Below are positions 1-64,000 of a stretch of DNA of 64,000 bases, one piece after another. The first letter of the stretch is position 1. Every line of letters begins with the position of its first letter. Origin of the DNA: Alkalihalophilus pseudofirmus OF4 (lineage in GTDB: Bacteria; Bacillota; Bacilli; Bacillales; Bacillaceae_D). The notes below the pieces were generated by a model. That model did not search any database. It saw only the letters and a program-made list of their open reading frames with translations, and had not been told where the DNA came from. The position numbers and the translations under genes are program-made. The stretch lies in assembly GCF_000005825.2 (NCBI RefSeq), contig NC_013791.2:2976001-3040000 (forward strand), given 5' to 3'.

Positions 1-44
1 TCCATTGCCGTCTTCATTAGCCCTTGAATAGGATGATCAGACAT
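1..44 (-). CDS. ytfJ: GerW/YtfJ-family spore protein, N-terminal fragment
   Basis: Only the first 14 codons lie in the window and the gene continues off the left edge. They read MSDHPIQGLMKTAM, the typical start of YtfJ/GerW, a protein needed in B. subtilis for spore germination through the SleB lytic enzyme. A strong Shine-Dalgarno (AAAGGAGG) precedes the ATG at 44. It lies 34 bp downstream of ytfI on the same strand, as in B. subtilis. The assignment rests on this short match plus synteny. Confidence 0.8.
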   Translation of the reverse strand, partial: MSDHPIQGLMKTAM

Positions 45-78
45 AACCTTTTCCTCCTTTAAATACCTGCATTCTTTC

Positions 79-747
79 TTACATTGTTTCTGTAGCTTTT
101 TGGTCTTGATCATGATTCCTCTTTGGTCTTCGCTTCCAATGTTTTATGATCGAAAGACCTACAAAAATAGCATGCCCTATCCCAAACATAAACATGCAAG
201 AAAAATAGGTATGTGAAACAACGGCTTGATAATGAGGTGTCACAGACATTTTAGGCATCCTATGCATTTTCACATGGTTCCCGATTAGGCCTGCCATCAT
301 GCCTTTCATTGACCATAGCATACCAGCAGCAGGTCCTGTTAAAGCAGCATCTCCGACCCCAACATCCGAGTACCAATCAAATTTATACACATGGACATGC
401 CTTAGAAACCTGCGAATAATCCGATTTAAGCCGACTACATGCCTAATCCAACGTTCCGCTAAATGAATATCGTGAATAATCGTCTCAAGCGTTATTTTCT
501 TATCTTTTTCGCTTTCTGACCCAGCGATATTTTCTTTTTCCTCTACGATGATTGCTGGTGATTCTTCATTTATTTTTATCAGAGGTGCTTCAAATGTATA
601 TACACGCATCCACCAAATTGTTACAGCGGCCATTAGCAAGTCATCATCTTTCGTATGTTTATAAGTGAGTTCTATTTTTATTTTTGTAAGTAACAGGATG
701 AGTAATAAGACAATAACTACAGCAAGAATGATTAAAAACCAAGTCAT
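79..747 (-). CDS. ytfI: DUF2953 membrane-anchored protein YtfI
   Basis: A 222-aa protein of unknown biochemical function, usually found just upstream of ytfJ in sporulating bacilli. An N-terminal transmembrane segment (residues about 3-20, rich in I, L and V) is followed by a short basic stretch. A second hydrophobic segment lies near residues 180-202, and the C-terminus is basic. The body matches the YtfI/DUF2953 pattern (KIELTYKHTKDDD, then WYSDVGVGDAALTGPAAG). It starts at ATG 747 after AAGGGAG. Probably cotranscribed with ytfJ, which suggests a spore-related role, but no activity can be read from the sequence. Confidence 0.85.
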   Translation of the reverse strand: MTWFLIILAVVIVLLLILLLTKIKIELTYKHTKDDDLLMAAVTIWWMRVYTFEAPLIKINEESPAIIVEEKENIAGSESEKDKKITLETIIHDIHLAERWIRHVVGLNRIIRRFLRHVHVYKFDWYSDVGVGDAALTGPAAGMLWSMKGMMAGLIGNHVKMHRMPKMSVTPHYQAVVSHTYFSCMFMFGIGHAIFVGLSIIKHWKRRPKRNHDQDQKATETM

Positions 748-805
748 GTTAAACTCCCTTTAAGACAGCGTTGATTATTCTAGGATATCCCTGCCAAAAA
801 AAAAT

Positions 806-833
806 AAACCTGTGCGTCTTGACACACAGGTTT
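806..833 (-). terminator. Rho-independent terminator after yteJ
   Basis: AAACCTGTG (806-814) pairs with CACAGGTTT (825-833). On the minus strand the stem is followed by a run of T, so it ends the sppA-yteJ transcript before ytfI. Confidence 0.8.
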
Positions 834-841
834 ACCCACTT

Positions 842-1417
842 TTATCTTTTTTCATAAATCACATAGGAATCAGCAATCATATCATGCAAGCCTTGCTTAG
901 TAGACGTAAAAGCAACCGTTATATAAAGAATATAGAGGAGAGCAAAAGACTGGTGTAACACTCGTCCTACTCCTTCTCTAAATATGACCTCTCTCCACGA
1001 AAGCAAGTCTCCTTCTTTTGAAACGACTCGCAGACCAAATACCATCTTGCCTATAGTCGCACCATAAAACTTAGTCATCAGGGCGAAGTAGGCGAAGAAG
1101 AATAAGGCTGATACAACTAAGTCAAAAAATCCGTACATTCCACCCAATGCGTAACGAAGATCCGTTAGATTTAAGATCGGACCAATAAGCAGCCAACGTA
1201 AACTTAGCAGCATAAGAGCATCAAGGCTAAACGCCCAGAATCTCATCCAAAAACCAGCATAGTGCCGCTCATTCGCGTAATAGGTTTCACGTTCTATCTC
1301 TTCCTGACGGTTAAGTCCTTCACTTGGTTGAAGCGAGCGCTCCTGTCTCTTTTTTCTTTGCTGGAGTATACGGCTCCTTCTTGGGCGAGACCCGCGGTTT
1401 ATCATTCCTTGCTCCAA
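842..1417 (-). CDS. yteJ: RDD-family membrane protein YteJ
   Basis: A 191-aa protein. A highly basic N-terminal tail (RGSRPRRSRILQQRKKR) is followed by an RDD domain: residues about 55-80 contain GFWMRFWAFSLDALML with the characteristic R and D, followed by further membrane segments and GKMVFGLRVV. RDD proteins are small integral membrane proteins; some are linked to ion exchange, and the role of YteJ is unknown. The start is TTG at 1417, placed 6 bp after GGAGGG. It sits 12 bp downstream of sppA, so the two are probably one operon. In B. subtilis YteJ (SppI) inhibits SppA, which fits this pairing. Confidence 0.85.
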   Translation of the reverse strand: MEQGMINRGSRPRRSRILQQRKKRQERSLQPSEGLNRQEEIERETYYANERHYAGFWMRFWAFSLDALMLLSLRWLLIGPILNLTDLRYALGGMYGFFDLVVSALFFFAYFALMTKFYGATIGKMVFGLRVVSKEGDLLSWREVIFREGVGRVLHQSFALLYILYITVAFTSTKQGLHDMIADSYVIYEKR

Positions 1418-1429
1418 AATGATCCCTCC

Positions 1430-2425
1430 CTATTCAGTGTAAAGATACTTTAATGTCGGTGCACGGCGCTCTGTAATTAATTGTTCAATACTTGCCAGTT
1501 CATTATTCGAAGATAACATTTTAGCCGCTGTCATTGAAAATAAACTGTACAGACCCGTATCAGCCTCATATTTAATTACACTATAATTTGCACCTAAGTC
1601 TTCACGCATCATGGCAATCGTATCATCAAGACTTCCAAGCTCATCAACTAAATCTATTTCTAAAGCCTGGTTTCCTGTATAGATTCGCCCGTCTGCTAAT
1701 TGTCTTACTTCACTTTCAGACATGTTGCGTCCTTCAGAGATAATACGTACAAACTCATCATAAGACTCATCAATTAATGATTGTAAAATTGCACGGTCGC
1801 CTTCTGTCATCTCACGCGTCGCTGACATGATATCTTTGTATTCTCCGCTTTTAATCGTGTTGAATTTAATACCGTAATTCTCAGCCAGTTCAGCAATATT
1901 AATAGACTCCATAATAACGCCTAAGGAACCCGTAATCGTCTGTGGACTAGCTACAATCTTATCAGCCGGTGCTGCTATGTAATACCCACCAGAAGCTGCC
2001 ATACTGCCCATTGAGATATAGACAGGCTTATTATACTCTTCTTGAACTTCTACGATCTTTTCATGAATTTCTGCACTTTCAACTACCCCGCCGCCTGGTG
2101 TATTCACTCGAATAATTACCCCTTGCACAGAGGAATCCTTCGCAGCATGCTCAATTTGAGAAAGAAAAGCTTGGTGCCTGTAGCCTTGTGCATCAAAAAT
2201 ACTAACAGCATCTCCTGTATCTTGAATCACTCCATTTAATTCAAGCACAACAATAGAGTTTCCAAAATCGTCTCCTTGTTCAATCACTCTCTCAGCCCAG
2301 CCATGTTCACTTCCAAACATTCGGTCTAAATCTGCCCCTGCTTGTGAAGTGGCCACATTAACTCCTACAGCAGCTACAACCAACATAAGAGCTGCAATTA
2401 AAGCCAGCCAGCGTTTGCGACTCAT
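1430..2425 (-). CDS. sppA: Signal peptide peptidase SppA
   Basis: A 331-aa membrane-bound serine protease that degrades cleaved signal peptides. It has one N-terminal transmembrane anchor (residues 6-22) and a ClpP-like S49 peptidase domain. The Ser/Lys dyad can be placed by motif at Ser145 (MAASGGYY) and Lys197 (SGEYKDI), matching short Gram-positive SppA. Length is normal for the short form. The start ATG at 2425 follows GGGGTGGG. It is followed by yteJ, whose B. subtilis product inhibits SppA. Confidence 0.95.
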   Translation of the reverse strand: MSRKRWLALIAALMLVVAAVGVNVATSQAGADLDRMFGSEHGWAERVIEQGDDFGNSIVVLELNGVIQDTGDAVSIFDAQGYRHQAFLSQIEHAAKDSSVQGVIIRVNTPGGGVVESAEIHEKIVEVQEEYNKPVYISMGSMAASGGYYIAAPADKIVASPQTITGSLGVIMESINIAELAENYGIKFNTIKSGEYKDIMSATREMTEGDRAILQSLIDESYDEFVRIISEGRNMSESEVRQLADGRIYTGNQALEIDLVDELGSLDDTIAMMREDLGANYSVIKYEADTGLYSLFSMTAAKMLSSNNELASIEQLITERRAPTLKYLYTE

Positions 2426-2591
2426 GATCCCACCCCTTCTTTTTGTATCACGTTTTGTTTCCGATTACGTAAACGATAATAATTTTTGATTCTTTTCCTG
2501 AACAAAGGTTATGATAACATAGAATCCTGTCAAATTTCACTTGAAGTGGAACTATTCACCTGATTTAATTCCTCTAGAAAGGATGATTCTG

Positions 2592-3389
2592 ATGATTTCA
2601 CGTAAAAACCTATACTTCTTCTTTAAACAAACGCCAGAAATGCAAGACATCGTAACACCACTTAAAAACTTAGCTGAGGTACATGGCTTTCATTTAGTTC
2701 ATTCTATTAAAGAAGCAAATATTGTTGTAAGTGTAGGCGGTGACAATGCGTTCTTGCAAGCATTAAGAAAAACCGGCTTTAGAGAAGACTGTCTTTATAT
2801 CGGAGTAAATACAGACCAACTAGGCTTCTACACTGATTTTACAATCAATGACCAGGAACGCATGATTCAAGCGATGAAAAATGAAGAGCTTGAGGTACGC
2901 CGCTACCCTGTATTAGAAGTATCGGTCAATAACGAGAAACCTATTTTTTGTTTGAATGAATGTTCTATCCGCTCAAATGTGATTAAGACCTTTGTTATTG
3001 ATGTTGTCATTGATGATTTTGCTTTTGAAACATTTAGAGGAGATGGCATGATTGTTTCCACACCAACAGGCAGCACCGCCTATAATAAATCCGTTAGAGG
3101 CGCTGTTATAGACCCTACTTTGCCATCTATGCAAGTAAGTGAGCTAGCTTCTTTAAATAATAATCAATACCGTACTCTTGGCAGTCCGTTTGTCCTCGGT
3201 CCAGATCGTACGTTGCTTTTAAAAGTGGTCCAAGACGGAAACGACCACCCAATCATCGGTGCAGATAATGAAGCGTTAAGTCTGCGCCATGCTAAAAACA
3301 TCCGTATTAAGTTAGCAGACCGACAAATAAAAGTGTTAAAACTTAAAACAAACTCGTTCTGGCAAAAGGTACAGCGAAATTTTTTATAA
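2592..3389 (+). CDS. nadK2: NAD kinase (NadK2/YtdI type)
   Basis: A 265-aa enzyme that phosphorylates NAD to NADP. It aligns well with B. subtilis YtdI along its length: CLNECSIRS (NE motif), FRGDGMIVSTPTGSTAYNKS and TLGSPFVL are all present. The GGDG motif reads GGDN near residue 54, an unusual last position. I place the start at ATG 2592 because AAAGG lies 9 bp upstream; the frame is open from a TTG at 2541, but those codons do not resemble the family. It is transcribed away from sppA. Confidence 0.93.
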   Translation: MISRKNLYFFFKQTPEMQDIVTPLKNLAEVHGFHLVHSIKEANIVVSVGGDNAFLQALRKTGFREDCLYIGVNTDQLGFYTDFTINDQERMIQAMKNEELEVRRYPVLEVSVNNEKPIFCLNECSIRSNVIKTFVIDVVIDDFAFETFRGDGMIVSTPTGSTAYNKSVRGAVIDPTLPSMQVSELASLNNNQYRTLGSPFVLGPDRTLLLKVVQDGNDHPIIGADNEALSLRHAKNIRIKLADRQIKVLKLKTNSFWQKVQRNFL

Positions 3390-3634
3390 GAAAAGAATAA
3401 CGATGAGCTTGATAGTCCAAGGTTATTCCCACTGAAGTAGATGTTGATCTCCGCTGCAGCGAAGTATAGTTCAGGAGCGGCAAGTACGCTCCCCCCCATG
3501 GTTTAGGTACTTGAGTCTTTAAACAAGCTTTGCACCCTAACTACACCGCCCTACTTAGTAATTACACAGTGCAATTACCCAGCAAATGAACGAAATAAAA
3601 ACGCCTGTATGAACCATACTCAGCATAAACCGAT
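3390..3634 (+). other. Intergenic region with no gene seen
   Basis: No convincing coding frame. A small hairpin GGAGCG...CGCTCC lies at 3474-3492 in a more GC-rich patch (about 3440-3560). The patch could be part of an untranslated structured RNA, but I recognise no family. Confidence 0.4.
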
Positions 3635-3669
3635 AAAGACGACTTATTTACTACAAATAAGTCGTCTTT
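3635..3669. terminator. Bidirectional terminator between nadK2 and ytcJ
   Basis: A perfect 15-bp inverted repeat: AAAGACGACTTATTT (3635-3649) and AAATAAGTCGTCTTT (3655-3669) with a 5-nt loop. It lies between two convergent genes and can serve both. Confidence 0.85.
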
Positions 3670-3672
3670 TAC

Positions 3673-5268
3673 CTATTTATTCTTTTGATACATGATAGAG
3701 TCATCAACTACCGTCATAAGGACTTCTGCATGTAATAGATGATCAGGGTCTCCTTCAAAAACATTGTGATTTAAAACAGTAAAATCAGCAGCATAACCTG
3801 GTGCAATCAAGCCACGCTCACTCTCTTTTTCAATCGCACTAGCACTGCCTGTTGTAAATAACTTTACAGCTTCAAACATCGATAGCTTTTGATCAGGTAA
3901 ATACCCTTCATGCGTTTCGCCTGGTTTCTTTCTCGTTACCGCTGCATGGATGCCTAATAGCGGATCCACGGGTTCAATAGGAGCATCCGATCCTCCCGCA
4001 CAATGAAGACCTTCTTCAATTAATGTTTTCCAAGCAAAGGAATAAGGCAGACGCTCTTCACCAAGCCGCTCCATAACCCAAGGGAAATCCGCAGCCACAA
4101 AACGTGGTTGAATATCAAGAACTACGCGCAAATTCTTCAACCGCTCAATTAAATCTTGATTGATGACTTGTACATGGATTAATCGATCACGCCCATTTGT
4201 ACAAGGATACTTTTCAATCGCATCAATTGCTAAGCGCAGAGCTTCATCTCCGATTGTGTGAATAGCAACAGGCATGTCTTCATCACGTGCTCGTTTTACT
4301 AAGTTTTCAAGCTCGCTCTGTTGATGCATTGCCACTCCGCTTGTTCTTGGGTCATCCGTATAAGGTGCGCTAAGAAGAGCCGTTCTTCCGCCTAGTGCTC
4401 CATCGGCAAAGATCTTCATGGGTCCCAGTTCAATATAAGGAGTTACTTCACCCTTACTGTAACCTGATTCTTTCATCTCATCTATAGCTTCATGATGGAC
4501 AAGCAAATGTGCTCTAAATTTACAATCTACTCCATTGATCACTTCATTGAATGCATCAAATGTCTGTTTAAAGCCGCCGTAATAATTCAAATCCTCCGTA
4601 TGTCCTCCAACTAAACCTAAGCGGAGCATATCCTGTACTGCTGTTTGAAGTGCTCGTTTTACATAAGCTTTATCAACAGGAGGAATGACCGATTTAACTA
4701 ACTCAGTCGCCGCATCAAGCAAATAGCCAGTCGGCATTCCATCTGCATCACGAACAATCACCCCTCCTTCAGGATCAGGGGTGTCTTTTGTAATTCCAGC
4801 CAGTTCTAACGCCTTAGAATTTACTAAAGCTGCGTGCCTGCATATGCGCGTTAAGTACATTGGATGAGATGTTGTTATTTCATCTAATTCCATCCGGTGA
4901 AAAATCTTTCGATCTATAAAGTTATTCTCATTCCACCCTTCTGCAAATACCCATTCACCAGGCGGTGTGTCTTTTACTTTTTTTATCAGTTGATGAACCA
5001 TTTCACTCGCTTGAGTGGTTTCTGATAAGTCGAGACGGATTAACCGTTCACCATGACCTACCATATGCAGGTGACTGTCTACTAAACCTGGATAAACGTA
5101 TGCTCCTTCTATATCAACCTTCTTGGTGATGCGTTCTGAATATGCTGATGAAAGATCCTCTGCGCTGCCATGATCAATGATCTGTCCTTCTTCCACATAT
5201 ACAGCATCCGTTGTTTCACCCTCTTTTCTCATTGTAAAAAACGTCCCATTCCACCAAAGAGTCCCCAC
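3673..5268 (-). CDS. ytcJ: YtcJ-type metal-dependent amidohydrolase
   Basis: A 531-aa amidohydrolase-3 family protein with a TIM-barrel metal site. DSHLHMVGHG (about 62-71) supplies the HxH metal ligands. MPVAIHTIGDEALRLAI carries a further conserved His, and GGSDAPIEPVDPLLGI is the typical C-terminal metal/active-site segment. Members hydrolyse C-N bonds in small amides, but the YtcJ substrate is not known. The start is GTG at 5268 after GGAGGG. The gene stands in its syntenic position beside ytcI. Confidence 0.88.
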   Translation of the reverse strand: MGTLWWNGTFFTMRKEGETTDAVYVEEGQIIDHGSAEDLSSAYSERITKKVDIEGAYVYPGLVDSHLHMVGHGERLIRLDLSETTQASEMVHQLIKKVKDTPPGEWVFAEGWNENNFIDRKIFHRMELDEITTSHPMYLTRICRHAALVNSKALELAGITKDTPDPEGGVIVRDADGMPTGYLLDAATELVKSVIPPVDKAYVKRALQTAVQDMLRLGLVGGHTEDLNYYGGFKQTFDAFNEVINGVDCKFRAHLLVHHEAIDEMKESGYSKGEVTPYIELGPMKIFADGALGGRTALLSAPYTDDPRTSGVAMHQQSELENLVKRARDEDMPVAIHTIGDEALRLAIDAIEKYPCTNGRDRLIHVQVINQDLIERLKNLRVVLDIQPRFVAADFPWVMERLGEERLPYSFAWKTLIEEGLHCAGGSDAPIEPVDPLLGIHAAVTRKKPGETHEGYLPDQKLSMFEAVKLFTTGSASAIEKESERGLIAPGYAADFTVLNHNVFEGDPDHLLHAEVLMTVVDDSIMYQKNK

Positions 5269-5357
5269 TGTTTTCCCTCCTGAAGTTGTAACATCATGTC
5301 ATTTTTATTCTATCGTGACAGAAAACATAGCAAGATGCAATCTAGAGCAAAAAGAAA

Positions 5358-5385
5358 AAGCATGGCTGCTATTTAAGCCATACTT
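5358..5385 (-). terminator. Terminator downstream of mbcS
   Basis: AAGCATGGCT (5358-5367) pairs with AGCCATACTT (5376-5385). On the minus strand the stem runs into TTTTTC, just after the mbcS stop codon. Confidence 0.65.
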
Positions 5386-5444
5386 CCTCTTCTTTATCCT
5401 GTACGAGCGCTCGCTCACCAAAGAATAAAGGATATTATATCTTT

Positions 5445-7037
5445 TTAAGCTTCTGCATATTTCGCTGTTTCTTGCTGACGAAGCTCAATACGTCTAATCT
5501 TCCCTGATGTCGTCTTTGGAAGCTCGTTTACAAACTCAATTTTTCTTGGGTATTTATATGGTGCTGTCATCACTTTCACATGCTCTTGCAATTCAGCTAC
5601 AAGTTGATCATCAGCTACTGCCTTTTCATCTCTTAATACGATAAATGCTTTTACAACATTACCTCTAATCTCATCAGGAGAAGCTACAACAGCACACTCT
5701 TTCACAGCTGGGTGCTTTGTAAGGGCATCTTCTACTTCAAAAGGTCCTATTGTATATCCAGAGCTGATAATGATATCATCACTGCGCCCTTCAAACCAGA
5801 AGTATCCATCTTCATCTAATTTAGCTTGGTCTCCTGTAATATAGTAGTCTCCTCTATACGCCATCGCTGTACGTTCAGGATCTTTATAGTATTCACGGAA
5901 CAATGCAGGGGCACTCTTGTGCACAGCTATATCGCCAACTTCACCTGGCTGAACCGGAACACCACTCTCATCCACAATCGCTACCTCATTACCAGGTGTC
6001 GGCTTGCCCATAGAACCAGGCTTAATTTCCATCCCTTGAAGTGTACCAATGAGTAAGGTATTTTCTGTTTGTCCGTATCCATCACGAACATTTACATTGA
6101 ATGCTTTTTTAAAGGTTTCAATAACTTGACGGTTAAGAGGCTCACCAGCAGAAACTGTACTTCTAAGCTCTGGTAATTTATAACTTTCAATTGATTCAAC
6201 TTTAGCCATTAGGCGATATTCAGTTGGTGTACAGCATAATACATTAATTTTCTCATCTTCTAGACGTTGAAGGTACTCGTTAGGGTCAAAGCGGCCATGG
6301 TAGACATATGCTGTCGCGCCTACTCCAATCGTTGATAAGAAAGGACTCCAAATCCATTTCTGCCAGCCAGGAGCTGCTGTTGCCCAAACTTTATCTCCTT
6401 CTTGAACATCAAGCCACATTTTTGAAGCGACTTGCAGGTGAGCATAAGCCCATCCGTGTGTATGTACAACTGCTTTTGGATTTCCTGTTGTACCAGATGT
6501 GTAAGGAAGGAAAGCAAGCTCGTCTCTTTTTGTTTCTGCACCTTCGTAGTAATCGCTTTCATTTTCAGCTGCAGCAACTAGATCTACCCATCCTTCTAAT
6601 GTTTGTCCAACGATTAGTTTAGCGTGAAGTGTAGGAGTAGAATCCCCGAGAGACTGAATTTCATCTGTAAATCCAGTGTAAGCAATAACAGCTTTTGCTT
6701 CTGCATGATTAATACGATAAGCTAAATCTTTTGCTCGAAGCATTTCAGAACAAGGAATAATGACAAGCCCTGCTTTTAAACATGCTAAGTATGAAAAATA
6801 AGCTTCAGGAACCCTTGGTAGAATAAGAAGGACCTTATCTCCTTGCTTTAATCCTTGGCTTAATAGAGCATTCGCAAAGCGGTTTGTTTGAGCTACTAAT
6901 TCAGGGTAAGAAATGATGCGGCGGTTATTCTTATCATCTGACCAATCAATAGCAATTCGTTCTGTGTCTTTTGCATAACGTTCTACTTCATGAGATAAAT
7001 TGTAAATCTCTGGTGCGATAAGTTGTTCTCTTTCCAT
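5445..7037 (-). CDS. mbcS: Acyl-CoA synthetase (MbcS/YtcI type)
   Basis: A 530-aa AMP-forming acyl-CoA synthetase of the ANL superfamily. TSGTTGNPKAVVHTHGWAY is the P-loop-like AMP-binding motif (about 182-200). YGQTENT, the ITGD segment (GDYYITGDQAKLDEDGY) and the C-terminal catalytic Lys in LPKTTSGKIRR are all present. The B. subtilis orthologue (YtcI) acts on branched medium-chain acids such as 2-methylbutyrate, so a role in activating short branched acids is likely. I choose ATG 7037 because GGAGG lies 6 bp upstream. Confidence 0.9.
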   Translation of the reverse strand: MEREQLIAPEIYNLSHEVERYAKDTERIAIDWSDDKNNRRIISYPELVAQTNRFANALLSQGLKQGDKVLLILPRVPEAYFSYLACLKAGLVIIPCSEMLRAKDLAYRINHAEAKAVIAYTGFTDEIQSLGDSTPTLHAKLIVGQTLEGWVDLVAAAENESDYYEGAETKRDELAFLPYTSGTTGNPKAVVHTHGWAYAHLQVASKMWLDVQEGDKVWATAAPGWQKWIWSPFLSTIGVGATAYVYHGRFDPNEYLQRLEDEKINVLCCTPTEYRLMAKVESIESYKLPELRSTVSAGEPLNRQVIETFKKAFNVNVRDGYGQTENTLLIGTLQGMEIKPGSMGKPTPGNEVAIVDESGVPVQPGEVGDIAVHKSAPALFREYYKDPERTAMAYRGDYYITGDQAKLDEDGYFWFEGRSDDIIISSGYTIGPFEVEDALTKHPAVKECAVVASPDEIRGNVVKAFIVLRDEKAVADDQLVAELQEHVKVMTAPYKYPRKIEFVNELPKTTSGKIRRIELRQQETAKYAEA

Positions 7038-7182
7038 AATCATCCTCCTCAATTATACATAAACCTTTATACATACACCTTGCTTCATTACAGGACTATT
7101 TTTTTCGATGTCCTCCTCCACATTATACAGAAAAAAATGATTTTTTTGAATATTATTTTCATAAAGATTGTGAACAAATAAA

Positions 7183-7207
7183 AAGAGAGCGGATGATCCG
7201 CCCTCTT
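7183..7207 (-). terminator. Terminator downstream of sspA
   Basis: AAGAGAGCGGA and TCCGCCCTCTT form an 11-bp stem with one G-U pair on the minus strand and a 3-nt loop. It is followed on that strand by TTTTATTTG. Confidence 0.75.
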
Positions 7208-7224
7208 AAGCCATTCATATAATA

Positions 7225-7428
7225 TTAGTATTGTTGTCCGCCGAATTGTTGTTCAGCCATTTGAACTAGACGCTTAGTGATTTCACCACCTACAGATCCG
7301 TTAGCGCGAGCTGTAGCATCAGGTCCTAATTGTACACCAAACTCAGAAGCGATTTCATATTTCATTTGATCAAGTGCTTGTTGTACGCCAGGTACTACAA
7401 GTTGATTTGAGCTGTTGTTGTTAGCCAT
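7225..7428 (-). CDS. sspA: Alpha/beta-type small acid-soluble spore protein
   Basis: A 67-aa DNA-binding spore protein that coats and protects spore DNA. It carries the conserved motifs [20 protein letters not shown], with the GPR protease site (E-F/I-A type) region at [10 protein letters not shown], and [10 protein letters not shown]. The start is ATG 7428 after GAAGGAGGTG. It is flanked by a terminator and a sigma-G-like promoter, so it is a single-gene unit expressed in the forespore. Confidence 0.95.
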
Positions 7429-7452
7429 GTGTCTCACCTCCTTCTGTACTTA

Positions 7453-7482
7453 TAGAATGAGTCACATGGCTGTTTAACATGC
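7453..7482 (-). promoter_or_regulatory. Sigma-G-type promoter of sspA (predicted)
   Basis: On the minus strand GCATG (7478-7482) is spaced 18 nt from CATTCTA (7453-7459). This is close to the forespore sigma-G consensus (GNATR, CATNNTA) and lies about 25-55 bp upstream of the sspA start, as expected for an SASP gene. Confidence 0.6.
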
Positions 7483-7555
7483 ACAATATTTTATGGTAAT
7501 TAATGAGAGAAATAGAAGCACGCTTCTTTGCTTTTATTTAACCGAAAAAGTCTGG

Positions 7556-8767
7556 CTAAAATAAGTCTTCCATGTCTTTTTCAGCTTTGCTTACGCTTGT
7601 GATTTGGACCGATTCCGTTCGTTCCACAGCATCATTTACGTATTTATCGAACTCTAAATACTTCTCAAACTTGTTCGCATGCTCTCTTTTTGGACGAGTC
7701 TTTGAGTCAGAAGGCAAGAAGATTGTACAGCAGTCTTCAAAAGGAAGAATAGACGTTTCAAATGTATCAATCTTCTTGGCAATATCAATAACTTCCAATT
7801 TATCCATTGTTATTAAAGGACGGATGATAGGTAAATTTGTTACTTCGTTAATTGTATTCATGCTGTGAAGAGTTTGGCTTGCAACCTGTCCTAAACTTTC
7901 ACCAGATGCAATCGCTAATATATCTCGCTCACGTGCAATTCGTTCACTAATACGAAGCATCATTCGTCTCATAAGCGTCATTTGATAATTACTTGGCGCT
8001 TCTTTATGAAGGTATTGTTGGATTTCAGTAAACGGTACTAAATGAAGACGGATGCTTGAACCATACTTCGTTAACGTTTGAGCTAAATCTTTCACTTTTT
8101 GCAGTGCTCTTTCATTTGTATATGGAGGGCTGTGAAAATGAACGGCTTCAATACGAGCCCCTCTTTTCATTGTCAAATAACCAGCAACCGGGCTGTCAAT
8201 TCCACCTGAGAGCATTAAGAGAACTTTTCCACCAGTACCAACAGGCAGGCCTCCAGCTCCCGGATACTGTCCAAAGGTTAGGTACGTTGCTGTCTCTCGT
8301 ACTTCCACTCGAATATCTAAATCTGGATTGTGAACGTCTACTGAAATATCTTCTGATTGACTAAGTACATAACCGCCGATCATTTGATTTAATTGCTGAG
8401 AATCGATAGGAAACGGCTTATACGCACGTTTTGACGTGATTTTAAATGTTTTAATTCCTTCTGCCGCCTGCTGTTCCTTTAAAATTCCAAGTGCAGCCTT
8501 CTTCATTTCATCCACGTCATTTTCTACTTTTAACGCTAAGCTAAATGAGTGGATCCCGAAGATATTAGATAGCTTTTCCATGACAGGCTCATGATTCTCA
8601 CCGTTTAATTCGATCACGATTCTTCCATACGTGCGTTTAAATGTAAGATTTGATAATCCTTTTAATGTGAATTTCATATTCTGGAGTAACTGCTTTTCAA
8701 AAAAAGATCGATTCTTTCCCTTTAAGGCAAGTTCACCAAAACGAATTAAAATATGATTGTATTCCAT
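7556..8767 (-). CDS. thiI: tRNA 4-thiouridine synthase ThiI
   Basis: A 403-aa enzyme that inserts sulfur at U8 of tRNA. It has an N-terminal ferredoxin-like/THUMP region (about 1-165) and a PP-loop adenylation domain with [14 protein letters not shown] (about 184-197). There is no C-terminal rhodanese domain, which is the usual Bacillus form; the conserved PFEDCCTIF cysteines are present. It directly abuts nifZ (start at 8767, nifZ stop at 8768), so the two are translationally linked, as in B. subtilis where NifZ supplies the sulfur. Confidence 0.95.
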
Positions 8768-9910
8768 TTATTTTCTAACCCCCACTAGTGTTGGTATGAT
8801 CTTCTTTAACTCGCGCAAGAAGACATCAATTTCTTTTTCCGTTGTCTCATAAGATAAACTGACTCTTATTGCAGAACCAGCTGCTGTTGAATTTTTCCCC
8901 ATAGCTAGGAGCACTCGGCTGGGTTCGGCTAACTTTGAGGAGCATGCTGACTTTGTTGAGACATATATTTTTTTAGCTGATAGTGATTGAATTAGCACTT
9001 CAGGCTTAATTGATTCTACAGAGAAGTTAATAATATGTGGCGCAGATTTCTCTAATGGGCTGTTAATCGTCACTCCATCAATCGTTGGCAGACTGTGAAT
9101 AAGTTTAGAATGAAGTTTTACTAAATGAGACTTCTCTTTTTGGGCCTTCTCCATTTCCATTCTTAATGCTCTGGCCATTGCCACAGCCCCCGCAACATGT
9201 TCAGTGCCTGAGCGTACTTCCATCTCTTGGACACCGCCATGAATTTGAGGCTTCAACCTTACTCCGTTACGTACATAAAGCATCCCTGTACCTCTTACTC
9301 CATGGAATTTATGAGCAGATGCTGTTAACAGATCAATTTTGGCTTTTTTTATATTTAAAGGCACTTTTGTTATACCTTGTACATCATCGACATGGAAACG
9401 AACTTGAGGAAAGTGGCTTAATAACTGACCTATCTCTTCTATTGGTTGAATCGTCCCTGTTTCATTATTAACATGGATAATTGAGACTAAAATGGTTTCC
9501 TTGCGAATAGCTTTTTTCACATCTTCTAAAGAAACTCTTCCATTAGAGTCTACAGATAAATATGTTACCTCAAACCCATCTGCCTCTAGTTCCTTATAGG
9601 TTTCATATGAAGAAGCATGCTCCACTTCTGTTGTGATCAAATGCCTGCCCCTAGATTTTTTATGATACGCTGTTCCTTTAATAGCAAGGTTATTACCCTC
9701 TGTTCCCCCGGAGGTAAACAAAATTTCTTTTGCAGATACGTGAAGCTGATCAGCAATAGCTGATCTCGCTTTAGTCAGTAATCCTTCTGCTTCCATCCCT
9801 AATGTATGAAGTGATGAAGGATTTCCAAAATAGTCATACGACACTTTTGTATAGGTTTCTAACACGTCTTGATGCGGTCTAGTTGTTGCACTATTATCAA
9901 GATAAATCAT
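8768..9910 (-). CDS. nifZ: Cysteine desulfurase NifZ, sulfur donor to ThiI
   Basis: A 380-aa PLP-dependent NifS/IscS-like enzyme converting cysteine to alanine plus persulfide. It starts MIYLDNSATTRPH. The PLP lysine is in SAHKFHGVRGTG (about 205) and the persulfide cysteine is in STKSACSSKLAEPS (about 325). In B. subtilis the homologue next to thiI is dedicated to tRNA thiolation. It is immediately upstream of thiI in one operon. Confidence 0.93.
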   Translation of the reverse strand: MIYLDNSATTRPHQDVLETYTKVSYDYFGNPSSLHTLGMEAEGLLTKARSAIADQLHVSAKEILFTSGGTEGNNLAIKGTAYHKKSRGRHLITTEVEHASSYETYKELEADGFEVTYLSVDSNGRVSLEDVKKAIRKETILVSIIHVNNETGTIQPIEEIGQLLSHFPQVRFHVDDVQGITKVPLNIKKAKIDLLTASAHKFHGVRGTGMLYVRNGVRLKPQIHGGVQEMEVRSGTEHVAGAVAMARALRMEMEKAQKEKSHLVKLHSKLIHSLPTIDGVTINSPLEKSAPHIINFSVESIKPEVLIQSLSAKKIYVSTKSACSSKLAEPSRVLLAMGKNSTAAGSAIRVSLSYETTEKEIDVFLRELKKIIPTLVGVRK

Positions 9911-10269
9911 TGGATTATTTACCCCTTTAATTATGAACTTCTATAAAAAAAATTGTGCTTTTATCATCACAATTATATCTTCTCACAAACACAACTCTTG
10001 CACACATCCCATGTATGCATCATTATATCTTAGCACAAAATGTTTAAATGACAAGACAGAAAAGCGATCAGATATGTGAAATAAACTTTATCAAAAAACT
10101 GATTATTCTTTCTTTTTTAAAACTATTCAACAATTCGCAACATTTATGATACGATAAGCGACGGTAAGTGATAAGGGAATTTCTCTTATGACTGAAAAAA
10201 CACGTATACGCTTACATTTATGGAAGCAAGTGCAAATTATACCATTATATTATATGTTGGAGGACAACT
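9911..10269. promoter_or_regulatory. Divergent nifZ/braB intergenic region
   Basis: No gene seen. It must hold the promoters of nifZ (leftward) and braB (rightward). A short hairpin (TAAGGGAA...TTCTCTTA, about 10,171-10,189) lies in the presumed braB leader. I could not identify a convincing CodY box or riboswitch. Confidence 0.4.
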
Positions 10270-11571
10270 ATGAATCGTACATTACCAATGAAGGACTTAG
10301 CAGCATTAGGCTTTCTAATGTTCGCTCTATTTTTAGGGGCAGGAAACCTGATCTTCCCACCATTGCTGGGGCAACAAGCAGGAACGGCACTTTGGCCTGC
10401 CATAATAGGCTTTCTTGTAACAGGTGTGGGACTGCCGTTACTTGCCATCATTGCTGTTTCACAGGTCAATGGAGATCTGCATCAATTAGCTAACCGGGTG
10501 CACCCAATATTCGCTGTTATTTTTTCATTCACTGTATACCTTGCGATTGGACCATTCTTTGGAATTCCTCGTACAGGAACCGTGGCATATGAAATAGGTG
10601 TGGTACCATTTTTGCCTGGTGGACAAGCTACCACTACTTCTTTACTTATATCCACTCTTATTTTCTTTAGTCTAACGTTCTGGCTAGCTTTGAATCCGGC
10701 CAAATTAGTCGACCGGGTCGGGAAAATATTAACACCGTTATTAATTATATTGATTGCCATCGTTTCCCTTCGCGGAGTATTTGCCCCGATGGGAAGCTTT
10801 GAAGCAGCTGAGGAAAACTATCAAAACGGCGCTTTTTTCTCAGGTTTTATTGAAGGCTATCTAACGATGGATACAATTGCTGCTTTAGTGTTCGGGATTG
10901 TCATCATGAACCGCCTGCAAGAAAGAGGAATTAAAGACCGTGCAGCTATTCAAGCCTTTACCATTAAAGCAGGTATTATAGCGGGTGTTGGATTGTCTCT
11001 TGTTTATTTATCATTAGGATACTTAGGAGCAAGCAGTGTTTCCACTATTGGTCGCTTAGATAACGGAGGAGCTATTTTAGCAGCAGTCGCAAATGCTCTT
11101 TTCGGCTCAACTGGTTCGATGATCCTTGCGCTTGTTATTACATTTGCTTGTTTAACCACATCAATTGGACTGGTTTCGGCATGTGGTGAATTTTTTGCTA
11201 AACGTTTCTCGAGTGTATCTTATCCTGTCATTATTTTCATCTTGTGTGTATTCAGTTTCACCATGGCTAACTTAGGTTTAAGCCAATTAATTGCCGTTTC
11301 AGTACCTGTATTAGTAACGATTTACCCTATTGCTATTGTGTTGATTACACTATCATTTCTCCACCATAAAATTGGTCAAAGACGCCAAATTTATATCGGA
11401 GCTCTTATAGGGGCATTTATTATCAGCCTGCTTGATGGAATCAGTACAGCAGGTGTTAATCTAGAGTCTCTCGCATTCCTTGACTGGATTCCATTGTACG
11501 GAGAAGGTTTAGGCTGGTTAGTTCCTAGTATCATCGGAGCTCTCATAGGCTGGGCTGTTTCAAAGCGTTAA
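10270..11571 (+). CDS. braB: Branched-chain amino acid permease BraB (BrnQ family)
   Basis: A 433-aa integral membrane carrier of the LIVCS family that imports branched-chain amino acids with Na+ or H+. About 12 hydrophobic segments are visible. Family motifs GAGNLIFPPLLGQQAG (about 21-36) and GPFFGIPRTGTVAYEIG (about 88-104) are present. The start ATG 10,270 follows GGAGGA. Position between nifZ and ezrA is the B. subtilis braB position, so braB rather than brnQ. Confidence 0.92.
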   Translation: MNRTLPMKDLAALGFLMFALFLGAGNLIFPPLLGQQAGTALWPAIIGFLVTGVGLPLLAIIAVSQVNGDLHQLANRVHPIFAVIFSFTVYLAIGPFFGIPRTGTVAYEIGVVPFLPGGQATTTSLLISTLIFFSLTFWLALNPAKLVDRVGKILTPLLIILIAIVSLRGVFAPMGSFEAAEENYQNGAFFSGFIEGYLTMDTIAALVFGIVIMNRLQERGIKDRAAIQAFTIKAGIIAGVGLSLVYLSLGYLGASSVSTIGRLDNGGAILAAVANALFGSTGSMILALVITFACLTTSIGLVSACGEFFAKRFSSVSYPVIIFILCVFSFTMANLGLSQLIAVSVPVLVTIYPIAIVLITLSFLHHKIGQRRQIYIGALIGAFIISLLDGISTAGVNLESLAFLDWIPLYGEGLGWLVPSIIGALIGWAVSKR

Positions 11572-11585
11572 AATGACGAGAACAA

Positions 11586-11620
11586 AAAAAGTGTAGCATC
11601 GCTTTGATGCTACACTTTTT
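11586..11620. terminator. Bidirectional terminator braB/ezrA
   Basis: AAAAAGTGTAGCATC (11,586-11,600) and GATGCTACACTTTTT (11,606-11,620) form a perfect 15-bp stem between convergent genes, with T-runs in both directions. Confidence 0.9.
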
Positions 11621-11621
11621 A

Positions 11622-13316
11622 TTATGCCGTATATTGTTCGCTTACCTTTTCAACAATCGATGGATCAAATTCCTTTACAGCTTGGTAAGCACATTCAATC
11701 GCTTCGGTGTATTCATATTGACGGAACAGCTCTTCAGCCTCAATTAATCCGTTTCTAGTACGTTCCGACCTGTTACGGTATCTATTAGCAAACTGAATTA
11801 CTCTCTCTGCAAGCTGAGCTGACTCAATTGTATCTTTAATGAGCTGTTCATTTTCCTCTACACAACTAAGAGCTTCTTCTACCAATACATTGACACGCCC
11901 CATTTCAAGAGGCACCTGCTCAAGCTGTCTTGCCGCTGTAATCACTTTCATTTCACTTTCATCTAAGTGATCTACTGCCTCTTGCGGAAGGCCTGGTATG
12001 TTACTCTTTTGGAGGAGACGTTTACTCTCAAGCAGCTTTTGTCTTAACTCGATTAGTGTCTCTTTTGCATCGAGCTCATCTTGACGAAGGTCATTTAGTG
12101 CTTGTTTCCCTTTATCAATATCAAGCTGAATCTGTTTGATTTTCTCCATCCATTCTTCTACCATATCTAAGATAGACGTGTAGGTTTGAGAGTTATTTTC
12201 AGAAACATCTACAATCAGCTGCAGCTGATGCATTAATTCATTCAACTGTTTTTTCACTTTCTCTTGGAAGGAAATTTCTTCTTCTGCCAAACGATAACTT
12301 AACTGCACTTGAGTCGTTTCCTCCATTAAAAGAGTGAGTTGTTCATCTACTTGCTCAACCTGCTCTTTCATTGTAGGCACTGCTTTTGCTACCTCTTGTT
12401 TTGCTTCAACTTCAGTTTCTAACACTTCATATAACTGATCTAGTTGAGCGGTTACCTCAGCTGCCTTCTCTTCCATACTTTCTATTTCCTCTAAGGTAGA
12501 AATGTCAGCTAGCAGTTGTTCATTTTCGTTCGTAATCGATTCAATTTTAGACATGAGAGCAAACGGTTCTAAATAATAACCAGACTTCTCCATATCTTCA
12601 ATTCCAAGGATCAGCTGGCGTACCTCTTGGGGGATGGTCGTTTTCAATTGAACAAGAATAGCAGGTACTTTCTCTACACTCAGTCGTACTAAATCGACTT
12701 CTTCTTTCGCTTCTCTCAGATATTCTCTTGCTTTTAAATAGCTTCCTTCTTCTGTAGCTTGATCAAAATCTTCAAGAAGCTGCTTTGTGTGCGCAAGTTT
12801 TTCATCAAAGGTTTCAACAGTTACACCTAGTGAACCTCGTTTTTTTAATACTTGCTGCATGACTGTATGGAATTGATCTTTTACAGAGCCAATTTCAGTG
12901 CTGTTTTGTTCAGCACTTGTCACAAGCTGGTTAATTTCTTCAACCATCACTTGAAGCTGCGTTTCAATCCCGTTCAGCCTGTCTGTCGTTAAAGCAATCA
13001 ATTCCTTTGCTTTTTTAAAGCGATATTTAGTAGCTGCTTCTTCAATATCAAATAGTTGTTCTTCAATATTTGGAAGGATACCGCCCACGATTTCGTCCCA
13101 TTCACTACGCCACAATTCAAATTTTTCCTCTGTTTCGCCTGACATATGTAAGTTCTTCACTTTTCCAATTTCACTTGGGATATCACGGTTTAAAATGGTA
13201 TTTTTCCAGTCGTCTAATTTATCGACCTCTTTATAGATGTTTTTTCTAAATACCATTCCAATAACAAATAGTACAGCTATAACGGCTATTGCCGCATAAA
13301 TTACATACATCGTCAT
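11622..13316 (-). CDS. ezrA: Septation ring formation regulator EzrA
   Basis: A 564-aa division protein that limits FtsZ ring formation at poles and links FtsZ to the membrane. It has one N-terminal transmembrane helix (residues about 4-23) with the rest cytoplasmic and almost wholly alpha-helical coiled coil, matching the spectrin-like repeats of EzrA. Length is the family norm. The C-terminal conserved patch RYRNRSERTRNGLIEAEELFRQYEY (QNR-type patch) is clear. The start ATG 13,316 follows GGGGG. Confidence 0.95.
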   Translation of the reverse strand: MTMYVIYAAIAVIAVLFVIGMVFRKNIYKEVDKLDDWKNTILNRDIPSEIGKVKNLHMSGETEEKFELWRSEWDEIVGGILPNIEEQLFDIEEAATKYRFKKAKELIALTTDRLNGIETQLQVMVEEINQLVTSAEQNSTEIGSVKDQFHTVMQQVLKKRGSLGVTVETFDEKLAHTKQLLEDFDQATEEGSYLKAREYLREAKEEVDLVRLSVEKVPAILVQLKTTIPQEVRQLILGIEDMEKSGYYLEPFALMSKIESITNENEQLLADISTLEEIESMEEKAAEVTAQLDQLYEVLETEVEAKQEVAKAVPTMKEQVEQVDEQLTLLMEETTQVQLSYRLAEEEISFQEKVKKQLNELMHQLQLIVDVSENNSQTYTSILDMVEEWMEKIKQIQLDIDKGKQALNDLRQDELDAKETLIELRQKLLESKRLLQKSNIPGLPQEAVDHLDESEMKVITAARQLEQVPLEMGRVNVLVEEALSCVEENEQLIKDTIESAQLAERVIQFANRYRNRSERTRNGLIEAEELFRQYEYTEAIECAYQAVKEFDPSIVEKVSEQYTA

Positions 13317-13624
13317 TTGAGGACCCCCTTCTCTAGCATCATATCAGTCTTGTTTATGAAGGCCTCGATGATTGGTTTATACATATTAACTGCTCCGCAC
13401 CATTAATCACTATGACCTCTCTACATAAGCTAAAATTCACTACTATTAGACATAATCTTTACATGGATTCTCTCTAAAACGTGAAAACCCTTTAATTTCA
13501 AACAAAATTATTCATTTTTTTATGTATACGATATGTAATATGATACCATGAAAATAAGCTTTTGTATGCCTTTTTATCATAGTTACATCTTCTTATTAAT
13601 CTTATGTATGAAAGGGGTTTATTC
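13317..13624. promoter_or_regulatory. Divergent ezrA/hisJ intergenic region
   Basis: No gene seen. This AT-rich region separates leftward ezrA from rightward hisJ and should contain both promoters. I see no strong repeats or operators. Confidence 0.4.
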
Positions 13625-14449
13625 ATGATCAAGCACGATGGACACATCCATTCTCCTTATTGCCCGCATGGAACAGCTGATACATTTGCTGATTATTGCG
13701 AACAAGCTATTAGCGATGGTTTATCCGGCATCACATTCACAGAACATGCCCCGCTTCCTGAAGGGTTCACTGACCCTACCCCAGAGCAGGACAGCGCTAT
13801 GTCTTATGGCCAGCTGACGTCTTATATAGAGGATTTACAAGCTGTCAAATCTTTTTATAAGAATAAGCTATCTGTATTAATCGGCCTGGAGGTTGATTTC
13901 ATTGAAGGGTTTGAGAAAGAAACGACGACCTTTCTAAATGAGGTGGGCCCAAAACTAGATGATAGTATCCTATCTTGTCATTTTATTAACATAAATAACG
14001 AATATTATTGTATTGATTATAGCCCTGATGTGTTTTTAACGTGTCAAACATTGCTCGGCTCAACGGATGCAGTATATAAACATTATTACGAGACGGTTAA
14101 AAAATCAGTAAAATCTGACCTTGGTTCATACAAACCCACTAGAATCGGCCATATTACTCTTTGTCAAAAATTCAAAAAAAAATACCCTGCGACTGAATTA
14201 CACAGCCAGGATATCATATCTATTCTCCAATTAATAAATGATCATAATTACAGCCTTGATTATAACGGGGCAGGTACACTTAAGCCTTTATGCGGAGTGA
14301 CCTATCCTCCTGGTGACATCGCATCTCTTGCTCATCAATTAGGTATACCATTAATTTATGGTTCAGATGCTCATCAAGTAAAGGGAATGGCTGCCGGGGT
14401 TGATACCCTTTTTGATACGGATATTCTTTCTGCCCCTGTTCTACGCTAA
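13625..14449 (+). CDS. hisJ: Histidinol-phosphatase HisJ (PHP family)
   Basis: A 274-aa metal-dependent phosphatase converting histidinol phosphate to histidinol. The PHP metal motif HDGHIHSPYCPHGT starts at residue 3. Later metal ligands are in TFTEHAP and in the IYGSDAHQ segment near the C-terminus, and SCHFIN and RIGHITL are also conserved. I choose ATG 13,625 because AAAGGGG is 8 bp upstream. The gene overlaps the convergent refZ by 9 bp. Confidence 0.92.
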   Translation: MIKHDGHIHSPYCPHGTADTFADYCEQAISDGLSGITFTEHAPLPEGFTDPTPEQDSAMSYGQLTSYIEDLQAVKSFYKNKLSVLIGLEVDFIEGFEKETTTFLNEVGPKLDDSILSCHFININNEYYCIDYSPDVFLTCQTLLGSTDAVYKHYYETVKKSVKSDLGSYKPTRIGHITLCQKFKKKYPATELHSQDIISILQLINDHNYSLDYNGAGTLKPLCGVTYPPGDIASLAHQLGIPLIYGSDAHQVKGMAAGVDTLFDTDILSAPVLR

Positions 14450-15091
14450 ATTCACCCTGCTTATTATGCGATTGGTTCGTGGCTCGCTTATTCCGCACAG
14501 GCATGAATCAATCCATCTCACTAGATGCTCTGCATAGCGGTCAATAAAATAAGGTTCCGTTGTAGATAACTGATAAAGTTCTCTAAAATACTGAGGCGAG
14601 TAGTAAGGAAGTGTAATCATTCCGCGTATTTGAATTAAGACAAAATCCACTGGCTGCCCTATAAACCTGCCCTCTCTCATCCCTTTTCTAATAATTTTCT
14701 CTACATCATGTTTTTCTTTCCTCAAATACGTGGACATAAGTTCCCTAACTAATATCGAGTCCATTGTCATCTCTCTGTGTACCATTCTAGCTAAATGATA
14801 ATGTTTCTGCTGATAGCATAACAATGAATGCATCATGGTTAACAGCAGATCTCTAGCATCTTGGTTTTTAAGTTTTTCCTCATCCACCTTCATTGCCTGT
14901 AAGTATCCTTCTAGAAATTCAGTCATTAATAGTTCAAACAACCCTTTTTTTCCACCAAAATAATAAGATACGAGTGCAATATTTACATTTGCTTGTTCTG
15001 CAATGTGACGGACCGATGTTCCATGATAGCCTTGTGTATAAAATAAACGGGCAGCTGCTTCTTTCATCTTCTCACGTGTTGTTTCACTCAT
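14441..15091 (-). CDS. refZ: TetR-family division regulator RefZ (YttP)
   Basis: A 216-aa TetR-type DNA-binding protein. The N-terminal HTH is clear: TREKMKEAAARLFYTQGYHGTSVRHIAEQANVNIALVSYYFGGKKGLFELL (about 4-54). In B. subtilis RefZ binds oriC-proximal motifs and helps control FtsZ placement during sporulation. Its position between hisJ and ytsP is the yttP position, which is the main reason for naming it. The 3' end overlaps hisJ. Confidence 0.88.
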   Translation of the reverse strand: MSETTREKMKEAAARLFYTQGYHGTSVRHIAEQANVNIALVSYYFGGKKGLFELLMTEFLEGYLQAMKVDEEKLKNQDARDLLLTMMHSLLCYQQKHYHLARMVHREMTMDSILVRELMSTYLRKEKHDVEKIIRKGMREGRFIGQPVDFVLIQIRGMITLPYYSPQYFRELYQLSTTEPYFIDRYAEHLVRWIDSCLCGISEPRTNRIISRVNLA

Positions 15092-15354
15092 GCATTCTCC
15101 CCCTTAACAATAAACTGCTTGCTATAGTCTTTTACTTCTCTATTGTTTTGATTGATCCTCTTTGATTTGTTCGACATTCCCGTCAAACTTTTCTACAAAA
15201 AAAGCCCAATAAAACGAATCCTGGCAATAACATGACAGCGTCCACCAAATCTCTTTTTTATCCTCCAGTATTTTCAGAGTGAATTATTTTGTATTCCTTT
15301 GCCTCTTGCTGTAAACTATTTTCTATAATTCTATAGATGCTTGGGGGAGTCGCC

Positions 15355-15834
15355 ATGTTTAATCAAGAAGCTTATAAAGGAGATCTTGCTTCAAATTATC
15401 AATTAGTTACTAAGCAATTGAATGCTCTTTTAACAGGAGAGAATGACCTTATTGCTAATTTGTCTAATGCAAGTGCTCTATTAAGTCAATTTTTGCATGA
15501 TGTAAATTGGGTTGGTTTCTATTTATTAAAAGACAATGAGCTTGTTCTTGGGCCATTTCAGGGGCTGCCTGCATGTGTACGTATTCCACTTGGCAGAGGT
15601 GTATGCGGAACGAGCGCAGCTGAGAGAAAAACTCTTCGCATAGAAGATGTTCATGCTTTCCCTGGACATATTGCTTGTGATGCCGCATCACGTTCTGAAA
15701 TTGTGATCCCCATTATAAAAGATGGTAATCTAGTTGGGGTTCTTGATATTGACAGTCCAATACTAAATCGTTTCACTGAAGAAGATCAAACACATCTTGA
15801 AGCGTTCGTTGAAGAATTAGAACGGCACATATAA
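15355..15834 (+). CDS. ytsP: Free methionine-(R)-sulfoxide reductase (GAF domain)
   Basis: A 159-aa single-GAF-domain enzyme that reduces free methionine-R-sulfoxide. The three redox cysteines of the fRMsr family are present in PACVRIPLG, GVCGTSAAE and IACDAASRSE. I choose ATG 15,355, preceded by GGGGGA; an upstream in-frame ATG at 15,337 has no ribosome site. It lies in its syntenic position, convergent with dgcP. Confidence 0.92.
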   Translation: MFNQEAYKGDLASNYQLVTKQLNALLTGENDLIANLSNASALLSQFLHDVNWVGFYLLKDNELVLGPFQGLPACVRIPLGRGVCGTSAAERKTLRIEDVHAFPGHIACDAASRSEIVIPIIKDGNLVGVLDIDSPILNRFTEEDQTHLEAFVEELERHI

Positions 15835-15860
15835 ACAAAATAATAGTTAAATTAAATAAA

Positions 15861-15887
15861 GCCTAAAAACAATGAATGTTTTTAGGC
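15861..15887. terminator. Terminator between ytsP and dgcP
   Basis: GCCTAAAAAC (15,861-15,870) pairs with GTTTTTAGGC (15,878-15,887) over a 7-nt loop and is followed by TTCTTCTTT. The stem overlaps the last codons of dgcP. Confidence 0.7.
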
Positions 15888-17768
15888 TTCTTCTTTAAGT
15901 GAAGAGCTCTCTTGAGCCACATGAATCCGGTTTTTACCTAACCTTTTGGCTGTATAAAGCCCGTCATCAGCTTCTTTAATTAATTCTTTTAGCGAGCGGG
16001 CAGCTTTATGATGATGCCAATAAGAGACACCGCATGAAACCGTAATAGGCGGCTCGGTTTGATATTCAACAGCTTCTACGATGCGCACGGCAATTTTTTT
16101 AGCATCTTCTAAATTGACTTTTGGCAGATATAGAGCTAACTCTTCCCCTCCCCACCTTGCTGCAATATCCTCATCACGAATATTTTCCTTCAAAATCTTA
16201 GCCACTTGAATAAGCACTTCATCTCCAATTTGATGTCCGTGTGTATCATTAATCTGTTTAAAGTTATCCACATCAAATAGAAGATACGTCCCATAGCCAT
16301 CATTTTCAAGCGAGGCTCTAATTTGCTGATCTAAATAACTTCTAGAATATAAGCTGGTTAGATGATCGGTAATTACGAGTTTTTCTAACTTCTCATGAAG
16401 CATAGCATTTGTAAAAGCTAATGTAGAGTGATGTGCGAGAGATTGCAGCAACTTAAAATGATCGTAACTGAAACAATACGGCTTCTGATCCAGCACGATA
16501 ACCACACCTTTTAAGACTCCACTTTGAATCATCGGCACCGCTAAAAGACTTCGATAATAAGAGTGCTGAAAGAGCTTGTGACTTTTAGAGTCCCCAACAA
16601 ACTGCGGTTCTCTATGGTATTTCATCTCCATAAACAGCGGGTTGAGCTTCTTTAAGAGTGAGGGGTCATTGAAAACAGGTGTACTACCTTCTAACACAGT
16701 AATTTCTCCCTCTTCATAAAGAACAAAACCTACTTGTTCAGCTCCAAATGATACAAGAATCTGTTGAGTCATAAAGGTAATTGTATCTTTTAGTCTTAAT
16801 TTTTCATTTAACTGGTGGGATGTTTGATTAATAAGCTGCAGATCTTGATTTAAGTTTCTAGACTGCTGATAAAGCTCGGCATTCTCTAAAGCGTTTCCCC
16901 CAGTATCCGCTAGGACATTAATAAACTCGAGGTCATGTGTGTGAAGGACAATGTCTGTATCAGCCTCTAATTCTATGACCCCGTAAACCGCTTGTTTGCC
17001 TCTAAGCGGCGCAAAAACATTCAGTTGTTTTTCATTTCTATCTATTTGGAGCTCTCCTTTTAAATAAGCATGCTCGGCCAATCGGTTATGGTTATCCATT
17101 CCATACACCAATGGTTTAATTGATAGGTCATGATCAATTTTCCACTCATGCGTTAAATATAAATGAACATTCCAATTAGGGAATACTTGATTAAGAGCCG
17201 TAATAATTTGTTTTAATACTTCGTTTATATCCATAGATCCATGACACTTCTTTGTTACTTGCAAAAGAAGATCTCTCTTCATGCTGACGGTAGTGGATTT
17301 CGAGCAATTATAGCCCTGGGCAAATAGTGTTTGGAAAGGAATCATCTCTAGGTGTCCTGCAGCAAACGCATCTGCATCTTTTTTTGTAGGGAAAGTATGA
17401 ATAATCAATCCATATAATATCGATTTATAGTATAAGGAGATACATACATTCCAGCTTGGAGAAGTGGTAATTAAACTGCCCTCTACTACTTCCATGGAAT
17501 GATCATGAGTCTTTTTGAACCAGCTCTCGATCTCTTTATTATTCTGAAGTATACCTTTATCTGCTTCTTCCCCTTTAACGAGTTCAAATTGTTCATTATT
17601 TCTTTCATAAATAGCTATCTTCTCTAAATGATTAGGCTTACCCGCTTTTAATGCGAGGGCATGGTAAGAAGAAGCTAATGCATAGAAATTAATTTGATAG
17701 TCTGCTCCTTTTAACCATTGATCAACAGTCATCATTTCCCCAACCGTAACTTCATTCCGTGGATTCAT
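15882..17768 (-). CDS. dgcP: Diguanylate cyclase with GAF domains (DgcP)
   Basis: A 628-aa protein with N-terminal GAF-like sensory regions (roughly 30-450) and a C-terminal GGDEF domain (about 460-620) that makes cyclic di-GMP. The active-site loop reads GGEEL (about 539-543), a functional form; LTDHLTSLYSRSYL and FDVDNFKQINDTHGHQIGDEVL are also intact. B. subtilis DgcP (YtrP) occupies the same place. It is somewhat longer than the B. subtilis protein. Confidence 0.9.
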   Translation of the reverse strand: MNPRNEVTVGEMMTVDQWLKGADYQINFYALASSYHALALKAGKPNHLEKIAIYERNNEQFELVKGEEADKGILQNNKEIESWFKKTHDHSMEVVEGSLITTSPSWNVCISLYYKSILYGLIIHTFPTKKDADAFAAGHLEMIPFQTLFAQGYNCSKSTTVSMKRDLLLQVTKKCHGSMDINEVLKQIITALNQVFPNWNVHLYLTHEWKIDHDLSIKPLVYGMDNHNRLAEHAYLKGELQIDRNEKQLNVFAPLRGKQAVYGVIELEADTDIVLHTHDLEFINVLADTGGNALENAELYQQSRNLNQDLQLINQTSHQLNEKLRLKDTITFMTQQILVSFGAEQVGFVLYEEGEITVLEGSTPVFNDPSLLKKLNPLFMEMKYHREPQFVGDSKSHKLFQHSYYRSLLAVPMIQSGVLKGVVIVLDQKPYCFSYDHFKLLQSLAHHSTLAFTNAMLHEKLEKLVITDHLTSLYSRSYLDQQIRASLENDGYGTYLLFDVDNFKQINDTHGHQIGDEVLIQVAKILKENIRDEDIAARWGGEELALYLPKVNLEDAKKIAVRIVEAVEYQTEPPITVSCGVSYWHHHKAARSLKELIKEADDGLYTAKRLGKNRIHVAQESSSLKEEA

Positions 17769-18022
17769 CTACTTTTACACCACCATATATAGGAAAATAC
17801 TTAATTTACTCTTAAATATTACTGGTTCATATAGGCTTATCTAGAGAAAATGTCACAAACTATAGGATAATGTAATCAAAAAAAACCATTCTCAATTATA
17901 CTTTCTAGGTATTTGTTACTGTCATTATAAATCAACTTATAACACATTACTATTATTTTCCACGATATTATTTTGAAAACCTTCCGACAATTTTCACAAG
18001 AATCGCCTTTTCTTGTTTCCTC

Positions 18023-18051
18023 TTGACTTTCGCCCCTATTAAGCTTATACT
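18023..18051 (+). promoter_or_regulatory. Sigma-A promoter of rpsD
   Basis: TTGACT (18,023-18,028) and TATACT (18,046-18,051) are spaced by 17 nt, nearly consensus. The start point should be near 18,058. Confidence 0.85.
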
Positions 18052-18057
18052 CGAATT

Positions 18058-18253
18058 TGTGTGAAATACGACAGCCTAGGTAAACTTAATATGTCCGGTC
18101 ATTTTGTTCCTCGATTAGCGGCTGCAAACTGAGGTGCATCACGTAACTTCTAGCTGTCGAAGCGAAGATGCATGAAGGCAAAATGAACATATTAAAGAGA
18201 TTACCCATCGGTTGTTATTTTGCAACATCAAAATAACAAGGAGGAGTCTTATT
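18058..18253 (+). promoter_or_regulatory. rpsD 5' leader, S4 autoregulatory RNA
   Basis: A structured leader of about 195 nt precedes rpsD. TTAATATGT (18,086-18,094) and TCATTTTG (18,099-18,106) pair with CAAAATGA and ACATATTAA (18,179-18,195), closing a long stem; TGCATC near 18,135 pairs with GATGCA near 18,167. In B. subtilis S4 binds its own leader and represses translation. The fold seen here fits that class of leader; I infer the same control. Confidence 0.75.
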
Positions 18254-18856
18254 ATGGCTCGTTATACAGGTCCATCTTGGAAATTATCTCGTCGTTTAGG
18301 AATCTCTCTAAGCGGTACTGGTAAAGAATTAGCAAAGCGTCCGTATGCTCCAGGGCAACACGGTCCAAACCAACGTAAAAAATTATCGGAATACGGTCTT
18401 CAACTACAAGAGAAGCAAAAGCTTCGTCACATGTTTGGTGTGAATGAGCGTCAATTCCGTCGTATCTTTGATGATGCTGGCAAAATGCCTGGTATCCACG
18501 GTGAAAACTTCATGATTCTTCTTGAGTCACGTCTTGATAACCTTGTTTACCGTATGGGCCTTGCTCGTACTCGTCGTGCTGCTCGTCAGTTAGTTAACCA
18601 TGGTCACATCATGGTTGATGGAGGTCGTGTTGACATTCCTTCATACCGTGTTAAACCTGGTCAAACAATTGCTCTTCGCGAAAAATCTCGTGACTTAAGC
18701 GTTGTTAAAGAAGCTCTTGAAGCTAACGATTTCACTCCAGCATACGTAACATTCGATGCTGAGAAGCTTGAAGGTACTTTCAGCCGTCTTCCTGAGCGTT
18801 CTGAACTTCCTGCTGAAATCACTGAAGCTCTTATCGTTGAGTTCTACTCTCGTTAA
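18254..18856 (+). CDS. rpsD: 30S ribosomal protein S4
   Basis: A 200-aa small-subunit rRNA-binding protein. It begins [23 protein letters not shown], with the S4 RNA-binding domain at about 90-155 ([28 protein letters not shown]). The start ATG 18,254 follows AAGGAGGAG. Its last 22 bases form the attachment core of the mobile element to its right, and the coding sequence stays intact through the junction. Confidence 0.98.
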
Positions 18857-18858
18857 TC
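18835..18858 (+). repeat. attL: left attachment site in the 3' end of rpsD
   Basis: These 24 bases (CGTTGAGTTCTACTC followed by TCGTTAATC, covering the last seven codons and stop of rpsD) recur at 59,235-59,258 with a single G-to-A difference at the seventh base. The change is synonymous (GAG/GAA). The two copies mark the element boundaries, and integration leaves the S4 sequence complete. Confidence 0.88.
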
Positions 18859-18887
18859 TTTTTAGATTGCAGAGTAATGCACAAAAA

Positions 18888-18930
18888 CCCCTTGAAATGT
18901 TGTTACATCAACGTTTCAGGGGATTTTTTA
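18888..18930 (+). terminator. Terminator immediately inside the island, after rpsD
   Basis: CCCCTTGAAA (18,888-18,897) and TTTCAGGGG (18,914-18,922) form a bulged stem followed by TTTTTTA. It lies 30 bp past the rpsD stop, on the element side of attL, so the element brings its own terminator for the host gene. Confidence 0.8.
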
Positions 18931-19151
18931 TTTTTATCTACTTTGCAAAATGATGCAGGCTAATGCACTAAATTGGGGCCAACTGGGGCCAATTTGGGAC
19001 CAAATAAATTACTGGCATGGGTGAAGGGATGGGAAGAAAAACATTTACCTCACTACAAATTGATGTTCAATTATAAAATAAAATAGAGAAAATACTATGA
19101 GGGTATTTATGTGTATTTAAGAGCTATTTCACAATAATCACCATTATCCAT
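18931..19151. other. Left end of the island, non-coding
   Basis: No coding frame. It holds the arm-type repeats (18,974-19,003) and ends at the stop codon of the leftward 554-aa gene. Confidence 0.6.
18974..19003. repeat. Left arm-type repeats TGGGGCCAA x3
   Basis: TGGGGCCAA (18,974-18,982), TGGGGCCAA (18,984-18,992) and TGGGACCAA (18,995-19,003) are direct repeats spaced about one helical turn apart. The same motif occurs twice at the other end of the island (59,165-59,185). This arrangement resembles the arm sites bound by the N-terminal domain of tyrosine integrases such as Tn916 Int. Confidence 0.65.
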
Positions 19152-20816
19152 TTAAGATAAATCTACCATGAGATGATACAAATATACTTCTTTTCCTTTC
19201 CTTAGATGCTTTGTTTTGCAGATCCTGATATCTGAGTAATCATAACCTTCAACCTCTTCGTATTTTAATAATTTAAATGGATATGTATGTTCTTGGACAT
19301 ATTTAACATACCTCTTCCAAAAATCGAAAAAGTTCTTAGAGGATGAATACACTAAAATAAAATTATATTTCAGTCCTGTTGTGTCATAATTAAACAATTT
19401 ATCTATGTGAAATCCTAAGTATGATTTATTTAAGGAATTTAAATTTAAAGCTTCTATAATCGAAAACGGATCACTATTTTTCTTTTTTACAAATAAATCT
19501 ATTTCCCCTGAAGTTTTCCCTGCTCTTGATTTCCCCCATAAAGTCTGATCCTTAATATTAAAGCCTGCCATTTCTAACATAGAACCAATAAAAGTATTTC
19601 TTTCGTTTTCAGACGCATTTCGATATATTTGGTTTCCCTGCAAATTGATACAAGAACTTATTACTACATCTAAAAGATTTTCATATGAGGAATCTGAAAA
19701 TATTTCATAAAGGTGCATTATATTTTGGGGATTATGCACCTCTTCAATCTTTTTTACTTCAATTTCAATCCTTGTTTTCTCTATATGAGGAAATGCATCC
19801 TCTAATTTATTTACAATAAAATCTTTAGACGCATTTTCACTAATCTTGGAATCTGCTGCGACTTCCCTTAAATATAAGAGAAAGTTATGCTCTTTAGAAA
19901 GTACATCTACCTCATTTATTCTTTTATTAATTTTACATATTTGGGCATTAAAATTAAGTGCAAATAATGGTTCAATAGATCGTCTAATTAAGTTTTCAGA
20001 AACATTCTTAATTAGTTCATTTTTTATTTCTTGATTTTTAATTTCATAAAAATAATAGCATAAATCATTAAAGCCCTCTCTATAATCTAACCAATCTTCT
20101 GGTTTAGAGAGTTTTATATTATTGAACTCATAAAGTTTTCTATAAAGCCCTACCTGTAATGGTGATACAACATCCTCTAATGCGAAAAGGTGCTGTTTCC
20201 ACAATAGTTGAACTATCCTTCTCAAATTCTGTTCGAGATCAGCTTCTCTTCCTTTTAAAACATTCAGTAAATTTGAAACAATCAAAATAAAAAACTCTGC
20301 ATCGATTCTATTTTCTATAGAATTTCTCGAATGTATAAAATATTCTAGACTTCTTGTTAAGTACTCTATATATCCTTCTTTGTTCACCTTTACATTTGCT
20401 TTAAAAAAGAAGACCAAGCCCAAGTGATATAAACTCTCACTTTTCACTTCAGATTCATGATGTTCAACTAAATTTTGATATATTTCTTCTATCTCTTCAG
20501 GTTCATCCTCATAAAAAAGGAACAAATTTTTTAATCTCGTAGTTTCTAAAAATATATCTTCAGTTTCTGTCCAATCATCCAATAAAAGATTTAGCGCCAC
20601 TCTCTTCTTTATATTTTGTAGCTTAACGAGATTCATAAAATGTTCTAAAGCTTTTTTTCTAATATTTAAATTCTCTTTTGAATTTAATATTGTTTCAATT
20701 AAGAAACTCTGAGTTGTTTTAATCTCTTGTTTATTAGGAATTTTGTTACTTTTAGTGTCGAAAAAATTGAACTTATCCTTTATTGGCCAATTCTGAAACT
20801 CATTTATATCTTTCAT
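19152..20816 (-). CDS. Third gene of SMC-like operon; helical protein with C-terminal PD-(D/E)xK-like region
   Basis: A 554-aa protein I cannot assign by name. Residues about 1-330 look all-helical and repeat-like (ESLYHLGLVFFFKAN, YLTRSLEYFIHSRN). The C-terminal part (about 410-480) resembles a restriction-type nuclease fold: NERNTFIGSMLEMAGF, then GEIDLFV (D440) and IIEALNL (E455). The usual final Lys (ExK) reads ExL, so catalysis is uncertain. Its ATG overlaps the stop of the upstream ATPase gene by 1 bp (TAATG), so it is translationally coupled and likely the effector or nuclease partner of the ATPase. Probably a defence effector (inference). Confidence 0.7.
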   Translation of the reverse strand: MKDINEFQNWPIKDKFNFFDTKSNKIPNKQEIKTTQSFLIETILNSKENLNIRKKALEHFMNLVKLQNIKKRVALNLLLDDWTETEDIFLETTRLKNLFLFYEDEPEEIEEIYQNLVEHHESEVKSESLYHLGLVFFFKANVKVNKEGYIEYLTRSLEYFIHSRNSIENRIDAEFFILIVSNLLNVLKGREADLEQNLRRIVQLLWKQHLFALEDVVSPLQVGLYRKLYEFNNIKLSKPEDWLDYREGFNDLCYYFYEIKNQEIKNELIKNVSENLIRRSIEPLFALNFNAQICKINKRINEVDVLSKEHNFLLYLREVAADSKISENASKDFIVNKLEDAFPHIEKTRIEIEVKKIEEVHNPQNIMHLYEIFSDSSYENLLDVVISSCINLQGNQIYRNASENERNTFIGSMLEMAGFNIKDQTLWGKSRAGKTSGEIDLFVKKKNSDPFSIIEALNLNSLNKSYLGFHIDKLFNYDTTGLKYNFILVYSSSKNFFDFWKRYVKYVQEHTYPFKLLKYEEVEGYDYSDIRICKTKHLRKGKEVYLYHLMVDLS

Positions 20817-22885
20817 TAGAAAACATAAGTTCCTTTCTCAAAGATTTTTTCATTTTCAACAATGTTCTCTAACTGTCTCTCAGCTGTTCCTATTATTATC
20901 TGTAGTTTATCACCATATCTTTTATCGATATTTATTAAAGTCTGTGTCAATCCATTTAAGTATTGAGAGTCCCCCTCTTCTTTGTTAGGACTATCTAAAA
21001 TAAGAAATCGAGTATGCCTTCCAAAATTATTTTCAATATCTAATTGGATAAGTGCAAGATAAAACGCAATTTTTGCTCTTAATTGTTCACCTTCTGCTAT
21101 GTCATCAAAACCAATAAACTCTCCATCTTGCTTATATTTGATGTCAAAGTTTTCATCAATATTAATCTCTGTAATTGATGTTAGTCCAAAATGGTGAAGT
21201 TCTTCTAACATATTATCCGATAGATAGGTTAATATATATTTACTGCTTTCATATCTAAAATCACTAAGCTTCTCTATGGCACGTTTAACAAGAGGAATTT
21301 TTAAATCATCTTTTAATTGTTCTTCCAACACTGTATTCTTTCCTAAATTCGATAGCTGATAATCAATTACAGCTTTTTCTGCAATTAAATTCATCTTCCA
21401 ACTATCATTTGTCTTCATCTTTACTGATTTTATTTCATTTTCAATAACCCTTAATTGGTCCCTAAGAGGTGATATATTATTTTTTGTGTTTAGGTTTTCT
21501 TCCAATTCAAGATAGGATTTTTTTACACTACTATAGATTTCGTTCAGACTTTGAATACTGGTTTTTATTAATCTTTCTTCTTTGTTCAATTCATCAAGAA
21601 TTCTTTTTAAATCATTGACTTTTTGATGGAATGCTTCCTTATTCATTTCAGTATTCGAGTGATTGATTTCCTCATGACACAATGAACAGGTGTCTTTATG
21701 TTTTTTTTGATTTTCTACTTTATGATTACAACTAGGACAATGCTTTATATCAAGGTTAGTAAAGAAGCTGCCTATTTCAATGTACTCTTCCAAATCATTT
21801 ATGTATCTTATGGTTGTACTAATTTCCTTATTTATTCTCTTCAATTCTAATGTATATGAATTGATTTTGGAGGTAATTGAGTTTAATTCATTTGCCTTTT
21901 CATTAGCGAGTTTACCATTTCGAATAATAATTGAATTTTCATCATTTATCTTATTTATTACTTTTTCATATTCCTCATATAGTTGGTTTAAAGAACTATG
22001 ATTTGAGTTTAACTTTTCTAATTCTAGATCTATTTCTTCCTTTCTTTTTAATAAGTAAGAATTCTCAATTGTCTCTTCTTTATTTTGATTTGAGAATTCA
22101 TTTTCCTTTGCTTTATTAAAAGTTAGCATATCGTGCTTAACTGTAAGGTAATTAATCGCATAGGTTAGTTCAAGTCCCAACAACATTTGAAATACTTTTT
22201 TCCCTTGACCACCGTACATTAAACTCGAACTATCCTTCGATTCAAGATAGATTGACTTAAAGTATGTTTTCCAACTAGCCCTAGATTCATTTAGCTCGTT
22301 CTTGTCTTTCTGGGAAGCTTTTTGGGTCCACTTTAATGGATAGTAAGAGAATTGTTTAAAAAAGAACTCCTGAATACTTTTTTCATAATCAGTTATGCTG
22401 GTTGCAGAAAAAATCGGAGTAAGTTTATTTAATTCTGAATAGCTCACATCTTCATTATTTAGACTATATAAAGAACCACTTAATCGAGAGTTGTTAAACT
22501 TTATAACTGCGGAATAATTTTTATTATTAATTTTAAAGCCCAAATTAATTAGTTCAATCCACTTTTTCACATCCGCTTTCAACTTATTACTTCCAGTAAG
22601 TGCAACTTGTATCATTTTAAATAAACTTGATTTTCCTTTTAGATTATCCGCAATAATTAAATTAATGCCACTATCAAGCGGAAGAGTAAAATCAATTATG
22701 TTTCCATTACTTTTTTTTCCTTTAATACTTAACTTTGATATTAATAATCTCTTACCGGTAGAAACAGGTGTATCTTTATCGTAGTCACCTTTTATATTTA
22801 ATATATCTTCGATTTCACCTAATGAAAAATTTTCTTTATATTCTTGATGTAAACTACTAATAAACCTATCATAATTAAATTTCAT
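20816..22885 (-). CDS. Rad50/SMC-like ABC ATPase with central zinc motif
   Basis: A 689-aa protein. The Walker A-like motif ADNLKGKSS is at 79-87. A long coiled coil (about 255-540) is broken by CPSC (383-386) and CSLC (400-403), a four-Cys zinc centre at the place of a Rad50 hook. The signature-like AEGEQLRAK (597-605) is followed by Walker B FLILDSPNKEE (D631), in which Ser replaces the usual catalytic Glu. This organisation occurs in Lamassu LmuB and in ABC-three-component ATPases, both anti-phage or conflict systems. It overlaps the upstream 223-aa gene by 4 bp (ATGA). A repair role cannot be excluded, but the setting argues for defence. Confidence 0.82.
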   Translation of the reverse strand: MKFNYDRFISSLHQEYKENFSLGEIEDILNIKGDYDKDTPVSTGKRLLISKLSIKGKKSNGNIIDFTLPLDSGINLIIADNLKGKSSLFKMIQVALTGSNKLKADVKKWIELINLGFKINNKNYSAVIKFNNSRLSGSLYSLNNEDVSYSELNKLTPIFSATSITDYEKSIQEFFFKQFSYYPLKWTQKASQKDKNELNESRASWKTYFKSIYLESKDSSSLMYGGQGKKVFQMLLGLELTYAINYLTVKHDMLTFNKAKENEFSNQNKEETIENSYLLKRKEEIDLELEKLNSNHSSLNQLYEEYEKVINKINDENSIIIRNGKLANEKANELNSITSKINSYTLELKRINKEISTTIRYINDLEEYIEIGSFFTNLDIKHCPSCNHKVENQKKHKDTCSLCHEEINHSNTEMNKEAFHQKVNDLKRILDELNKEERLIKTSIQSLNEIYSSVKKSYLELEENLNTKNNISPLRDQLRVIENEIKSVKMKTNDSWKMNLIAEKAVIDYQLSNLGKNTVLEEQLKDDLKIPLVKRAIEKLSDFRYESSKYILTYLSDNMLEELHHFGLTSITEINIDENFDIKYKQDGEFIGFDDIAEGEQLRAKIAFYLALIQLDIENNFGRHTRFLILDSPNKEEGDSQYLNGLTQTLINIDKRYGDKLQIIIGTAERQLENIVENEKIFEKGTYVF

Positions 22886-23553
22886 AATTCTTCACCATAC
22901 ATTTCCGAAAATAGTTTTTTTACATCGTTTTGAATATCATTAATGTACTCCTTGTAAGAAGCATCTCTATACTCTGTTATTTGATACTGTAATATTTTCA
23001 GTTGAGTTCCTGTTAAATCACCAAAAAATCTCTTTATCAAATTGCAACGTTCTATGTACCATTGTATTGTAGGAAGATGTCTAAGTGAATTCTCAAACCT
23101 GTCATGTGAATACTTAGTAATATAATAGTGCTTATCTATTGTTTTAAGGTCAATGCTTCTTCTACTTTTAAAGTCAATAAAATCAATACTTTTAAGAAAG
23201 CTAATCACATCATCAATATCCTCGTATGCACCAAAGAAAAACCTTTCCATTTCTAAACGTCTAATATTTGGTTCTTTTGTTTCAAAAATTTCTTTTACAA
23301 TTCCTTTAATTTCTTGTTTATCGAACTTTCCCTCCATCGCAAATAATAGTAATTCGTATGAAAAGTAGTCAGGATTACGCAATAAGAAATCAATTTTTTG
23401 AATTCTAACTTCACTTTTAAACACTTTTTTATATACTATTGAATCTTGACTTGATGTTTCTTCAGAAAAAATATATAGAATAAGGAATATTCTAATTCTA
23501 TCTTTATAAACTCTTATATTCTCAAAATCTTCCGACAACTGTTTTTGAGACAT
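22882..23553 (-). CDS. First gene of SMC-like operon; small accessory protein
   Basis: A 223-aa protein, mostly helical, charged and soluble. I see no catalytic motif. Its size and place, directly upstream of and overlapping an SMC-like ATPase gene, match the middle component of ABC-three-component systems or LmuC of Lamassu. The segment DIDDVISFLKSIDFIDFKSR...YYITKYS reads like a small winged-helix unit. The start ATG 23,553 follows GGGAGG. It heads a three-gene operon read leftward with no internal gaps. Confidence 0.7.
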   Translation of the reverse strand: MSQKQLSEDFENIRVYKDRIRIFLILYIFSEETSSQDSIVYKKVFKSEVRIQKIDFLLRNPDYFSYELLLFAMEGKFDKQEIKGIVKEIFETKEPNIRRLEMERFFFGAYEDIDDVISFLKSIDFIDFKSRRSIDLKTIDKHYYITKYSHDRFENSLRHLPTIQWYIERCNLIKRFFGDLTGTQLKILQYQITEYRDASYKEYINDIQNDVKKLFSEMYGEEL

Positions 23554-23951
23554 TTAACTACCTCCCATATATTGATTTTCCCAATATTGTCCTATTTAAC
23601 ATTATTACTTAAATTGAAATTCAAAGTAAACCCTTAATTAACAACATTAGAGCCGTACCATTGTTATATTTGAAGCATTTTTTGTACTACTGGCATCACC
23701 TTAACTTAGTGAAAACCGCACCTCTACCTTCCAACAGTAAATTGTTTTTGTCCTATACTCACACTACTATCCAATTTCCTCAATTTCAACTTTAGAACTT
23801 TCTAACCTTACCATCGTTATACCTTTTCATCCTATTGAGACCTTTTCAATATTAAAGTGATTTTCATTTTTGTTCATTTATAAAGTAATTATAACATTAA
23901 AATGGGAATAATTTACTGATTACTCTCAATCCAGCTCCCCGCGTAAAAGAA

Positions 23952-24083
23952 ATGAAGTCACAAGAAGAAGAACGAAGTTTAACCCAATTAAAAGTTGCAG
24001 AATGTTGCACTGCTATGTCTAAAAAGTTTTTTTATAAACTACATTTAGTGTGCAGGGAAGACCTTAACCTATTAATTGAGTAA
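23952..24083 (+). pseudogene. Possible remnant of an excisionase-type HTH gene
   Basis: A 43-codon frame whose product contains LKVAECCTAMSKKFFYKL. This weakly resembles the helix-turn-helix of excisionase proteins (xxVxEAAxxLxVSKxFVYKL). There is no good ribosome site and the frame stops where a DNA-recognition wing should follow. A hairpin lies 28 bp downstream. Best read as a degraded gene or chance frame. Confidence 0.25.
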
Positions 24084-24110
24084 TACCAGATTTTAGCCAA
24101 CATCAAAGAA

Positions 24111-24134
24111 GAATCCTGTTTTAACACAGGATTC
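24111..24134. terminator. Hairpin, possible terminator
   Basis: GAATCCTGT and ACAGGATTC form a 9-bp stem with a 6-nt loop, followed by TAATCAAGATTTTTC. Confidence 0.5.
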
Positions 24135-24580
24135 TAATCAAGATTTTTCTGCCGAGGCATATATTAATTAATTGCTAGTGATAGGATATTGATACGAGTA
24201 GTCGAAAATTAGATCATAACTCGCTGCAATAATAACGCTTTATTGTGAAATTCACTCTCGATTGAATTTAATCTATCAATCGGAGTCACATAATAATTGC
24301 TAAAAAGTCCATTTCGGACTTAACTCCGTAAACGTGTGGTGATACACCCCTCAATTGAATAAAATTAAAGATTTGTTCTTCATTTAGTACATCTTCATCT
24401 TCTACTTAATAAACTAATCGTTCAGGCTGTGCTTGTCTTACGTTTACTCCAAAAACAGCATAATAAAAATTACATTAGATCTTACACCTTCTTTTTAAAG
24501 ATGTCTATCCAATGGTGTTATATAGATTACTAGTTGACTTTTATATTTATTAGCTCATATTAATAACCAATTCCTTAATA

Positions 24581-25600
24581 TTAAAAATCCACCTCCAAAC
24601 TATCAACACGTTCTATTAATCCTTTGGCCTTTAACTTTTCTTCTCTTTTTCTCACATTTCTACTCACTCTAGGTTTATATTCTTTATATGGCATTTTAAT
24701 CGGTGCTGTCTTACTTAAATTTTCTATAATACCTTTAGTGTAAGTCTCTTTTTTATCCCTGTGACCCTTCCTGTGAATGTCGAATGCAGACTCAACAATT
24801 TCGACTCTATAGCTTTCTATTTCAGCTAGGAAGCTTACAACGGTTACTACACTTACTTTTTCAGAGTTTCTAACTAGGCGAATACTTTCTAGGTAGTCCA
24901 TGAAAATCTCTTGATTAATAGTTGTGAAAGGGAAGTCATTTGATACAACATTTTCAACAAACTGTGCCGTATCTTCATATGACTGTAAAAACAGTTCAGA
25001 ATTTCTAAATACTTTTGATAAACAAGAGAACCCCCTGTTCTCTTTTATGTTATATTCATTTTGTTTAAAAATTTTGTTAAAAGCTTTTGTTATAGTATTG
25101 CTGCTCTGTTTGAGCTTCTCATTGCTATTTAGATAGTTATCTGGTTTGCTAGTGATACTGCCTTTACCTTCTTCTTCTCTTGATATCTCTAGCTTCTTAG
25201 GAACAATCTGATTGCTAGACTCATGAGTATTAGGTTTGTTATCTGCTTGAATTTCTTCATATCTTAATATTGATGTCATATTTTTATAGTTGGTTAAATC
25301 TTGAAACAAAGAATAATCAACAATCAATATCTTTGTTCCACTTTTCATTGGTAGAGTTTCAGTTTTAATAAGGCCCAAATCTTCCAACCTCTTAATAGAG
25401 CCTCTAATTTTTGAATATGACCACCCTGCCTCTTGTTCTAATTTTATTTTTGAAGTGATTAACTCACCTCTACTACATAGTTCGCTGTCAATAAAGTTGG
25501 CCTTCTCGCATAAAAAAAGGTATAACATCTTATCACGAGGTCTTTCAATTTTTATTCTTGGCACGATATAAAAGCCTTTTACATTTTGTACAGTAAACAA
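24581..25600 (-). CDS. Winged-helix replication-type protein (DnaD/RepA-like N-terminus)
   Basis: A 339-aa protein. Residues about 10-110 form a winged helix-turn-helix of the kind found in phage and plasmid replication initiators (LFLCEKANFIDSELC, then SKIKLEQEAGWSYSKIRGSIKRLEDLGLIKTE). A polar linker (about 125-180) and a basic C-terminus (RVSRNVRKREEKLKAKG) follow. The start is TTG 25,600 after GAGGTG. It may initiate replication of the excised island or act as a regulator; I cannot tell which. A second protein with a similar winged helix is encoded at 28,763-29,185. Confidence 0.6.
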   Translation of the reverse strand: MFTVQNVKGFYIVPRIKIERPRDKMLYLFLCEKANFIDSELCSRGELITSKIKLEQEAGWSYSKIRGSIKRLEDLGLIKTETLPMKSGTKILIVDYSLFQDLTNYKNMTSILRYEEIQADNKPNTHESSNQIVPKKLEISREEEGKGSITSKPDNYLNSNEKLKQSSNTITKAFNKIFKQNEYNIKENRGFSCLSKVFRNSELFLQSYEDTAQFVENVVSNDFPFTTINQEIFMDYLESIRLVRNSEKVSVVTVVSFLAEIESYRVEIVESAFDIHRKGHRDKKETYTKGIIENLSKTAPIKMPYKEYKPRVSRNVRKREEKLKAKGLIERVDSLEVDF

Positions 25601-25760
25601 AATTAATTCACCTCTTCAATTGATTTTAAATACTGTACATTATGTGTTTGAATATTTTAAGTCCTTATAATAAGTTTTTTTTCACTAATATATTTCTCTA
25701 TTAGCTTTGATCTAAATACGTCAAGTGTAGATCACATCATTCTTTAATTAGTCTTATAAA

Positions 25761-25794
25761 ATAAATCCCGCTCATAAAAATGAACGGGATTTAT
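25761..25794. terminator. Terminator downstream of the TIR gene
   Basis: ATAAATCCCG (25,761-25,770) pairs with CGGGATTTAT (25,785-25,794). The stem lies just past the stop of the leftward TIR gene and could also act in the other direction. Confidence 0.6.
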
Positions 25795-25828
25795 ACTTTA
25801 TTCATTGTTGGTGGCATAACCAGTTTTG

Positions 25829-26659
25829 TTATTTTACTAGCTTCTTAACACCTTCAACTATATCATCTATAGTGTTAACAGCAGAGTTAAGGGCTAGTTT
25901 ACCAGCTAAAGGATAGCTATATTTTTTCACTTGATCAGCTGTAACATTATGCCAAATTGGTAGAATCATTTGTTTACCTGTTGCACTCTCTTTAGAAAGG
26001 ATTCCATCTAATTCATAGTTTGTCCAATACTTCTCTATAAAACTCGGAGATACAACAACTATCCCATATTTTGAATATGCAAGGCCTTTATCAATTTCCC
26101 TTCTAATACTTTGTCCCCAACCTATACTATCGGTATCATACCATATTGTTATACCAGCAGCCTTTAAATGATCAGCTAATGTCGAAACATAACTGTCTTT
26201 ATCATCTGCTGAATGTGATATAAAGACATCATATTCTTTAGCTTCATCGACTTCTTTGTGAGATGCATTTAGATTCTCAAACTCTTGGTTTTGCTGAAAG
26301 TATAAAGCGTTAATTTTTTCTTCTTGTTTTGTATTAAGTTTGTTTATCGCTTCCTGTTCAGTTTTACTAAGATTCGTTAGTGCTTTATTTAGTTCAATAT
26401 TCTTTTTGGCAATTTCAGTCATAACTTTAGCTTGATCTTCTTTTGCTTTTTGTACTTTTTTATTTTCTCGTTCTATTTCTTTTTGTTTGGTTGAAACTGT
26501 AGAAGTACTTTTAGTTCTTTTTATCGTTGCATTTGCGCTGTTTATCTTTTTAATTGCATTACTTTCATCTTTTACAGCATTTGCCCTTTTTCCCTCTAAA
26601 CGACTTATGTCGTTTCGAAGCCTTTTAATTTTAGACTCCAACAGCGTTATACTAGACAT
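25829..26659 (-). CDS. Coiled-coil TIR-domain protein, probable NAD-cleaving effector
   Basis: A 276-aa protein. Residues 5-140 are a long charged coiled coil and residues 142-276 a TIR domain: EYDVFISHSADDK, then ITIWYDTDSIGWGQSIRREIDKGL, then VVVSPSFIEKYWTNYELDGIL. The Glu at 216 in YWTNYELDG aligns with the catalytic Glu of NAD-hydrolysing TIR domains. It has no partner gene with a nucleotide sensor beside it and stands alone, divergent from the next gene. I choose ATG 26,659 (GGAG 9 bp upstream) over an upstream TTG. Bacterial TIR proteins of this build occur as NADases in defence and virulence; a defence role is inferred here. Confidence 0.85.
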   Translation of the reverse strand: MSSITLLESKIKRLRNDISRLEGKRANAVKDESNAIKKINSANATIKRTKSTSTVSTKQKEIERENKKVQKAKEDQAKVMTEIAKKNIELNKALTNLSKTEQEAINKLNTKQEEKINALYFQQNQEFENLNASHKEVDEAKEYDVFISHSADDKDSYVSTLADHLKAAGITIWYDTDSIGWGQSIRREIDKGLAYSKYGIVVVSPSFIEKYWTNYELDGILSKESATGKQMILPIWHNVTADQVKKYSYPLAGKLALNSAVNTIDDIVEGVKKLVK

Positions 26660-26786
26660 TTTTTTCAACTCCAATTCTAATATTTATTAATCAAAGAAAC
26701 TATGATTGCTCTTATTCTAATTATACAACACAGGGCAGAACTAATGTTCTATAATTAATTTAAACTTATATGAAAGAGGTGAAATG

Positions 26787-27521
26787 ATGAGCAAGTCTTT
26801 TGAACTCCTTTTAAAAGATGTTTTTCATGAGGATTTCTGCCATTTCAATGATAATCTCTCTAATAATGTAAACTTTTTGCCAAAGAAGTACCTCACTATT
26901 AAGGAAGTATCAAATATAACAGGTATAGGAACTTATACTTTACGACAGTTAACCTATGCAAGAGCTATGCCTCACCGGAAAATTAAAGCTCGAATTATTT
27001 TTGAAGAAAGAGAAATTAAAGAAACAATCTCAAATTACAATAAATTTGGTTGGACTGATCCAGATAAGAATTGGGATGTACAGTTAGTGCAGGATGATAT
27101 CATGCAATTTGAAAGAGATAAGGGAGGCAATAAAATGATTGAAGACATTCTGAGAGAAATAATTAGAGAGGAGCTTAATAATTTCTCTAAGGATATTAAA
27201 AAGCACACTAACAAAGAGAAGACTAGCTATTATGGCAGAACCGTTTTAACAATAAAAGAAGCTGCTACTCATTTCAGAACAAGTCCTTCCACAATATATA
27301 GTCTAATTAAGGAAGATGGAATGCCCCACTTCAAAATTCAGAGCAGGTTTTATATTGTATTGGAAGAAGCTGAAACATACTTATGGAGAGAAACTGCGAA
27401 ATCATATGCAAACGAAGGAAATATTTATTGGCAACGAATTCTTCAAAGATTGGATTGGGAAGAAAAAGAGAGAGAATTAGCTTATGCAAAAGCTTTGAAA
27501 AGATTGGAAGAAAGCTACTAA
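26787..27521 (+). CDS. Protein with two excisionase/MerR-type HTH domains
   Basis: A 244-aa protein with two tandem HTH_17-like domains: one at about 34-72 (YLTIKEVSNITGIGTYTLRQLTYARAMPHRKIKARI) and one at about 150-190 (LTIKEAATHFRTSPSTIYSLIKEDGMPHFKIQSRFYI). An acidic linker containing IIREELNNFSKDIKKH joins them. It starts at ATG 26,787, 7 bp after AGAGG. Such domains serve as recombination directionality factors or as transcription factors; the internal duplication is unusual. Divergent from the TIR gene. Confidence 0.65.
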   Translation: MSKSFELLLKDVFHEDFCHFNDNLSNNVNFLPKKYLTIKEVSNITGIGTYTLRQLTYARAMPHRKIKARIIFEEREIKETISNYNKFGWTDPDKNWDVQLVQDDIMQFERDKGGNKMIEDILREIIREELNNFSKDIKKHTNKEKTSYYGRTVLTIKEAATHFRTSPSTIYSLIKEDGMPHFKIQSRFYIVLEEAETYLWRETAKSYANEGNIYWQRILQRLDWEEKERELAYAKALKRLEESY

Positions 27522-27528
27522 TATAAAA

Positions 27529-27566
27529 ACAGCAACGATAGGTCAAGATTGCTTTATCGTTGCTGT
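27529..27566 (+). terminator. Hairpin after the double-HTH gene
   Basis: ACAGCAACGATA (27,529-27,540) pairs perfectly with TATCGTTGCTGT (27,555-27,566). It starts 8 bp after the stop codon. The T-tract is weak. Confidence 0.6.
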
Positions 27567-27642
27567 GTTGTACCAAATCAATTGGCAACAAACAGTTCCG
27601 TAGTAAATATGTTTATATTCTGCTTTCTTTCTTCTTATTTCA

Positions 27643-27846
27643 CTACCTACCAAACCACCTCTCCCACAATTCTTGAAATACAAAATTACGTTTAATCATC
27701 ACAGCATAACCAAACGCCAAGATAAACACAGATTCAGGCTCAACCGGCAACCCTAAGAAAATGTTTATTATTATGACATATGTTAATGCTAGTGGGAGAC
27801 ATATGCCCAAAATATTGACATATAACATTAATCTCTTTAAATCCAC
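27643..27846 (-). CDS. Small two-helix membrane protein
   Basis: A 67-aa protein with two hydrophobic segments (about 7-30 and 39-52) and a basic, aromatic C-terminus (MIKRNFVFQELWERWFGR). No family recognised. It is the last gene of a leftward run of small genes (29,851 to 27,643). Confidence 0.5.
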   Translation of the reverse strand: MDLKRLMLYVNILGICLPLALTYVIIINIFLGLPVEPESVFILAFGYAVMIKRNFVFQELWERWFGR

Positions 27847-27886
27847 GAACCTACCTCCTTCATCCGAGGGTGATCATTTAACTGTT

Positions 27887-28156
27887 TTACTCATTTTCTG
27901 ACTTCATATTGTCTATTATTTCGACTAAAAAATTTTCCCATTTGTCATCTTCAAGGAAGAAAAAATCGAGATAACTGGAATTAACCTCTCCATAATCTGT
28001 TTTTTGAATAGCTTTCCTTCTCCCGTATTCATTATTCTGCTGCGAATATAAATTCTGTAAATTATAAATCAATTGATTAAATCGCCAATCAGGTTGCTGC
28101 TGCCATATTGTATTAAGTAAGTGTAAAATTCTTTCAATTCGTTCAGGTTCTCTCAT
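27887..28156 (-). CDS. DUF1040-like small protein
   Basis: An 89-aa soluble protein starting MREPERIERILHLLNTIWQQQPDWRFNQLIYNLQ. The pattern (R-I-x-x-x-L, W-x-x-x-P-D-x-R-F, then D-F-F-x-x-E-D) resembles the DUF1040/YihD-like phage and immunity-type proteins. The start ATG 28,156 follows GGAG. It sits 22 bp downstream of the Uma2-like gene. Function unknown. Confidence 0.55.
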   Translation of the reverse strand: MREPERIERILHLLNTIWQQQPDWRFNQLIYNLQNLYSQQNNEYGRRKAIQKTDYGEVNSSYLDFFFLEDDKWENFLVEIIDNMKSENE

Positions 28157-28178
28157 TGTCCCACTCCATTCTAAATAA

Positions 28179-28763
28179 TCATTGCTCTTTAAACAGAATT
28201 GCTAGGTCCACTTTAAATTCTGGTATCAGTTTAGACTGGACAACACCTTCATTTTTTGCAATGTCTGATTGGTTGTATCCGTGTTCATCCAGCGAAAATA
28301 AAAGGACAGCTTTGAGTAAAGGATTAATAACCCAATATTCACTGACTTTAAAGCTCATATATAGATCTAATTTTAAAACTAAATCATGAGCTTGATTAGT
28401 TGGACTAATTATCTCAAAGATAACATCAGGAACCTGTCTTCTCTCATTCAAAAATTTAAAAACGGCTAAGTCTGGTTTAATTATTGCGATATCATCCTGT
28501 TTAATTAATAATAAATCGTTCGGATAACTACAAAATGAATAACTCATTCCACCCAATATTAGTAATTTCTTTCTTAGTCTTTCAAGAATGAGTTGATGTT
28601 CCTTTTGAGACGTTGGTAGACTAAATATTTGTTCATGTATGTATTCTAGAGGATTAGGCGAACTCTCGCTATTTTGATAAAATTCTTCTAAAGAATATCG
28701 GCTCATAGCCCCCATCTTTCCTTCCTCAATAGTAATAAGGGGATCTACTATTTTCATATACAT
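28179..28763 (-). CDS. Uma2-family PD-(D/E)xK nuclease-like protein
   Basis: A 194-aa protein with the Uma2/DUF820 core: AIIKPDLAVFKF (PD motif), PDVIFEIISPTNQAHDLVLKLDLYMSFKVSEYWVINP (E-x-x-S/K region and conserved K-x-x-x-Y). Uma2 proteins adopt a restriction-endonuclease fold; they are abundant in mobile DNA and their role is poorly known. The start is ambiguous: ATG 28,763 overlaps the stop of the upstream gene, while ATG 28,757 has AGG 7 bp upstream. Likely translationally coupled to the winged-helix gene. Confidence 0.8.
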   Translation of the reverse strand: MYMKIVDPLITIEEGKMGAMSRYSLEEFYQNSESSPNPLEYIHEQIFSLPTSQKEHQLILERLRKKLLILGGMSYSFCSYPNDLLLIKQDDIAIIKPDLAVFKFLNERRQVPDVIFEIISPTNQAHDLVLKLDLYMSFKVSEYWVINPLLKAVLLFSLDEHGYNQSDIAKNEGVVQSKLIPEFKVDLAILFKEQ

Positions 28764-29185
28764 CAACCTAAAAGTAGCTCTAATTCTAAGATAGTATAAT
28801 AACCACTTCGAGAAGATTCAGAAATCAATTGTTCTCTAACTAAGTGATTTATTGAGTGTTTTATTTGGGTCTTTTTAATTCTCGTTCTTTTGGCTAAGTC
28901 ATTAATATCTAGTTTTACCGTGTTTTCTTGATTATTAAATACAAGTAAACATAGGTAGACATAAACAACTAAATCTATTCCCCTTATTTCTTCCCCATAC
29001 TCTGCAGCAATTGCATTAGAAGGAACAAAAAAACTCTTCTCTCCGTTTGAATTTAATCTTTCATCTGTACCACCCAAAAAAGTTTCAACTTGTTTATCAA
29101 ATTGCTTATATATCTCCTCGTACAATTCTGCATCAGTAAGCGATTGATTAAATAAACTTGTTGGCAAAATAAACAGATCTAACAT
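28763..29185 (-). CDS. Winged-helix protein of replication/regulator type
   Basis: A 140-aa protein. Residues about 68-135 (GIDLVVYVYLCLLVFNNQ...LDINDLAKRTRIKKTQIKHSINHLVREQLIS) form a winged helix as in phage replication proteins and RepA N-terminal domains. The start ATG 29,185 follows AGGAGA. It is coupled to the Uma2-like gene. It may be an autoregulator or replication protein; no decisive motif. Confidence 0.55.
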   Translation of the reverse strand: MLDLFILPTSLFNQSLTDAELYEEIYKQFDKQVETFLGGTDERLNSNGEKSFFVPSNAIAAEYGEEIRGIDLVVYVYLCLLVFNNQENTVKLDINDLAKRTRIKKTQIKHSINHLVREQLISESSRSGYYTILELELLLG

Positions 29186-29238
29186 ATTTATCTCCTAACT
29201 CTATAGTACTTTAAAATAAATTTACGAATAGAATGATG

Positions 29239-29535
29239 CTACTCGATTCTAGTTCTAGTGACCTTTTTGTTGCTGTACGTTTCATTTCTAACCTTTTTCG
29301 CCTTCTCAACCTCAGATTGAATCACTTTAATTGTGCTATCCTTTGCATATTCACACTCTTCAAGAGTTGCACCAATATCGTTAGCCCAAAAACCGTGAGA
29401 ACCTAACAAGAGTCGAATTTCATTAAATAACTCATCCGTTAATTCTTTATGTGCTTCCTCCACCTCAAAGGCCTTTATCTTTTCTTCTACTACAGTGGCT
29501 ATATTAATTACTAATTTCCCTGAATAGATCTTCAT
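29239..29535 (-). CDS. Small hypothetical protein
   Basis: A 98-aa acidic, largely helical protein ending in a basic tail (KKVRNETYSNKKVTRTRIE). No family recognised. It follows GGAGGG (12-bp spacing) and sits in a leftward run of small genes. Confidence 0.45.
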   Translation of the reverse strand: MKIYSGKLVINIATVVEEKIKAFEVEEAHKELTDELFNEIRLLLGSHGFWANDIGATLEECEYAKDSTIKVIQSEVEKAKKVRNETYSNKKVTRTRIE

Positions 29536-29566
29536 GTTGTTAGCTATCCCTCCTTTATTTTTATGC

Positions 29567-29851
29567 TTATTTCTTTACTAAACGATCAATCATAAATGTC
29601 ATTGAATCACTAAATCCTTGTCGATATGCTTGTTTTGTTTGAAAAAAGATCTGTTCGAAAATATTTGATCTTATATCCTCAATTAATAAATTTCTAGCCT
29701 CATCATCTAATGTTTGTGTCGCATCTAACAATTTCTCCTCTAAATCTCTGTAAATAATATCCGCATAAACTTGATACTCCTTACTTATTAACAATGCCTC
29801 TAGTCTGCTTTCTATAAACTGTTCCGTAGTAGCCTGTAAACCATCAAGCAT
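29567..29851 (-). CDS. Small helical hypothetical protein
   Basis: A 94-aa protein of predicted helices (QFIESRLEALLISKEYQVYADIIYRDLEEKLLD). No catalytic motif. It is the first gene of the leftward small-gene run, starting near two direct repeats that may be operators. Confidence 0.45.
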   Translation of the reverse strand: MLDGLQATTEQFIESRLEALLISKEYQVYADIIYRDLEEKLLDATQTLDDEARNLLIEDIRSNIFEQIFFQTKQAYRQGFSDSMTFMIDRLVKK

Positions 29852-29871
29852 AAATTCAACACACCCTTTTT

Positions 29872-29904
29872 TTTCGTTAAATGTATATATTTCGTTTAAT
29901 GTAT
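29872..29904. promoter_or_regulatory. Direct repeats, putative operator
   Basis: TTTCGTTAAATGTAT (29,872-29,886) and TTTCGTTTAATGTAT (29,890-29,904) differ at one base and are 18 bp apart. They lie between the leftward small-gene run and the rightward XRE repressor gene, so they are good candidates for repressor sites. Confidence 0.5.
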
Positions 29905-30005
29905 TATAATTTATTTTTATTTGATTGTAAAATTAAAAAACAGTACGATAGTAAAGAAGTGCTAGTTATAAATATAAATATAAATAGTTTAGATGAGGGA
30001 AAATT

Positions 30006-30371
30006 ATGAATAATACTTTAGCGGGTAAATTAGTTAAAGAGTTGCGATTAGATAAGGAACTATCAATGAGCGAATTTTCTAAGAGGGTAGAAATATCCCA
30101 ACCTTCTTTGTCACGAATTGAAAATGGAAACCAAGAAATGTCTTTTTCTCTACTAATAAAAATATGTAGAGAGTTAGATATTTCAGTTAGTGAATTCTTT
30201 AATAGATTAGAAAATACAGAACAACTCTTAAATGAATCAGTAAAAGAGATAGACAATGCCAATGTTAACACCTATTTAGACTTCGAAAGCAAACTCCATA
30301 AAATGATTGACGGACTAAATAATGAACAAAAAAAAGCATTATTTGCTTTCTTATTTTCTCTAGAAAAATAG
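30006..30371 (+). CDS. XRE-family HTH repressor
   Basis: A 121-aa protein with a Cro/CI-type HTH at residues about 8-62 (LVKELRLDKELSMSEFSKRVEISQPSLSRIENGNQEMSFSLLIKICRELDISVSEFF) and a helical C-terminus. The start ATG 30,006 follows GAGGG. Being divergent from the small-gene run, it probably represses that operon and itself. Confidence 0.8.
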   Translation: MNNTLAGKLVKELRLDKELSMSEFSKRVEISQPSLSRIENGNQEMSFSLLIKICRELDISVSEFFNRLENTEQLLNESVKEIDNANVNTYLDFESKLHKMIDGLNNEQKKALFAFLFSLEK

Positions 30372-30465
30372 TATGTAAGCACAATATTAATCGTCTATTT
30401 AGTAGTCAAATTACATGATACTAACAAAGTCAGTCTTGGTTCATAATTTGATAAAATATAAAAAG

Positions 30466-30505
30466 GCTATAAATCCAAAATTTTATCAACCCTTGGATTT
30501 ATAGC
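30466..30505. terminator. Hairpin terminator
   Basis: GCTATAAATCCAA (30,466-30,478) and TTGGATTTATAGC (30,493-30,505) form a perfect 13-bp stem between the XRE gene and a leftward small gene. Confidence 0.65.
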
Positions 30506-30516
30506 ATTCTAATCAG

Positions 30517-30738
30517 TTATTTTTCTAAGTTTTTCCTCAATTCTTCCGGCAAACAATCGTTAAGAAAGTTAAACAATACTCTCCCCTCCACTTTGTCAGC
30601 TAAATAGTTGAAATATACCTTTTCTTCATTTTCAATGTCAATTCCTTCAAAGTGTTCTTTATACAAATCCCATAAGCACGGATGCTGCTCTTTTATATAC
30701 TTAAAATTGAAACTAACACCTGTTTTTAGATAATTCAT
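30517..30738 (-). CDS. Small acidic hypothetical protein
   Basis: A 73-aa soluble protein with many aromatic residues (YIKEQHPCLWDLYKEHFEGIDIENEEKVYFNYLADKV). It faintly resembles YozE-like small proteins, not enough to name it. A GAGGAAGG site precedes ATG 30,738. Confidence 0.4.
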   Translation of the reverse strand: MNYLKTGVSFNFKYIKEQHPCLWDLYKEHFEGIDIENEEKVYFNYLADKVEGRVLFNFLNDCLPEELRKNLEK

Positions 30739-30762
30739 CCAAACACAACCTTCCTCTGGATA

Positions 30763-31022
30763 TTAAAAAAGAATAGCTTTCGATAAGAGGTAAAAACAAA
30801 ATAATGTAGGTATTATCGTAAGAAAGACCCCAAAAACTCTAGTCTTCATTTTTAACTGCATTATAAAACCAATCAAACAAATTGCAAACAAAAACATGAA
30901 GTACCACCTATATGTCGCAGAATCCGCCTCAGCATTCCCGGACCAGCCATCCAAAAAGAAAACAGTAATACAAAGAGGCATGATAGCAAATTCCAACTAT
31001 AAAAAACAGCTTTTCTTGGCAT
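30763..31022 (-). pseudogene. Membrane protein gene with probable frameshift
   Basis: A good ribosome site (GGAGG) and ATG at 31,022 begin MPRKAVFYSWNLLSC with a first hydrophobic segment. The frame then runs out, while an overlapping frame (30,996-30,763) encodes the remaining membrane segments (YRWYFMFLFAICLIGFIMQL, VFGVFLTIIPTLFCFYLL) without its own ribosome site. The two halves look like one small three-helix membrane protein broken by a frameshift somewhere near 30,950. A sequencing error is also possible. Confidence 0.4.
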
Positions 31023-31236
31023 CTTGATCCTCCATTTCATTCAACTGAGCATTCTTCGTTTTCCATCTTACTGAAATTAAAGGATGTTATGTTGTTTTTT
31101 GGAAATTCAATACAATTAATATCTATTAGGATATCATTTTACCAATATATGGTAAATCGTAAAATTTATATTCGCAGTAGGAATATAATAAATTCCTTAT
31201 TTGATATTAATTTAGTTTTTACTATTGAAGCCATTG

Positions 31237-31722
31237 TTAAAGATTATCTCCCTTATTATTTTTCAGATTAAAGCTCTTCAATCCAGTCTCTAGTAATACA
31301 TGAATGAAACCATTAATTTTAAAGGAGTTTTTCTTACATATACTTTTTATTAACTCATAGTTTTCTTCCGTTAGAAATAGAGATTTCTTCTCTGTTAACT
31401 CTGAATGGTCAACATCCCGATAAGAAAGAAATAATTCATATTCTTTATCCTCTGTTTTTATTTCAGAATGAACCTCTGCAGATTGATTTTGGCTTAATTC
31501 TTTATCTACTTTTAGCACTTTTATTGTTTTAGTTATGTCCCGATTCAATGCTGTGTACTTGTCATTGCTTCTGCAGACCCATTCATTGGTTTCATTATCA
31601 AATTCTACACAAGAGTTTTTAAGTTTTTTCAACAATGATCCTGCGGGTTTATTTAGTTTCTTCGCTAAATCGGATATAGATTTACCTTCATTTAAGAAAA
31701 CTAATACCTCATATATTAACAA
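31237..31722 (-). CDS. HTH-type DNA-binding protein, hypothetical
   Basis: A 161-aa protein. The N-terminus (about 8-35, FLNEGKSISDLAKKLNKPAGSLLKKLKN) is a likely HTH. The C-terminus (LTEENYELIKSICKKNSFKINGFIHVLLETGLKSF) reads like a ribbon-helix-helix or helical dimer unit, as in plasmid copy-control and partition regulators. The start is TTG 31,722, 8 bp after AGGG. It lies next to the repeat-rich non-coding stretch at 31.75-32.4 kb, which may hold its binding sites. Confidence 0.5.
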   Translation of the reverse strand: MLIYEVLVFLNEGKSISDLAKKLNKPAGSLLKKLKNSCVEFDNETNEWVCRSNDKYTALNRDITKTIKVLKVDKELSQNQSAEVHSEIKTEDKEYELFLSYRDVDHSELTEKKSLFLTEENYELIKSICKKNSFKINGFIHVLLETGLKSFNLKNNKGDNL

Positions 31723-31749
31723 CCGTGTTGCCCTCCCTCCATTTATTTT

Positions 31750-32401
31750 TATTCATTGTATCTTCATTTTTTTATATTTTAATAGCAATAAATAAAAAAT
31801 TGATTCTGAATTTTTTCAGAATCTGAAAATTGTTCCACTTTTTTCTTTATATTTTCCATAGAACTTAGAACCCCATCACTGACCTAAATATCTTATAAAT
31901 CTTAGTTTGTTACTCTTAATAGATACTATAAAAGGTAACTACAAAAAGTATCGGAAAAAAATGAAGATACTAAAACAACCACTCACAAATACAGCAGCAG
32001 ATATTTTTTAGGTAATTAACTTTACAATTGGGTAGATCTTAATACGCCCAATTGTACCTATGGGTAAGCCTATATATTTATATCCGTAAATCCTAGTAAT
32101 ACTAAAGGTTAAATCATGCCTCAAAGGTCGTAAAAAACCGACTATTATATTTTTTTAGAGTAGATTTAACACCATTAATAATTTGCAAGAATCATAGATA
32201 AACACATCAAACACTTCCTACTGAACACTTCATTAAGTGTTATCTTTATCTAGTAACTATTATCAGTTACTAACAACAACTTTTTATCATTTTTAACCCC
32301 ATATTTTAAATGAAAAACTTTAACAGATACTATTAACAGTTACTATAAAAAGTAACCATTCGTCTGAAATAATCCTGATCAATATGTTGTATTCGGGATT
32401 T
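31750..32401. other. Gene-free region rich in inverted repeats
   Basis: About 650 bp without a gene, cut off on the right by IS21 copy 1. It holds repeated GATACT/GTTACT half sites: GATACTATAAAAGGTAAC (31,922-31,939), AGTAACT...AGTTACT (32,252-32,271), GATACTATTAACAGTTACT and the palindrome GTTACTATAAAAAGTAAC (32,339-32,356). There is also a 10-bp inverted repeat TACAATTGGG/CCCAATTGTA (32,023-32,056) and AACACTT/AAGTGTT (32,224-32,241). This could be a replication origin, a partition site or an operator cluster. Confidence 0.5.
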
Positions 32402-32496
32402 TGATTACGGCCATTGAATATTACCACTAATGCCTTCTATCTTACCAACCTTCGCCAAAGTATTTACCAGGTGATGTCAAGCTCTTTACCAATAAG

Positions 32497-32530
32497 ACAC
32501 CCCTTACAGAATGCACATTGTAAGGGGTGT
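32497..32530 (-). terminator. Hairpin downstream of istB, copy 1
   Basis: ACACCCCTTACA (32,497-32,508) and TGTAAGGGGTGT (32,519-32,530) form a perfect 12-bp stem, extended by an outer CTCTTTA/TAAAGAG pair. It lies 20 bp after the istB stop inside the IS and could end its transcript. Confidence 0.6.
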
Positions 32531-32549
32531 AAAGAGAGCCTTATTTAAA

Positions 32550-33305
32550 TTAAAGTTCTTTACTTAATCCATATCTTTCCCTCATGGAAACTTCCCCGTC
32601 AATAAGAATCTGATAGGAATCATGAATAATACGGTCTAAGATTGCTTCTGCTATAGTTTCATTTCCTAATTTCATGTGCCAACCACTTGGATCTATCTGA
32701 GAACAGAATATAGTTGAAGCCACTTTGTGGCGTGCTTCTGCTATTTCTAAAAGGATTGCAGCTTCATCAGTAGACAACTCGGTCAGTAACCATTCATCAA
32801 GTATTAGTAGATCTACTTTTTTATATTTCTTTATACACTTACGATAACTTCCATCTGCAGCTAACTTTGCGAGTGATAATTCATCTATTAATTCTGGTAA
32901 GCGAATATATTTTACTTTGTAGAATTGACGACAAGCTGACACCCCAAACGCACTCGCTAAATACGATTTACCTGAACCAGTGGGGCCTTTCAAGATAATA
33001 TTATGACAATCGTGTATATAGGTACCATTCGCAAGCTTTAAAATAAGTTCTTTATCTAGTCTTCTATCCTCGTAATATTCTATATCTTCGATACATGCAT
33101 TGGAATCTAAGAATGTTGCTGATTTTATTAAGCGTTGAAGTGTATTGCTTTTGCGTCGAGAATACTCTAAATCAACAAGAAGAGTGAAACGATCTTCAAA
33201 GCTCATCTTTTGAAAATCCTTGCTTGATGATTGCTCTTTATAGGCGTCCGCCATGCCACCTAGTTTCATTTCGTGTAATTTAGTCAGTGTTTGGTCATTT
33301 ATCAT
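32550..33305 (-). CDS. istB: IS21 helper ATPase IstB
   Basis: A 251-aa AAA+ ATPase related to DnaC that directs IstA to target DNA. Walker A is GPTGSGKSY (about 105-113) and Walker B is LLILDEW (about 165-171), followed by the IFCSQIDPSGWH sensor segment. The start overlaps the istA stop by 4 bp (ATGA), the usual translational coupling in IS21. Confidence 0.93.
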   Translation of the reverse strand: MINDQTLTKLHEMKLGGMADAYKEQSSSKDFQKMSFEDRFTLLVDLEYSRRKSNTLQRLIKSATFLDSNACIEDIEYYEDRRLDKELILKLANGTYIHDCHNIILKGPTGSGKSYLASAFGVSACRQFYKVKYIRLPELIDELSLAKLAADGSYRKCIKKYKKVDLLILDEWLLTELSTDEAAILLEIAEARHKVASTIFCSQIDPSGWHMKLGNETIAEAILDRIIHDSYQILIDGEVSMRERYGLSKEL

Positions 33306-34852
33306 CTGTCTGTTCCTCCGTAGTAACCTGCTCCACGTGTGAAGCCGAAATTATTCTTAGTACTCTCTGATTTTCGTTTCAATTCTTGTTCAGCATCATT
33401 CTTCTTATTACTCTTCAAAATGGTCTGAATGCTTTTAACCGTAGGTCTTTTTGTCATAGAAATAACCATTTTACAAGCGCGTTCAATCTCATATTTTGTG
33501 TAACTTCTCTCTGATTTCTTTAACGAGAATATTGATTGCAATGCTTGTTTTTCGTTTTGAGATGTATCTAAGATGTATTGAACAACGTTCAACGTCGATT
33601 CTCCAATGCTCTTTGCCCACTCAAAGGCGGCTTCTGGTGTCTGATCTAGAAATAACTTGTGATTATCTGGCATATGGTCGCGACTAGTAGATAATTGACC
33701 ATACTTGCCATATAATCTTTTATGAGAGGCTACTCTCATATGGTTAAAGTAGACTTCAACCATATCGTCTAAGAGTTTCACATCTACTTCCCGATTAATA
33801 TACTCGTATGGAACTGAATAAAACATACTATCGACAGAGATGTGATAATCGGGACGTACTATGGCTTTTTTCCATTCGGACATCTTGTAAGGTTTACTAG
33901 GTAGAGGGGAAAGCGCAAATTTCTCCTCTTCCTCAAAAGCTGATAAACGACATCCTTTTTTCCGAGTAAAAGGACGTTCATTAAACTCCTTTAATTTCTT
34001 CCAAACTTCTTCGTTCAATTCATCAATGCTGAAACATTGTGTATTCCTTAAGGCTGCAATAATCCATGTTGAGATAGCATTAACTGAGCCCTCTACACTT
34101 GCTTTGTCCTTCGGACTTCGAACACGAGCAGGCATAACTACTGTACTGTAATGGTCCGCCATTTCTCTGTAAGTAGGGTTCAAAACCAACTCACGTGATG
34201 TATGCTTTGTCACACTCGTTTTCAAATTATCTGGCACAACAATTTGTGTGCTTCCGCCAAAATACTGATAAGCACGATTATGAGCTTGTATCCAAGAACT
34301 CAGATTCATAGATAATGTCACTTCCGCATAAGATATCTGACTGCATGGTAGTGTAGCAACGAAGACATAAGCCTTTACTTTCTCTCCAGAATCCCTATCA
34401 ATGACGAAAGCTGTAGATCCCGCCCAATCAACTTCCATAATTTCACCTGGCTTTCGGCGTATACGCAAAGTAGCTTTATATTTATCTGCATATCTACTGT
34501 AATGGCGCAAAAAGCTACGATACGAGTAAGGAATCCTGTTGTTAGCACGACACTCTGCTTCATACTCATAATGTAGAAGGGAGAGTGTTACATTCGGTTT
34601 GGCCAACTCTTCATGGATATAATCGAAGTTTAAAGGGTGTCTTCCTGATCCCTCCAACGTTTTCTCTGGGAAGAGAAATTCCTCAATCCATTTATCTGTC
34701 ATCTCTTCATCTAACGGACAAACAAGCCCTTTCTTTTCTGCTAGACGGATAACCTCTGTTACTTTTTGCCGAGAGTTGCCAGTGCTTGCCGCGATACCTC
34801 TAAGGCTAATTCCCTCGTCATGTAATTCTAAAATTTTCTGGTACTTAATCAA
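33302..34852 (-). CDS. istA: IS21 transposase IstA
   Basis: A 516-aa DDE transposase. It has an N-terminal HTH (LELHDEGISLRGIAASTGNSRQKVTEVIRLAEKKG) and an integrase core beginning GEIMEVDWAGSTAF, with VPDNLKTSV and KDKASVEGSVNAI carrying the second Asp and the Glu. I place the start at TTG 34,852, 7 bp after GGAGG, paralleling the GTG start of copy 2. The ribosome site lies in a hairpin (34,855-34,915). Confidence 0.92.
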   Translation of the reverse strand: MIKYQKILELHDEGISLRGIAASTGNSRQKVTEVIRLAEKKGLVCPLDEEMTDKWIEEFLFPEKTLEGSGRHPLNFDYIHEELAKPNVTLSLLHYEYEAECRANNRIPYSYRSFLRHYSRYADKYKATLRIRRKPGEIMEVDWAGSTAFVIDRDSGEKVKAYVFVATLPCSQISYAEVTLSMNLSSWIQAHNRAYQYFGGSTQIVVPDNLKTSVTKHTSRELVLNPTYREMADHYSTVVMPARVRSPKDKASVEGSVNAISTWIIAALRNTQCFSIDELNEEVWKKLKEFNERPFTRKKGCRLSAFEEEEKFALSPLPSKPYKMSEWKKAIVRPDYHISVDSMFYSVPYEYINREVDVKLLDDMVEVYFNHMRVASHKRLYGKYGQLSTSRDHMPDNHKLFLDQTPEAAFEWAKSIGESTLNVVQYILDTSQNEKQALQSIFSLKKSERSYTKYEIERACKMVISMTKRPTVKSIQTILKSNKKNDAEQELKRKSESTKNNFGFTRGAGYYGGTDR

Positions 34853-34854
34853 AA

Positions 34855-34915
34855 AAATACCTCCATATAAAAATGTCACACCATTAGGTGTGCACATTAA
34901 TTATACAAAGGTATG
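34855..34915 (-). promoter_or_regulatory. Hairpin occluding the istA ribosome site, copy 1
   Basis: On the minus strand ATACCT pairs with AGGTAT around an inner perfect hairpin CACACC-taat-GGTGTG. The 3' arm contains the GGAGG of istA. The same layout occurs in IS21 copy 2, which suggests that read-through transcripts from outside fold so as to block istA translation. Confidence 0.5.
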
Positions 34916-35048
34916 TTGTGGTAAACTCGTGGCATTAACTGGTACATTTATTGTCATTTGACGGTAAGAAACATGGCAGAGGTGGTACATATCAATGGCT
35001 GTAATCAGATTTAATTAATGCTATATCGCAGTACATTTTATAAATTAA

Positions 35049-35103
35049 AAATGAGCAAAATATGCAGAGCTTAATTAAAACCCTGCATCCTTTAGGCTCA
35101 TTT
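35049..35103. terminator. Nested hairpin downstream of the split gene
   Basis: AAATGAGC (35,049-35,056) pairs with GCTCATTT (35,096-35,103) and ATGCAG pairs with CTGCAT inside it. It lies downstream of the leftward gene fragment at 35,295-35,601 and may be its terminator. Confidence 0.4.
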
Positions 35104-35294
35104 CTATAACTATTTAATTTTCATGAATAGTATCGTTATACTACGCAGTAATTGGTTCAAAAAATTTTTAGGTATCTTGTTCAACATAAGCACATCTTTA
35201 AGTATAATCCTTCACATTCTCTTGTATGAATCATAACCATTTTGCACTGACTCTAAATTCTTTAAATTCAACTTGGAAACTAAATAAATCCACA

Positions 35295-35601
35295 CTAGTC
35301 CTCCAATGGGATTCTTTGGACAGTTCTATTAACAACCCCTAACTTTTTAACACACAATTGGCCATTGTTATAATCATTCAACAAATCTTCCATAGTAGCT
35401 ATGTAACTTTCATAATCATACCAACCTAACATATCCATTATCTCTATACTCTTGTTCTTACCAGATGCATTATGCAGAGCAAATTTACTATCTATCTGTG
35501 CCAATGCTTCAAAGCAACTTTTAGTTACATTTTTATTGCTCCCTTCTTCGTAATGCATAGATTGATTTCTTCTGATTACAGCCATCCGATTGAACCAGTT
35601 G
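35295..35601 (-). pseudogene. C-terminal part of a gene split by IS21 copy 2
   Basis: About 102 codons that start abruptly at the IS edge and read NWFNRMAVIRRNQSMHYEEG, ending VQRIPLED. No start codon or ribosome site of its own is needed if it continues from the fragment at 38,431-38,701, which has the same orientation beyond the IS. Unknown family. The product is acidic and soluble. The two parts do not join exactly in frame, so a few bases seem altered. Confidence 0.5.
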
Positions 35602-35662
35602 TGCCATCTTTTTGATCCGCCTCGGACATGAATTTGATCCAATTAAGACATGACTGACCCAC

Positions 35663-35712
35663 CCTCCTATATAATGAAGGAGCACATTTGTGCAAATTTA
35701 TTATATAGGAGG
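35663..35712 (+). promoter_or_regulatory. Hairpin occluding the istA ribosome site, copy 2
   Basis: CCTCCTATATAAT (35,663-35,675) is perfectly complementary to ATTATATAGGAGG (35,700-35,712). The 3' arm contains the AGGAGG of istA, 7 bp before its GTG. An inner GCACA/TGTGC hairpin tightens the loop. A transcript starting outside the IS would contain both arms and hide the ribosome site. Confidence 0.65.
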
Positions 35713-35719
35713 TTTTTTT

Positions 35720-37282
35720 GTGGTTAAGTATCGAGAAATCTTAAGGCTTCATGCGCAGGAAGTCACACAAAGGGGGATAGCTTCGAGCTGTGGCCATTCT
35801 AGAAACACAATTAGAGAAGTAATTCGGCGAGCGGAAGAGAAGAACATTCAGTGGCCAATAGAAAAGGACATGACAGATCAAGACCTACAAATGATTTTAT
35901 TCCCTGAGAAAAAGGTGCCGTCAGACCATCGTCGAAAGCCTGATGGCGAGTATATTCATAAGGAATTGGCTAAAACTGGGGTAACACTCTCCCTTTTATG
36001 GGACGAGTACTCTTTACAGTGCAGGGCAAACGATGAAATTCCGTACAGTTATCGTCAGTTTTGTAGATTTTACAACGACTATGCAAGGAAAACCAAAGCA
36101 ACAATGCGCATCAAAAGAAAGCCTGGGGAACAAATGGAAGTGGACTGGGCAGGTCAAACTATGCATATCACGAACAATCTAACAGGAGAAGAAGCTCCTG
36201 TTTATATTTTTGTTTCTGCATTGCCATGTAGTCAATATGCGTATGTAGAAGGATTCTTATCCATGGATGTAGAGAGTTGGATTACAGCCCATATTCATGC
36301 TTTTGAATTTTATGGGGGAGTCACGAGGATTATTGTTCCCGATAACTTAAAGACAGGAGTGACAAAGTCTTCCCGTACCGATCCTATTATTAATCAAAGC
36401 TATCAGGAAATGGCTGAGTTTTACCAGACTACTATTATCCCAGCACGTGTACGTCATCCCAAGGACAAACCAAGTGTAGAAGGTAATGTTGGTCATATCT
36501 CAACTTGGATCATCGCTTCTCTTCGCAATGAAAAGTTCTTTTCTTTGATTGAACTAAACAAAGCGATAAAAGAAAAACTAGATGTAGTGAATACAAAACC
36601 TTTCCAAAAGAGAAAAGGGAATAGGCAGGAAGCATTTTTAGAGGAAGAAAGATTTGCATTGATTCCCCTGCCTCATTCACCTTATGAGATCGCAAGCTGG
36701 GCAAAGACCGTTGTCCAGCCTGACTATCATATAAAAGTGGATCATAACTATTACTCTGTTCCCTATGATTATATCAAATATGTGGTAGACGTTCGAGTAA
36801 CGAGGAATATCATTGAAGTATTTTATAAGAATATACGAATTGCTTCGCATAAAAGATCAAATAAGTCAGGTGGAGATTTCAGTACTATTCCTGATCATAT
36901 GCCTAGAGACCATAGAAAGTATGCATCATTTGATAAGGAATTTATATTAGAGTGGGGTGCTACAACTGGCCCTGCCACCTTATTAACCATTGAAAGAATC
37001 TTAGAATCTTATCCGACTGAAAAGCAGGGCCTGAAATCTGCCTATGCATTAATGAAACTAGCAGATAAATACTCTATCGAACGCATAGAGAAGGCATGTG
37101 AAAGAGTGTTGTCCTATACGCCAAGACCCAAACTAAAAAGCATTCAAACCATCCTAAAAACAGGACATGACAAATTACCAGTAGAGGATACAAGCAAACA
37201 GTTGAGCACACAAAAAAATGATAACGTTTACGGGTTTACTCGTGGCGCTGATTATTACGGAGGGAATAATAATGACAATTGA
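35720..37282 (+). CDS. istA: IS21 transposase IstA
   Basis: A 520-aa DDE transposase. It has an N-terminal HTH (LRLHAQEVTQRGIASSCGHSRNTIREVIRRAEEK), a core starting GEQMEVDWAGQTM, then VPDNLKTGV and KDKPSVEGNVGHI. I choose GTG 35,720 because AGGAGG is 7 bp upstream. Homologous to copy 1 throughout but clearly divergent. Its stop overlaps the istB start by 11 bp. Confidence 0.92.
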   Translation: MVKYREILRLHAQEVTQRGIASSCGHSRNTIREVIRRAEEKNIQWPIEKDMTDQDLQMILFPEKKVPSDHRRKPDGEYIHKELAKTGVTLSLLWDEYSLQCRANDEIPYSYRQFCRFYNDYARKTKATMRIKRKPGEQMEVDWAGQTMHITNNLTGEEAPVYIFVSALPCSQYAYVEGFLSMDVESWITAHIHAFEFYGGVTRIIVPDNLKTGVTKSSRTDPIINQSYQEMAEFYQTTIIPARVRHPKDKPSVEGNVGHISTWIIASLRNEKFFSLIELNKAIKEKLDVVNTKPFQKRKGNRQEAFLEEERFALIPLPHSPYEIASWAKTVVQPDYHIKVDHNYYSVPYDYIKYVVDVRVTRNIIEVFYKNIRIASHKRSNKSGGDFSTIPDHMPRDHRKYASFDKEFILEWGATTGPATLLTIERILESYPTEKQGLKSAYALMKLADKYSIERIEKACERVLSYTPRPKLKSIQTILKTGHDKLPVEDTSKQLSTQKNDNVYGFTRGADYYGGNNNDN

Positions 37283-38021
37283 TAACACTTTAACAAAATT
37301 AAATGAAATGAGAATGACTGCAATGGCAGAAACATTAAGAGAACAATTGAGAAATTCAGAATACCAAGAACTATCTTTCGAGGAACGATTTGGGTTACTC
37401 GTTGATATCGAATGGTCCAGAAGACAAAACAATAAACTTGATCGCCTGATCAAGTCGGCTGAATTACGTGATACACAGGCATGTATCGAGGATATTGAAT
37501 ATCATCCGGATAGAAAGCTTGATAAAGCGCAAATTTTACGATTAGCAACCTGTAATTATATTGAAGAACATCACAATATTATATTAATGGGTGCTTCTGG
37601 AAATGGAAAAACCTATTTATCTTGTGCATTTGGCATAGCTGCATGTCGTCAGTTGTATAAAGTGAAATATATTCGATTACCAGACCTCTTGGATGAATTA
37701 GCAATCGCAAGAGGAGAAGGAACTTATAGAAAGGTGATGAAAAAATACAAGAATGTAAACCTACTCATCTTAGATGAGTGGCTATTAACTCCGTTAAAAG
37801 AGACTGAGGCAAGAGATCTTCTTGAAATCGTAGAAGCACGCCACCAGCAAGGATCAACTATCTTTTGTTCTCAATTTGATCCTAGAGGATGGCACGATAA
37901 AATTGGTGAAGGTACACTGGCAGATGCCATTCTAGACAGAATTGTGCACGATTCCTACACCATACTTATTGACGGTGAAGTCTCCATGAGAGAACGTCAC
38001 GGATTGGCGGTATCAAAATGA
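37272..38021 (+). CDS. istB: IS21 helper ATPase IstB
   Basis: A 249-aa AAA+ protein with Walker A GASGNGKTY, Walker B LLILDEW and IFCSQFDPRGWH. The start ATG 37,272 follows GGAGGG inside the end of istA; an upstream in-frame start has no support. The stop overlaps the start of a 66-codon frame. Confidence 0.92.
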   Translation: MTIDNTLTKLNEMRMTAMAETLREQLRNSEYQELSFEERFGLLVDIEWSRRQNNKLDRLIKSAELRDTQACIEDIEYHPDRKLDKAQILRLATCNYIEEHHNIILMGASGNGKTYLSCAFGIAACRQLYKVKYIRLPDLLDELAIARGEGTYRKVMKKYKNVNLLILDEWLLTPLKETEARDLLEIVEARHQQGSTIFCSQFDPRGWHDKIGEGTLADAILDRIVHDSYTILIDGEVSMRERHGLAVSK

Positions 38022-38218
38022 TCCCAGAAGAAGTTGAAATCCGTATAGCGAAGTATTTTTTACACATGTATTTACCTGATGAAGTAATGCGGAAAGTGGA
38101 AGAAAAACTCCTACCTCCATGTGTTTGGAAAGGTGAAGAGGAATTAGACTACGATGAACTCGTTCGTTGGTCTCTTGAGATAATTAATCAAGAACTAGAC
38201 GGTAAAAGCTTTAAATAA
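38018..38218 (+). CDS. Third small frame of IS21 copy 2
   Basis: A 66-aa acidic protein (MIPEEVEIRIAKYFLHMYLPDEVMRKVEEKL) whose ATG overlaps the istB stop by 4 bp (ATGA). It lies inside the inverted repeats of the IS. Standard IS21 elements have only istA and istB, and copy 1 has no such frame. Unknown function; the coupling suggests it is translated. Confidence 0.5.
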   Translation: MIPEEVEIRIAKYFLHMYLPDEVMRKVEEKLLPPCVWKGEEELDYDELVRWSLEIINQELDGKSFK

Positions 38219-38430
38219 GTCAAACAGCCATTGGAATGTTTCAGGTTTCAATGGCTTTATATCAATCTACTATTGTCTCTCTCCCCGGCACTTACTGGCT
38301 CATTCTGGCTCAATACTCATACGGAAAGATTACACCAATAATACTTTTGGATTCACTATTTATATGGTTGTGGATCACTTCTGTCATAAGTGGATCAATA
38401 TCTTGTCCGGAGTGGGTCAAAAAGATGGCA

Positions 38431-38701
38431 GAGATGGGGCTAACCTATGTCCTTCTTCACTTCCTGCAAAAATAATCGTAGCAACAAATGAGTCTTCTAT
38501 CTTTGGCTCTTGAGGGAAGTTAATAGTTTGACCGAATACAATAGAGAGTCCTTGTTTAGCTAATTGCAATATAGAACCTGCGAGTATTCTCCGAGTAACA
38601 TCAAAGATATCCGCTTCATTTCTGTACTTTTCAGATAGTTCCTTAGCGTTGTTCATCTCTTTAGTTATTCGTTCGCTATCAATCATCCCATTACTATCCA
38701 T
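38431..38701 (-). pseudogene. N-terminal part of a gene split by IS21 copy 2
   Basis: About 90 codons starting MDSNGMIDSERITKEMNNAKEL at ATG 38,701 and entering the IS after HRLAPS. The product is soluble and acidic, with no recognised family (residues FVATIIFAGSEEGHR near the break). It probably continued into the fragment at 35,295-35,601. Confidence 0.5.
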
Positions 38702-38775
38702 GCTTTTTTTGTTCGTAAATAATAGTCTACCTTTTTCATTTAAACTGCCACATTAGTATAAAACTTCACAAAAAA

Positions 38776-38802
38776 GGCGTTAATCCTTCTTGGATTAACG
38801 CC
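38776..38802 (-). terminator. Terminator after the GHKL-caspase gene
   Basis: GGCGTTAATCC (38,776-38,786) and GGATTAACGCC (38,792-38,802) form a perfect 11-bp stem. On the minus strand it is followed by TTTTTTGTG. It is about 110 bp past the stop of the giant gene. Confidence 0.8.
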
Positions 38803-38915
38803 CTTGTTTACCACAAGACACTCTTAATTGGCTATTCTCTTTCAGTGATAATGAAAAATCATTTTCCTTAAAAAGATATTACTAACGTAAGTTTAACTAC
38901 TATTTTTAATAAGGC

Positions 38916-41900
38916 TTATTCAATATTATTCATTTCCAAAATTATATTTTCATTTGATGACTCAATAATTGACCTAGGTATTTGAGTATATTTCCATTCA
39001 GGTTCAGTATAATTTGAGACAGAATTAGACAAATAGTTGCTTAATGACCTATCCGTTATATAATTTCCATTTACAATAGCACTCTTTTCTTTCCCACTTA
39101 ATGCATTAATTAAATGATAAGTCCAAACTCCATTCATTAAAATATCCGAGGAATATGAGCTTTGACCTGTTAAACAAGATAAAAATATAGAATAATTTGG
39201 ATTTTCGTTAGTATATATAACTAATTCATCATCAATAATATCCGATATATTACTTCTCTCATTTTCATCCTTAAAGATTTTGGCACAGGCATCTATAAAA
39301 ATTAATGCATTATTACATTTTGATTTTTTTAAAGGATCCAATAATAACTTTGATAGTGATATAGCTGTTTCCGTTATACTAGAAGAATGCATATCATAAG
39401 TTGACAAGTAGTTTGTTACTCCATTATGGAATCCATGACCTACATAATAAAAAATAAATCGATCTTTCTCAGTTAATGAATTAAATAGCATTTTAAGATC
39501 AAATTCTAAATTCGACTTTACTGCCTCTTCATTTTTTATAACAATAATATCTTCTTCTCTTATTTTCATATGATCAATTAATACATTTTTAAATTTCTCT
39601 GCATCATCGTTAGCATATTTAACAGGGGGGATTTGATTTTGATTTCTAGGAAAATAATTTTCTATAGAAATAATAAGAGCAACGTTTTTTTCATAGTGCG
39701 GTTTACTTAATGTTGTTACTGTTTTAGGTGGTCTATTTTCTATAACATTTTGATTCCCCACACGAACATATTTATAATTACTAATTAAAATTGGCTCATC
39801 ACTTTTTCCTATTTCTATAGCAAATATAATCTTTTGGTTATGTTGAGTCCAATCATACTTAATCTGTGGAACCTTTGATAATAATCTTACAGCTTCTCCT
39901 ATTATCTCAACTACTTTAAATTCTATACTTATACCTACAACTTCATTTAAATGTGAGTTAACTTCTTTAATTCCAAATATTAATTTACCTCCATCAGTAT
40001 TACTAAAGGCTGCTATGGTCTGTGATAATATCTGTGGAGTATATGGGACTGGGCTAAAGTCTAAAACCTTAGACTTCTTCTCTTTTAATATCTTATCTAA
40101 GTCATCTGAAATAAATTCAATGTTATTAATGGGAATTTTATTCATTCCTGTTTTCTTAAATAATTGTCCCATAGTTATCCTTCTAACACTATGTAAATCA
40201 CCATTTTCACACCACAGCTCAGCATCCATATAGTCTAGAACATCGAACTCAGAAGTATAGTATAATAAAACCTTATTTCCATCAGAAGGTCTGGCAACTA
40301 CCGCTATTTCATTACCATTTTTATAGATCCCTCCAATTATACTTTTAGCTATTCGATAACTATTTGAACAATCATATTCATCTAAAGTTGTTAGATAGTT
40401 TAATACATTAGTAACTGCTCTATCGACTAAACTTTCAGCATGAACTAATGCATTATATTCCGATTTAGATAAATGATAAAAAGAAGGAGGCATTTTGCTA
40501 TTTTCAATTTTACTTTCTAATTCTGCAAATGATTTTAACTTATTATCATTTGTAGCTCCTAAAATTTCGCAGTCATCCTCTTTAATATGAGTAATATCAA
40601 ATTCTTCAACTTCGAAATAATGCTTTATTTCTGGAATAGATGATCTTAAAAGAAAATCAATTTTTTTGTCATGACCTCTTAAATTATAATAATTACCTAA
40701 ATCCCCAGATAATTTTAATAACACACTGTTTGAGTCCCATGGTTCCTTTACATAAAGTGTGTTATCCATAAAGTGAGTATAAACTACTTTAGAAAATCCT
40801 AATTCATCATAAGTAATTTTTAATTCTTCTGCTTCGTATAATTCTAAGGCATCTGTATTTTCTTCTAGCATACTTAATGTAGTATTTATCAATTCGTTAC
40901 TTTCATCATTTTCAATCCAAACTTTTAAGTATGGTAAAATTTTATACAAATGGCTCTTTAACGAATATGCTGACTGTATTTCGGAATGAACTAATTTAAA
41001 CTCGCTTTGTCTTAAAATTTTTACTTTAAAGCAGTTTAAAAATGTTTCTAGAGACCGATGCTGTTTATTTTCGGAGCTTAAATAAATGAACCCATATTGT
41101 TCTTGGAATACAGATTCATTTCCATCCCAATAATAATATAGACTTTTGCATTCACCGAAGAACTTTTTACTATTTAATAAACAATTTTCTTCAGACCATT
41201 TTTTCACTATTTCAAGTTGGTCCTGATTCCAATACTCACAATTATCCATAAGTTGGTGATATATTGACTGAATTCTTTTTAAATTATCTTCTTTAACTTG
41301 ATTGTTATCGAGAGTGTCCATGGAAATTTGTGATAAAAGTTCTAAGTAGTCTTCAAGCTCAAGATGATTTTTTAAATTAAAAAATGATTTCCATTCTGAT
41401 GAAAGCTCATTGCCCTGAAAAACTGGCAGGTATTTACCTGCGACTTCAATTATCTCTTCCGAATTAAGAAAAATTGCACTCGAGTTTAAACAATTATTCT
41501 TTACTGTAGGTAAACAATTATTGTTCTTAATAAACCAAGGAATGTAGTTTTCTATCTCATCACCACTAATTCTCCCATGACGCCCACTATATCCCCAAAA
41601 TGCAAGAGCAGGTTTTTTTAATTCATTTGGAGAATATAAATCCATTATGTCTTCCCATAATATTTTGGCAACTTTAGGATTATTATTTATATTTTCAAGA
41701 AACTCAATTGAAACTATTCTTTCAAATTCATCCGCCCTAAATACAGAGTGAAAGGGTTTAAACTTTTTATCATCCTCATTAAAGTATTCGTCTTTAATTC
41801 CTTTTGATAATAATTGCTGTTTAGTATATTTGTCTGAGTAGTTTAGGAGTGAAATTCCTTCCTTAGCACCGAGTTTCTTAAAAAAACGTTTCCATTCGTC

Positions 41901-43946
41901 AATTTCTAATTTATTTTCACAATACTCTTCACTAATAAAAAAATCTTTCTGAATTAACATTTCTAAATCCACTCTTGGTTTATAGTAATTAGATAAATAA
42001 CATTCTTTTACTGGTATTAGTGAACCCTTTTGTGTAAGGATTTTAATTTTATTTAAGTCATTTAAAAGAGCATCATCCAAAACACCTTTTCTATATAATA
42101 AAAATAAATCAGTTATTAATTTATGTGTATTTTCTAATGTTGAAATGTTTTCAATATTCGGTATTATATTTTGACGTATGTAAGTTACATCAGTTTTTTC
42201 CTTAACACCTAAATTTTCAAGCCATTTATATAACTCTCGGTTGACTTTTATAGTTTTTTGAATTGCTTCATGTAAAAACATCAGATCACTTTCAGGGTTA
42301 TTCCAATTTGTATCATCGGGAGTTGGAATACATACTTGATTAGGAAAGCTTAGCTTTTGTTTGTGATTCCAAATAAAAGGAAGACTCTGCATAAATTGAT
42401 CATCAAATGGTTTAGTCTTTTTATCATAAAGTTTCTTCAAATGAGAAATTAAATAAATATTTTTAAACTCATTATGTTCCACATAAAAATAAGATGAAAG
42501 AAGAAACTTACTAAATTCATTCCAAGAAAACTTAAAGGAACATAAATCATTTATATATGTTGAATAGGGATTACTTTTTATAAATTTTTTATTCAAGGAT
42601 TCTTCATAATCTAAAAATCTACATACATATGCTTTAACAGCTTTTTCCCCAACAAAAGCTTTTTCAGATAAAAAAGTTGTATCTACTATAGCGTCCCTAA
42701 CAGTTATTAATTCATCATCTCTTGTAAGTATAAATTTAATTTTATTAAACGCTTCTTTAATACCACTATTGAAACTATTCCCTAATTCATTTTTATATAT
42801 TTCTTTTGGGATTAATTGATAACCTTGATACTTAAACTCCGAGCATACTAGCTCTGCAATCCAACGAACAATTTCAACAGGTAATGAATTAAAAATCCAT
42901 TGATTCCATTTTGAATCACTATGTAATGATTCTCTATTAGCCGCAGTTAAAAAACTTGTATTTACCAAGACTGGAAGTTCATATTTAGATTCACCTGTCG
43001 GTAAGTAAGAATACAATAGATTTTCTTCTTTAGATAATTTCACTATTTCATTATCAATAATTTTTGCAGCTAAAGTAATCTCAATTTCAGTTGCTGCTGC
43101 TAATTTTTCTGGAATATTTCTATCTTCATTAAGAATTGCTCGCATACTCTCTGGTACTTTTAATGTAGTACTTTTAATTATCCATTCTGAATTGCTATGT
43201 TTATTCTCTAATTTTATTATGTTTTCACTGCTACGATCTATCAAGATCGATGAACTCTGAGGAAGTTCGAAGTTAATTTTTGAGATATTTTTTAAGAATA
43301 AGAACATATTTGTGTTTTTAGTTAAATAGTTTATGGCTTCTTCAACGTCAGCTAAATTATGTAAAGTAATAATTGTTGCAACATTGATATCTTTACTTTT
43401 TATAAACTCCCTTATCGATAAACTTACTTCATCCTCTTTTGTATATATAGGAATTATCTGCCAAGGGTATTGAAACTTCCTGCCACTTTCAGTTTCCCAT
43501 TCCTCCCTAGAATATTCCCATTGCCATCTAAAATCATAGTCTCTATCAAATCTGAAATACTCACCGTTCGAATAAATTTTTACTTTATCTGACTGACCAA
43601 ATACAGATTTAAAACCTATTCCCTTATAGCCTGTCTTGCTAATGTCATTTTTTTTGGTTCCATTATTTACATTACAAATCCCCATTAAATCCCGCTTATC
43701 AAAAGCTTTTCCACTATGACCAAATATCAATTCTTGACCTATGATCTTCACCCAAACTTCAACAGGATTACCCTTTTCTAAAGAATCATCAGCATTTTGT
43801 AGTAACTCATAGATGAATCTATTTGCATCAGTATATAAATCACCAGATAATGCATTTAATGAGCTTGCCTGATTTACTGCTTGTGTCGGGTTTTTATAAG
43901 AAGAATTCTCTTCAAATATACGTATAATATCTTGATAGATTGTCAA
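38916..43946 (-). CDS. Giant GHKL (sacsin/Hsp90-like) ATPase - AlbA_2 - caspase-like protease
   Basis: A 1,676-aa multidomain protein. Residues about 1-350 form a GHKL ATPase of the sacsin/Hsp90-like type: N-box FIYELLQNADDS (about 44-55) and GYKGIGFKSVFGQSDKV (about 106-122). About 350-1,290 is a long mostly helical region without a known motif. About 1,290-1,395 is AlbA_2/Schlafen-like (LSQTIAAFSNTDGGKLIFGIKE). About 1,420-1,676 is caspase-like: VALIISIENY, YYVGHGFH (His about 1,504) and LIFIDAC (Cys about 1,554), the His/Cys dyad. The most likely start is TTG 43,946, 7 bp after GGAGG; an ATG at 43,973 is possible. It overlaps the upstream phosphatase gene. The build (NTPase sensor plus protease effector) suggests a suicide-type defence protein; this is inference. 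Confidence 0.85.
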   Translation of the reverse strand: MTIYQDIIRIFEENSSYKNPTQAVNQASSLNALSGDLYTDANRFIYELLQNADDSLEKGNPVEVWVKIIGQELIFGHSGKAFDKRDLMGICNVNNGTKKNDISKTGYKGIGFKSVFGQSDKVKIYSNGEYFRFDRDYDFRWQWEYSREEWETESGRKFQYPWQIIPIYTKEDEVSLSIREFIKSKDINVATIITLHNLADVEEAINYLTKNTNMFLFLKNISKINFELPQSSSILIDRSSENIIKLENKHSNSEWIIKSTTLKVPESMRAILNEDRNIPEKLAAATEIEITLAAKIIDNEIVKLSKEENLLYSYLPTGESKYELPVLVNTSFLTAANRESLHSDSKWNQWIFNSLPVEIVRWIAELVCSEFKYQGYQLIPKEIYKNELGNSFNSGIKEAFNKIKFILTRDDELITVRDAIVDTTFLSEKAFVGEKAVKAYVCRFLDYEESLNKKFIKSNPYSTYINDLCSFKFSWNEFSKFLLSSYFYVEHNEFKNIYLISHLKKLYDKKTKPFDDQFMQSLPFIWNHKQKLSFPNQVCIPTPDDTNWNNPESDLMFLHEAIQKTIKVNRELYKWLENLGVKEKTDVTYIRQNIIPNIENISTLENTHKLITDLFLLYRKGVLDDALLNDLNKIKILTQKGSLIPVKECYLSNYYKPRVDLEMLIQKDFFISEEYCENKLEIDEWKRFFKKLGAKEGISLLNYSDKYTKQQLLSKGIKDEYFNEDDKKFKPFHSVFRADEFERIVSIEFLENINNNPKVAKILWEDIMDLYSPNELKKPALAFWGYSGRHGRISGDEIENYIPWFIKNNNCLPTVKNNCLNSSAIFLNSEEIIEVAGKYLPVFQGNELSSEWKSFFNLKNHLELEDYLELLSQISMDTLDNNQVKEDNLKRIQSIYHQLMDNCEYWNQDQLEIVKKWSEENCLLNSKKFFGECKSLYYYWDGNESVFQEQYGFIYLSSENKQHRSLETFLNCFKVKILRQSEFKLVHSEIQSAYSLKSHLYKILPYLKVWIENDESNELINTTLSMLEENTDALELYEAEELKITYDELGFSKVVYTHFMDNTLYVKEPWDSNSVLLKLSGDLGNYYNLRGHDKKIDFLLRSSIPEIKHYFEVEEFDITHIKEDDCEILGATNDNKLKSFAELESKIENSKMPPSFYHLSKSEYNALVHAESLVDRAVTNVLNYLTTLDEYDCSNSYRIAKSIIGGIYKNGNEIAVVARPSDGNKVLLYYTSEFDVLDYMDAELWCENGDLHSVRRITMGQLFKKTGMNKIPINNIEFISDDLDKILKEKKSKVLDFSPVPYTPQILSQTIAAFSNTDGGKLIFGIKEVNSHLNEVVGISIEFKVVEIIGEAVRLLSKVPQIKYDWTQHNQKIIFAIEIGKSDEPILISNYKYVRVGNQNVIENRPPKTVTTLSKPHYEKNVALIISIENYFPRNQNQIPPVKYANDDAEKFKNVLIDHMKIREEDIIVIKNEEAVKSNLEFDLKMLFNSLTEKDRFIFYYVGHGFHNGVTNYLSTYDMHSSSITETAISLSKLLLDPLKKSKCNNALIFIDACAKIFKDENERSNISDIIDDELVIYTNENPNYSIFLSCLTGQSSYSSDILMNGVWTYHLINALSGKEKSAIVNGNYITDRSLSNYLSNSVSNYTEPEWKYTQIPRSIIESSNENIILEMNNIE

Positions 43947-44439
43947 TTGAATCCCTCCAAAAATGATAATCAAATTTCTTATTAAAATAATTCAATGTAC
44001 ATGTCATGATATTACCATGAATGCCTACTGCTACCCTTTTTCTACGATATTTAGAAACAATATGCTTCAAACCACTTATACCACGTTCTTGAACTTCTTG
44101 ATTAGATTCACCACCCGAAAACCTAAAAATGGGATTATCAAACACATATTTAATGGCTTCAAGTGGTTTATCAAAATAAAAATCTCTTGCTGCTAAGTCT
44201 CTCTCTATAAAACGGGAATCCAGTTCAATTTCTTTATGTAGATACCTTGCTAGTCCTTCTACTGTTTGTATTGCTCTTACATATGGACTAGATATTACAT
44301 ATTGAATATCCTCTTTTATCATTTTGTCAGTAATCTTTTTTGCGGTAGCCCAACCTTTTGCAGATAACTCTCTAGTTTCTTCGTTTTCTAATGAAAAATC
44401 AGAATGAGCGTGTCTAAGAAAATATATCTCTGTATTCAT
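43912..44439 (-). CDS. Histidine phosphatase-family protein
   Basis: A 175-aa protein of the phosphoglycerate-mutase-like branch. LRHAHSD (residues 8-14) is the RHG-type motif with the phospho-accepting His, SSPYVRAIQTVEGL supplies the second Arg, and GIHGNIM carries the second catalytic His. Starts at ATG 44,439. Its last 35 bp overlap the start of the GHKL-caspase gene, so the two are almost certainly cotranscribed and coupled. The substrate is unknown; it may process a nucleotide or phosphoprotein in the same system. Confidence 0.8.
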   Translation of the reverse strand: MNTEIYFLRHAHSDFSLENEETRELSAKGWATAKKITDKMIKEDIQYVISSPYVRAIQTVEGLARYLHKEIELDSRFIERDLAARDFYFDKPLEAIKYVFDNPIFRFSGGESNQEVQERGISGLKHIVSKYRRKRVAVGIHGNIMTCTLNYFNKKFDYHFWRDSIDNLSRYYTYI

Positions 44440-44519
44440 TAACTCCCCACCCTTCCACTTTTACTACATATTTATCAATCCATTTAACTCTATGACTTTA
44501 TCGTGACGAACTCTAACAA

Positions 44520-44684
44520 CTAATCTTCTAGTTCTTTCAATAAATCATTTGCTTCTTTTTCAATCTGCTTTATTTTTTCTTCCCTATTTTGTTTCCTTTC
44601 TTCAATTAATTGGTTCATTGATTTTTTATGATTAATACTTCTTGGCCATTTATTCAAATTTATAATTTTCTTTCTTTCTTTCAT
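44520..44684 (-). CDS. Small coiled-coil protein
   Basis: A 54-aa, highly charged helical protein (MKERKKIINLNKWPRSI at the start, then a K/E-rich coiled coil). AAGG lies 9 bp before ATG 44,684. It is read in the same direction as the phosphatase and GHKL-caspase genes, 80 bp upstream, and could be the first gene of that operon. Confidence 0.4.
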   Translation of the reverse strand: MKERKKIINLNKWPRSINHKKSMNQLIEERKQNREEKIKQIEKEANDLLKELED

Positions 44685-44809
44685 ATTTAATACCTTGCCT
44701 TTCTTAATTATTTATTTCAACCTTTACCTTAGCTACTTTCTATATCTTACCATTCAGACTCGACACCTTCACACAATACATGATTTATTGAATCCACATA
44801 TTAAAAAGT

Positions 44810-44831
44810 CCCGCCCAAATTAATGAGCGGG
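44810..44831 (-). terminator. Terminator downstream of hsdR
   Basis: CCCGC (44,810-44,814) pairs with GCGGG (44,827-44,831), with extra pairing inside. On the minus strand it runs into ACTTTTT. It follows the leftward restriction-modification operon. Confidence 0.5.
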
Positions 44832-44871
44832 TTTCTAGTTTTTTTAGATAATATTCTTAGCATAATACATC

Positions 44872-44917
44872 TTCTCACAAACTATTAACTAAATTAAAAT
44901 TATATAGTTTGTGAGAA
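44872..44917. repeat. 14-bp perfect inverted repeat
   Basis: TTCTCACAAACTAT (44,872-44,885) and ATAGTTTGTGAGAA (44,904-44,917) flank an 18-bp AT-only-like spacer. It lies between the hsdR stop and the next terminator. It may be a second terminator or the end of a small mobile repeat. Confidence 0.5.
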
Positions 44918-45027
44918 ATTTAATAGAAGAGCGTGATAATGGCTATTTTCGCACTCTACCTTTTCTACTATAAAAATGAAGGGTTGGTAAACCATCCTAC
45001 ATTTTTGTTTTGCTAATTCTTATAAAG

Positions 45028-48024
45028 TTATCCAGCGTTTATCTCTGTATATACTTCCGCAATAATCTTATCAATAAAGTATGATTGGAATTCTTGATCG
45101 CCTAAAATTTTATGAGTGTATTTTTCATTTGCTTCCATTCGGTCGATAACAAAATCAATTATACGCTCTTTCATTGCTAATCTAAAGTTATCATATGAAT
45201 TGTTTTTGGCCCTTACTTGTACATCTTCACTCTTTGTCATCGTTGACACTACTTGTTCATCAAACAATAAATCTTCTTCAGTAAATTCTGTACCAAATCG
45301 GTCATTTAACTTTTCCAATATACTAGACAACTTAGTCTTCTCATCTTCTACTGCTCCACCAGCACCATGTCTTTGTGGATCTAATTCCACGCCACCTGTT
45401 TTTTCAAGCTCGATGCTCCCTTCAAATACTTTTTGATTGCGGTAGTATTCTAGTGCCACATCATCTGCTAAATACACGTCTTTATCGTTTTTGTCACGCG
45501 GAAGCTTCCGTAGTAGGTAGTTTAAATAGATATATAACTTGTGTAAGTCTACATCGATAAACGTTGCAATTTGTAAAACGAACCCATACGTACGAGTAAA
45601 CTTTGTTGCAGCTGCTTTAAAGGCCTCTTGCTCTCCTGCTGAAAGTTTTTTATAACGTTCCACACCTTTATCAATTTCTGCATTTAGCGCAGTTTGTGCT
45701 GATGTAGATTTATTTAAACCGCCATTTAGTTCTAACTCATTTACCTTCTGTACTTCTTCTTCCGTAAAGATTTGATATGGCTCTAATTCACCTTGTAAGT
45801 CATATAAAATGTTGGGATCTGTAACTTCCGAAAGACTTGTTGACTCATAATACGGTTGGAACGATGCCTTAATATCTTCTTGCTCATTTACAAAGTCTAA
45901 AACAAATGTATCTTCTTTACCCGGACAAGTACGATTTAAACGAGATAATGTTTGTACAGCTTTAATCCCACTTAACGGTTTATCTACGTACATAGTATGA
46001 AGCAATGGTTCATCAAAGCCTGTTTGATATTTCTCTGCCACTAGCAACACTTTATACTCATCTGAATTAAACTTTTCAGGCAATTCTTTTTCAGAGAATT
46101 TGTTCATATCCGGCTCTGTATAAGAAATTTCGCCGTCCTTTACAGTACCTGAAAACGCTACGACTGTTTTTAAATCATCATAACCCTTTTCATCAATGTA
46201 CTTATCAAAAGCTATTTTATACCTCACTGCATGTAAACGACTCGCTGTGACCACCATTGCCTTTGCACGACCACCAATTTTACGCTTTACAAAATTCCGG
46301 TAATGTTCGATAATGATTTCCGTTTTCTGTGCAATGCTATGTGGATGCAATGACACATACTGAGCTAGCTTTTTGGTAGCTTGTTTCCTTGATACTTCTG
46401 GATCATCATCAATTGTCTTGGCAATTTTCCAGAAGGTTTTATATGTAGTATAGTTTTGTAAAACGTCTAAAATAAAACCTTCTTCAATGGCTTGACGCAT
46501 CGTGTACTCATGAAAGGCACGTGGTTTTCCATCCATTCCAAGTGTACCGAATTTCTCTAATGTTTTTGGCTTCGGTGTAGCAGTAAAAGCAAAGAACGAT
46601 ACATTATCTTGCTTACCACTTTTCATAATGGTTTCGATAATTTGTTCATCAAGAGACTCTAAATTTTCTTCTGCAATACGATCTTCATTGTAGGCATCTT
46701 CTAATGTCTTGTCCGATAAAATATTCGTTAATGCCGTTGATGCTTTTCCACCTTGTGATGAATGTGCCTCGTCAATTATCACTGCATACTTTTTACGATC
46801 TATTCCCGCTACTTTTTCCATAATGAATGGGAATTTTTGTAGAGTGGTAATAATAATACGTGTTTCATTATTAATCGCGTTAGCAAGCTGCGCAGAATCT
46901 TTATTAATACGCTCAACCATCCCCGCTTTATGCTCTAACTGATATACAGCATCTTGTAATTGCTTATCTAATACACGGCGATCTGTAATTACGATGACAC
47001 TGCTAAAAATCGATTCGTTATTTTCGTCATGCAGCTTTGCTAAACGATGGGCTAACCATGAAATTGAGTTTGTTTTTCCGGAACCTGCACTATGTTGAAT
47101 TAAGTAATTATGCCCTACAAGACGTACTTTTACATCCTCTTCAAGTTTCCGCACTGCATCTAACTGATGGAATCGAGGGAATATTAACATTTTGCGTTCC
47201 TCAATTGTATCACCGTTTGAATCTAATATATCGTCTTTCTTAATAAAGACAAAACGAAATAAAATATCCAATAAACTATCAGGTGCCAATATCTCTTCCC
47301 ATAAATAATGGGTACGGTAGTTTTCATATACAAGTGGATTTCCTTTTCCACCTTGATTTCCTTTATTGAATGGTAAGAAATACGTTTTCCCTTTTTTCAG
47401 CTCTGTCGTCATAAATACTTCATCTGGGTCAACCGCAAAGTACACCACTACACGTTCATTAAATTTAAACAACCGCTCATTTGGATCACGATCAAACTTT
47501 AATTGCTTCATCGCTTGTTCGACTGTCTGGTTTGTTAATGGGTTTTTCAACTCCATTACAATAAGCGGCAGCCCATTTAAAAACAGCACCATATCTACGC
47601 TATTATTATGTTTATCGCTATAGTAGACTTGACGGGCAACATTAAAACGATTTTTCGAATACCACTCATTCGTTAATTGATTCATCGTTGTAGCTGGTTT
47701 ATGGTAAGCAAATTTTAATGTCACACCACGATCTTTAATCCCTTTTCGTAAACATTCCACAAGCCCTTGCTTGGATGTTTTTAGTTGCTCTACAATTCGC
47801 TTTAACACCTGCTCTTTATAATTTGGTCCATAGGACTTTTCTAATGCACGTAAAGATTTTGATTGCGTATCTTCTAAGAAAGCAAATAACTCTTCTACAT
47901 CAATAGCATATTGTTTAAAAAGCGCACTTGCCTCTCCTTCAAGTACTCGCTTTTTATAACCATTTGCAATTAATGCTGCTTCAATATTCGTTTCAAATCC
48001 TTTTTCCGACGTATCCACTGCCAT
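45028..48024 (-). CDS. hsdR: Type I restriction enzyme, R subunit HsdR
   Basis: A 998-aa motor and nuclease subunit. The N-terminal PD-(D/E)xK nuclease has D144 and E158-x-K160 (NSVDMVLFLNGLPLIVMELK). The superfamily 2 helicase has Walker A AGSGKT (313-318), DEAH (418-421) and SFFAFTATPKPKT. ATP-driven translocation and random cleavage need HsdM and HsdS, encoded just upstream; the gap to hsdS is 15 bp. All key residues are intact. Confidence 0.95.
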   Translation of the reverse strand: MAVDTSEKGFETNIEAALIANGYKKRVLEGEASALFKQYAIDVEELFAFLEDTQSKSLRALEKSYGPNYKEQVLKRIVEQLKTSKQGLVECLRKGIKDRGVTLKFAYHKPATTMNQLTNEWYSKNRFNVARQVYYSDKHNNSVDMVLFLNGLPLIVMELKNPLTNQTVEQAMKQLKFDRDPNERLFKFNERVVVYFAVDPDEVFMTTELKKGKTYFLPFNKGNQGGKGNPLVYENYRTHYLWEEILAPDSLLDILFRFVFIKKDDILDSNGDTIEERKMLIFPRFHQLDAVRKLEEDVKVRLVGHNYLIQHSAGSGKTNSISWLAHRLAKLHDENNESIFSSVIVITDRRVLDKQLQDAVYQLEHKAGMVERINKDSAQLANAINNETRIIITTLQKFPFIMEKVAGIDRKKYAVIIDEAHSSQGGKASTALTNILSDKTLEDAYNEDRIAEENLESLDEQIIETIMKSGKQDNVSFFAFTATPKPKTLEKFGTLGMDGKPRAFHEYTMRQAIEEGFILDVLQNYTTYKTFWKIAKTIDDDPEVSRKQATKKLAQYVSLHPHSIAQKTEIIIEHYRNFVKRKIGGRAKAMVVTASRLHAVRYKIAFDKYIDEKGYDDLKTVVAFSGTVKDGEISYTEPDMNKFSEKELPEKFNSDEYKVLLVAEKYQTGFDEPLLHTMYVDKPLSGIKAVQTLSRLNRTCPGKEDTFVLDFVNEQEDIKASFQPYYESTSLSEVTDPNILYDLQGELEPYQIFTEEEVQKVNELELNGGLNKSTSAQTALNAEIDKGVERYKKLSAGEQEAFKAAATKFTRTYGFVLQIATFIDVDLHKLYIYLNYLLRKLPRDKNDKDVYLADDVALEYYRNQKVFEGSIELEKTGGVELDPQRHGAGGAVEDEKTKLSSILEKLNDRFGTEFTEEDLLFDEQVVSTMTKSEDVQVRAKNNSYDNFRLAMKERIIDFVIDRMEANEKYTHKILGDQEFQSYFIDKIIAEVYTEINAG

Positions 48025-48039
48025 CTATACTCACCTCAC

Positions 48040-49371
48040 TTAATCAAGTTCCAACTCACGCACATCAATCTTTCCTGTTACTGCTTCGTATATAAGAGAT
48101 TGGCGGTATTCTTTTAACTTTTCGATTTGTTCTTTAACTAGATTAATCAAATTAAAAATCTTCATTTGCTTATTGTAAATCCATTCATTTATCTCTCTTT
48201 GTTCTTCTAAAGTAGGAGGAATTGCAAAAATCAACTCTCTTACTTGAGCAAAGTTTAAACCCTCTCGTGAGCTACCATTTTGTGCAAACCAAATTTGTTG
48301 ATTAATAACATCAGAAGCCATCAACATATTGAAATAGTATGGATAAACCTTATTTTGGTTTAAACGAATAATACAAACGTGTTGATTCACATTAGCTCTA
48401 CCAAAATCTTTAGGGACAATTGTTGTTCTTCCAATAGATGCACCTGTAATATTTAGCAGTATATCTAAAGGTTGGACCTGAGAAGTTTTCATTTCTTCAT
48501 TGATTTCCTCTGAGATAAAAGCTAAGTCTTTTAAATGAATACCATCAAAATGAACGTTAAGGCTTCTTAAAAAAGGAATACCTTCATCAAGATAAATTTC
48601 TGCCCCCCCAGAAGGTGTTTTTCCACTCCCTACATGAATAGCGAAATGCTTAACTTTTTTTACTTCCCAATGCTCTGGGATTTCACCAATCCACTTAACT
48701 CCAGAATCTTTCATATTCATATTCGGATTTAACCCTTTTGTAACAGCTTCTGTAAGAATTGATTGACGTTGTTGTTCAAGTAATTTAATAAATTTTCCCT
48801 TTTGCTTGATTAATATATCAATATCTTTGACTTTATACTCAATGTATCTCACAATCCTTTTTTGAATTTCCAATGAAGGTATAGAAATAAACAAGTTTTC
48901 TATAACCTTCATGCCAATATTTTGTTGTGTACCGTAACTCCAACTAACTTCTACTTGCTCTCTAAAAGCCAGAGAACCAACAAAATAGTATAGATACTTT
49001 GGAATTACTATTTCTTTTTTTGCACGAATTAGTGCTAAAGGAGACCAAATGCTAAATTCCTCATCAGTGTCTACCATTGCAATATTACCAGTAGTTGCAC
49101 CTGATTTAACCATGAAAATATCATCTCTTTGTGGCTTACACTTCTTAATATATTTTTCATGATCTTCTTGAGAAATATATCCCCTTTTTAAATCGAAATT
49201 TAGATTTCCGTTTTTAACTGATTCTGCAGATAGAAATGGCACACCGTCTTCTAATAATTCAGGTGTTTCATGTGGTCCATCCGTAATAGGTATGTCTAAT
49301 ACTCTTTTAATTTTCATAACTTGCCAATCGTAATTGACATTGTTTCTCTCTAATTCAAATAATGGTTTCAT
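48040..49371 (-). CDS. hsdS: Type I restriction enzyme, specificity subunit HsdS
   Basis: A 443-aa DNA-recognition subunit with two target-recognition domains separated by helical spacers. The conserved segments KRIVRYIEYKVKDIDILI...LLEQQRQSILTEAVTKGLNPN and the C-terminal EQIEKLKEYRQSLIYEAVTGKIDVRE are the two repeats. A full-length copy with both domains. Its start overlaps the hsdM stop by 4 bp. Confidence 0.93.
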   Translation of the reverse strand: MKPLFELERNNVNYDWQVMKIKRVLDIPITDGPHETPELLEDGVPFLSAESVKNGNLNFDLKRGYISQEDHEKYIKKCKPQRDDIFMVKSGATTGNIAMVDTDEEFSIWSPLALIRAKKEIVIPKYLYYFVGSLAFREQVEVSWSYGTQQNIGMKVIENLFISIPSLEIQKRIVRYIEYKVKDIDILIKQKGKFIKLLEQQRQSILTEAVTKGLNPNMNMKDSGVKWIGEIPEHWEVKKVKHFAIHVGSGKTPSGGAEIYLDEGIPFLRSLNVHFDGIHLKDLAFISEEINEEMKTSQVQPLDILLNITGASIGRTTIVPKDFGRANVNQHVCIIRLNQNKVYPYYFNMLMASDVINQQIWFAQNGSSREGLNFAQVRELIFAIPPTLEEQREINEWIYNKQMKIFNLINLVKEQIEKLKEYRQSLIYEAVTGKIDVRELELD

Positions 49372-51380
49372 CCCATCACCTTCTCTAACTGCTCAGCAAT
49401 CTCTGCCTCTAACACGCGTATTTCTTCCATAATCTCTTGTGAGCCACGTAACGCTTTGTATTTGTAGAATTGTCTAGTAAATGGAATCTCATAGCCAATT
49501 TTTGTTTTTGTTTCATCAATCCATGCATCTGGAACGTGCGGTAATACTTCACGTTCAAAGTAATCATGAATACTTTCTCTAAGCGGTACATTTTCTGTAT
49601 CACGTAAGTCAGTATCCGGTTCCATCTCTGTTTTGTTTTTAATACAAGGATCAGCTGTTTCATCTTTTTCAGAAAGACCATTTAAAATGGCTTTTAATAC
49701 TGGCGCACCTACTGTAATCTCTGCTTCTTTAAATGCATCTTTTAATATTTTTGTAAATGCTTCACGGTTTTTATATATCTCATCACTAGCTAAGTTGCGC
49801 AATACTTTAATAATTTGTGTTTGCAGTTCTTTTCCTGCTTCGATTTCTTTAAGCCCCGCTTCCCCTTTTTTCTTTGATGTCGCAAGATTCATGAACCCTT
49901 TTTCTTCTGTAATCTTTACAATCCGTTCTTCGTTTACTTGGAAATTTAAGCGTAATGGACGTTCTACTGTAATTTTGGCATAACCGAAATCTTCATTATC
50001 AAAGATTTTTACGTATTCTCCTTCTTGGAAATCTCCATATAAACTAACGATATTATTAATTTGTTCTTCTGTGATTTCATTCCGTTTGCTTCCCATACTT
50101 TTCTTCATTTTCTTATAGAAATCAACTGCATTGACTAACTCTACTTTCCCTTTACGTAATGGTGCTTTATTATTCGTTAAAATCCAAATATATGTGGCAA
50201 TCCCCGTGTTATAGAATAAGTCGTTTGGTAATGCGACAATGCCTTCTACTAAATCGTTTTCTAACACATACTTACGAATTTCGCTTTCCCCTGATCCTGC
50301 ATCCCCTGTAAATAATGGAGAGCCGTTCATAATAATCGCTAACCGTGACCCTTGTGGATTTTCAGCAGTGACAGGTTTCATTTTAGACAATAAGTTCAAT
50401 AAGAATAAAAATTGTCCATCACTTGTGCGCGGTGTACCGGGACCAAAACGACCATTAAACCCCTGCTTCTCATGTTCATCAACAATAGGCTTTTGATAAG
50501 ATTTCCAATCTACCCCATAAGGTGGATTACTAATTAAATAGTCAAATTTATCATATGGGAATTGGTCATTGGATAACGTGTTCCCTAATCGAATGTTCTT
50601 AGCATCCGCACCTTTTATTAAGATATCCGCTTTACAGATAGCATACGATTCACCGTTGATTTCTTGTCCAAAGAACTCTAATTGCGCGGAAAAGTTTACA
50701 CTTGCTAAATATTCTTGAGCAACAGACCCCATGCCCCCCGTACCCGCTGCGCAGTCATATAGTGTTTGTGTTAAACCGGGCTTTGTTAAAATACTTGCAT
50801 CATCATGCAAGAATAATAAATGCGTCATTAAACGAATCACTTCACGTGGAGTGTAGTGGTCCCCAGCTTCTGCATTCTCATTGAAGCGACGTATTAATTC
50901 TTCGAAAATGTAGCCCATTTCTACGTTAGACACTACTTCTGGGTGCAAATCAATTTCACTGAAGCGTTTAATCGTTAAATATAACAGATTGTTTGTTTCT
51001 AGCTTGTCGATCTGGCGTTCCAAATCAAAATGATCCATAATATCTCGTGCAGTTTTTGAAAAACCATTTATGTAATCACGCAAGTTATCAGCTATGTTAT
51101 CTGAATCACTTAATAATTTGTTGAAATCATATTTACTTGTATTATGGAAATTTTGTTTTGCTACACGGTTTAAAATTGGCTCTCGTGCTTCCTCATTCAT
51201 AGAAGCAAACTTTTCTGCTGAAGCTAATACCTCTTCTTTTGTACTATCTAATACGCAGTCAAAACGGCGCAATACAGCTAATGGTAAAATTACTTTCCCG
51301 TAATCTTCTGGCTTGTATGGACCTCGCAAAATCTCTGCAATGGACCAAATAAAACTTACTTTATCCTGAAAGTTAATCAT
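49368..51380 (-). CDS. hsdM: Type I restriction enzyme, methyltransferase HsdM
   Basis: A 670-aa adenine-N6 methyltransferase. The SAM-binding motif DCAAGTGGMG is at 209-218 and the catalytic NPPY at 285-288, after an N-terminal helical HsdM domain. It protects host DNA and forms the M2S core with HsdS. It is longer than E. coli HsdM because of an extended C-terminus. It is the first gene of the hsdMSR operon. Confidence 0.94.
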   Translation of the reverse strand: MINFQDKVSFIWSIAEILRGPYKPEDYGKVILPLAVLRRFDCVLDSTKEEVLASAEKFASMNEEAREPILNRVAKQNFHNTSKYDFNKLLSDSDNIADNLRDYINGFSKTARDIMDHFDLERQIDKLETNNLLYLTIKRFSEIDLHPEVVSNVEMGYIFEELIRRFNENAEAGDHYTPREVIRLMTHLLFLHDDASILTKPGLTQTLYDCAAGTGGMGSVAQEYLASVNFSAQLEFFGQEINGESYAICKADILIKGADAKNIRLGNTLSNDQFPYDKFDYLISNPPYGVDWKSYQKPIVDEHEKQGFNGRFGPGTPRTSDGQFLFLLNLLSKMKPVTAENPQGSRLAIIMNGSPLFTGDAGSGESEIRKYVLENDLVEGIVALPNDLFYNTGIATYIWILTNNKAPLRKGKVELVNAVDFYKKMKKSMGSKRNEITEEQINNIVSLYGDFQEGEYVKIFDNEDFGYAKITVERPLRLNFQVNEERIVKITEEKGFMNLATSKKKGEAGLKEIEAGKELQTQIIKVLRNLASDEIYKNREAFTKILKDAFKEAEITVGAPVLKAILNGLSEKDETADPCIKNKTEMEPDTDLRDTENVPLRESIHDYFEREVLPHVPDAWIDETKTKIGYEIPFTRQFYKYKALRGSQEIMEEIRVLEAEIAEQLEKVMG

Positions 51381-51715
51381 GTTTTCTCATCCTTTAAATA
51401 TATTTATATTTACATTTTACATTTATTGAGTAGTTCTTAAAAGCTTTATCAATGTTAGCTAGAATCCTCAGCAGACGGAGGTAATTTTCAACTAGTGCTA
51501 ACTTACATTTGGAAAAACCTACTAGTCTATTCTACCGATAAAATTTTTGCCTCACCAATATAAAGCACATATTTTTGAACATAAGTATTGATTAGGCTTA
51601 ACAGCCTAATCTACAGCACTAGGAAATAATGTTCAATACTTTGAAGTATTGAACACGCTACAACTATCAATCTTATACTAAACCTAATTAATTCAACAAA
51701 ATCTTCATTTATATC
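51381..51715. other. Intergenic region with two strong inverted repeats
   Basis: No gene seen. It holds GATTAGGCT/AGCCTAATC (51,590-51,611, 4-nt loop) and GTTCAATACTT/AAGTATTGAAC (51,631-51,654, 2-nt loop). The second is nearly a continuous 24-bp palindrome. They lie between hsdM (leftward) and the DUF6530 gene (rightward) and could be operators or transcription end points. Confidence 0.55.
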
Positions 51716-51799
51716 ATTACTAAGAAAATTACTAAATCAATCACTAATTTCTTTACTAATTTAATTACTTGACGTTTTACTGAATCATTTAGTAATATG
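51716..51799 (+). repeat. Array of about seven 12-bp repeats over a promoter
   Basis: Units in strict 12-bp register: ATTACTAAGAAA, ATTACTAAATCA, ATCACTAATTTC, TTTACTAATTTA, ATTACTTGACGT, TTTACTGAATCA, then TTTAGTAAT. The core is (A/T)TTACTAA. The last units contain the promoter of the next gene. This resembles iterons or a stacked operator. Confidence 0.7.
51770..51798 (+). promoter_or_regulatory. Sigma-A promoter inside the 12-bp repeats
   Basis: TTGACG (51,770-51,775) and TAATAT (51,793-51,798) are spaced 17 nt apart, 30 bp before the start codon at 51,828. Confidence 0.7.
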
Positions 51800-51827
51800 T
51801 ACTTAACAGAAGTAAGGAGTGATTAAT

Positions 51828-52247
51828 ATGGAAGCACCTCGTCATTTAGCTCATAAGCCTGTTTATACAATTGATAATTATAATCAGAAGGATGGAAAAA
51901 ATAATCCTGACACTACTGATGCACAGGCTTTAACGATTGGTAACGCACAATGGAACGATGATGAAATTTCCGCTAAGGTTTGGAGACATACAACTGGCGA
52001 CGAAAGCACAGGCAAGTGGAGCAGACAAAGTGAAGAATTACCTTTGCACCGACTCATTGACCTCAACATTCTTCTTGCAAACGTTTTGGCTGATCTTCAG
52101 GGAGAAACTGTTGTATCAGAGGATGTAAAATTGCTGAACCTTAACAAAAGAAAATTGGTAAAAGGATTTATTGAAGGGAATAAAGATATTCTTTACCCAC
52201 GTTTGAATGAATTACGACGCCTATTAAACGAGATAAAGTTACCATAA
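51828..52247 (+). CDS. DUF6530-like protein
   Basis: A 139-aa soluble protein starting MEAPRHLAHKPVYTIDNYN and containing LTIGNAQWNDDEISAKVWRHT and WSRQSEELPLHRLIDLNILL. I recognise this pattern as the DUF6530 family, function unknown. The start ATG 51,828 follows AAGGAG. It has its own promoter within a 12-bp repeat array and its own terminator, so it is separately controlled from the restriction operon. Confidence 0.65.
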   Translation: MEAPRHLAHKPVYTIDNYNQKDGKNNPDTTDAQALTIGNAQWNDDEISAKVWRHTTGDESTGKWSRQSEELPLHRLIDLNILLANVLADLQGETVVSEDVKLLNLNKRKLVKGFIEGNKDILYPRLNELRRLLNEIKLP

Positions 52248-52294
52248 TCAGATACTTAATAAGAGTGACTCTTTGAGCAAAGAAAGCATAAAAA

Positions 52295-52321
52295 TGGACT
52301 GAACACCAAAAGTTCAGTCCA
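52295..52321 (+). terminator. Terminator after the DUF6530 gene
   Basis: TGGACTGAAC (52,295-52,304) and GTTCAGTCCA (52,312-52,321) form a perfect 10-bp stem, followed by AAAAAGCTTT and preceded by AAAA, so it may act in both directions. Confidence 0.7.
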
Positions 52322-52435
52322 AAAAGCTTTAATTAATTCATAATAACGGTCAGAAGTAATTTAAACATACCCATTTAAATTCAAGTTTTTACACATTATT
52401 ATGCCTTTGTGTAATTTAAGGTATGAGGATTATTT

Positions 52436-53632
52436 TCACTTATGAAAATCAAAGAAATCATTTTGTTGCAGATTCCATCTTCTATTATTCTTAATTGCCT
52501 TATCAAAGTCTCTTTTAATAATCATGTGATAATCCTTTGCTTGCATATTGGCTTTGGGGTTAAGTGATAATATAAACTTCCTTTCAAAATTGTATGGAGC
52601 ATACCAATTCCATACGGTTGCTTTCTCTTTAATGTAAAAATCATGTACGGTTACAAGTGATTTAAGAAGTTCTTTTTCAATTTTCTTTAAGTGGCTCATC
52701 TGAGAAACTAAATAAAAATATTTGGATGTAAATCCACACATTAAATCAGCTGCTTGAATACAAGGCTCTTCTATAGAATTCCTTACAGTGATTGACTTAA
52801 TGTGGGGGAATCTACTAAGCCATATAACATCATTATTATTATATACAATTGGTGGTTCTTCTTTGAAAAAGACCTCTTCTATTTCTTTAAAAATTTCTGA
52901 ATACCCTCGAAGACTATCATGATAAACTCTTACCGAAATATTTCTGTTATTAGAATATATCTCTACATTTCTTAATATCTCAAGCAACATTGTTTGAGTT
53001 AAAGTAATTCTATTTTTAAAAGTTCCGTTTTTAGTAACAGTTTCAAACTCATCAATCATACTAAGATAATTTTCTTCCGTAAGATTTCTCAGTGAATTTG
53101 CAACTTGTTGATGTCCCTCTTTTTCAAATATTGATATTAGACCTAAATTAATTTTACTTAATTTATCAATTGGAATAGTTCCATTCTTAATTAAAATTGC
53201 AAAGGATTCTAGTATCGTTTTATCTTGATGATTAAATATACAATTTGCTAAAGCCTTCTTTAATTCTACAGGATGAGTTAAATATTCATTTACATAAGGA
53301 TTGTATTCACAATCAAAAAAAGTCTCGACGATTTTAGCAGCTACCATGAACTTCTTATCAGCAACTATAAAAAAAGGAATGGCAGAAAATTCATCAATCA
53401 ATTTATGATAAATACTAGCAAACAACTCCAAACCACCTGTTCTCTTAAAGACATTCTTTGATTTAAGTTCTACAGCTTGTTCTTTTGATATAATACTATT
53501 CAAGTAGGTTTCGACCAAATCTAGCTTCACATTTGGAACAAGCCACCCTCCATATGTAAAAAATGGCTGGTTATCATTTAACCAATCTGTTCCAGTATTT
53601 CCGCTTTCATCAATAAAAAGTGTTGCTTCCAT
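52436..53632 (-). CDS. DUF3800-family protein
   Basis: A 398-aa protein. FIDESGNTG (residues 6-14) and SIEEPCIQAADLMCGF near residue 300 are the two hallmarks of DUF3800, thought to adopt an RNase H-like fold with acidic residues (D8, E9, D in AADLM). DUF3800 genes are frequent in defence islands and mobile DNA, but their activity is not established. It lies 131 bp downstream of an interrupted HEPN-like gene in the same direction; the two may have formed one unit. Confidence 0.82.
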   Translation of the reverse strand: MEATLFIDESGNTGTDWLNDNQPFFTYGGWLVPNVKLDLVETYLNSIISKEQAVELKSKNVFKRTGGLELFASIYHKLIDEFSAIPFFIVADKKFMVAAKIVETFFDCEYNPYVNEYLTHPVELKKALANCIFNHQDKTILESFAILIKNGTIPIDKLSKINLGLISIFEKEGHQQVANSLRNLTEENYLSMIDEFETVTKNGTFKNRITLTQTMLLEILRNVEIYSNNRNISVRVYHDSLRGYSEIFKEIEEVFFKEEPPIVYNNNDVIWLSRFPHIKSITVRNSIEEPCIQAADLMCGFTSKYFYLVSQMSHLKKIEKELLKSLVTVHDFYIKEKATVWNWYAPYNFERKFILSLNPKANMQAKDYHMIIKRDFDKAIKNNRRWNLQQNDFFDFHK

Positions 53633-53763
53633 TCATATTCTCCTTATGGGTTACTAGAAAAATTCTTAAGTACCCATTCGATAATTCTAAACCTATTCCT
53701 GCTTAGTAAATATTTAGTCAGGATGTTGAAAAATTGTTGAACAAGCCGCCCTTTACGAGTGTC

Positions 53764-54096
53764 TTATTCAAGATAAATCTTTCTAATTCTGGTCTTTGAA
53801 GGATCATACTTATTAACATATTCTACATATTTTTCTATAACCTCATATAACATAACTGCTTTTTTGGCCATATCAAAAAAATTATTATCAATGAAGTCTA
53901 AAATATCATCAATAAAAATGTGGGCCAAATCATTACGATTGTTTAAAATTCCTCCTATTTCTTCGACTAAATCCTCATCGCTCAAAAGGTACATATTCAT
54001 CGAGTGATATTTTTCTTCACTTGTAGTATTAGGATCGTATCTAAAATAGGTATAACTTATAGCCCTTGCAAACCTTTTAAATAATTCAGCTAAAAC
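53764..54096 (-). pseudogene. HEPN-like protein gene, 3' part, cut by an IS4-family element
   Basis: This part encodes residues 65-171 of a reconstructed 171-aa protein (plus one copy of the 9-bp target duplication). It carries RNDLAH (R115, H120), the R-x4-H motif typical of HEPN RNases, in a helical context. Joined with 55,510-55,701 after removing one target copy, the reading frame continues perfectly (IVLA then ELFKRF). The IS has therefore inactivated the gene. Confidence 0.75.
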
Positions 54097-55509
54097 CACT
54101 AGTGTTGCATAAAACCCTATAATTATAGTAAGAATATTCTGTCTATATTTCACTCTGGTAAATGAGCTAAAAAGACAATCCAAAGCGAGAGGTGGCACTG
54201 ACCATTTGGTAAAAATATACATTTAATACTTAAGCAACATCGACTAGTACATGTTTACGGACTTCCTCTTTGCTCAATGAACCTGAACCATGTTCTTGCT
54301 GGTCTCCACATAGTTGCCTTGAGCCATCGGGTAATCCGTAATAATGTAGGTTTTCCTTTGGCTTCAAGTTGAACGAGTACATTGAGGCAATACGTAATTA
54401 ACGCAAGGAAAATTTGATTGTGTACAGCTTGTTCGCTGTATCCAAAAAATGTTTTGATTTCGACGTGCTGCTTTAACCATTTGAAAAATAACTCTATTGC
54501 CCATCTTGAACGGTATAGATCGCCTATTTCTTCCGCTTTTAAGTCAAAGCGATTCGTGATTAAACGTATTGGATTCCCTTTGGAATCAACTGTTTCAAGG
54601 ATTCGAAATACATTTTCAGTACGCTTTTGTGTTGTACCGATGTACGCTATTTTATCCGTTGTAATCGGACTTCCTTCAGGTAAAGAATAGGATTCAACCT
54701 CTCTTATGACGGCATTCTTTTTCAGTCTTGAGAGAAAAAAGATTCCTTCATCAAAGTAGCGATCAAACCGTTGATAGTCGATATATCCACGATCAAACAC
54801 ATACATGGCATCTTTGTCATCAACGAGAATCTCCAATTGATTCCGATCGTGTTCAACGGCATTTGTGATAACCGCTTTATCAGGATAGACCGTATCTTGA
54901 TCGACAAAAACTAATCTAAGATGAAGTTTGACACCACCCTTGCTCTTCCGAAATGTAGCCCAGTTACAACGGGTGAGATTTAGCGGCAGGGTGCTTGAAT
55001 CAATAATTTTTAAAGGAAATGGTGACTGATATTGGTTGGTTTTCATCTGAATCTGCCGAACTAATTCAAGAAAGACGATGGAAAACAGCGATGAATCTAT
55101 AGCCCTGTTTTTACGAGAAAGCTGAGAAACACTGATTGATTTGATCCCCAGTTCTTTCTGTAAGTTTTCATCGGCTAGTTCTGCATTCAACGCATGAAGG
55201 CTTTCCACTTGTTTCAAGTGTGCATAGAGAAATAGTTTTGTAAAAGAGGACGTTGATAATTTCTTCTTATACTTATCTAGTCCATCTTTTTTTACTTGTT
55301 CATCAAAAAGTTTCATATTTATGGGTGCAACCCATTTACCAAATGAAGATAATCGTGTATTCTTGTCCATAGCGGATATCCTTTACGTTGGATTTGGGCA
55401 GGAACCACCTGTACTTCCATTGTAAAGGATTTTTTTGTGCGCTCATGAACTGAAATTTGAATATTGGGTGTATTTTGAATCTTGAAATAATATTAATGCA
55501 ACACTAGTG
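54097..55509 (-). mobile_element. IS4-family insertion sequence (IS5377-like)
   Basis: A 1,413-bp element with 14-bp inverted repeats CACTAGTGTTGCAT (54,097-54,110) and its complement (55,496-55,509). A perfect 9-bp target duplication AGCTAAAAC flanks it (54,088-54,096 and 55,510-55,518). It carries a single intact transposase gene, so it may be active. Confidence 0.92.
54255..55370 (-). CDS. IS4-family DDE transposase
   Basis: A 371-aa transposase. The catalytic triad can be placed at IIDSSTLPL (first Asp), YVFDRGYIDY (second Asp) and YRSRWAIELFFKWLKQH (Glu, in the Y-(2)-R-(3)-E-(6)-K signature of IS4). It resembles the IS5377/IS4Bsu type of Bacillaceae. Complete, with no frameshift. Confidence 0.92.
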   Translation of the reverse strand: MDKNTRLSSFGKWVAPINMKLFDEQVKKDGLDKYKKKLSTSSFTKLFLYAHLKQVESLHALNAELADENLQKELGIKSISVSQLSRKNRAIDSSLFSIVFLELVRQIQMKTNQYQSPFPLKIIDSSTLPLNLTRCNWATFRKSKGGVKLHLRLVFVDQDTVYPDKAVITNAVEHDRNQLEILVDDKDAMYVFDRGYIDYQRFDRYFDEGIFFLSRLKKNAVIREVESYSLPEGSPITTDKIAYIGTTQKRTENVFRILETVDSKGNPIRLITNRFDLKAEEIGDLYRSRWAIELFFKWLKQHVEIKTFFGYSEQAVHNQIFLALITYCLNVLVQLEAKGKPTLLRITRWLKATMWRPARTWFRFIEQRGSP

Positions 55510-55701
55510 AGCTAAAACAATAAATTTATATCTTATTGCATCTTCCATAGGGCTGTTTATCATATGTGGCATATCCATTATATATTTTTGGTAATTGTCA
55601 CCTTCTAATTCTTTAACCATTTTAAATATGATTTCTACACTAACTCGAAATCTTCCCTTTATGTATTCTCTTGACTTTAATATCTCTAAATTCTCACTCA
55701 T
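55510..55701 (-). pseudogene. HEPN-like protein gene, 5' part
   Basis: The first 64 codons (MSENLEILKSREYIKGRFRV... to KFIVLA) of the gene interrupted by the IS4-family element. The ATG at 55,701 has no close ribosome site. A short upstream frame ending in ATGA overlap with this ATG follows an AGGAGG, hinting at translational coupling from a leader peptide. Together the parts encode a 171-aa all-helical protein. Confidence 0.65.
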
Positions 55702-55854
55702 TGGGTTCTCAACACCATTCCTGTAGAATATCCTCCTAAAGTATACCAAAAAATCCAAAATTATTGATTAAGTTTATATTTCTTATTAAAAAGGCAAAGA
55801 GATAAGATACATTATTGAAACAACAAACTCTATAGAACTTTTTGATAAATAAAA

Positions 55855-55884
55855 GTGAGCAAAGCATCTACAAACTTTGCTCAC
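55855..55884. terminator. Hairpin terminator
   Basis: GTGAGCAAAG (55,855-55,864) and CTTTGCTCAC (55,875-55,884) form a perfect 10-bp stem. It lies just past the stop of a decayed leftward frame (55,904). Confidence 0.6.
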
Positions 55885-55903
55885 ACTAAAAATATCCTTA
55901 TTG

Positions 55904-56092
55904 TTAATTTACTTCTCTTACACGATTAATCTCGATAATATCATCCATCGAAACCTGATATACATTGTATAGTGTCCTTCCTAGATTAACTGTTCTTTTT
56001 TTGTTGAGACCTATTAATAAAGCTTCTTTCAACACCTCCCACTTTTCACCAATCTCTTTAATGTGTTCAGAGCTATTTTTTCATAGTGTTCC
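55904..56092 (-). pseudogene. Decayed small gene upstream of a terminator
   Basis: A leftward frame of about 55 codons ends KKRTVNLGRTLYNVYQVSMDDIIEINRVREVN at 55,904. It has no good start codon. An adjacent frame contains EHYEKIALNTLKRLVKSGR, suggesting a frameshift. A terminator follows the stop codon, which supports a former gene. Confidence 0.35.
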
Positions 56093-56116
56093 TTACATCA
56101 TCCTATAAAGTTGTTA

Positions 56117-56389
56117 CTACCATTCCTCAATTATTTCTTCTATAACCCTCTTTGCCTCTTCCCAATAATAAAATCTTTTTCTAACCTTCGTTTTTTCAAT
56201 TAGTTTAAATCGGGGATCTTTTAAAAATTCCTCCTCTAAGAAACGACGAGACATAGAACATTTTTTACTCAAGGTTTCAACATCTACCAAAAATAAACTT
56301 TCATCTATTTGTACATCAATTCTTTTTTGAATGTATTGCTCGATGGACTTGTTATCCAATTCAATATTTACGTTTGCTTGTGCAATCAC
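56117..56389 (-). CDS. DUF771-like DNA-binding protein, possible excisionase
   Basis: A 90-aa protein. SLFLVDVETLSKKCSMSRRFLEEEFLKDPRFKLIE (about 32-66) is an HTH followed by a wing, and the pattern matches the DUF771 proteins of Firmicute phages and islands. It is divergent from and next to the integrases (200 bp apart), so it is a candidate recombination directionality factor or regulator of int. The start codon is ATG 56,389 with a GAGGG site. Confidence 0.65.
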   Translation of the reverse strand: MIAQANVNIELDNKSIEQYIQKRIDVQIDESLFLVDVETLSKKCSMSRRFLEEEFLKDPRFKLIEKTKVRKRFYYWEEAKRVIEEIIEEW

Positions 56390-56588
56390 AATCTCACCCT
56401 CTTTTAGACTTGTTTATCTACTTCTACTGCAGCATTGGATTTTGCTAAAAGCATATTACCACCGCAAACTTCCTATTCGAATAGCTTTAATAAACAAAAA
56501 AAATTTTTTCGAGGGGTTAAAATACCGAAAATCTCAAAGTATCATATTGTAGCTTAATTAACCAAAATCATAGAGAGGAAGAAAAGAA

Positions 56589-57770
56589 ATGAAACTGCAC
56601 AAGTCAAAAAAAGACCCAGAACTTTATTGCTACTTTGAAAACGGAAAAAAGAAATGGATGTACCGTCATAAATATTACGACCAATATGGGAAACGAAAAG
56701 AGAAAAAGAAACGGTTCGATACGGAGAAAGAAGCATACCAAGCTCTGTTAAAATTAAAAGTTGATACACTAAAAGGGGCATTCAAACAGGTTCAATTCTC
56801 TAACTATACAATTGCTCAATGGTTTGATACATGGTTTGAAACTTACAGCAAAGATTGGGAAATTAGTACTCGTATCCAAAGAGAGTCGGCTATACGACTG
56901 CATATTAAACCACTCCTTGGCAACTATAAATTAGCTGATTTAAGTAAATCCATCTACAAAAAAGAGTTCGTTAATAAACTTCTTGAAAGTAAAAAATCTA
57001 GTACAGTAGAGACATTTCATAAGATTTTTAAAATAGGCATTAATGCAGCTGTTGAAGAAGAAATTATTCCTAAAAATCGTTTTACCAAAATCACAGTTCA
57101 AAATAAAACAGAAAAAAACTTCATTGAAAACGCTCAAGAAAACTATTTAGAGCCTCATGACTTGATTAGAATGTTGAAGACGGCAAAAGAAAGTGAAAAT
57201 ATCACTAACTATTCTTTACTTTACCTTTTAGCTCACACTGGACTAAGAAGAGGTGAAGCAAACGGCCTGCGTTGGAATGATATAGATTTTGAAAATCAAA
57301 AACTTACTGTGGATAGGACAAGGGATAATAAAGGGAAACGTCCCCCAAAGACAATTAATAGCTATCGTACAATCGATATTGACAAATCTGTTATTGACCA
57401 GTTAAGTAAATATAGAACTTGGTGTAAAGAGACGAAACTTTCATTTGGAAAACATTTAAAAATTGATGATTTCATCTTTATTTCTTATCAAACAGGAGAA
57501 CCCCTATCAGATAATACTATCAATAATGCTTTAGATAGAGTGGTAGAAAAGGGAAACATTAAAAGGATTACACCACATGGACTTAGACACACTCACGCAA
57601 CAATTTTATTAAACGATAGTGAAATGAGACTTAGTACAAAAGATGTGGCAGATAGACTAGGAGACACGGTAAGAGAAATAGATGAAACTTATCACCATGT
57701 CTTACCGAAACGCCGGCGAGAAACAGCAATAATTTTTACTGATATATTATCCTCCACTAAGGTAATTTAA
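56589..57770 (+). CDS. int: Tyrosine integrase 1 of the island
   Basis: A 393-aa recombinase. The N-terminal arm-binding domain (KDPELYCYFENGKKKWMYRHKYYD...) is followed by a SAM-like core-binding domain (about 70-170) and a catalytic domain with GLRRGE (first Arg), HGLRH (H330, R333) and Tyr368 in ETYHHVLP. The LGH position usually holding the third His reads LGD. It ends about 10 residues earlier than integrase 2, whose sequence it resembles throughout. It is followed by its own terminator. Whether it is active is unclear. Confidence 0.88.
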   Translation: MKLHKSKKDPELYCYFENGKKKWMYRHKYYDQYGKRKEKKKRFDTEKEAYQALLKLKVDTLKGAFKQVQFSNYTIAQWFDTWFETYSKDWEISTRIQRESAIRLHIKPLLGNYKLADLSKSIYKKEFVNKLLESKKSSTVETFHKIFKIGINAAVEEEIIPKNRFTKITVQNKTEKNFIENAQENYLEPHDLIRMLKTAKESENITNYSLLYLLAHTGLRRGEANGLRWNDIDFENQKLTVDRTRDNKGKRPPKTINSYRTIDIDKSVIDQLSKYRTWCKETKLSFGKHLKIDDFIFISYQTGEPLSDNTINNALDRVVEKGNIKRITPHGLRHTHATILLNDSEMRLSTKDVADRLGDTVREIDETYHHVLPKRRRETAIIFTDILSSTKVI

Positions 57771-57796
57771 CCACATCTTTTAAACGCTCTACATTT

Positions 57797-57822
57797 AAGG
57801 AACTTCTTAACTGAAGTTCCTT
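57797..57822 (+). terminator. Terminator between the two integrases
   Basis: AAGGAACTTC (57,797-57,806) and GAAGTTCCTT (57,813-57,822) form a 10-bp stem with a 6-nt loop followed by TTTTCTTTATTT. Confidence 0.85.
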
Positions 57823-57989
57823 TTCTTTATTTATAGAGTTATTTATCAAAACAAACTCTTGAAGACAATTTCAATCTGTTCAATTATACTTAATTAGTAA
57901 GAAGCAAATGAAGATACATATAGATAGAACCTTTTTTATTCTCTTACTTCTTTCTATCCCTTCGCCCATGCCAAAGAAAGGATAGGAAT

Positions 57990-59195
57990 ATGAAGTATAC
58001 TAAATCTAAAAAAGACCCCGAACTTTATTACTCCATAAACGATAAAGGTGAAAAGCGCTGGATGTTTCGTCATAAGTATTATGATTCTTTCGGAAAGCGT
58101 AAAGAGAAAAAGAAGCGGGGGTTCCTTTCAGAAAAGGAAGCATATCAAGCATTATTAGAAGTAAAGACTAATACTGCTCAAGGTGCAATTAAATTAGTAG
58201 AGTTTTCTAATTACACCGTTGCTGAATGGTTTGACATTTGGTTCGAGACACATCAGCTGGATTGGAAGCCTACCTCACGCTTGCAACGGGAAATGGCTAT
58301 TCGACTTCAGATCAAACCCTTATTAGGCAATTACAAACTTCAAAAACTGGACAAAACAACATACAAACAGGCGTTTATTAACCCGCTACTCAAAAAGTAT
58401 AAAGTCGAAACTGTAAAGCTTTTTCATCGATTATTTAAGATTGGAATTAATGCAGCTGTAGACGATGAAATACTAGCACGAAATCGCTTCACCAAAATTA
58501 CAATTCGCGATGAAAAGTCTGAACTTCTTTCTACGAAAGGGAATATAAACGAAAACTTTTTAGAAGCGCACGAGTTGAATAAGTTGTTAGCCACTGCAAA
58601 AGAGCATGAAAACATCACAAATTACACTTTCTTTTTACTGTTAGCATACACTGGTTTGCGACGTGGTGAAGCTTGTGGACTACAATGGGATAATATTAAC
58701 TTCACCAAGAAAACATTAACCGTGGAACGAACAAGGGACAATAAAGGAGTACGAACCCCCAAAACCCAAAATAGTTATCGTACGATCTTAATTGATGAAG
58801 TTCTAGTACAACAATTAATAGTGTATAAAAATTGGTGTAAAGAAACTAGACAAAAGTTTGGACACCATTTGAAGAATGATGACTTTATATTTCTCTCTTA
58901 TCAAACTGGTGAACCAATCACCGATAATAGTGTTATTTATTCTTTAAGGCGAGTGGTTAAAAAAGCTGGCATAAAACCAATCACTCCACATGGGTTAAGA
59001 CATACTCACGCAACTCTTTTACTCAGCCAAAGTAAACGTGCTGCGAGTGTAAAAGTAGTTGCTGAACGGCTAGGAAATACGCCACAAATGATATTAGATA
59101 TATACGGTCATACATTTCTGGACCTAGAAGAAGAAACTGTTCAATTATTCTCAGAAAGTTTAAGTGGGGCCAAAAGTGGGGCCACTTCTGAATAA
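57990..59195 (+). CDS. int: Tyrosine integrase 2 of the island
   Basis: A 401-aa recombinase with the same layout as integrase 1: arm-binding domain, core-binding domain, then GLRRGE, HGLRH (H334, R337) and Tyr372 in DIYGHTF. LGN replaces LGH, as in many Firmicute phage integrases. Its 3' end, nearest attR, encodes SGAKSGATSE because it contains two TGGGGCCA arm-type repeats. It stops 40 bp before attR and is probably the enzyme that integrates the island at rpsD. Confidence 0.92.
   Translation: MKYTKSKKDPELYYSINDKGEKRWMFRHKYYDSFGKRKEKKKRGFLSEKEAYQALLEVKTNTAQGAIKLVEFSNYTVAEWFDIWFETHQLDWKPTSRLQREMAIRLQIKPLLGNYKLQKLDKTTYKQAFINPLLKKYKVETVKLFHRLFKIGINAAVDDEILARNRFTKITIRDEKSELLSTKGNINENFLEAHELNKLLATAKEHENITNYTFFLLLAYTGLRRGEACGLQWDNINFTKKTLTVERTRDNKGVRTPKTQNSYRTILIDEVLVQQLIVYKNWCKETRQKFGHHLKNDDFIFLSYQTGEPITDNSVIYSLRRVVKKAGIKPITPHGLRHTHATLLLSQSKRAASVKVVAERLGNTPQMILDIYGHTFLDLEEETVQLFSESLSGAKSGATSE
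59165..59185. repeat. Right arm-type repeats TGGGGCCA x2
   Basis: TGGGGCCAA (59,165-59,173) and TGGGGCCAC (59,177-59,185) are direct repeats 12 bp apart, inside the last codons of integrase 2. They match the triplet at the left end (18,974-19,003). Confidence 0.65.
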
Positions 59196-59234
59196 CACTG
59201 GTGTAAGCGTTGGTATATCAAGGGTTGAGTGATT

Positions 59235-59258
59235 CGTTGAATTCTACTCTCGTTAATC
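59235..59258 (+). repeat. attR: right attachment site
   Basis: These 24 bases (CGTTGAATTCTACTC then TCGTTAATC) repeat the 3' end of rpsD with one mismatch to attL. They carry no ribosomal protein gene and lie between integrase 2 and the tyrS side of the chromosome. Confidence 0.88.
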
Positions 59259-59263
59259 GCTTC

Positions 59264-59297
59264 AAAAAAGACTCTGGGATCTCCCGGAGTCTTTTTT
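59264..59297 (+). terminator. Probable original rpsD terminator, now beyond attR
   Basis: AAAAAAGACTCTGGGA (59,264-59,279) and TCCCGGAGTCTTTTTT (59,282-59,297) form a strong stem with T-runs. It lies 6 bp past the attR core. Without the island it would lie directly after the rpsD stop codon. Confidence 0.8.
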
Positions 59298-59310
59298 ATT
59301 TGACTAAATA

Positions 59311-59343
59311 AAAAAGAAGAACGCATTCCCCGTTCTTCTTTTT
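59311..59343 (-). terminator. tyrS terminator
   Basis: AAAAAGAAGAACG (59,311-59,323) and CGTTCTTCTTTTT (59,331-59,343) form a 13-bp stem just downstream of the tyrS stop on the minus strand. Confidence 0.8.
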
Positions 59344-59353
59344 TTATCTTCTA

Positions 59354-60598
59354 TTAATGTGTTACAAGCTTAGCAAATTTACGCTTACCTACTTGAACGA
59401 TTAGTCCATCTTCTATTTTAATTTGGGCTTGAACATCTTCTACTTTTTCTTCATTTACTTTAACACCGCCATTTTGAACCATACGACGTGCCTCTCCTTT
59501 AGAAGACATCATCTTCAATTCAACCAGCAGCTCAACAACCCACACAGCGTCTTCCCCGCTCCACTTCACTTCAGGGATGTCTGTTGGGAGGGTACGCTTT
59601 TGAAAAACTGTTTGGAAGTAGCTCTTTGCTTCATCAGCAGCATCTTTTCCATGGTACATTTCCACAAACTTAGCACCTAGATTCATCTTTGCATCTCTTG
59701 GGTGTACTGAACCATTCTTGATCCCTTCTTCTAGAGCATTGATCTCATCCATAGGAATATCTGTTGCCAGCTTGTAATATTTAATCATTAATTCATCTGG
59801 AATCGACATCGATTTACCAAAGATTTCATTTGGCGACTCATCAATACCAATGTAGTTGTTAAGGGATTTAGACATTTTTCTTTCTCCGTCAAGCCCCTCA
59901 ATTAACGGCAAAGTCATAGCTACTTGCTTCTCTTTGCCATATGCCTCTTGAAGTGTACGTCCCATTAAAAGATTGAACTTTTGATCCGTTCCTCCCACTT
60001 CAATATCAGACTCTAACGCCACGGAATCATATCCTTGCATTAATGGGTAGAAGAACTCATGAATGGAGATCGGCTGACCAGATTTATATCTTTTCTCAAA
60101 ATCATCTCTCTCAAGCATTCTAGCTACTGTCATATTAGCAGATAGACCGATAACATCCTCAAATGATAAAGCTTTGAGCCATTCTGAATTGTAATAGATC
60201 GTTGCTTTTTCCATGTCGAGAATTTTTCCGTATTGCTCTACATACGTCATTGCATTACGTTTTACATCTTCATCACTTAATTGCTTTCTAGTTTCAGATT
60301 TCCCAGTAGGATCACCAATTCGTCCGGTAAAGTCACCGATAAGCATTTGGATTTCATGACCTAGTTCTTGGAATTGACGCAGCTTGTGCAGGGGAACCGT
60401 ATGTCCAAGGTGAACATCAGGCGCAGACGGATCCATCCCTAGCTTAACTTTTAACGGCTTACCTGTACGAACCGATTTTTCAATCTTCTTTTTTAATTCA
60501 TGTTCTGGGGTAATTTCTACCACGCCACGTTTTAGAATCTCTAATTGACGTTCTACCTCTTGTTCTTGTTCTAGTGTTAACTTCGTTTCTTCACTCAT
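59354..60598 (-). CDS. tyrS: Tyrosyl-tRNA synthetase
   Basis: A 414-aa class I synthetase that charges tRNA-Tyr. The HIGH-type motif reads [11 protein letters not shown] and the KMSKS motif reads [13 protein letters not shown]-terminal S4 domain (about 345-410, [24 protein letters not shown]) binds tRNA. It resembles the TyrZ-like branch in parts (long N-terminus with [39 protein letters not shown]). Its expression is governed by the T-box leader upstream. Confidence 0.93.
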
Positions 60599-60664
60599 TT
60601 CATGCTGCCTCCTTTATTTAAATAACCCTTTTTCATCATGTTAGAAATAAGCATCTAATCTAAA

Positions 60665-60912
60665 ATTGGACATAAAAAAAACTCCTCCCAAAAAAGGGAC
60701 GAGGTTCTCGCGGTACCACCCTTGTTGAAGCTATCACTAAATAAACTTCCACTCAACATGATAACGGTATGACCGTTCTTGCTACGCAAGAATTGGCTCC
60801 AGGCTGTAATTCGAATACTGCTTCCCTACTGATTTCCACCTGCCATCAGCTCTCTAAAAAGTAAAACAGTACCTACTCCGACCCTTCAAAGCTGTTTACA
60901 TATACTGTTCTC
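60665..60912 (-). promoter_or_regulatory. T-box riboswitch of tyrS
   Basis: On the minus strand the leader ends with GGGTGGTACCGCG (the T-box, about 60,700-60,720) and an overlapping terminator CTCGTCCC...GGGAGGAG plus a T-run. Stem I elements (AGTA, GGTGGAAATCAG) lie further upstream, and a UAC triplet followed by A near 60,805 is a candidate tyrosine specifier. Uncharged tRNA-Tyr should favour the antiterminator. Confidence 0.93.
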
Positions 60913-60942
60913 TTTTTACCACATTTCTATTTTTGTTGTCAA
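60913..60942 (-). promoter_or_regulatory. Sigma-A promoter of tyrS
   Basis: On the minus strand TTGACA (60,937-60,942) and TAAAAA (60,913-60,918) are spaced 18 nt apart, just upstream of the T-box leader. Confidence 0.6.
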
Positions 60943-61102
60943 TCGCAGACTTTCTTAGATTTTGTAAAAACATATCATCCTATGTAAACCTATGCTATAA
61001 TATTGCTGATATTCTAGCTATAGATGCGATTATTTTACACATTATCTCTTTAGCTATAATGCCTGATACTATAGGCCTTTGAACTTAATAAGGAGGTTTG
61101 CT

Positions 61103-64000
61103 ATGAAGAGTTTCTACTCTCAAATGCAACAAAAACTGAGGTTATTTTCAGAGTCATTACATGAAAAACAAGTCTTTCGAAAGATCGGCATTACATACCA
61201 AGTGTTTTGGAATTTATTCCTAATTGTTATGATCGTGGGATTGATGTCAATCTTTTTCATAGGGGGAACTGCCGCTGGATATTTCGCTTCTCTAGTTAAA
61301 GATGAGCCTCTTCGGTCACCAGATGAGATGGTAACAGACATCTATGACTATGAAGAAACCAGTCAGCTGTTCTTTGCCGATGATACGTACTTGGGTGAGC
61401 TCCCTACTGAGCTTGAACGACATCAGGTTTCTTTAGATCAAATGTCGGACCATGTCAAGAACGCAGTAATTGCAACAGAAGATGAGCACTTCTTTGAACA
61501 CGAAGGAATAGTTCCTAAAGCGATTTTGCGAGCTACATTCCAAGAAGTTGCTAATTCATCTGTTCAAACTGGAGGAAGTACACTCACTCAGCAGTTAATT
61601 AAGCAGCAAGTTCTTTCGAGTGAAGTCTCTTTTGACCGTAAAGCAACAGAAATTTTACTGGCTATGCGGCTAGAGCATTTTCTTGAAAAAGAAGAAATTT
61701 TAGAAGCTTACTTAAATGTCGTTCCCTTCGGACGTAATGCATCTGGCAGACAAGTAGCAGGTGTTCAAGCAGCTTCACAAGGGTTATTCGGTGTGGATGC
61801 CAAAGATCTATCCATTCCGCAAGCAGCCTTCATAGCTGGTTTACCCCAAAGTCCATTCGGTTACACTCCTTTTACCGGGAATGGTGAGGTGAAGGAGAAT
61901 TTAGATCCGGGGTTAAATCGTATGCAAACCGTACTTAGACGAATGCATGAGGGTGGATTTATTAACGACCGTGAATACGAAGAAGCATTAGAATTTGATT
62001 TACGTGAAAATTTAACAGACCGTACGCCATCGCCGATTGAAGAATATCCGTATTTAACACATGAAGTGATGAGACGTGCTAGTGATATTCTCTACAGTCA
62101 AAAACTTGAAGAACATCAAGAAGAGCTGAATGAACTAGAAGGCGATGAGCGCCAATTGTTTCTTACTGATCTTCGCTCTGAAGCAGATGCAGATCTAAGA
62201 CGAAAAGGGTTTAGAATTCATACAACAATAGATAAAAATGTATATAATGCGATGCAAGAAGCAGTTAATGACCACTCCTTATTCGGTCCACAAAAGGGTG
62301 ATGATCAAGAAGAAGTCGGGGCTGTCTTAATTGAAAATCATACAGGAGCGATTAAAGGCTTTGTAGGTGGACGCGGGGAAGGCGAAACAACAAACCATTA
62401 CAATTACGCGACTCAAGCCTACCGTTCAAATGGTTCTACCATGAAACCATTGCTAGCCTATGGGCCTGCTTTAGAAATTGGAGTAATTCAGCCAGGCATC
62501 GTAGTTCCTGATACGCCTGCCACATATAGCGGTGGACAACCTTATTCTAACTTTGATAATAGTTATGCTGGCTTAATCTCTGTCCGTGAGTCACTGGCTC
62601 GTTCTCGTAACATACCTGCTGTTCGTTCTTTCCAACGAGTTCCACATGAACAACTACGAGAAACGATGATTAATCTAGGATTCACCCCTAATGATGAGAG
62701 TCAGCCTTATGAATCTGCCGCTCTTGGGGGAGCCTTTGATGTCACAGTAGAGCAAAATACAAGTGCCTTTTCAACATTTGGCAACGGAGGAAATCGAACC
62801 GATCCGTTTATGATTGAACGAATTGAAACAGCAGACGGCGACATAGTATTTGAACACGAGATAAAACAAGTAAATGTATTTACACCTCAAACAAACTATT
62901 TGAGCATTGATATGATGCGAGATGTTTTGCGAGCTGGCGGTACAGCAAGCTCGGTACCCGGCCGCTTAAAATTCTCAGCTGATTGGGCTGGGAAAACAGG
63001 TACGACCGGTGAATTCAGAGATTCTTGGTTTGTGGCTACAAACCCTAATGTAACACTTGGCGTATGGATTGGTTACCGTCAAAACCAGCCGATCGATAGA
63101 GTCGTGAATGGGTTACGTTATGGTCCTAGGACGCAGCGTATTTGGGCTAACATCGCCAATGCTGCTTATGATCAAAATCCAAATTTATTAGCTCCAAGTG
63201 AAAGCTTTGCTATGCCTGAAGGAATTGTGCGCAGATCTGTCTGCAGCATTACAGGTCAAGCTCCTACCTCATTATGTGAGCAAGCAGGACTCGTTCGGTC
63301 AGACTTATTTAATGTTAACTTCCAGCCTGGTTCTGGAGATAATTTAGATAGTGCACGATATGTTACGATAAACAGTCAAAACTATTTAGCACTTGATTCG
63401 ACTCCGCAAGAATTTACAGATGTCGGAGTGACCGTTCCTGATACAGTCTTTGGGGTCAGCAATATAGGTGAATATTTACCTGACTCTATGCAAGGGGTTG
63501 TCCCTGATCGAGATGCACCAAATAACGGACGGTCCCCTGGGGCAGTCAGCGGAGTATCATTAAACGGTCAAACATTATCATGGTCTAAGCATCCTGATAA
63601 TGATATTGTCGGTTACCGTATCTACCGAGCGGCTAACGGCAGCAGCAGCTTTGAGCGTGTAGGGCATGTGAAAGGCAATGGTTCTACAAGCTATACAGTA
63701 AACGGTGGATCATTTGCTTATTATGTTACTGCAATCGATACAGCTGGGAGAGAATCAACCTCTTCCTCTCAAGCTGAAGGTGCCGATTATTCAGATGCAC
63801 CTGAACCATCTGAGCCCGATGAACCAGATACTGAACCAAGCGAACCAGACGAAGATCCTCCTTCCGAGCAAAATGGAGGGAATGATAACGATGGTGGAAA
63901 TGGTGAGAGTGATGGAAATGGGAACGGCAATGGAAATGGTAATGGTAATGGTAATGGCAATGGAAACGGGAATGGCAATGGAAACGGGAATGGCAATGGA
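61103..64000 (+). CDS. Class A penicillin-binding protein, 3' end outside window
   Basis: 966 codons are visible and the frame is open to the window edge. It has a cytoplasmic N-terminus and a transmembrane helix (about 38-62). The glycosyltransferase domain has its catalytic Glu in ATEDEHFFEHEG and GGSTLTQQL. The transpeptidase domain has GSTMKP (Ser/Lys), SRN and KTGTT. A fibronectin-type III-like domain follows (about 820-890, LSWSKHPDNDIVGYRIYR). The tail is acidic and Pro-rich, then runs into Asn-Gly repeats. It polymerises and crosslinks peptidoglycan. Preceded by AAGGAGG. It is divergent from tyrS. Confidence 0.93.
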   Translation, partial: MKSFYSQMQQKLRLFSESLHEKQVFRKIGITYQVFWNLFLIVMIVGLMSIFFIGGTAAGYFASLVKDEPLRSPDEMVTDIYDYEETSQLFFADDTYLGELPTELERHQVSLDQMSDHVKNAVIATEDEHFFEHEGIVPKAILRATFQEVANSSVQTGGSTLTQQLIKQQVLSSEVSFDRKATEILLAMRLEHFLEKEEILEAYLNVVPFGRNASGRQVAGVQAASQGLFGVDAKDLSIPQAAFIAGLPQSPFGYTPFTGNGEVKENLDPGLNRMQTVLRRMHEGGFINDREYEEALEFDLRENLTDRTPSPIEEYPYLTHEVMRRASDILYSQKLEEHQEELNELEGDERQLFLTDLRSEADADLRRKGFRIHTTIDKNVYNAMQEAVNDHSLFGPQKGDDQEEVGAVLIENHTGAIKGFVGGRGEGETTNHYNYATQAYRSNGSTMKPLLAYGPALEIGVIQPGIVVPDTPATYSGGQPYSNFDNSYAGLISVRESLARSRNIPAVRSFQRVPHEQLRETMINLGFTPNDESQPYESAALGGAFDVTVEQNTSAFSTFGNGGNRTDPFMIERIETADGDIVFEHEIKQVNVFTPQTNYLSIDMMRDVLRAGGTASSVPGRLKFSADWAGKTGTTGEFRDSWFVATNPNVTLGVWIGYRQNQPIDRVVNGLRYGPRTQRIWANIANAAYDQNPNLLAPSESFAMPEGIVRRSVCSITGQAPTSLCEQAGLVRSDLFNVNFQPGSGDNLDSARYVTINSQNYLALDSTPQEFTDVGVTVPDTVFGVSNIGEYLPDSMQGVVPDRDAPNNGRSPGAVSGVSLNGQTLSWSKHPDNDIVGYRIYRAANGSSSFERVGHVKGNGSTSYTVNGGSFAYYVTAIDTAGRESTSSSQAEGADYSDAPEPSEPDEPDTEPSEPDEDPPSEQNGGNDNDGGNGESDGNGNGNGNGNGNGNGNGNGNGNGNGNGNG
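63916..64000 (+). repeat. Tandem 6-bp repeats encoding Asn-Gly
   Basis: Units of GGNAAY (for example GGCAATGGAAATGGTAAT) run to the window edge and encode (NG)n at the C-terminus of the penicillin-binding protein. Codon choice varies (GGT, GGC, GGA, GGG), and a longer 18-bp period (GGAAACGGGAATGGCAAT) recurs at the end. Confidence 0.85.

What the first reader, a model, noticed from the sequence alone, without database searches (positions are those of the whole stretch)
38916..44439. GHKL-AlbA_2-caspase giant protein coupled to a histidine phosphatase: candidate new defence system
One 1,676-aa chain joins a sacsin/Hsp90-like ATPase (FIYELLQNADDS, GYKGIGFKSV), an AlbA_2/Schlafen-like domain (FSNTDGGKLIFGIKE) and a caspase-like protease with an intact dyad (GHG His, IDAC Cys). 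Seen: the motifs, the intact frame, the 35-bp overlap with a histidine phosphatase gene, and the setting beside a type I R-M operon. Known: GHKL-type and caspase-like domains each occur in bacterial conflict proteins. Inferred: an ATPase sensor that unleashes a suicide protease, with the phosphatase as partner or control. I know of no characterised system with this exact order.
Basis: partly seen in the sequence, partly recalled or inferred. Interest (0 to 1): 0.88.

Follow-up and report, generated by a model that had tools for sequence, protein, structure and literature searches.

The report
Phage-defence sensor with swappable effector cassettes
This giant bacterial protein joins a Tiamat-family defence ATPase to a caspase-type protease through a small adaptor domain, and relatives show the same adaptor carrying quite different effectors, so it looks like a plug-in site for exchanging the weapon of a poorly understood immune system.

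Summary
In detail: window 38916..43946(-) is one intact 1,676-aa frame with a sacsin/Hsp90-like ATPase, an AlbA_2 domain and a Pfam-level caspase domain (His1504, Cys1554). It is not a wholly new system: residues 5-1146 match PADLOC TmtA (Tiamat; E=2e-288). New here is how the effector is attached. A ~125-aa C-terminal sensor domain ('CT') is followed by AlbA_2, fused or in the next gene, in 52 of 54 evaluable loci. The attached effector varies: HEPN-like (19), LmuA-type nuclease (12), caspase (8, one chain), TIR (8), CAP12-type TIR (4), unidentified (1). Effector type follows the CT and AlbA_2 trees better than the sensor tree. One natural chimera switches at residue ~1140 from caspase-type sensor to nuclease-type CT-AlbA_2-effector. 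So CT and AlbA_2 behave like socket and plug. The histidine phosphatase is a local neighbour only (no match in 48 loci). The gene lies in a 40.4-kb integrative element in rpsD, absent from the three related genomes compared. Structure prediction was never available; no function was tested. Best reading: a Tiamat sensor that triggers a tethered caspase, causing abortive infection.

The parts
42747..43946 (-). aa 1-400: GHKL (sacsin/Hsp90-like) ATPase domain, sensor N-terminus; N-box E47/N51, HxGxxF at 77-82, GYKGIGF at 106
   Evidence: E47, N51 and H77 are the same in 37 of 38 aligned sensors, the 38th having a gap
40527..42746 (-). aa 401-1140: middle region of the TmtA sensor, no known fold assigned
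   Evidence: PADLOC PDLC03972 over aa 5-1146; 43-52% identity to 10 relatives in the aa 1-1140 alignment
40119..40499 (-). aa 1150-1276: 'CT' domain, proposed docking socket for the AlbA_2 plug
   Evidence: 17 invariant columns in 9 sequences
39732..40118 (-). aa 1277-1405: AlbA_2 (Schlafen-type) domain; the acidic motif E....E[YF]K seen in the HEPN-type relatives is not kept
   Evidence: Pfam SLFN_AlbA_2 1.9e-8; alignment of the window and 47 relatives
38919..39701 (-). aa 1416-1676: caspase (Peptidase_C14) domain, His1504 and Cys1554
43912..44439 (-). histidine phosphatase (branch 1), 175 aa, RHA at 9-11; overlaps the giant gene by 35 bp; not a conserved partner
43953..43958 (-). Shine-Dalgarno GGAGGG of the TTG start at 43946
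   Evidence: read directly
44810..44831 (-). terminator-like hairpin between the R-M genes and the phosphatase gene
18859..59258 (.). 40.4-kb integrative element in the 3' end of rpsD that carries the gene; 17-bp repeat TTCTACTCTCGTTAATC starting at 18842 and 59242
   Evidence: no such insert in 3 of 3 related genomes compared (one same species, two same genus; the third is more diverged beside the site)

Best explanation
It is a Tiamat-family (TmtA) anti-phage sensor with a caspase effector attached through an exchangeable cassette. Proposed mechanism: the N-terminal GHKL ATPase and large middle region detect an infection signal (inferred); ATP-driven rearrangement or oligomerisation is passed through the CT domain to the AlbA_2 domain bound to it (CT-AlbA_2 pairing inferred from co-inheritance, contact not shown); the caspase is thereby activated and cleaves cell or phage proteins, stopping the infection by death or growth arrest (inferred). 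In relatives the same CT-AlbA_2 joint carries an RNase-like, nuclease or TIR effector in a separate, closely spaced gene; here and in 8 relatives the caspase is in the same chain. Shown by sequence: domains, intact catalytic residues, modular exchange, mobile element with defence genes. Inferred: trigger, activation, substrate, outcome.
For: Sensor: PADLOC TmtA 2.2e-288. Caspase: Pfam C14 4.1e-12, dyad kept in 9 of 9. Link: of 48 loci found with CT alone, 47 can be judged and 47 have AlbA_2, fused (8) or as the next gene on the same strand at gaps of -11 to +37 bp (39); no other ORF of the 735 called in these loci matches AlbA_2 at E<=1e-3. Exchange: five effector classes; the sensor tree needs 6 effector changes, the CT and AlbA_2 trees the minimum 4; caspase-type sensors as one clade rejected, p=5.7e-6 (first 400 aa) and 4.2e-5 (1,153 columns). 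Distances, 38 systems: CT-AlbA_2 r=0.884, sensor-CT 0.702, sensor-AlbA_2 0.634; CT-AlbA_2 above sensor-CT in 98.8% of 1000 half-samples. Chimera L113: 51-81% to caspase-type L086 up to residue 1140, then 78-95% to nuclease-type L111 (60-residue steps, the last 3 residues aside). Defence setting: LmuA/B/C, a TIR protein and type I R-M on the same element; Avs2, IetS, HamB and LmuB hits beside 4 of 8 caspase-type relatives, weak partial hits beside 2 more.
Against: No function, proteolysis or interaction tested. Two cyanobacterial plasmid loci carry sensor plus CT without an AlbA_2 match nearby, so the link is not universal. The histidine at the G1 position of the GHKL motif (Asp in most GHKL enzymes, recalled) leaves ATP hydrolysis unsure. 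CT, AlbA_2 and effector are contiguous, so co-inheritance alone does not prove contact. CT and AlbA_2 are short and their trees weakly resolved, with long-branch warnings; the sensor tree has one very long row, L107, and one half-filled row, L120. Beside 2 of 8 same-architecture relatives no defence gene was seen (one neighbour each), and some neighbours scanned in Pfam are ordinary (Na/H exchanger, beta-lactamase-type, GTPase).
Confidence: 0.7

Rival explanations
1. A new two-gene system in which the histidine phosphatase controls or assists the ATPase-caspase protein.
For: 35-bp overlap in the window and no terminator-like site between the two genes in the scan; RHA motif present.
Against: No phosphatase relative at E<=1 in the 48 homologous loci, 8 of which have the same fusion; the two plasmid relatives opened, of 16 records with a match, sit among unrelated genes.
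Confidence: 0.07
2. AlbA_2 is the active effector (Schlafen-like RNase) and the caspase is secondary, for example releasing it.
For: AlbA_2 is the constant part; E....E[YF]K is kept in 19 of the 20 loci L089-L108, with R for K in L106; profile A6 matches solved Schlafen structures, best E=1.1e-4. A 2026 BREX survey treats prokaryotic Schlafens as RNase effectors (PMC12839542, passages read).
Against: The motif is not kept in the window or in the other caspase-type, LmuA-type, CAP12-TIR-type and TIR-type AlbA_2 domains aligned, while the caspase dyad is kept.
Confidence: 0.1
3. A chaperone or stress-response protease unrelated to phages.
For: Animal sacsin is described as a chaperone with Hsp90-like modules and a HEPN domain (PMC3710099, passages read); no phage test of this branch is known to me.
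Against: Mobile element missing from 3 of 3 related genomes compared, defence genes on it and beside relatives, effectors of classes known from anti-phage systems.
Confidence: 0.1

Closest known systems
Tiamat (TmtA), PADLOC models PDLC03972 and PDLC03967
   Same: Same sensor family: window 2.2e-288 over aa 5-1146; relative L113 matches PDLC03972 over aa 1-1300 of 1321, other relatives match PDLC03967. A 2026 review lists Tiamat in a group marked 'Unknown' and largely uncharacterised (PMC12926258, one passage read).
   Different: The model match stops before CT in the window; the caspase and the AlbA_2-effector genes of relatives are not part of the TmtA matches. That TmtA means Tiamat and that Tiamat was defined as a single gene is recalled; the discovery paper is not held.
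HEPN MAE_18760 family fused to a Schlafen domain (PMC3710099, passages read)
   Same: Probably the AlbA_2-HEPN effector seen here (by description; no profile hit).
   Different: The passages I read do not link it to an Hsp90-like ATPase or describe AlbA_2 as a joint for other effectors.
Schlafen/AlbA_2 domains in prokaryotic Argonaute loci (PMC6299218, passages read)
   Same: AlbA_2 fused to another defence enzyme (SIR2) or to the core protein.
   Different: Argonaute core; described there as a DNA-binding domain, not as an exchangeable joint.
EAD coupling in NTPase-based conflict systems (PMC7159879, passages read)
   Same: Works alike: small matched domains link a core to interchangeable effectors, caspases included.
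   Different: Other NTPases and coupling domains; 0 occurrences of GHKL, Hsp90, sacsin or Schlafen in that text.
Bacterial caspase defences: Canu and others cited in PMC12799240 (12 of 23 passages read)
   Same: Caspase-type protease in anti-phage defence.
   Different: 0 occurrences of Tiamat, Hsp90, GHKL or Schlafen in that text; no nuclease gene follows the window caspase.
Lamassu LmuA nuclease
   Same: In three AlbA_2-effector proteins measured (L061, L063, L064) the effector part is 46-50% identical to the LmuA of this same window.
   Different: Carried on AlbA_2 beside an Hsp90-like sensor, not with LmuB.
PADLOC candidate PDC-S35
   Same: Models match the CAP12-TIR effector protein of L059, best 3.8e-88 over aa 94-276 of 278.
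   Different: The match covers the TIR part, not the AlbA_2 part; the sensor gene is a separate PADLOC family.

Membership tests
Tiamat (TmtA) | sacsin/Hsp90-like ATP-binding domain | tested here: met
   NCBIfam 3.2e-21 above cut-off; Pfam SACS above cut-off; solved sacsin structures only weakly, best E=0.0026 by profile
Tiamat (TmtA) | profile match to TmtA along the protein | tested here: met
   aa 5-1146 to model 5-1125 of 1302; the last 177 model positions are not matched
Tiamat (TmtA) | protection against phage | not testable with these tools
   needs a bench test
Caspase (Peptidase C14) | family profile above gathering score | tested here: met
   46.7 bits vs 21.4 for aa 1416-1676 alone; 8 of 8 members of A8, window included; not listed in the whole-protein scan at E<=0.1
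Caspase (Peptidase C14) | His-Cys dyad in place | tested here: met
   His1504 and Cys1554 invariant in 9 of 9
Caspase (Peptidase C14) | caspase fold | not tested
Schlafen AlbA_2 | family profile above gathering score | tested here: met
   35.3 bits vs 25.3
Schlafen AlbA_2 | catalytic carboxylates of Schlafen RNases (motif recalled) | tested here: not met
   E....E[YF]K absent in the window
EACC1-associated caspase (NF047832) | score above curated cut-off | tested here: not met
   40.6 vs 140 bits
Two-gene system with histidine phosphatase | phosphatase conserved beside homologues | tested here: not met
   0 of 48 loci
Canu | nuclease gene downstream of the caspase | tested here: not met
   next ORF of 100 aa or more is an istB-like ATPase (named from recall) on the other strand, 37218..38021

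The most novel reading that the evidence does not exclude
A branch of Tiamat is a plug-and-socket immune platform: the sensor's CT domain docks an AlbA_2 domain, once a Schlafen-type nuclease and in most effector classes now a non-enzymatic adaptor, which delivers any of at least five effectors (caspase, HEPN-like RNase, LmuA-type nuclease, TIR, CAP12-type TIR). New systems arise by recombination at the sensor/CT border, and the caspase form is a one-chain, inflammasome-like sensor-protease.
Probability: 0.6. Interest if true: 0.85.

Novelty: new variant of a known kind. Interest (0 to 1): 0.74.

Why it matters
Tiamat is listed among largely uncharacterised defence systems (PMC12926258, one passage). 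Knowing where its effector sits, and that it is exchanged as a cassette, makes the mechanism directly testable: mutate the effector, swap the cassette, measure which half sets phage specificity. It also suggests that other AlbA_2 genes annotated as Schlafen-like may be effector carriers, and adds an Hsp90-like sensor fused to a caspase to the parallels between bacterial and animal cell-death immunity.

Tried and rejected
Phosphatase as partner: rejected. EACC1-caspase membership: rejected on score. Catalytic AlbA_2 in the window: motif not kept. Phage carriage: no relative confirmed in IMG/VR by four scans; one weak ATPase-domain match in phage records. Whole-protein relatives on plasmids: 16 records with a match, none with a place covering 80%. 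The caspase profile found no solved structure at E<=0.1. A TmtA family search across the phylum matched 137 of 398 genomes, many only by short ATPase-domain or C-terminal stretches, and 7 of 14 control genomes, so it was not used for counting. The CT profile A1 found only the window's own genome among 398 of the phylum. Alignment A1 was too variable for pattern search. Defence neighbours in Pfam: several were ordinary. The last paper search returned unrelated uses of the abbreviation.

Rows dropped: trees and distances use 38 of 49 systems (window plus 48 loci); left out are L090, L092, L094, L100, L102, L106, L110, L112, L117, L123 and L127, because the sensor or effector was incomplete, split or cut by a contig end. 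L120 was kept though half filled. L084 (caspase part interrupted by an IS3-type element) is kept in the alignment and in the trees, and left out of A7 and A8. A row with a stand-alone caspase (L101) was tried in A4 and taken out as misaligned. The label count printed gives HEPN 20 because I assigned labels by locus; one search shows no effector match in L090, so I count 19 plus one unidentified.

Full report
OBSERVATION. The giant frame is real and intact: 1,676 aa from TTG 43946 to the stop at 38916 on the minus strand, with GGAGGG six bases upstream. The C-terminal domain scores as a caspase in Pfam when scanned alone (4.1e-12, above cut-off; 8 of 8 members of A8, window included), though the whole-protein scan at E<=0.1 did not list it; also in PADLOC (4.5e-11) and, below its curated cut-off, in NCBIfam. 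The phosphatase gene and the 35-bp overlap are as stated.

WHAT THE SENSOR IS. Residues 5-1146 match PADLOC model PDLC03972 'TmtA' at 2.2e-288; that TmtA is the Tiamat protein is recalled. The GHKL N-box E47/N51 is the same in 37 of 38 aligned sensors (one gap), and the G1 position that is Asp in most GHKL enzymes (recalled) is His in the same 37. Solved sacsin structures are the best but weak matches (E=0.0026).

A NEW PATTERN. Relatives in Bacilli ended in the same ~125-aa domain (CT), and the next gene was AlbA_2 joined to another enzyme. I therefore scanned the 84,980-species genome collection with CT only, by short peptide patterns: 48 loci, in six phyla by the origins shown for 37 of them. 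AlbA_2 was not part of the search. 47 loci can be judged (L127 ends at the contig end); in 47 AlbA_2 follows: in the same chain in 8, as the next gene on the same strand in 39, at gaps of -11 to +37 bp; no other ORF of 735 in these loci matches AlbA_2. Five further Bacilli loci (L002, L062, L063, L068, L069) agree; four more (L059, L060, L061, L064) lie on contigs of the same length as L122, L093, L111 and L118 and were not counted twice. Against this, two cyanobacterial plasmids (L079, L138) have sensor and CT but no AlbA_2 match at E<=0.05 in 16.4 and 12.4 kb. Total: 52 of 54.

EFFECTORS. Of the 48 loci: HEPN-like 19 (split over two ORFs in L092 and L100), LmuA-type nuclease 11, caspase 8 (one interrupted), CAP12-type TIR 4, other TIR 4, AlbA_2 without recognised effector 1 (L090), cut 1 (L127). 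The five extra loci add four TIR and one LmuA-type. TIR and CAP12-TIR are Pfam calls on four examples, the rest BLAST links to them. 'LmuA-type' rests on 46-50% identity of three examples to the LmuA of this window and BLAST links among the rest. 'HEPN-like' rests on an invariant R-x4-H motif in 16 of 16 aligned proteins and on a published MAE_18760-Schlafen fusion; no Pfam model matched the two examples scanned.

CASSETTE EXCHANGE. With 38 systems, the tree of the first 400 sensor residues needs 6 effector changes and rejects one caspase clade (p=5.7e-6), whereas CT and AlbA_2 trees need 4, the minimum. Over 1,153 sensor columns of 11 proteins, the nuclease-type system L113 is nested among caspase-type sensors with 98/98 support and one caspase clade is again rejected (p=4.2e-5); a second test, holding the six caspase-type rows without L081, L083 and L084 together, is rejected too (p=2.5e-62, a value too extreme to take literally). 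CT-AlbA_2 distances correlate better than sensor-CT distances (0.884 against 0.702; 98.8% of 1000 half-samples). L113 shows the join: 51-81% identity to caspase-type L086 in every 60-residue step to 1140, then 78-95% to nuclease-type L111. In the sensor tree HEPN-type L093 also pairs with CAP12-TIR-type L115 (support 95), and L105 has a caspase-type sensor with a HEPN-like effector. These results say that CT, AlbA_2 and effector are exchanged together; that CT and AlbA_2 touch is my inference. E....E[YF]K is kept in 19 of the 20 loci L089-L108 (R for K in L106) and not in the other AlbA_2 domains aligned, which suits an adaptor role there. Caveats: long branches and weak resolution in the CT and AlbA_2 trees, L107 and L120 in the sensor tree.

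CASPASE FORM. The eight one-chain relatives (Flavobacterium x2, Aquimarina, Enterococcus, Shewanella, Aliivibrio MAG, Firmicutes MAG, Deltaproteobacteria MAG) are 44.8-50.5% identical to the window over 1,573-1,673 columns, with His and Cys invariant in 9 of 9; in L084 the caspase part is interrupted by an IS3-type element (element named from recall). Among ten neighbours scanned, strong PADLOC hits lie beside four of the eight loci (Avs2, IetS, HamB, LmuB), weak partial ones beside two (L083, L087), none beside L085 and L088. In Pfam some neighbours are ordinary: a Na/H exchanger by L082, a beta-lactamase-type protein by L085, a GTPase by L088.

PHOSPHATASE. No relative at E<=1 in the 48 loci. 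Sixteen plasmid records hold a relative; the two I opened show no defence genes.

MOBILE ELEMENT. The gene lies on a 40.4-kb element (18859..59258) in the 3' end of rpsD, with a 17-bp perfect repeat at both ends; a same-species genome and two of the same genus lack the insert (the third is more diverged there). The element also carries LmuA/B/C, a TIR protein and type I R-M.

MECHANISM. Sensing and ATP-driven activation of a tethered caspase, ending in abortive infection, is the best reading; the trigger, the substrate and the outcome are inferred.

NOVELTY. In ten searches (open-licence PMC only, no bioRxiv, most lists capped) I saw no account of Tiamat with AlbA_2 or exchangeable effectors. 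The Tiamat discovery paper and a 2025 preprint on bacterial Schlafens (seen only as a reference) could not be read, so prior description there is possible. AlbA_2 joined to other defence enzymes is known.

LIMITS. No structure model, no bench data, a pattern-based sample of genomes, and function names resting on homology.

Noticed in passing
window 18859..59258: 40.4-kb integrative element in the 3' end of rpsD with two tyrosine integrases (56589, 57990; named from recall); missing in 3 of 3 related genomes compared.
   Followed up: yes
window 19152..23553: LmuA, LmuB and LmuC; the LmuA nuclease part is 46-50% identical to the AlbA_2-borne effector in three Tiamat loci, so two systems share one effector.
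   Followed up: partly
window 25829..26674: TIR protein matching PADLOC candidate PDC-S66 (4.3e-96) and ThsB models.
   Followed up: no
L101 6251..7732: Stand-alone 493-aa caspase-like gene directly upstream of a TmtA plus AlbA_2-HEPN pair; possibly a second effector.
   Followed up: no
L079 and L138: Cyanobacterial plasmid sensors with CT but no AlbA_2 match nearby: a different adaptor, or a partner elsewhere.
   Followed up: partly
window 43716..43718 (aa 77): The G1 position of the GHKL motif is His in 37 of 38 aligned sensors, the 38th having a gap: unusual for the fold as I recall it.
   Followed up: no
window 51819..52247 and 52436..53632: DUF6530 and DUF3800 proteins of unknown role beside the type I R-M genes.
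   Followed up: no
window 32550..34897 and 35690..38021: Two IS21-like istA/istB pairs on the downstream side of the gene (named from recall).
   Followed up: no
L090 5417..5806: AlbA_2 gene of only 129 aa with no effector recognised: truncated, or a plug without a weapon.
   Followed up: no
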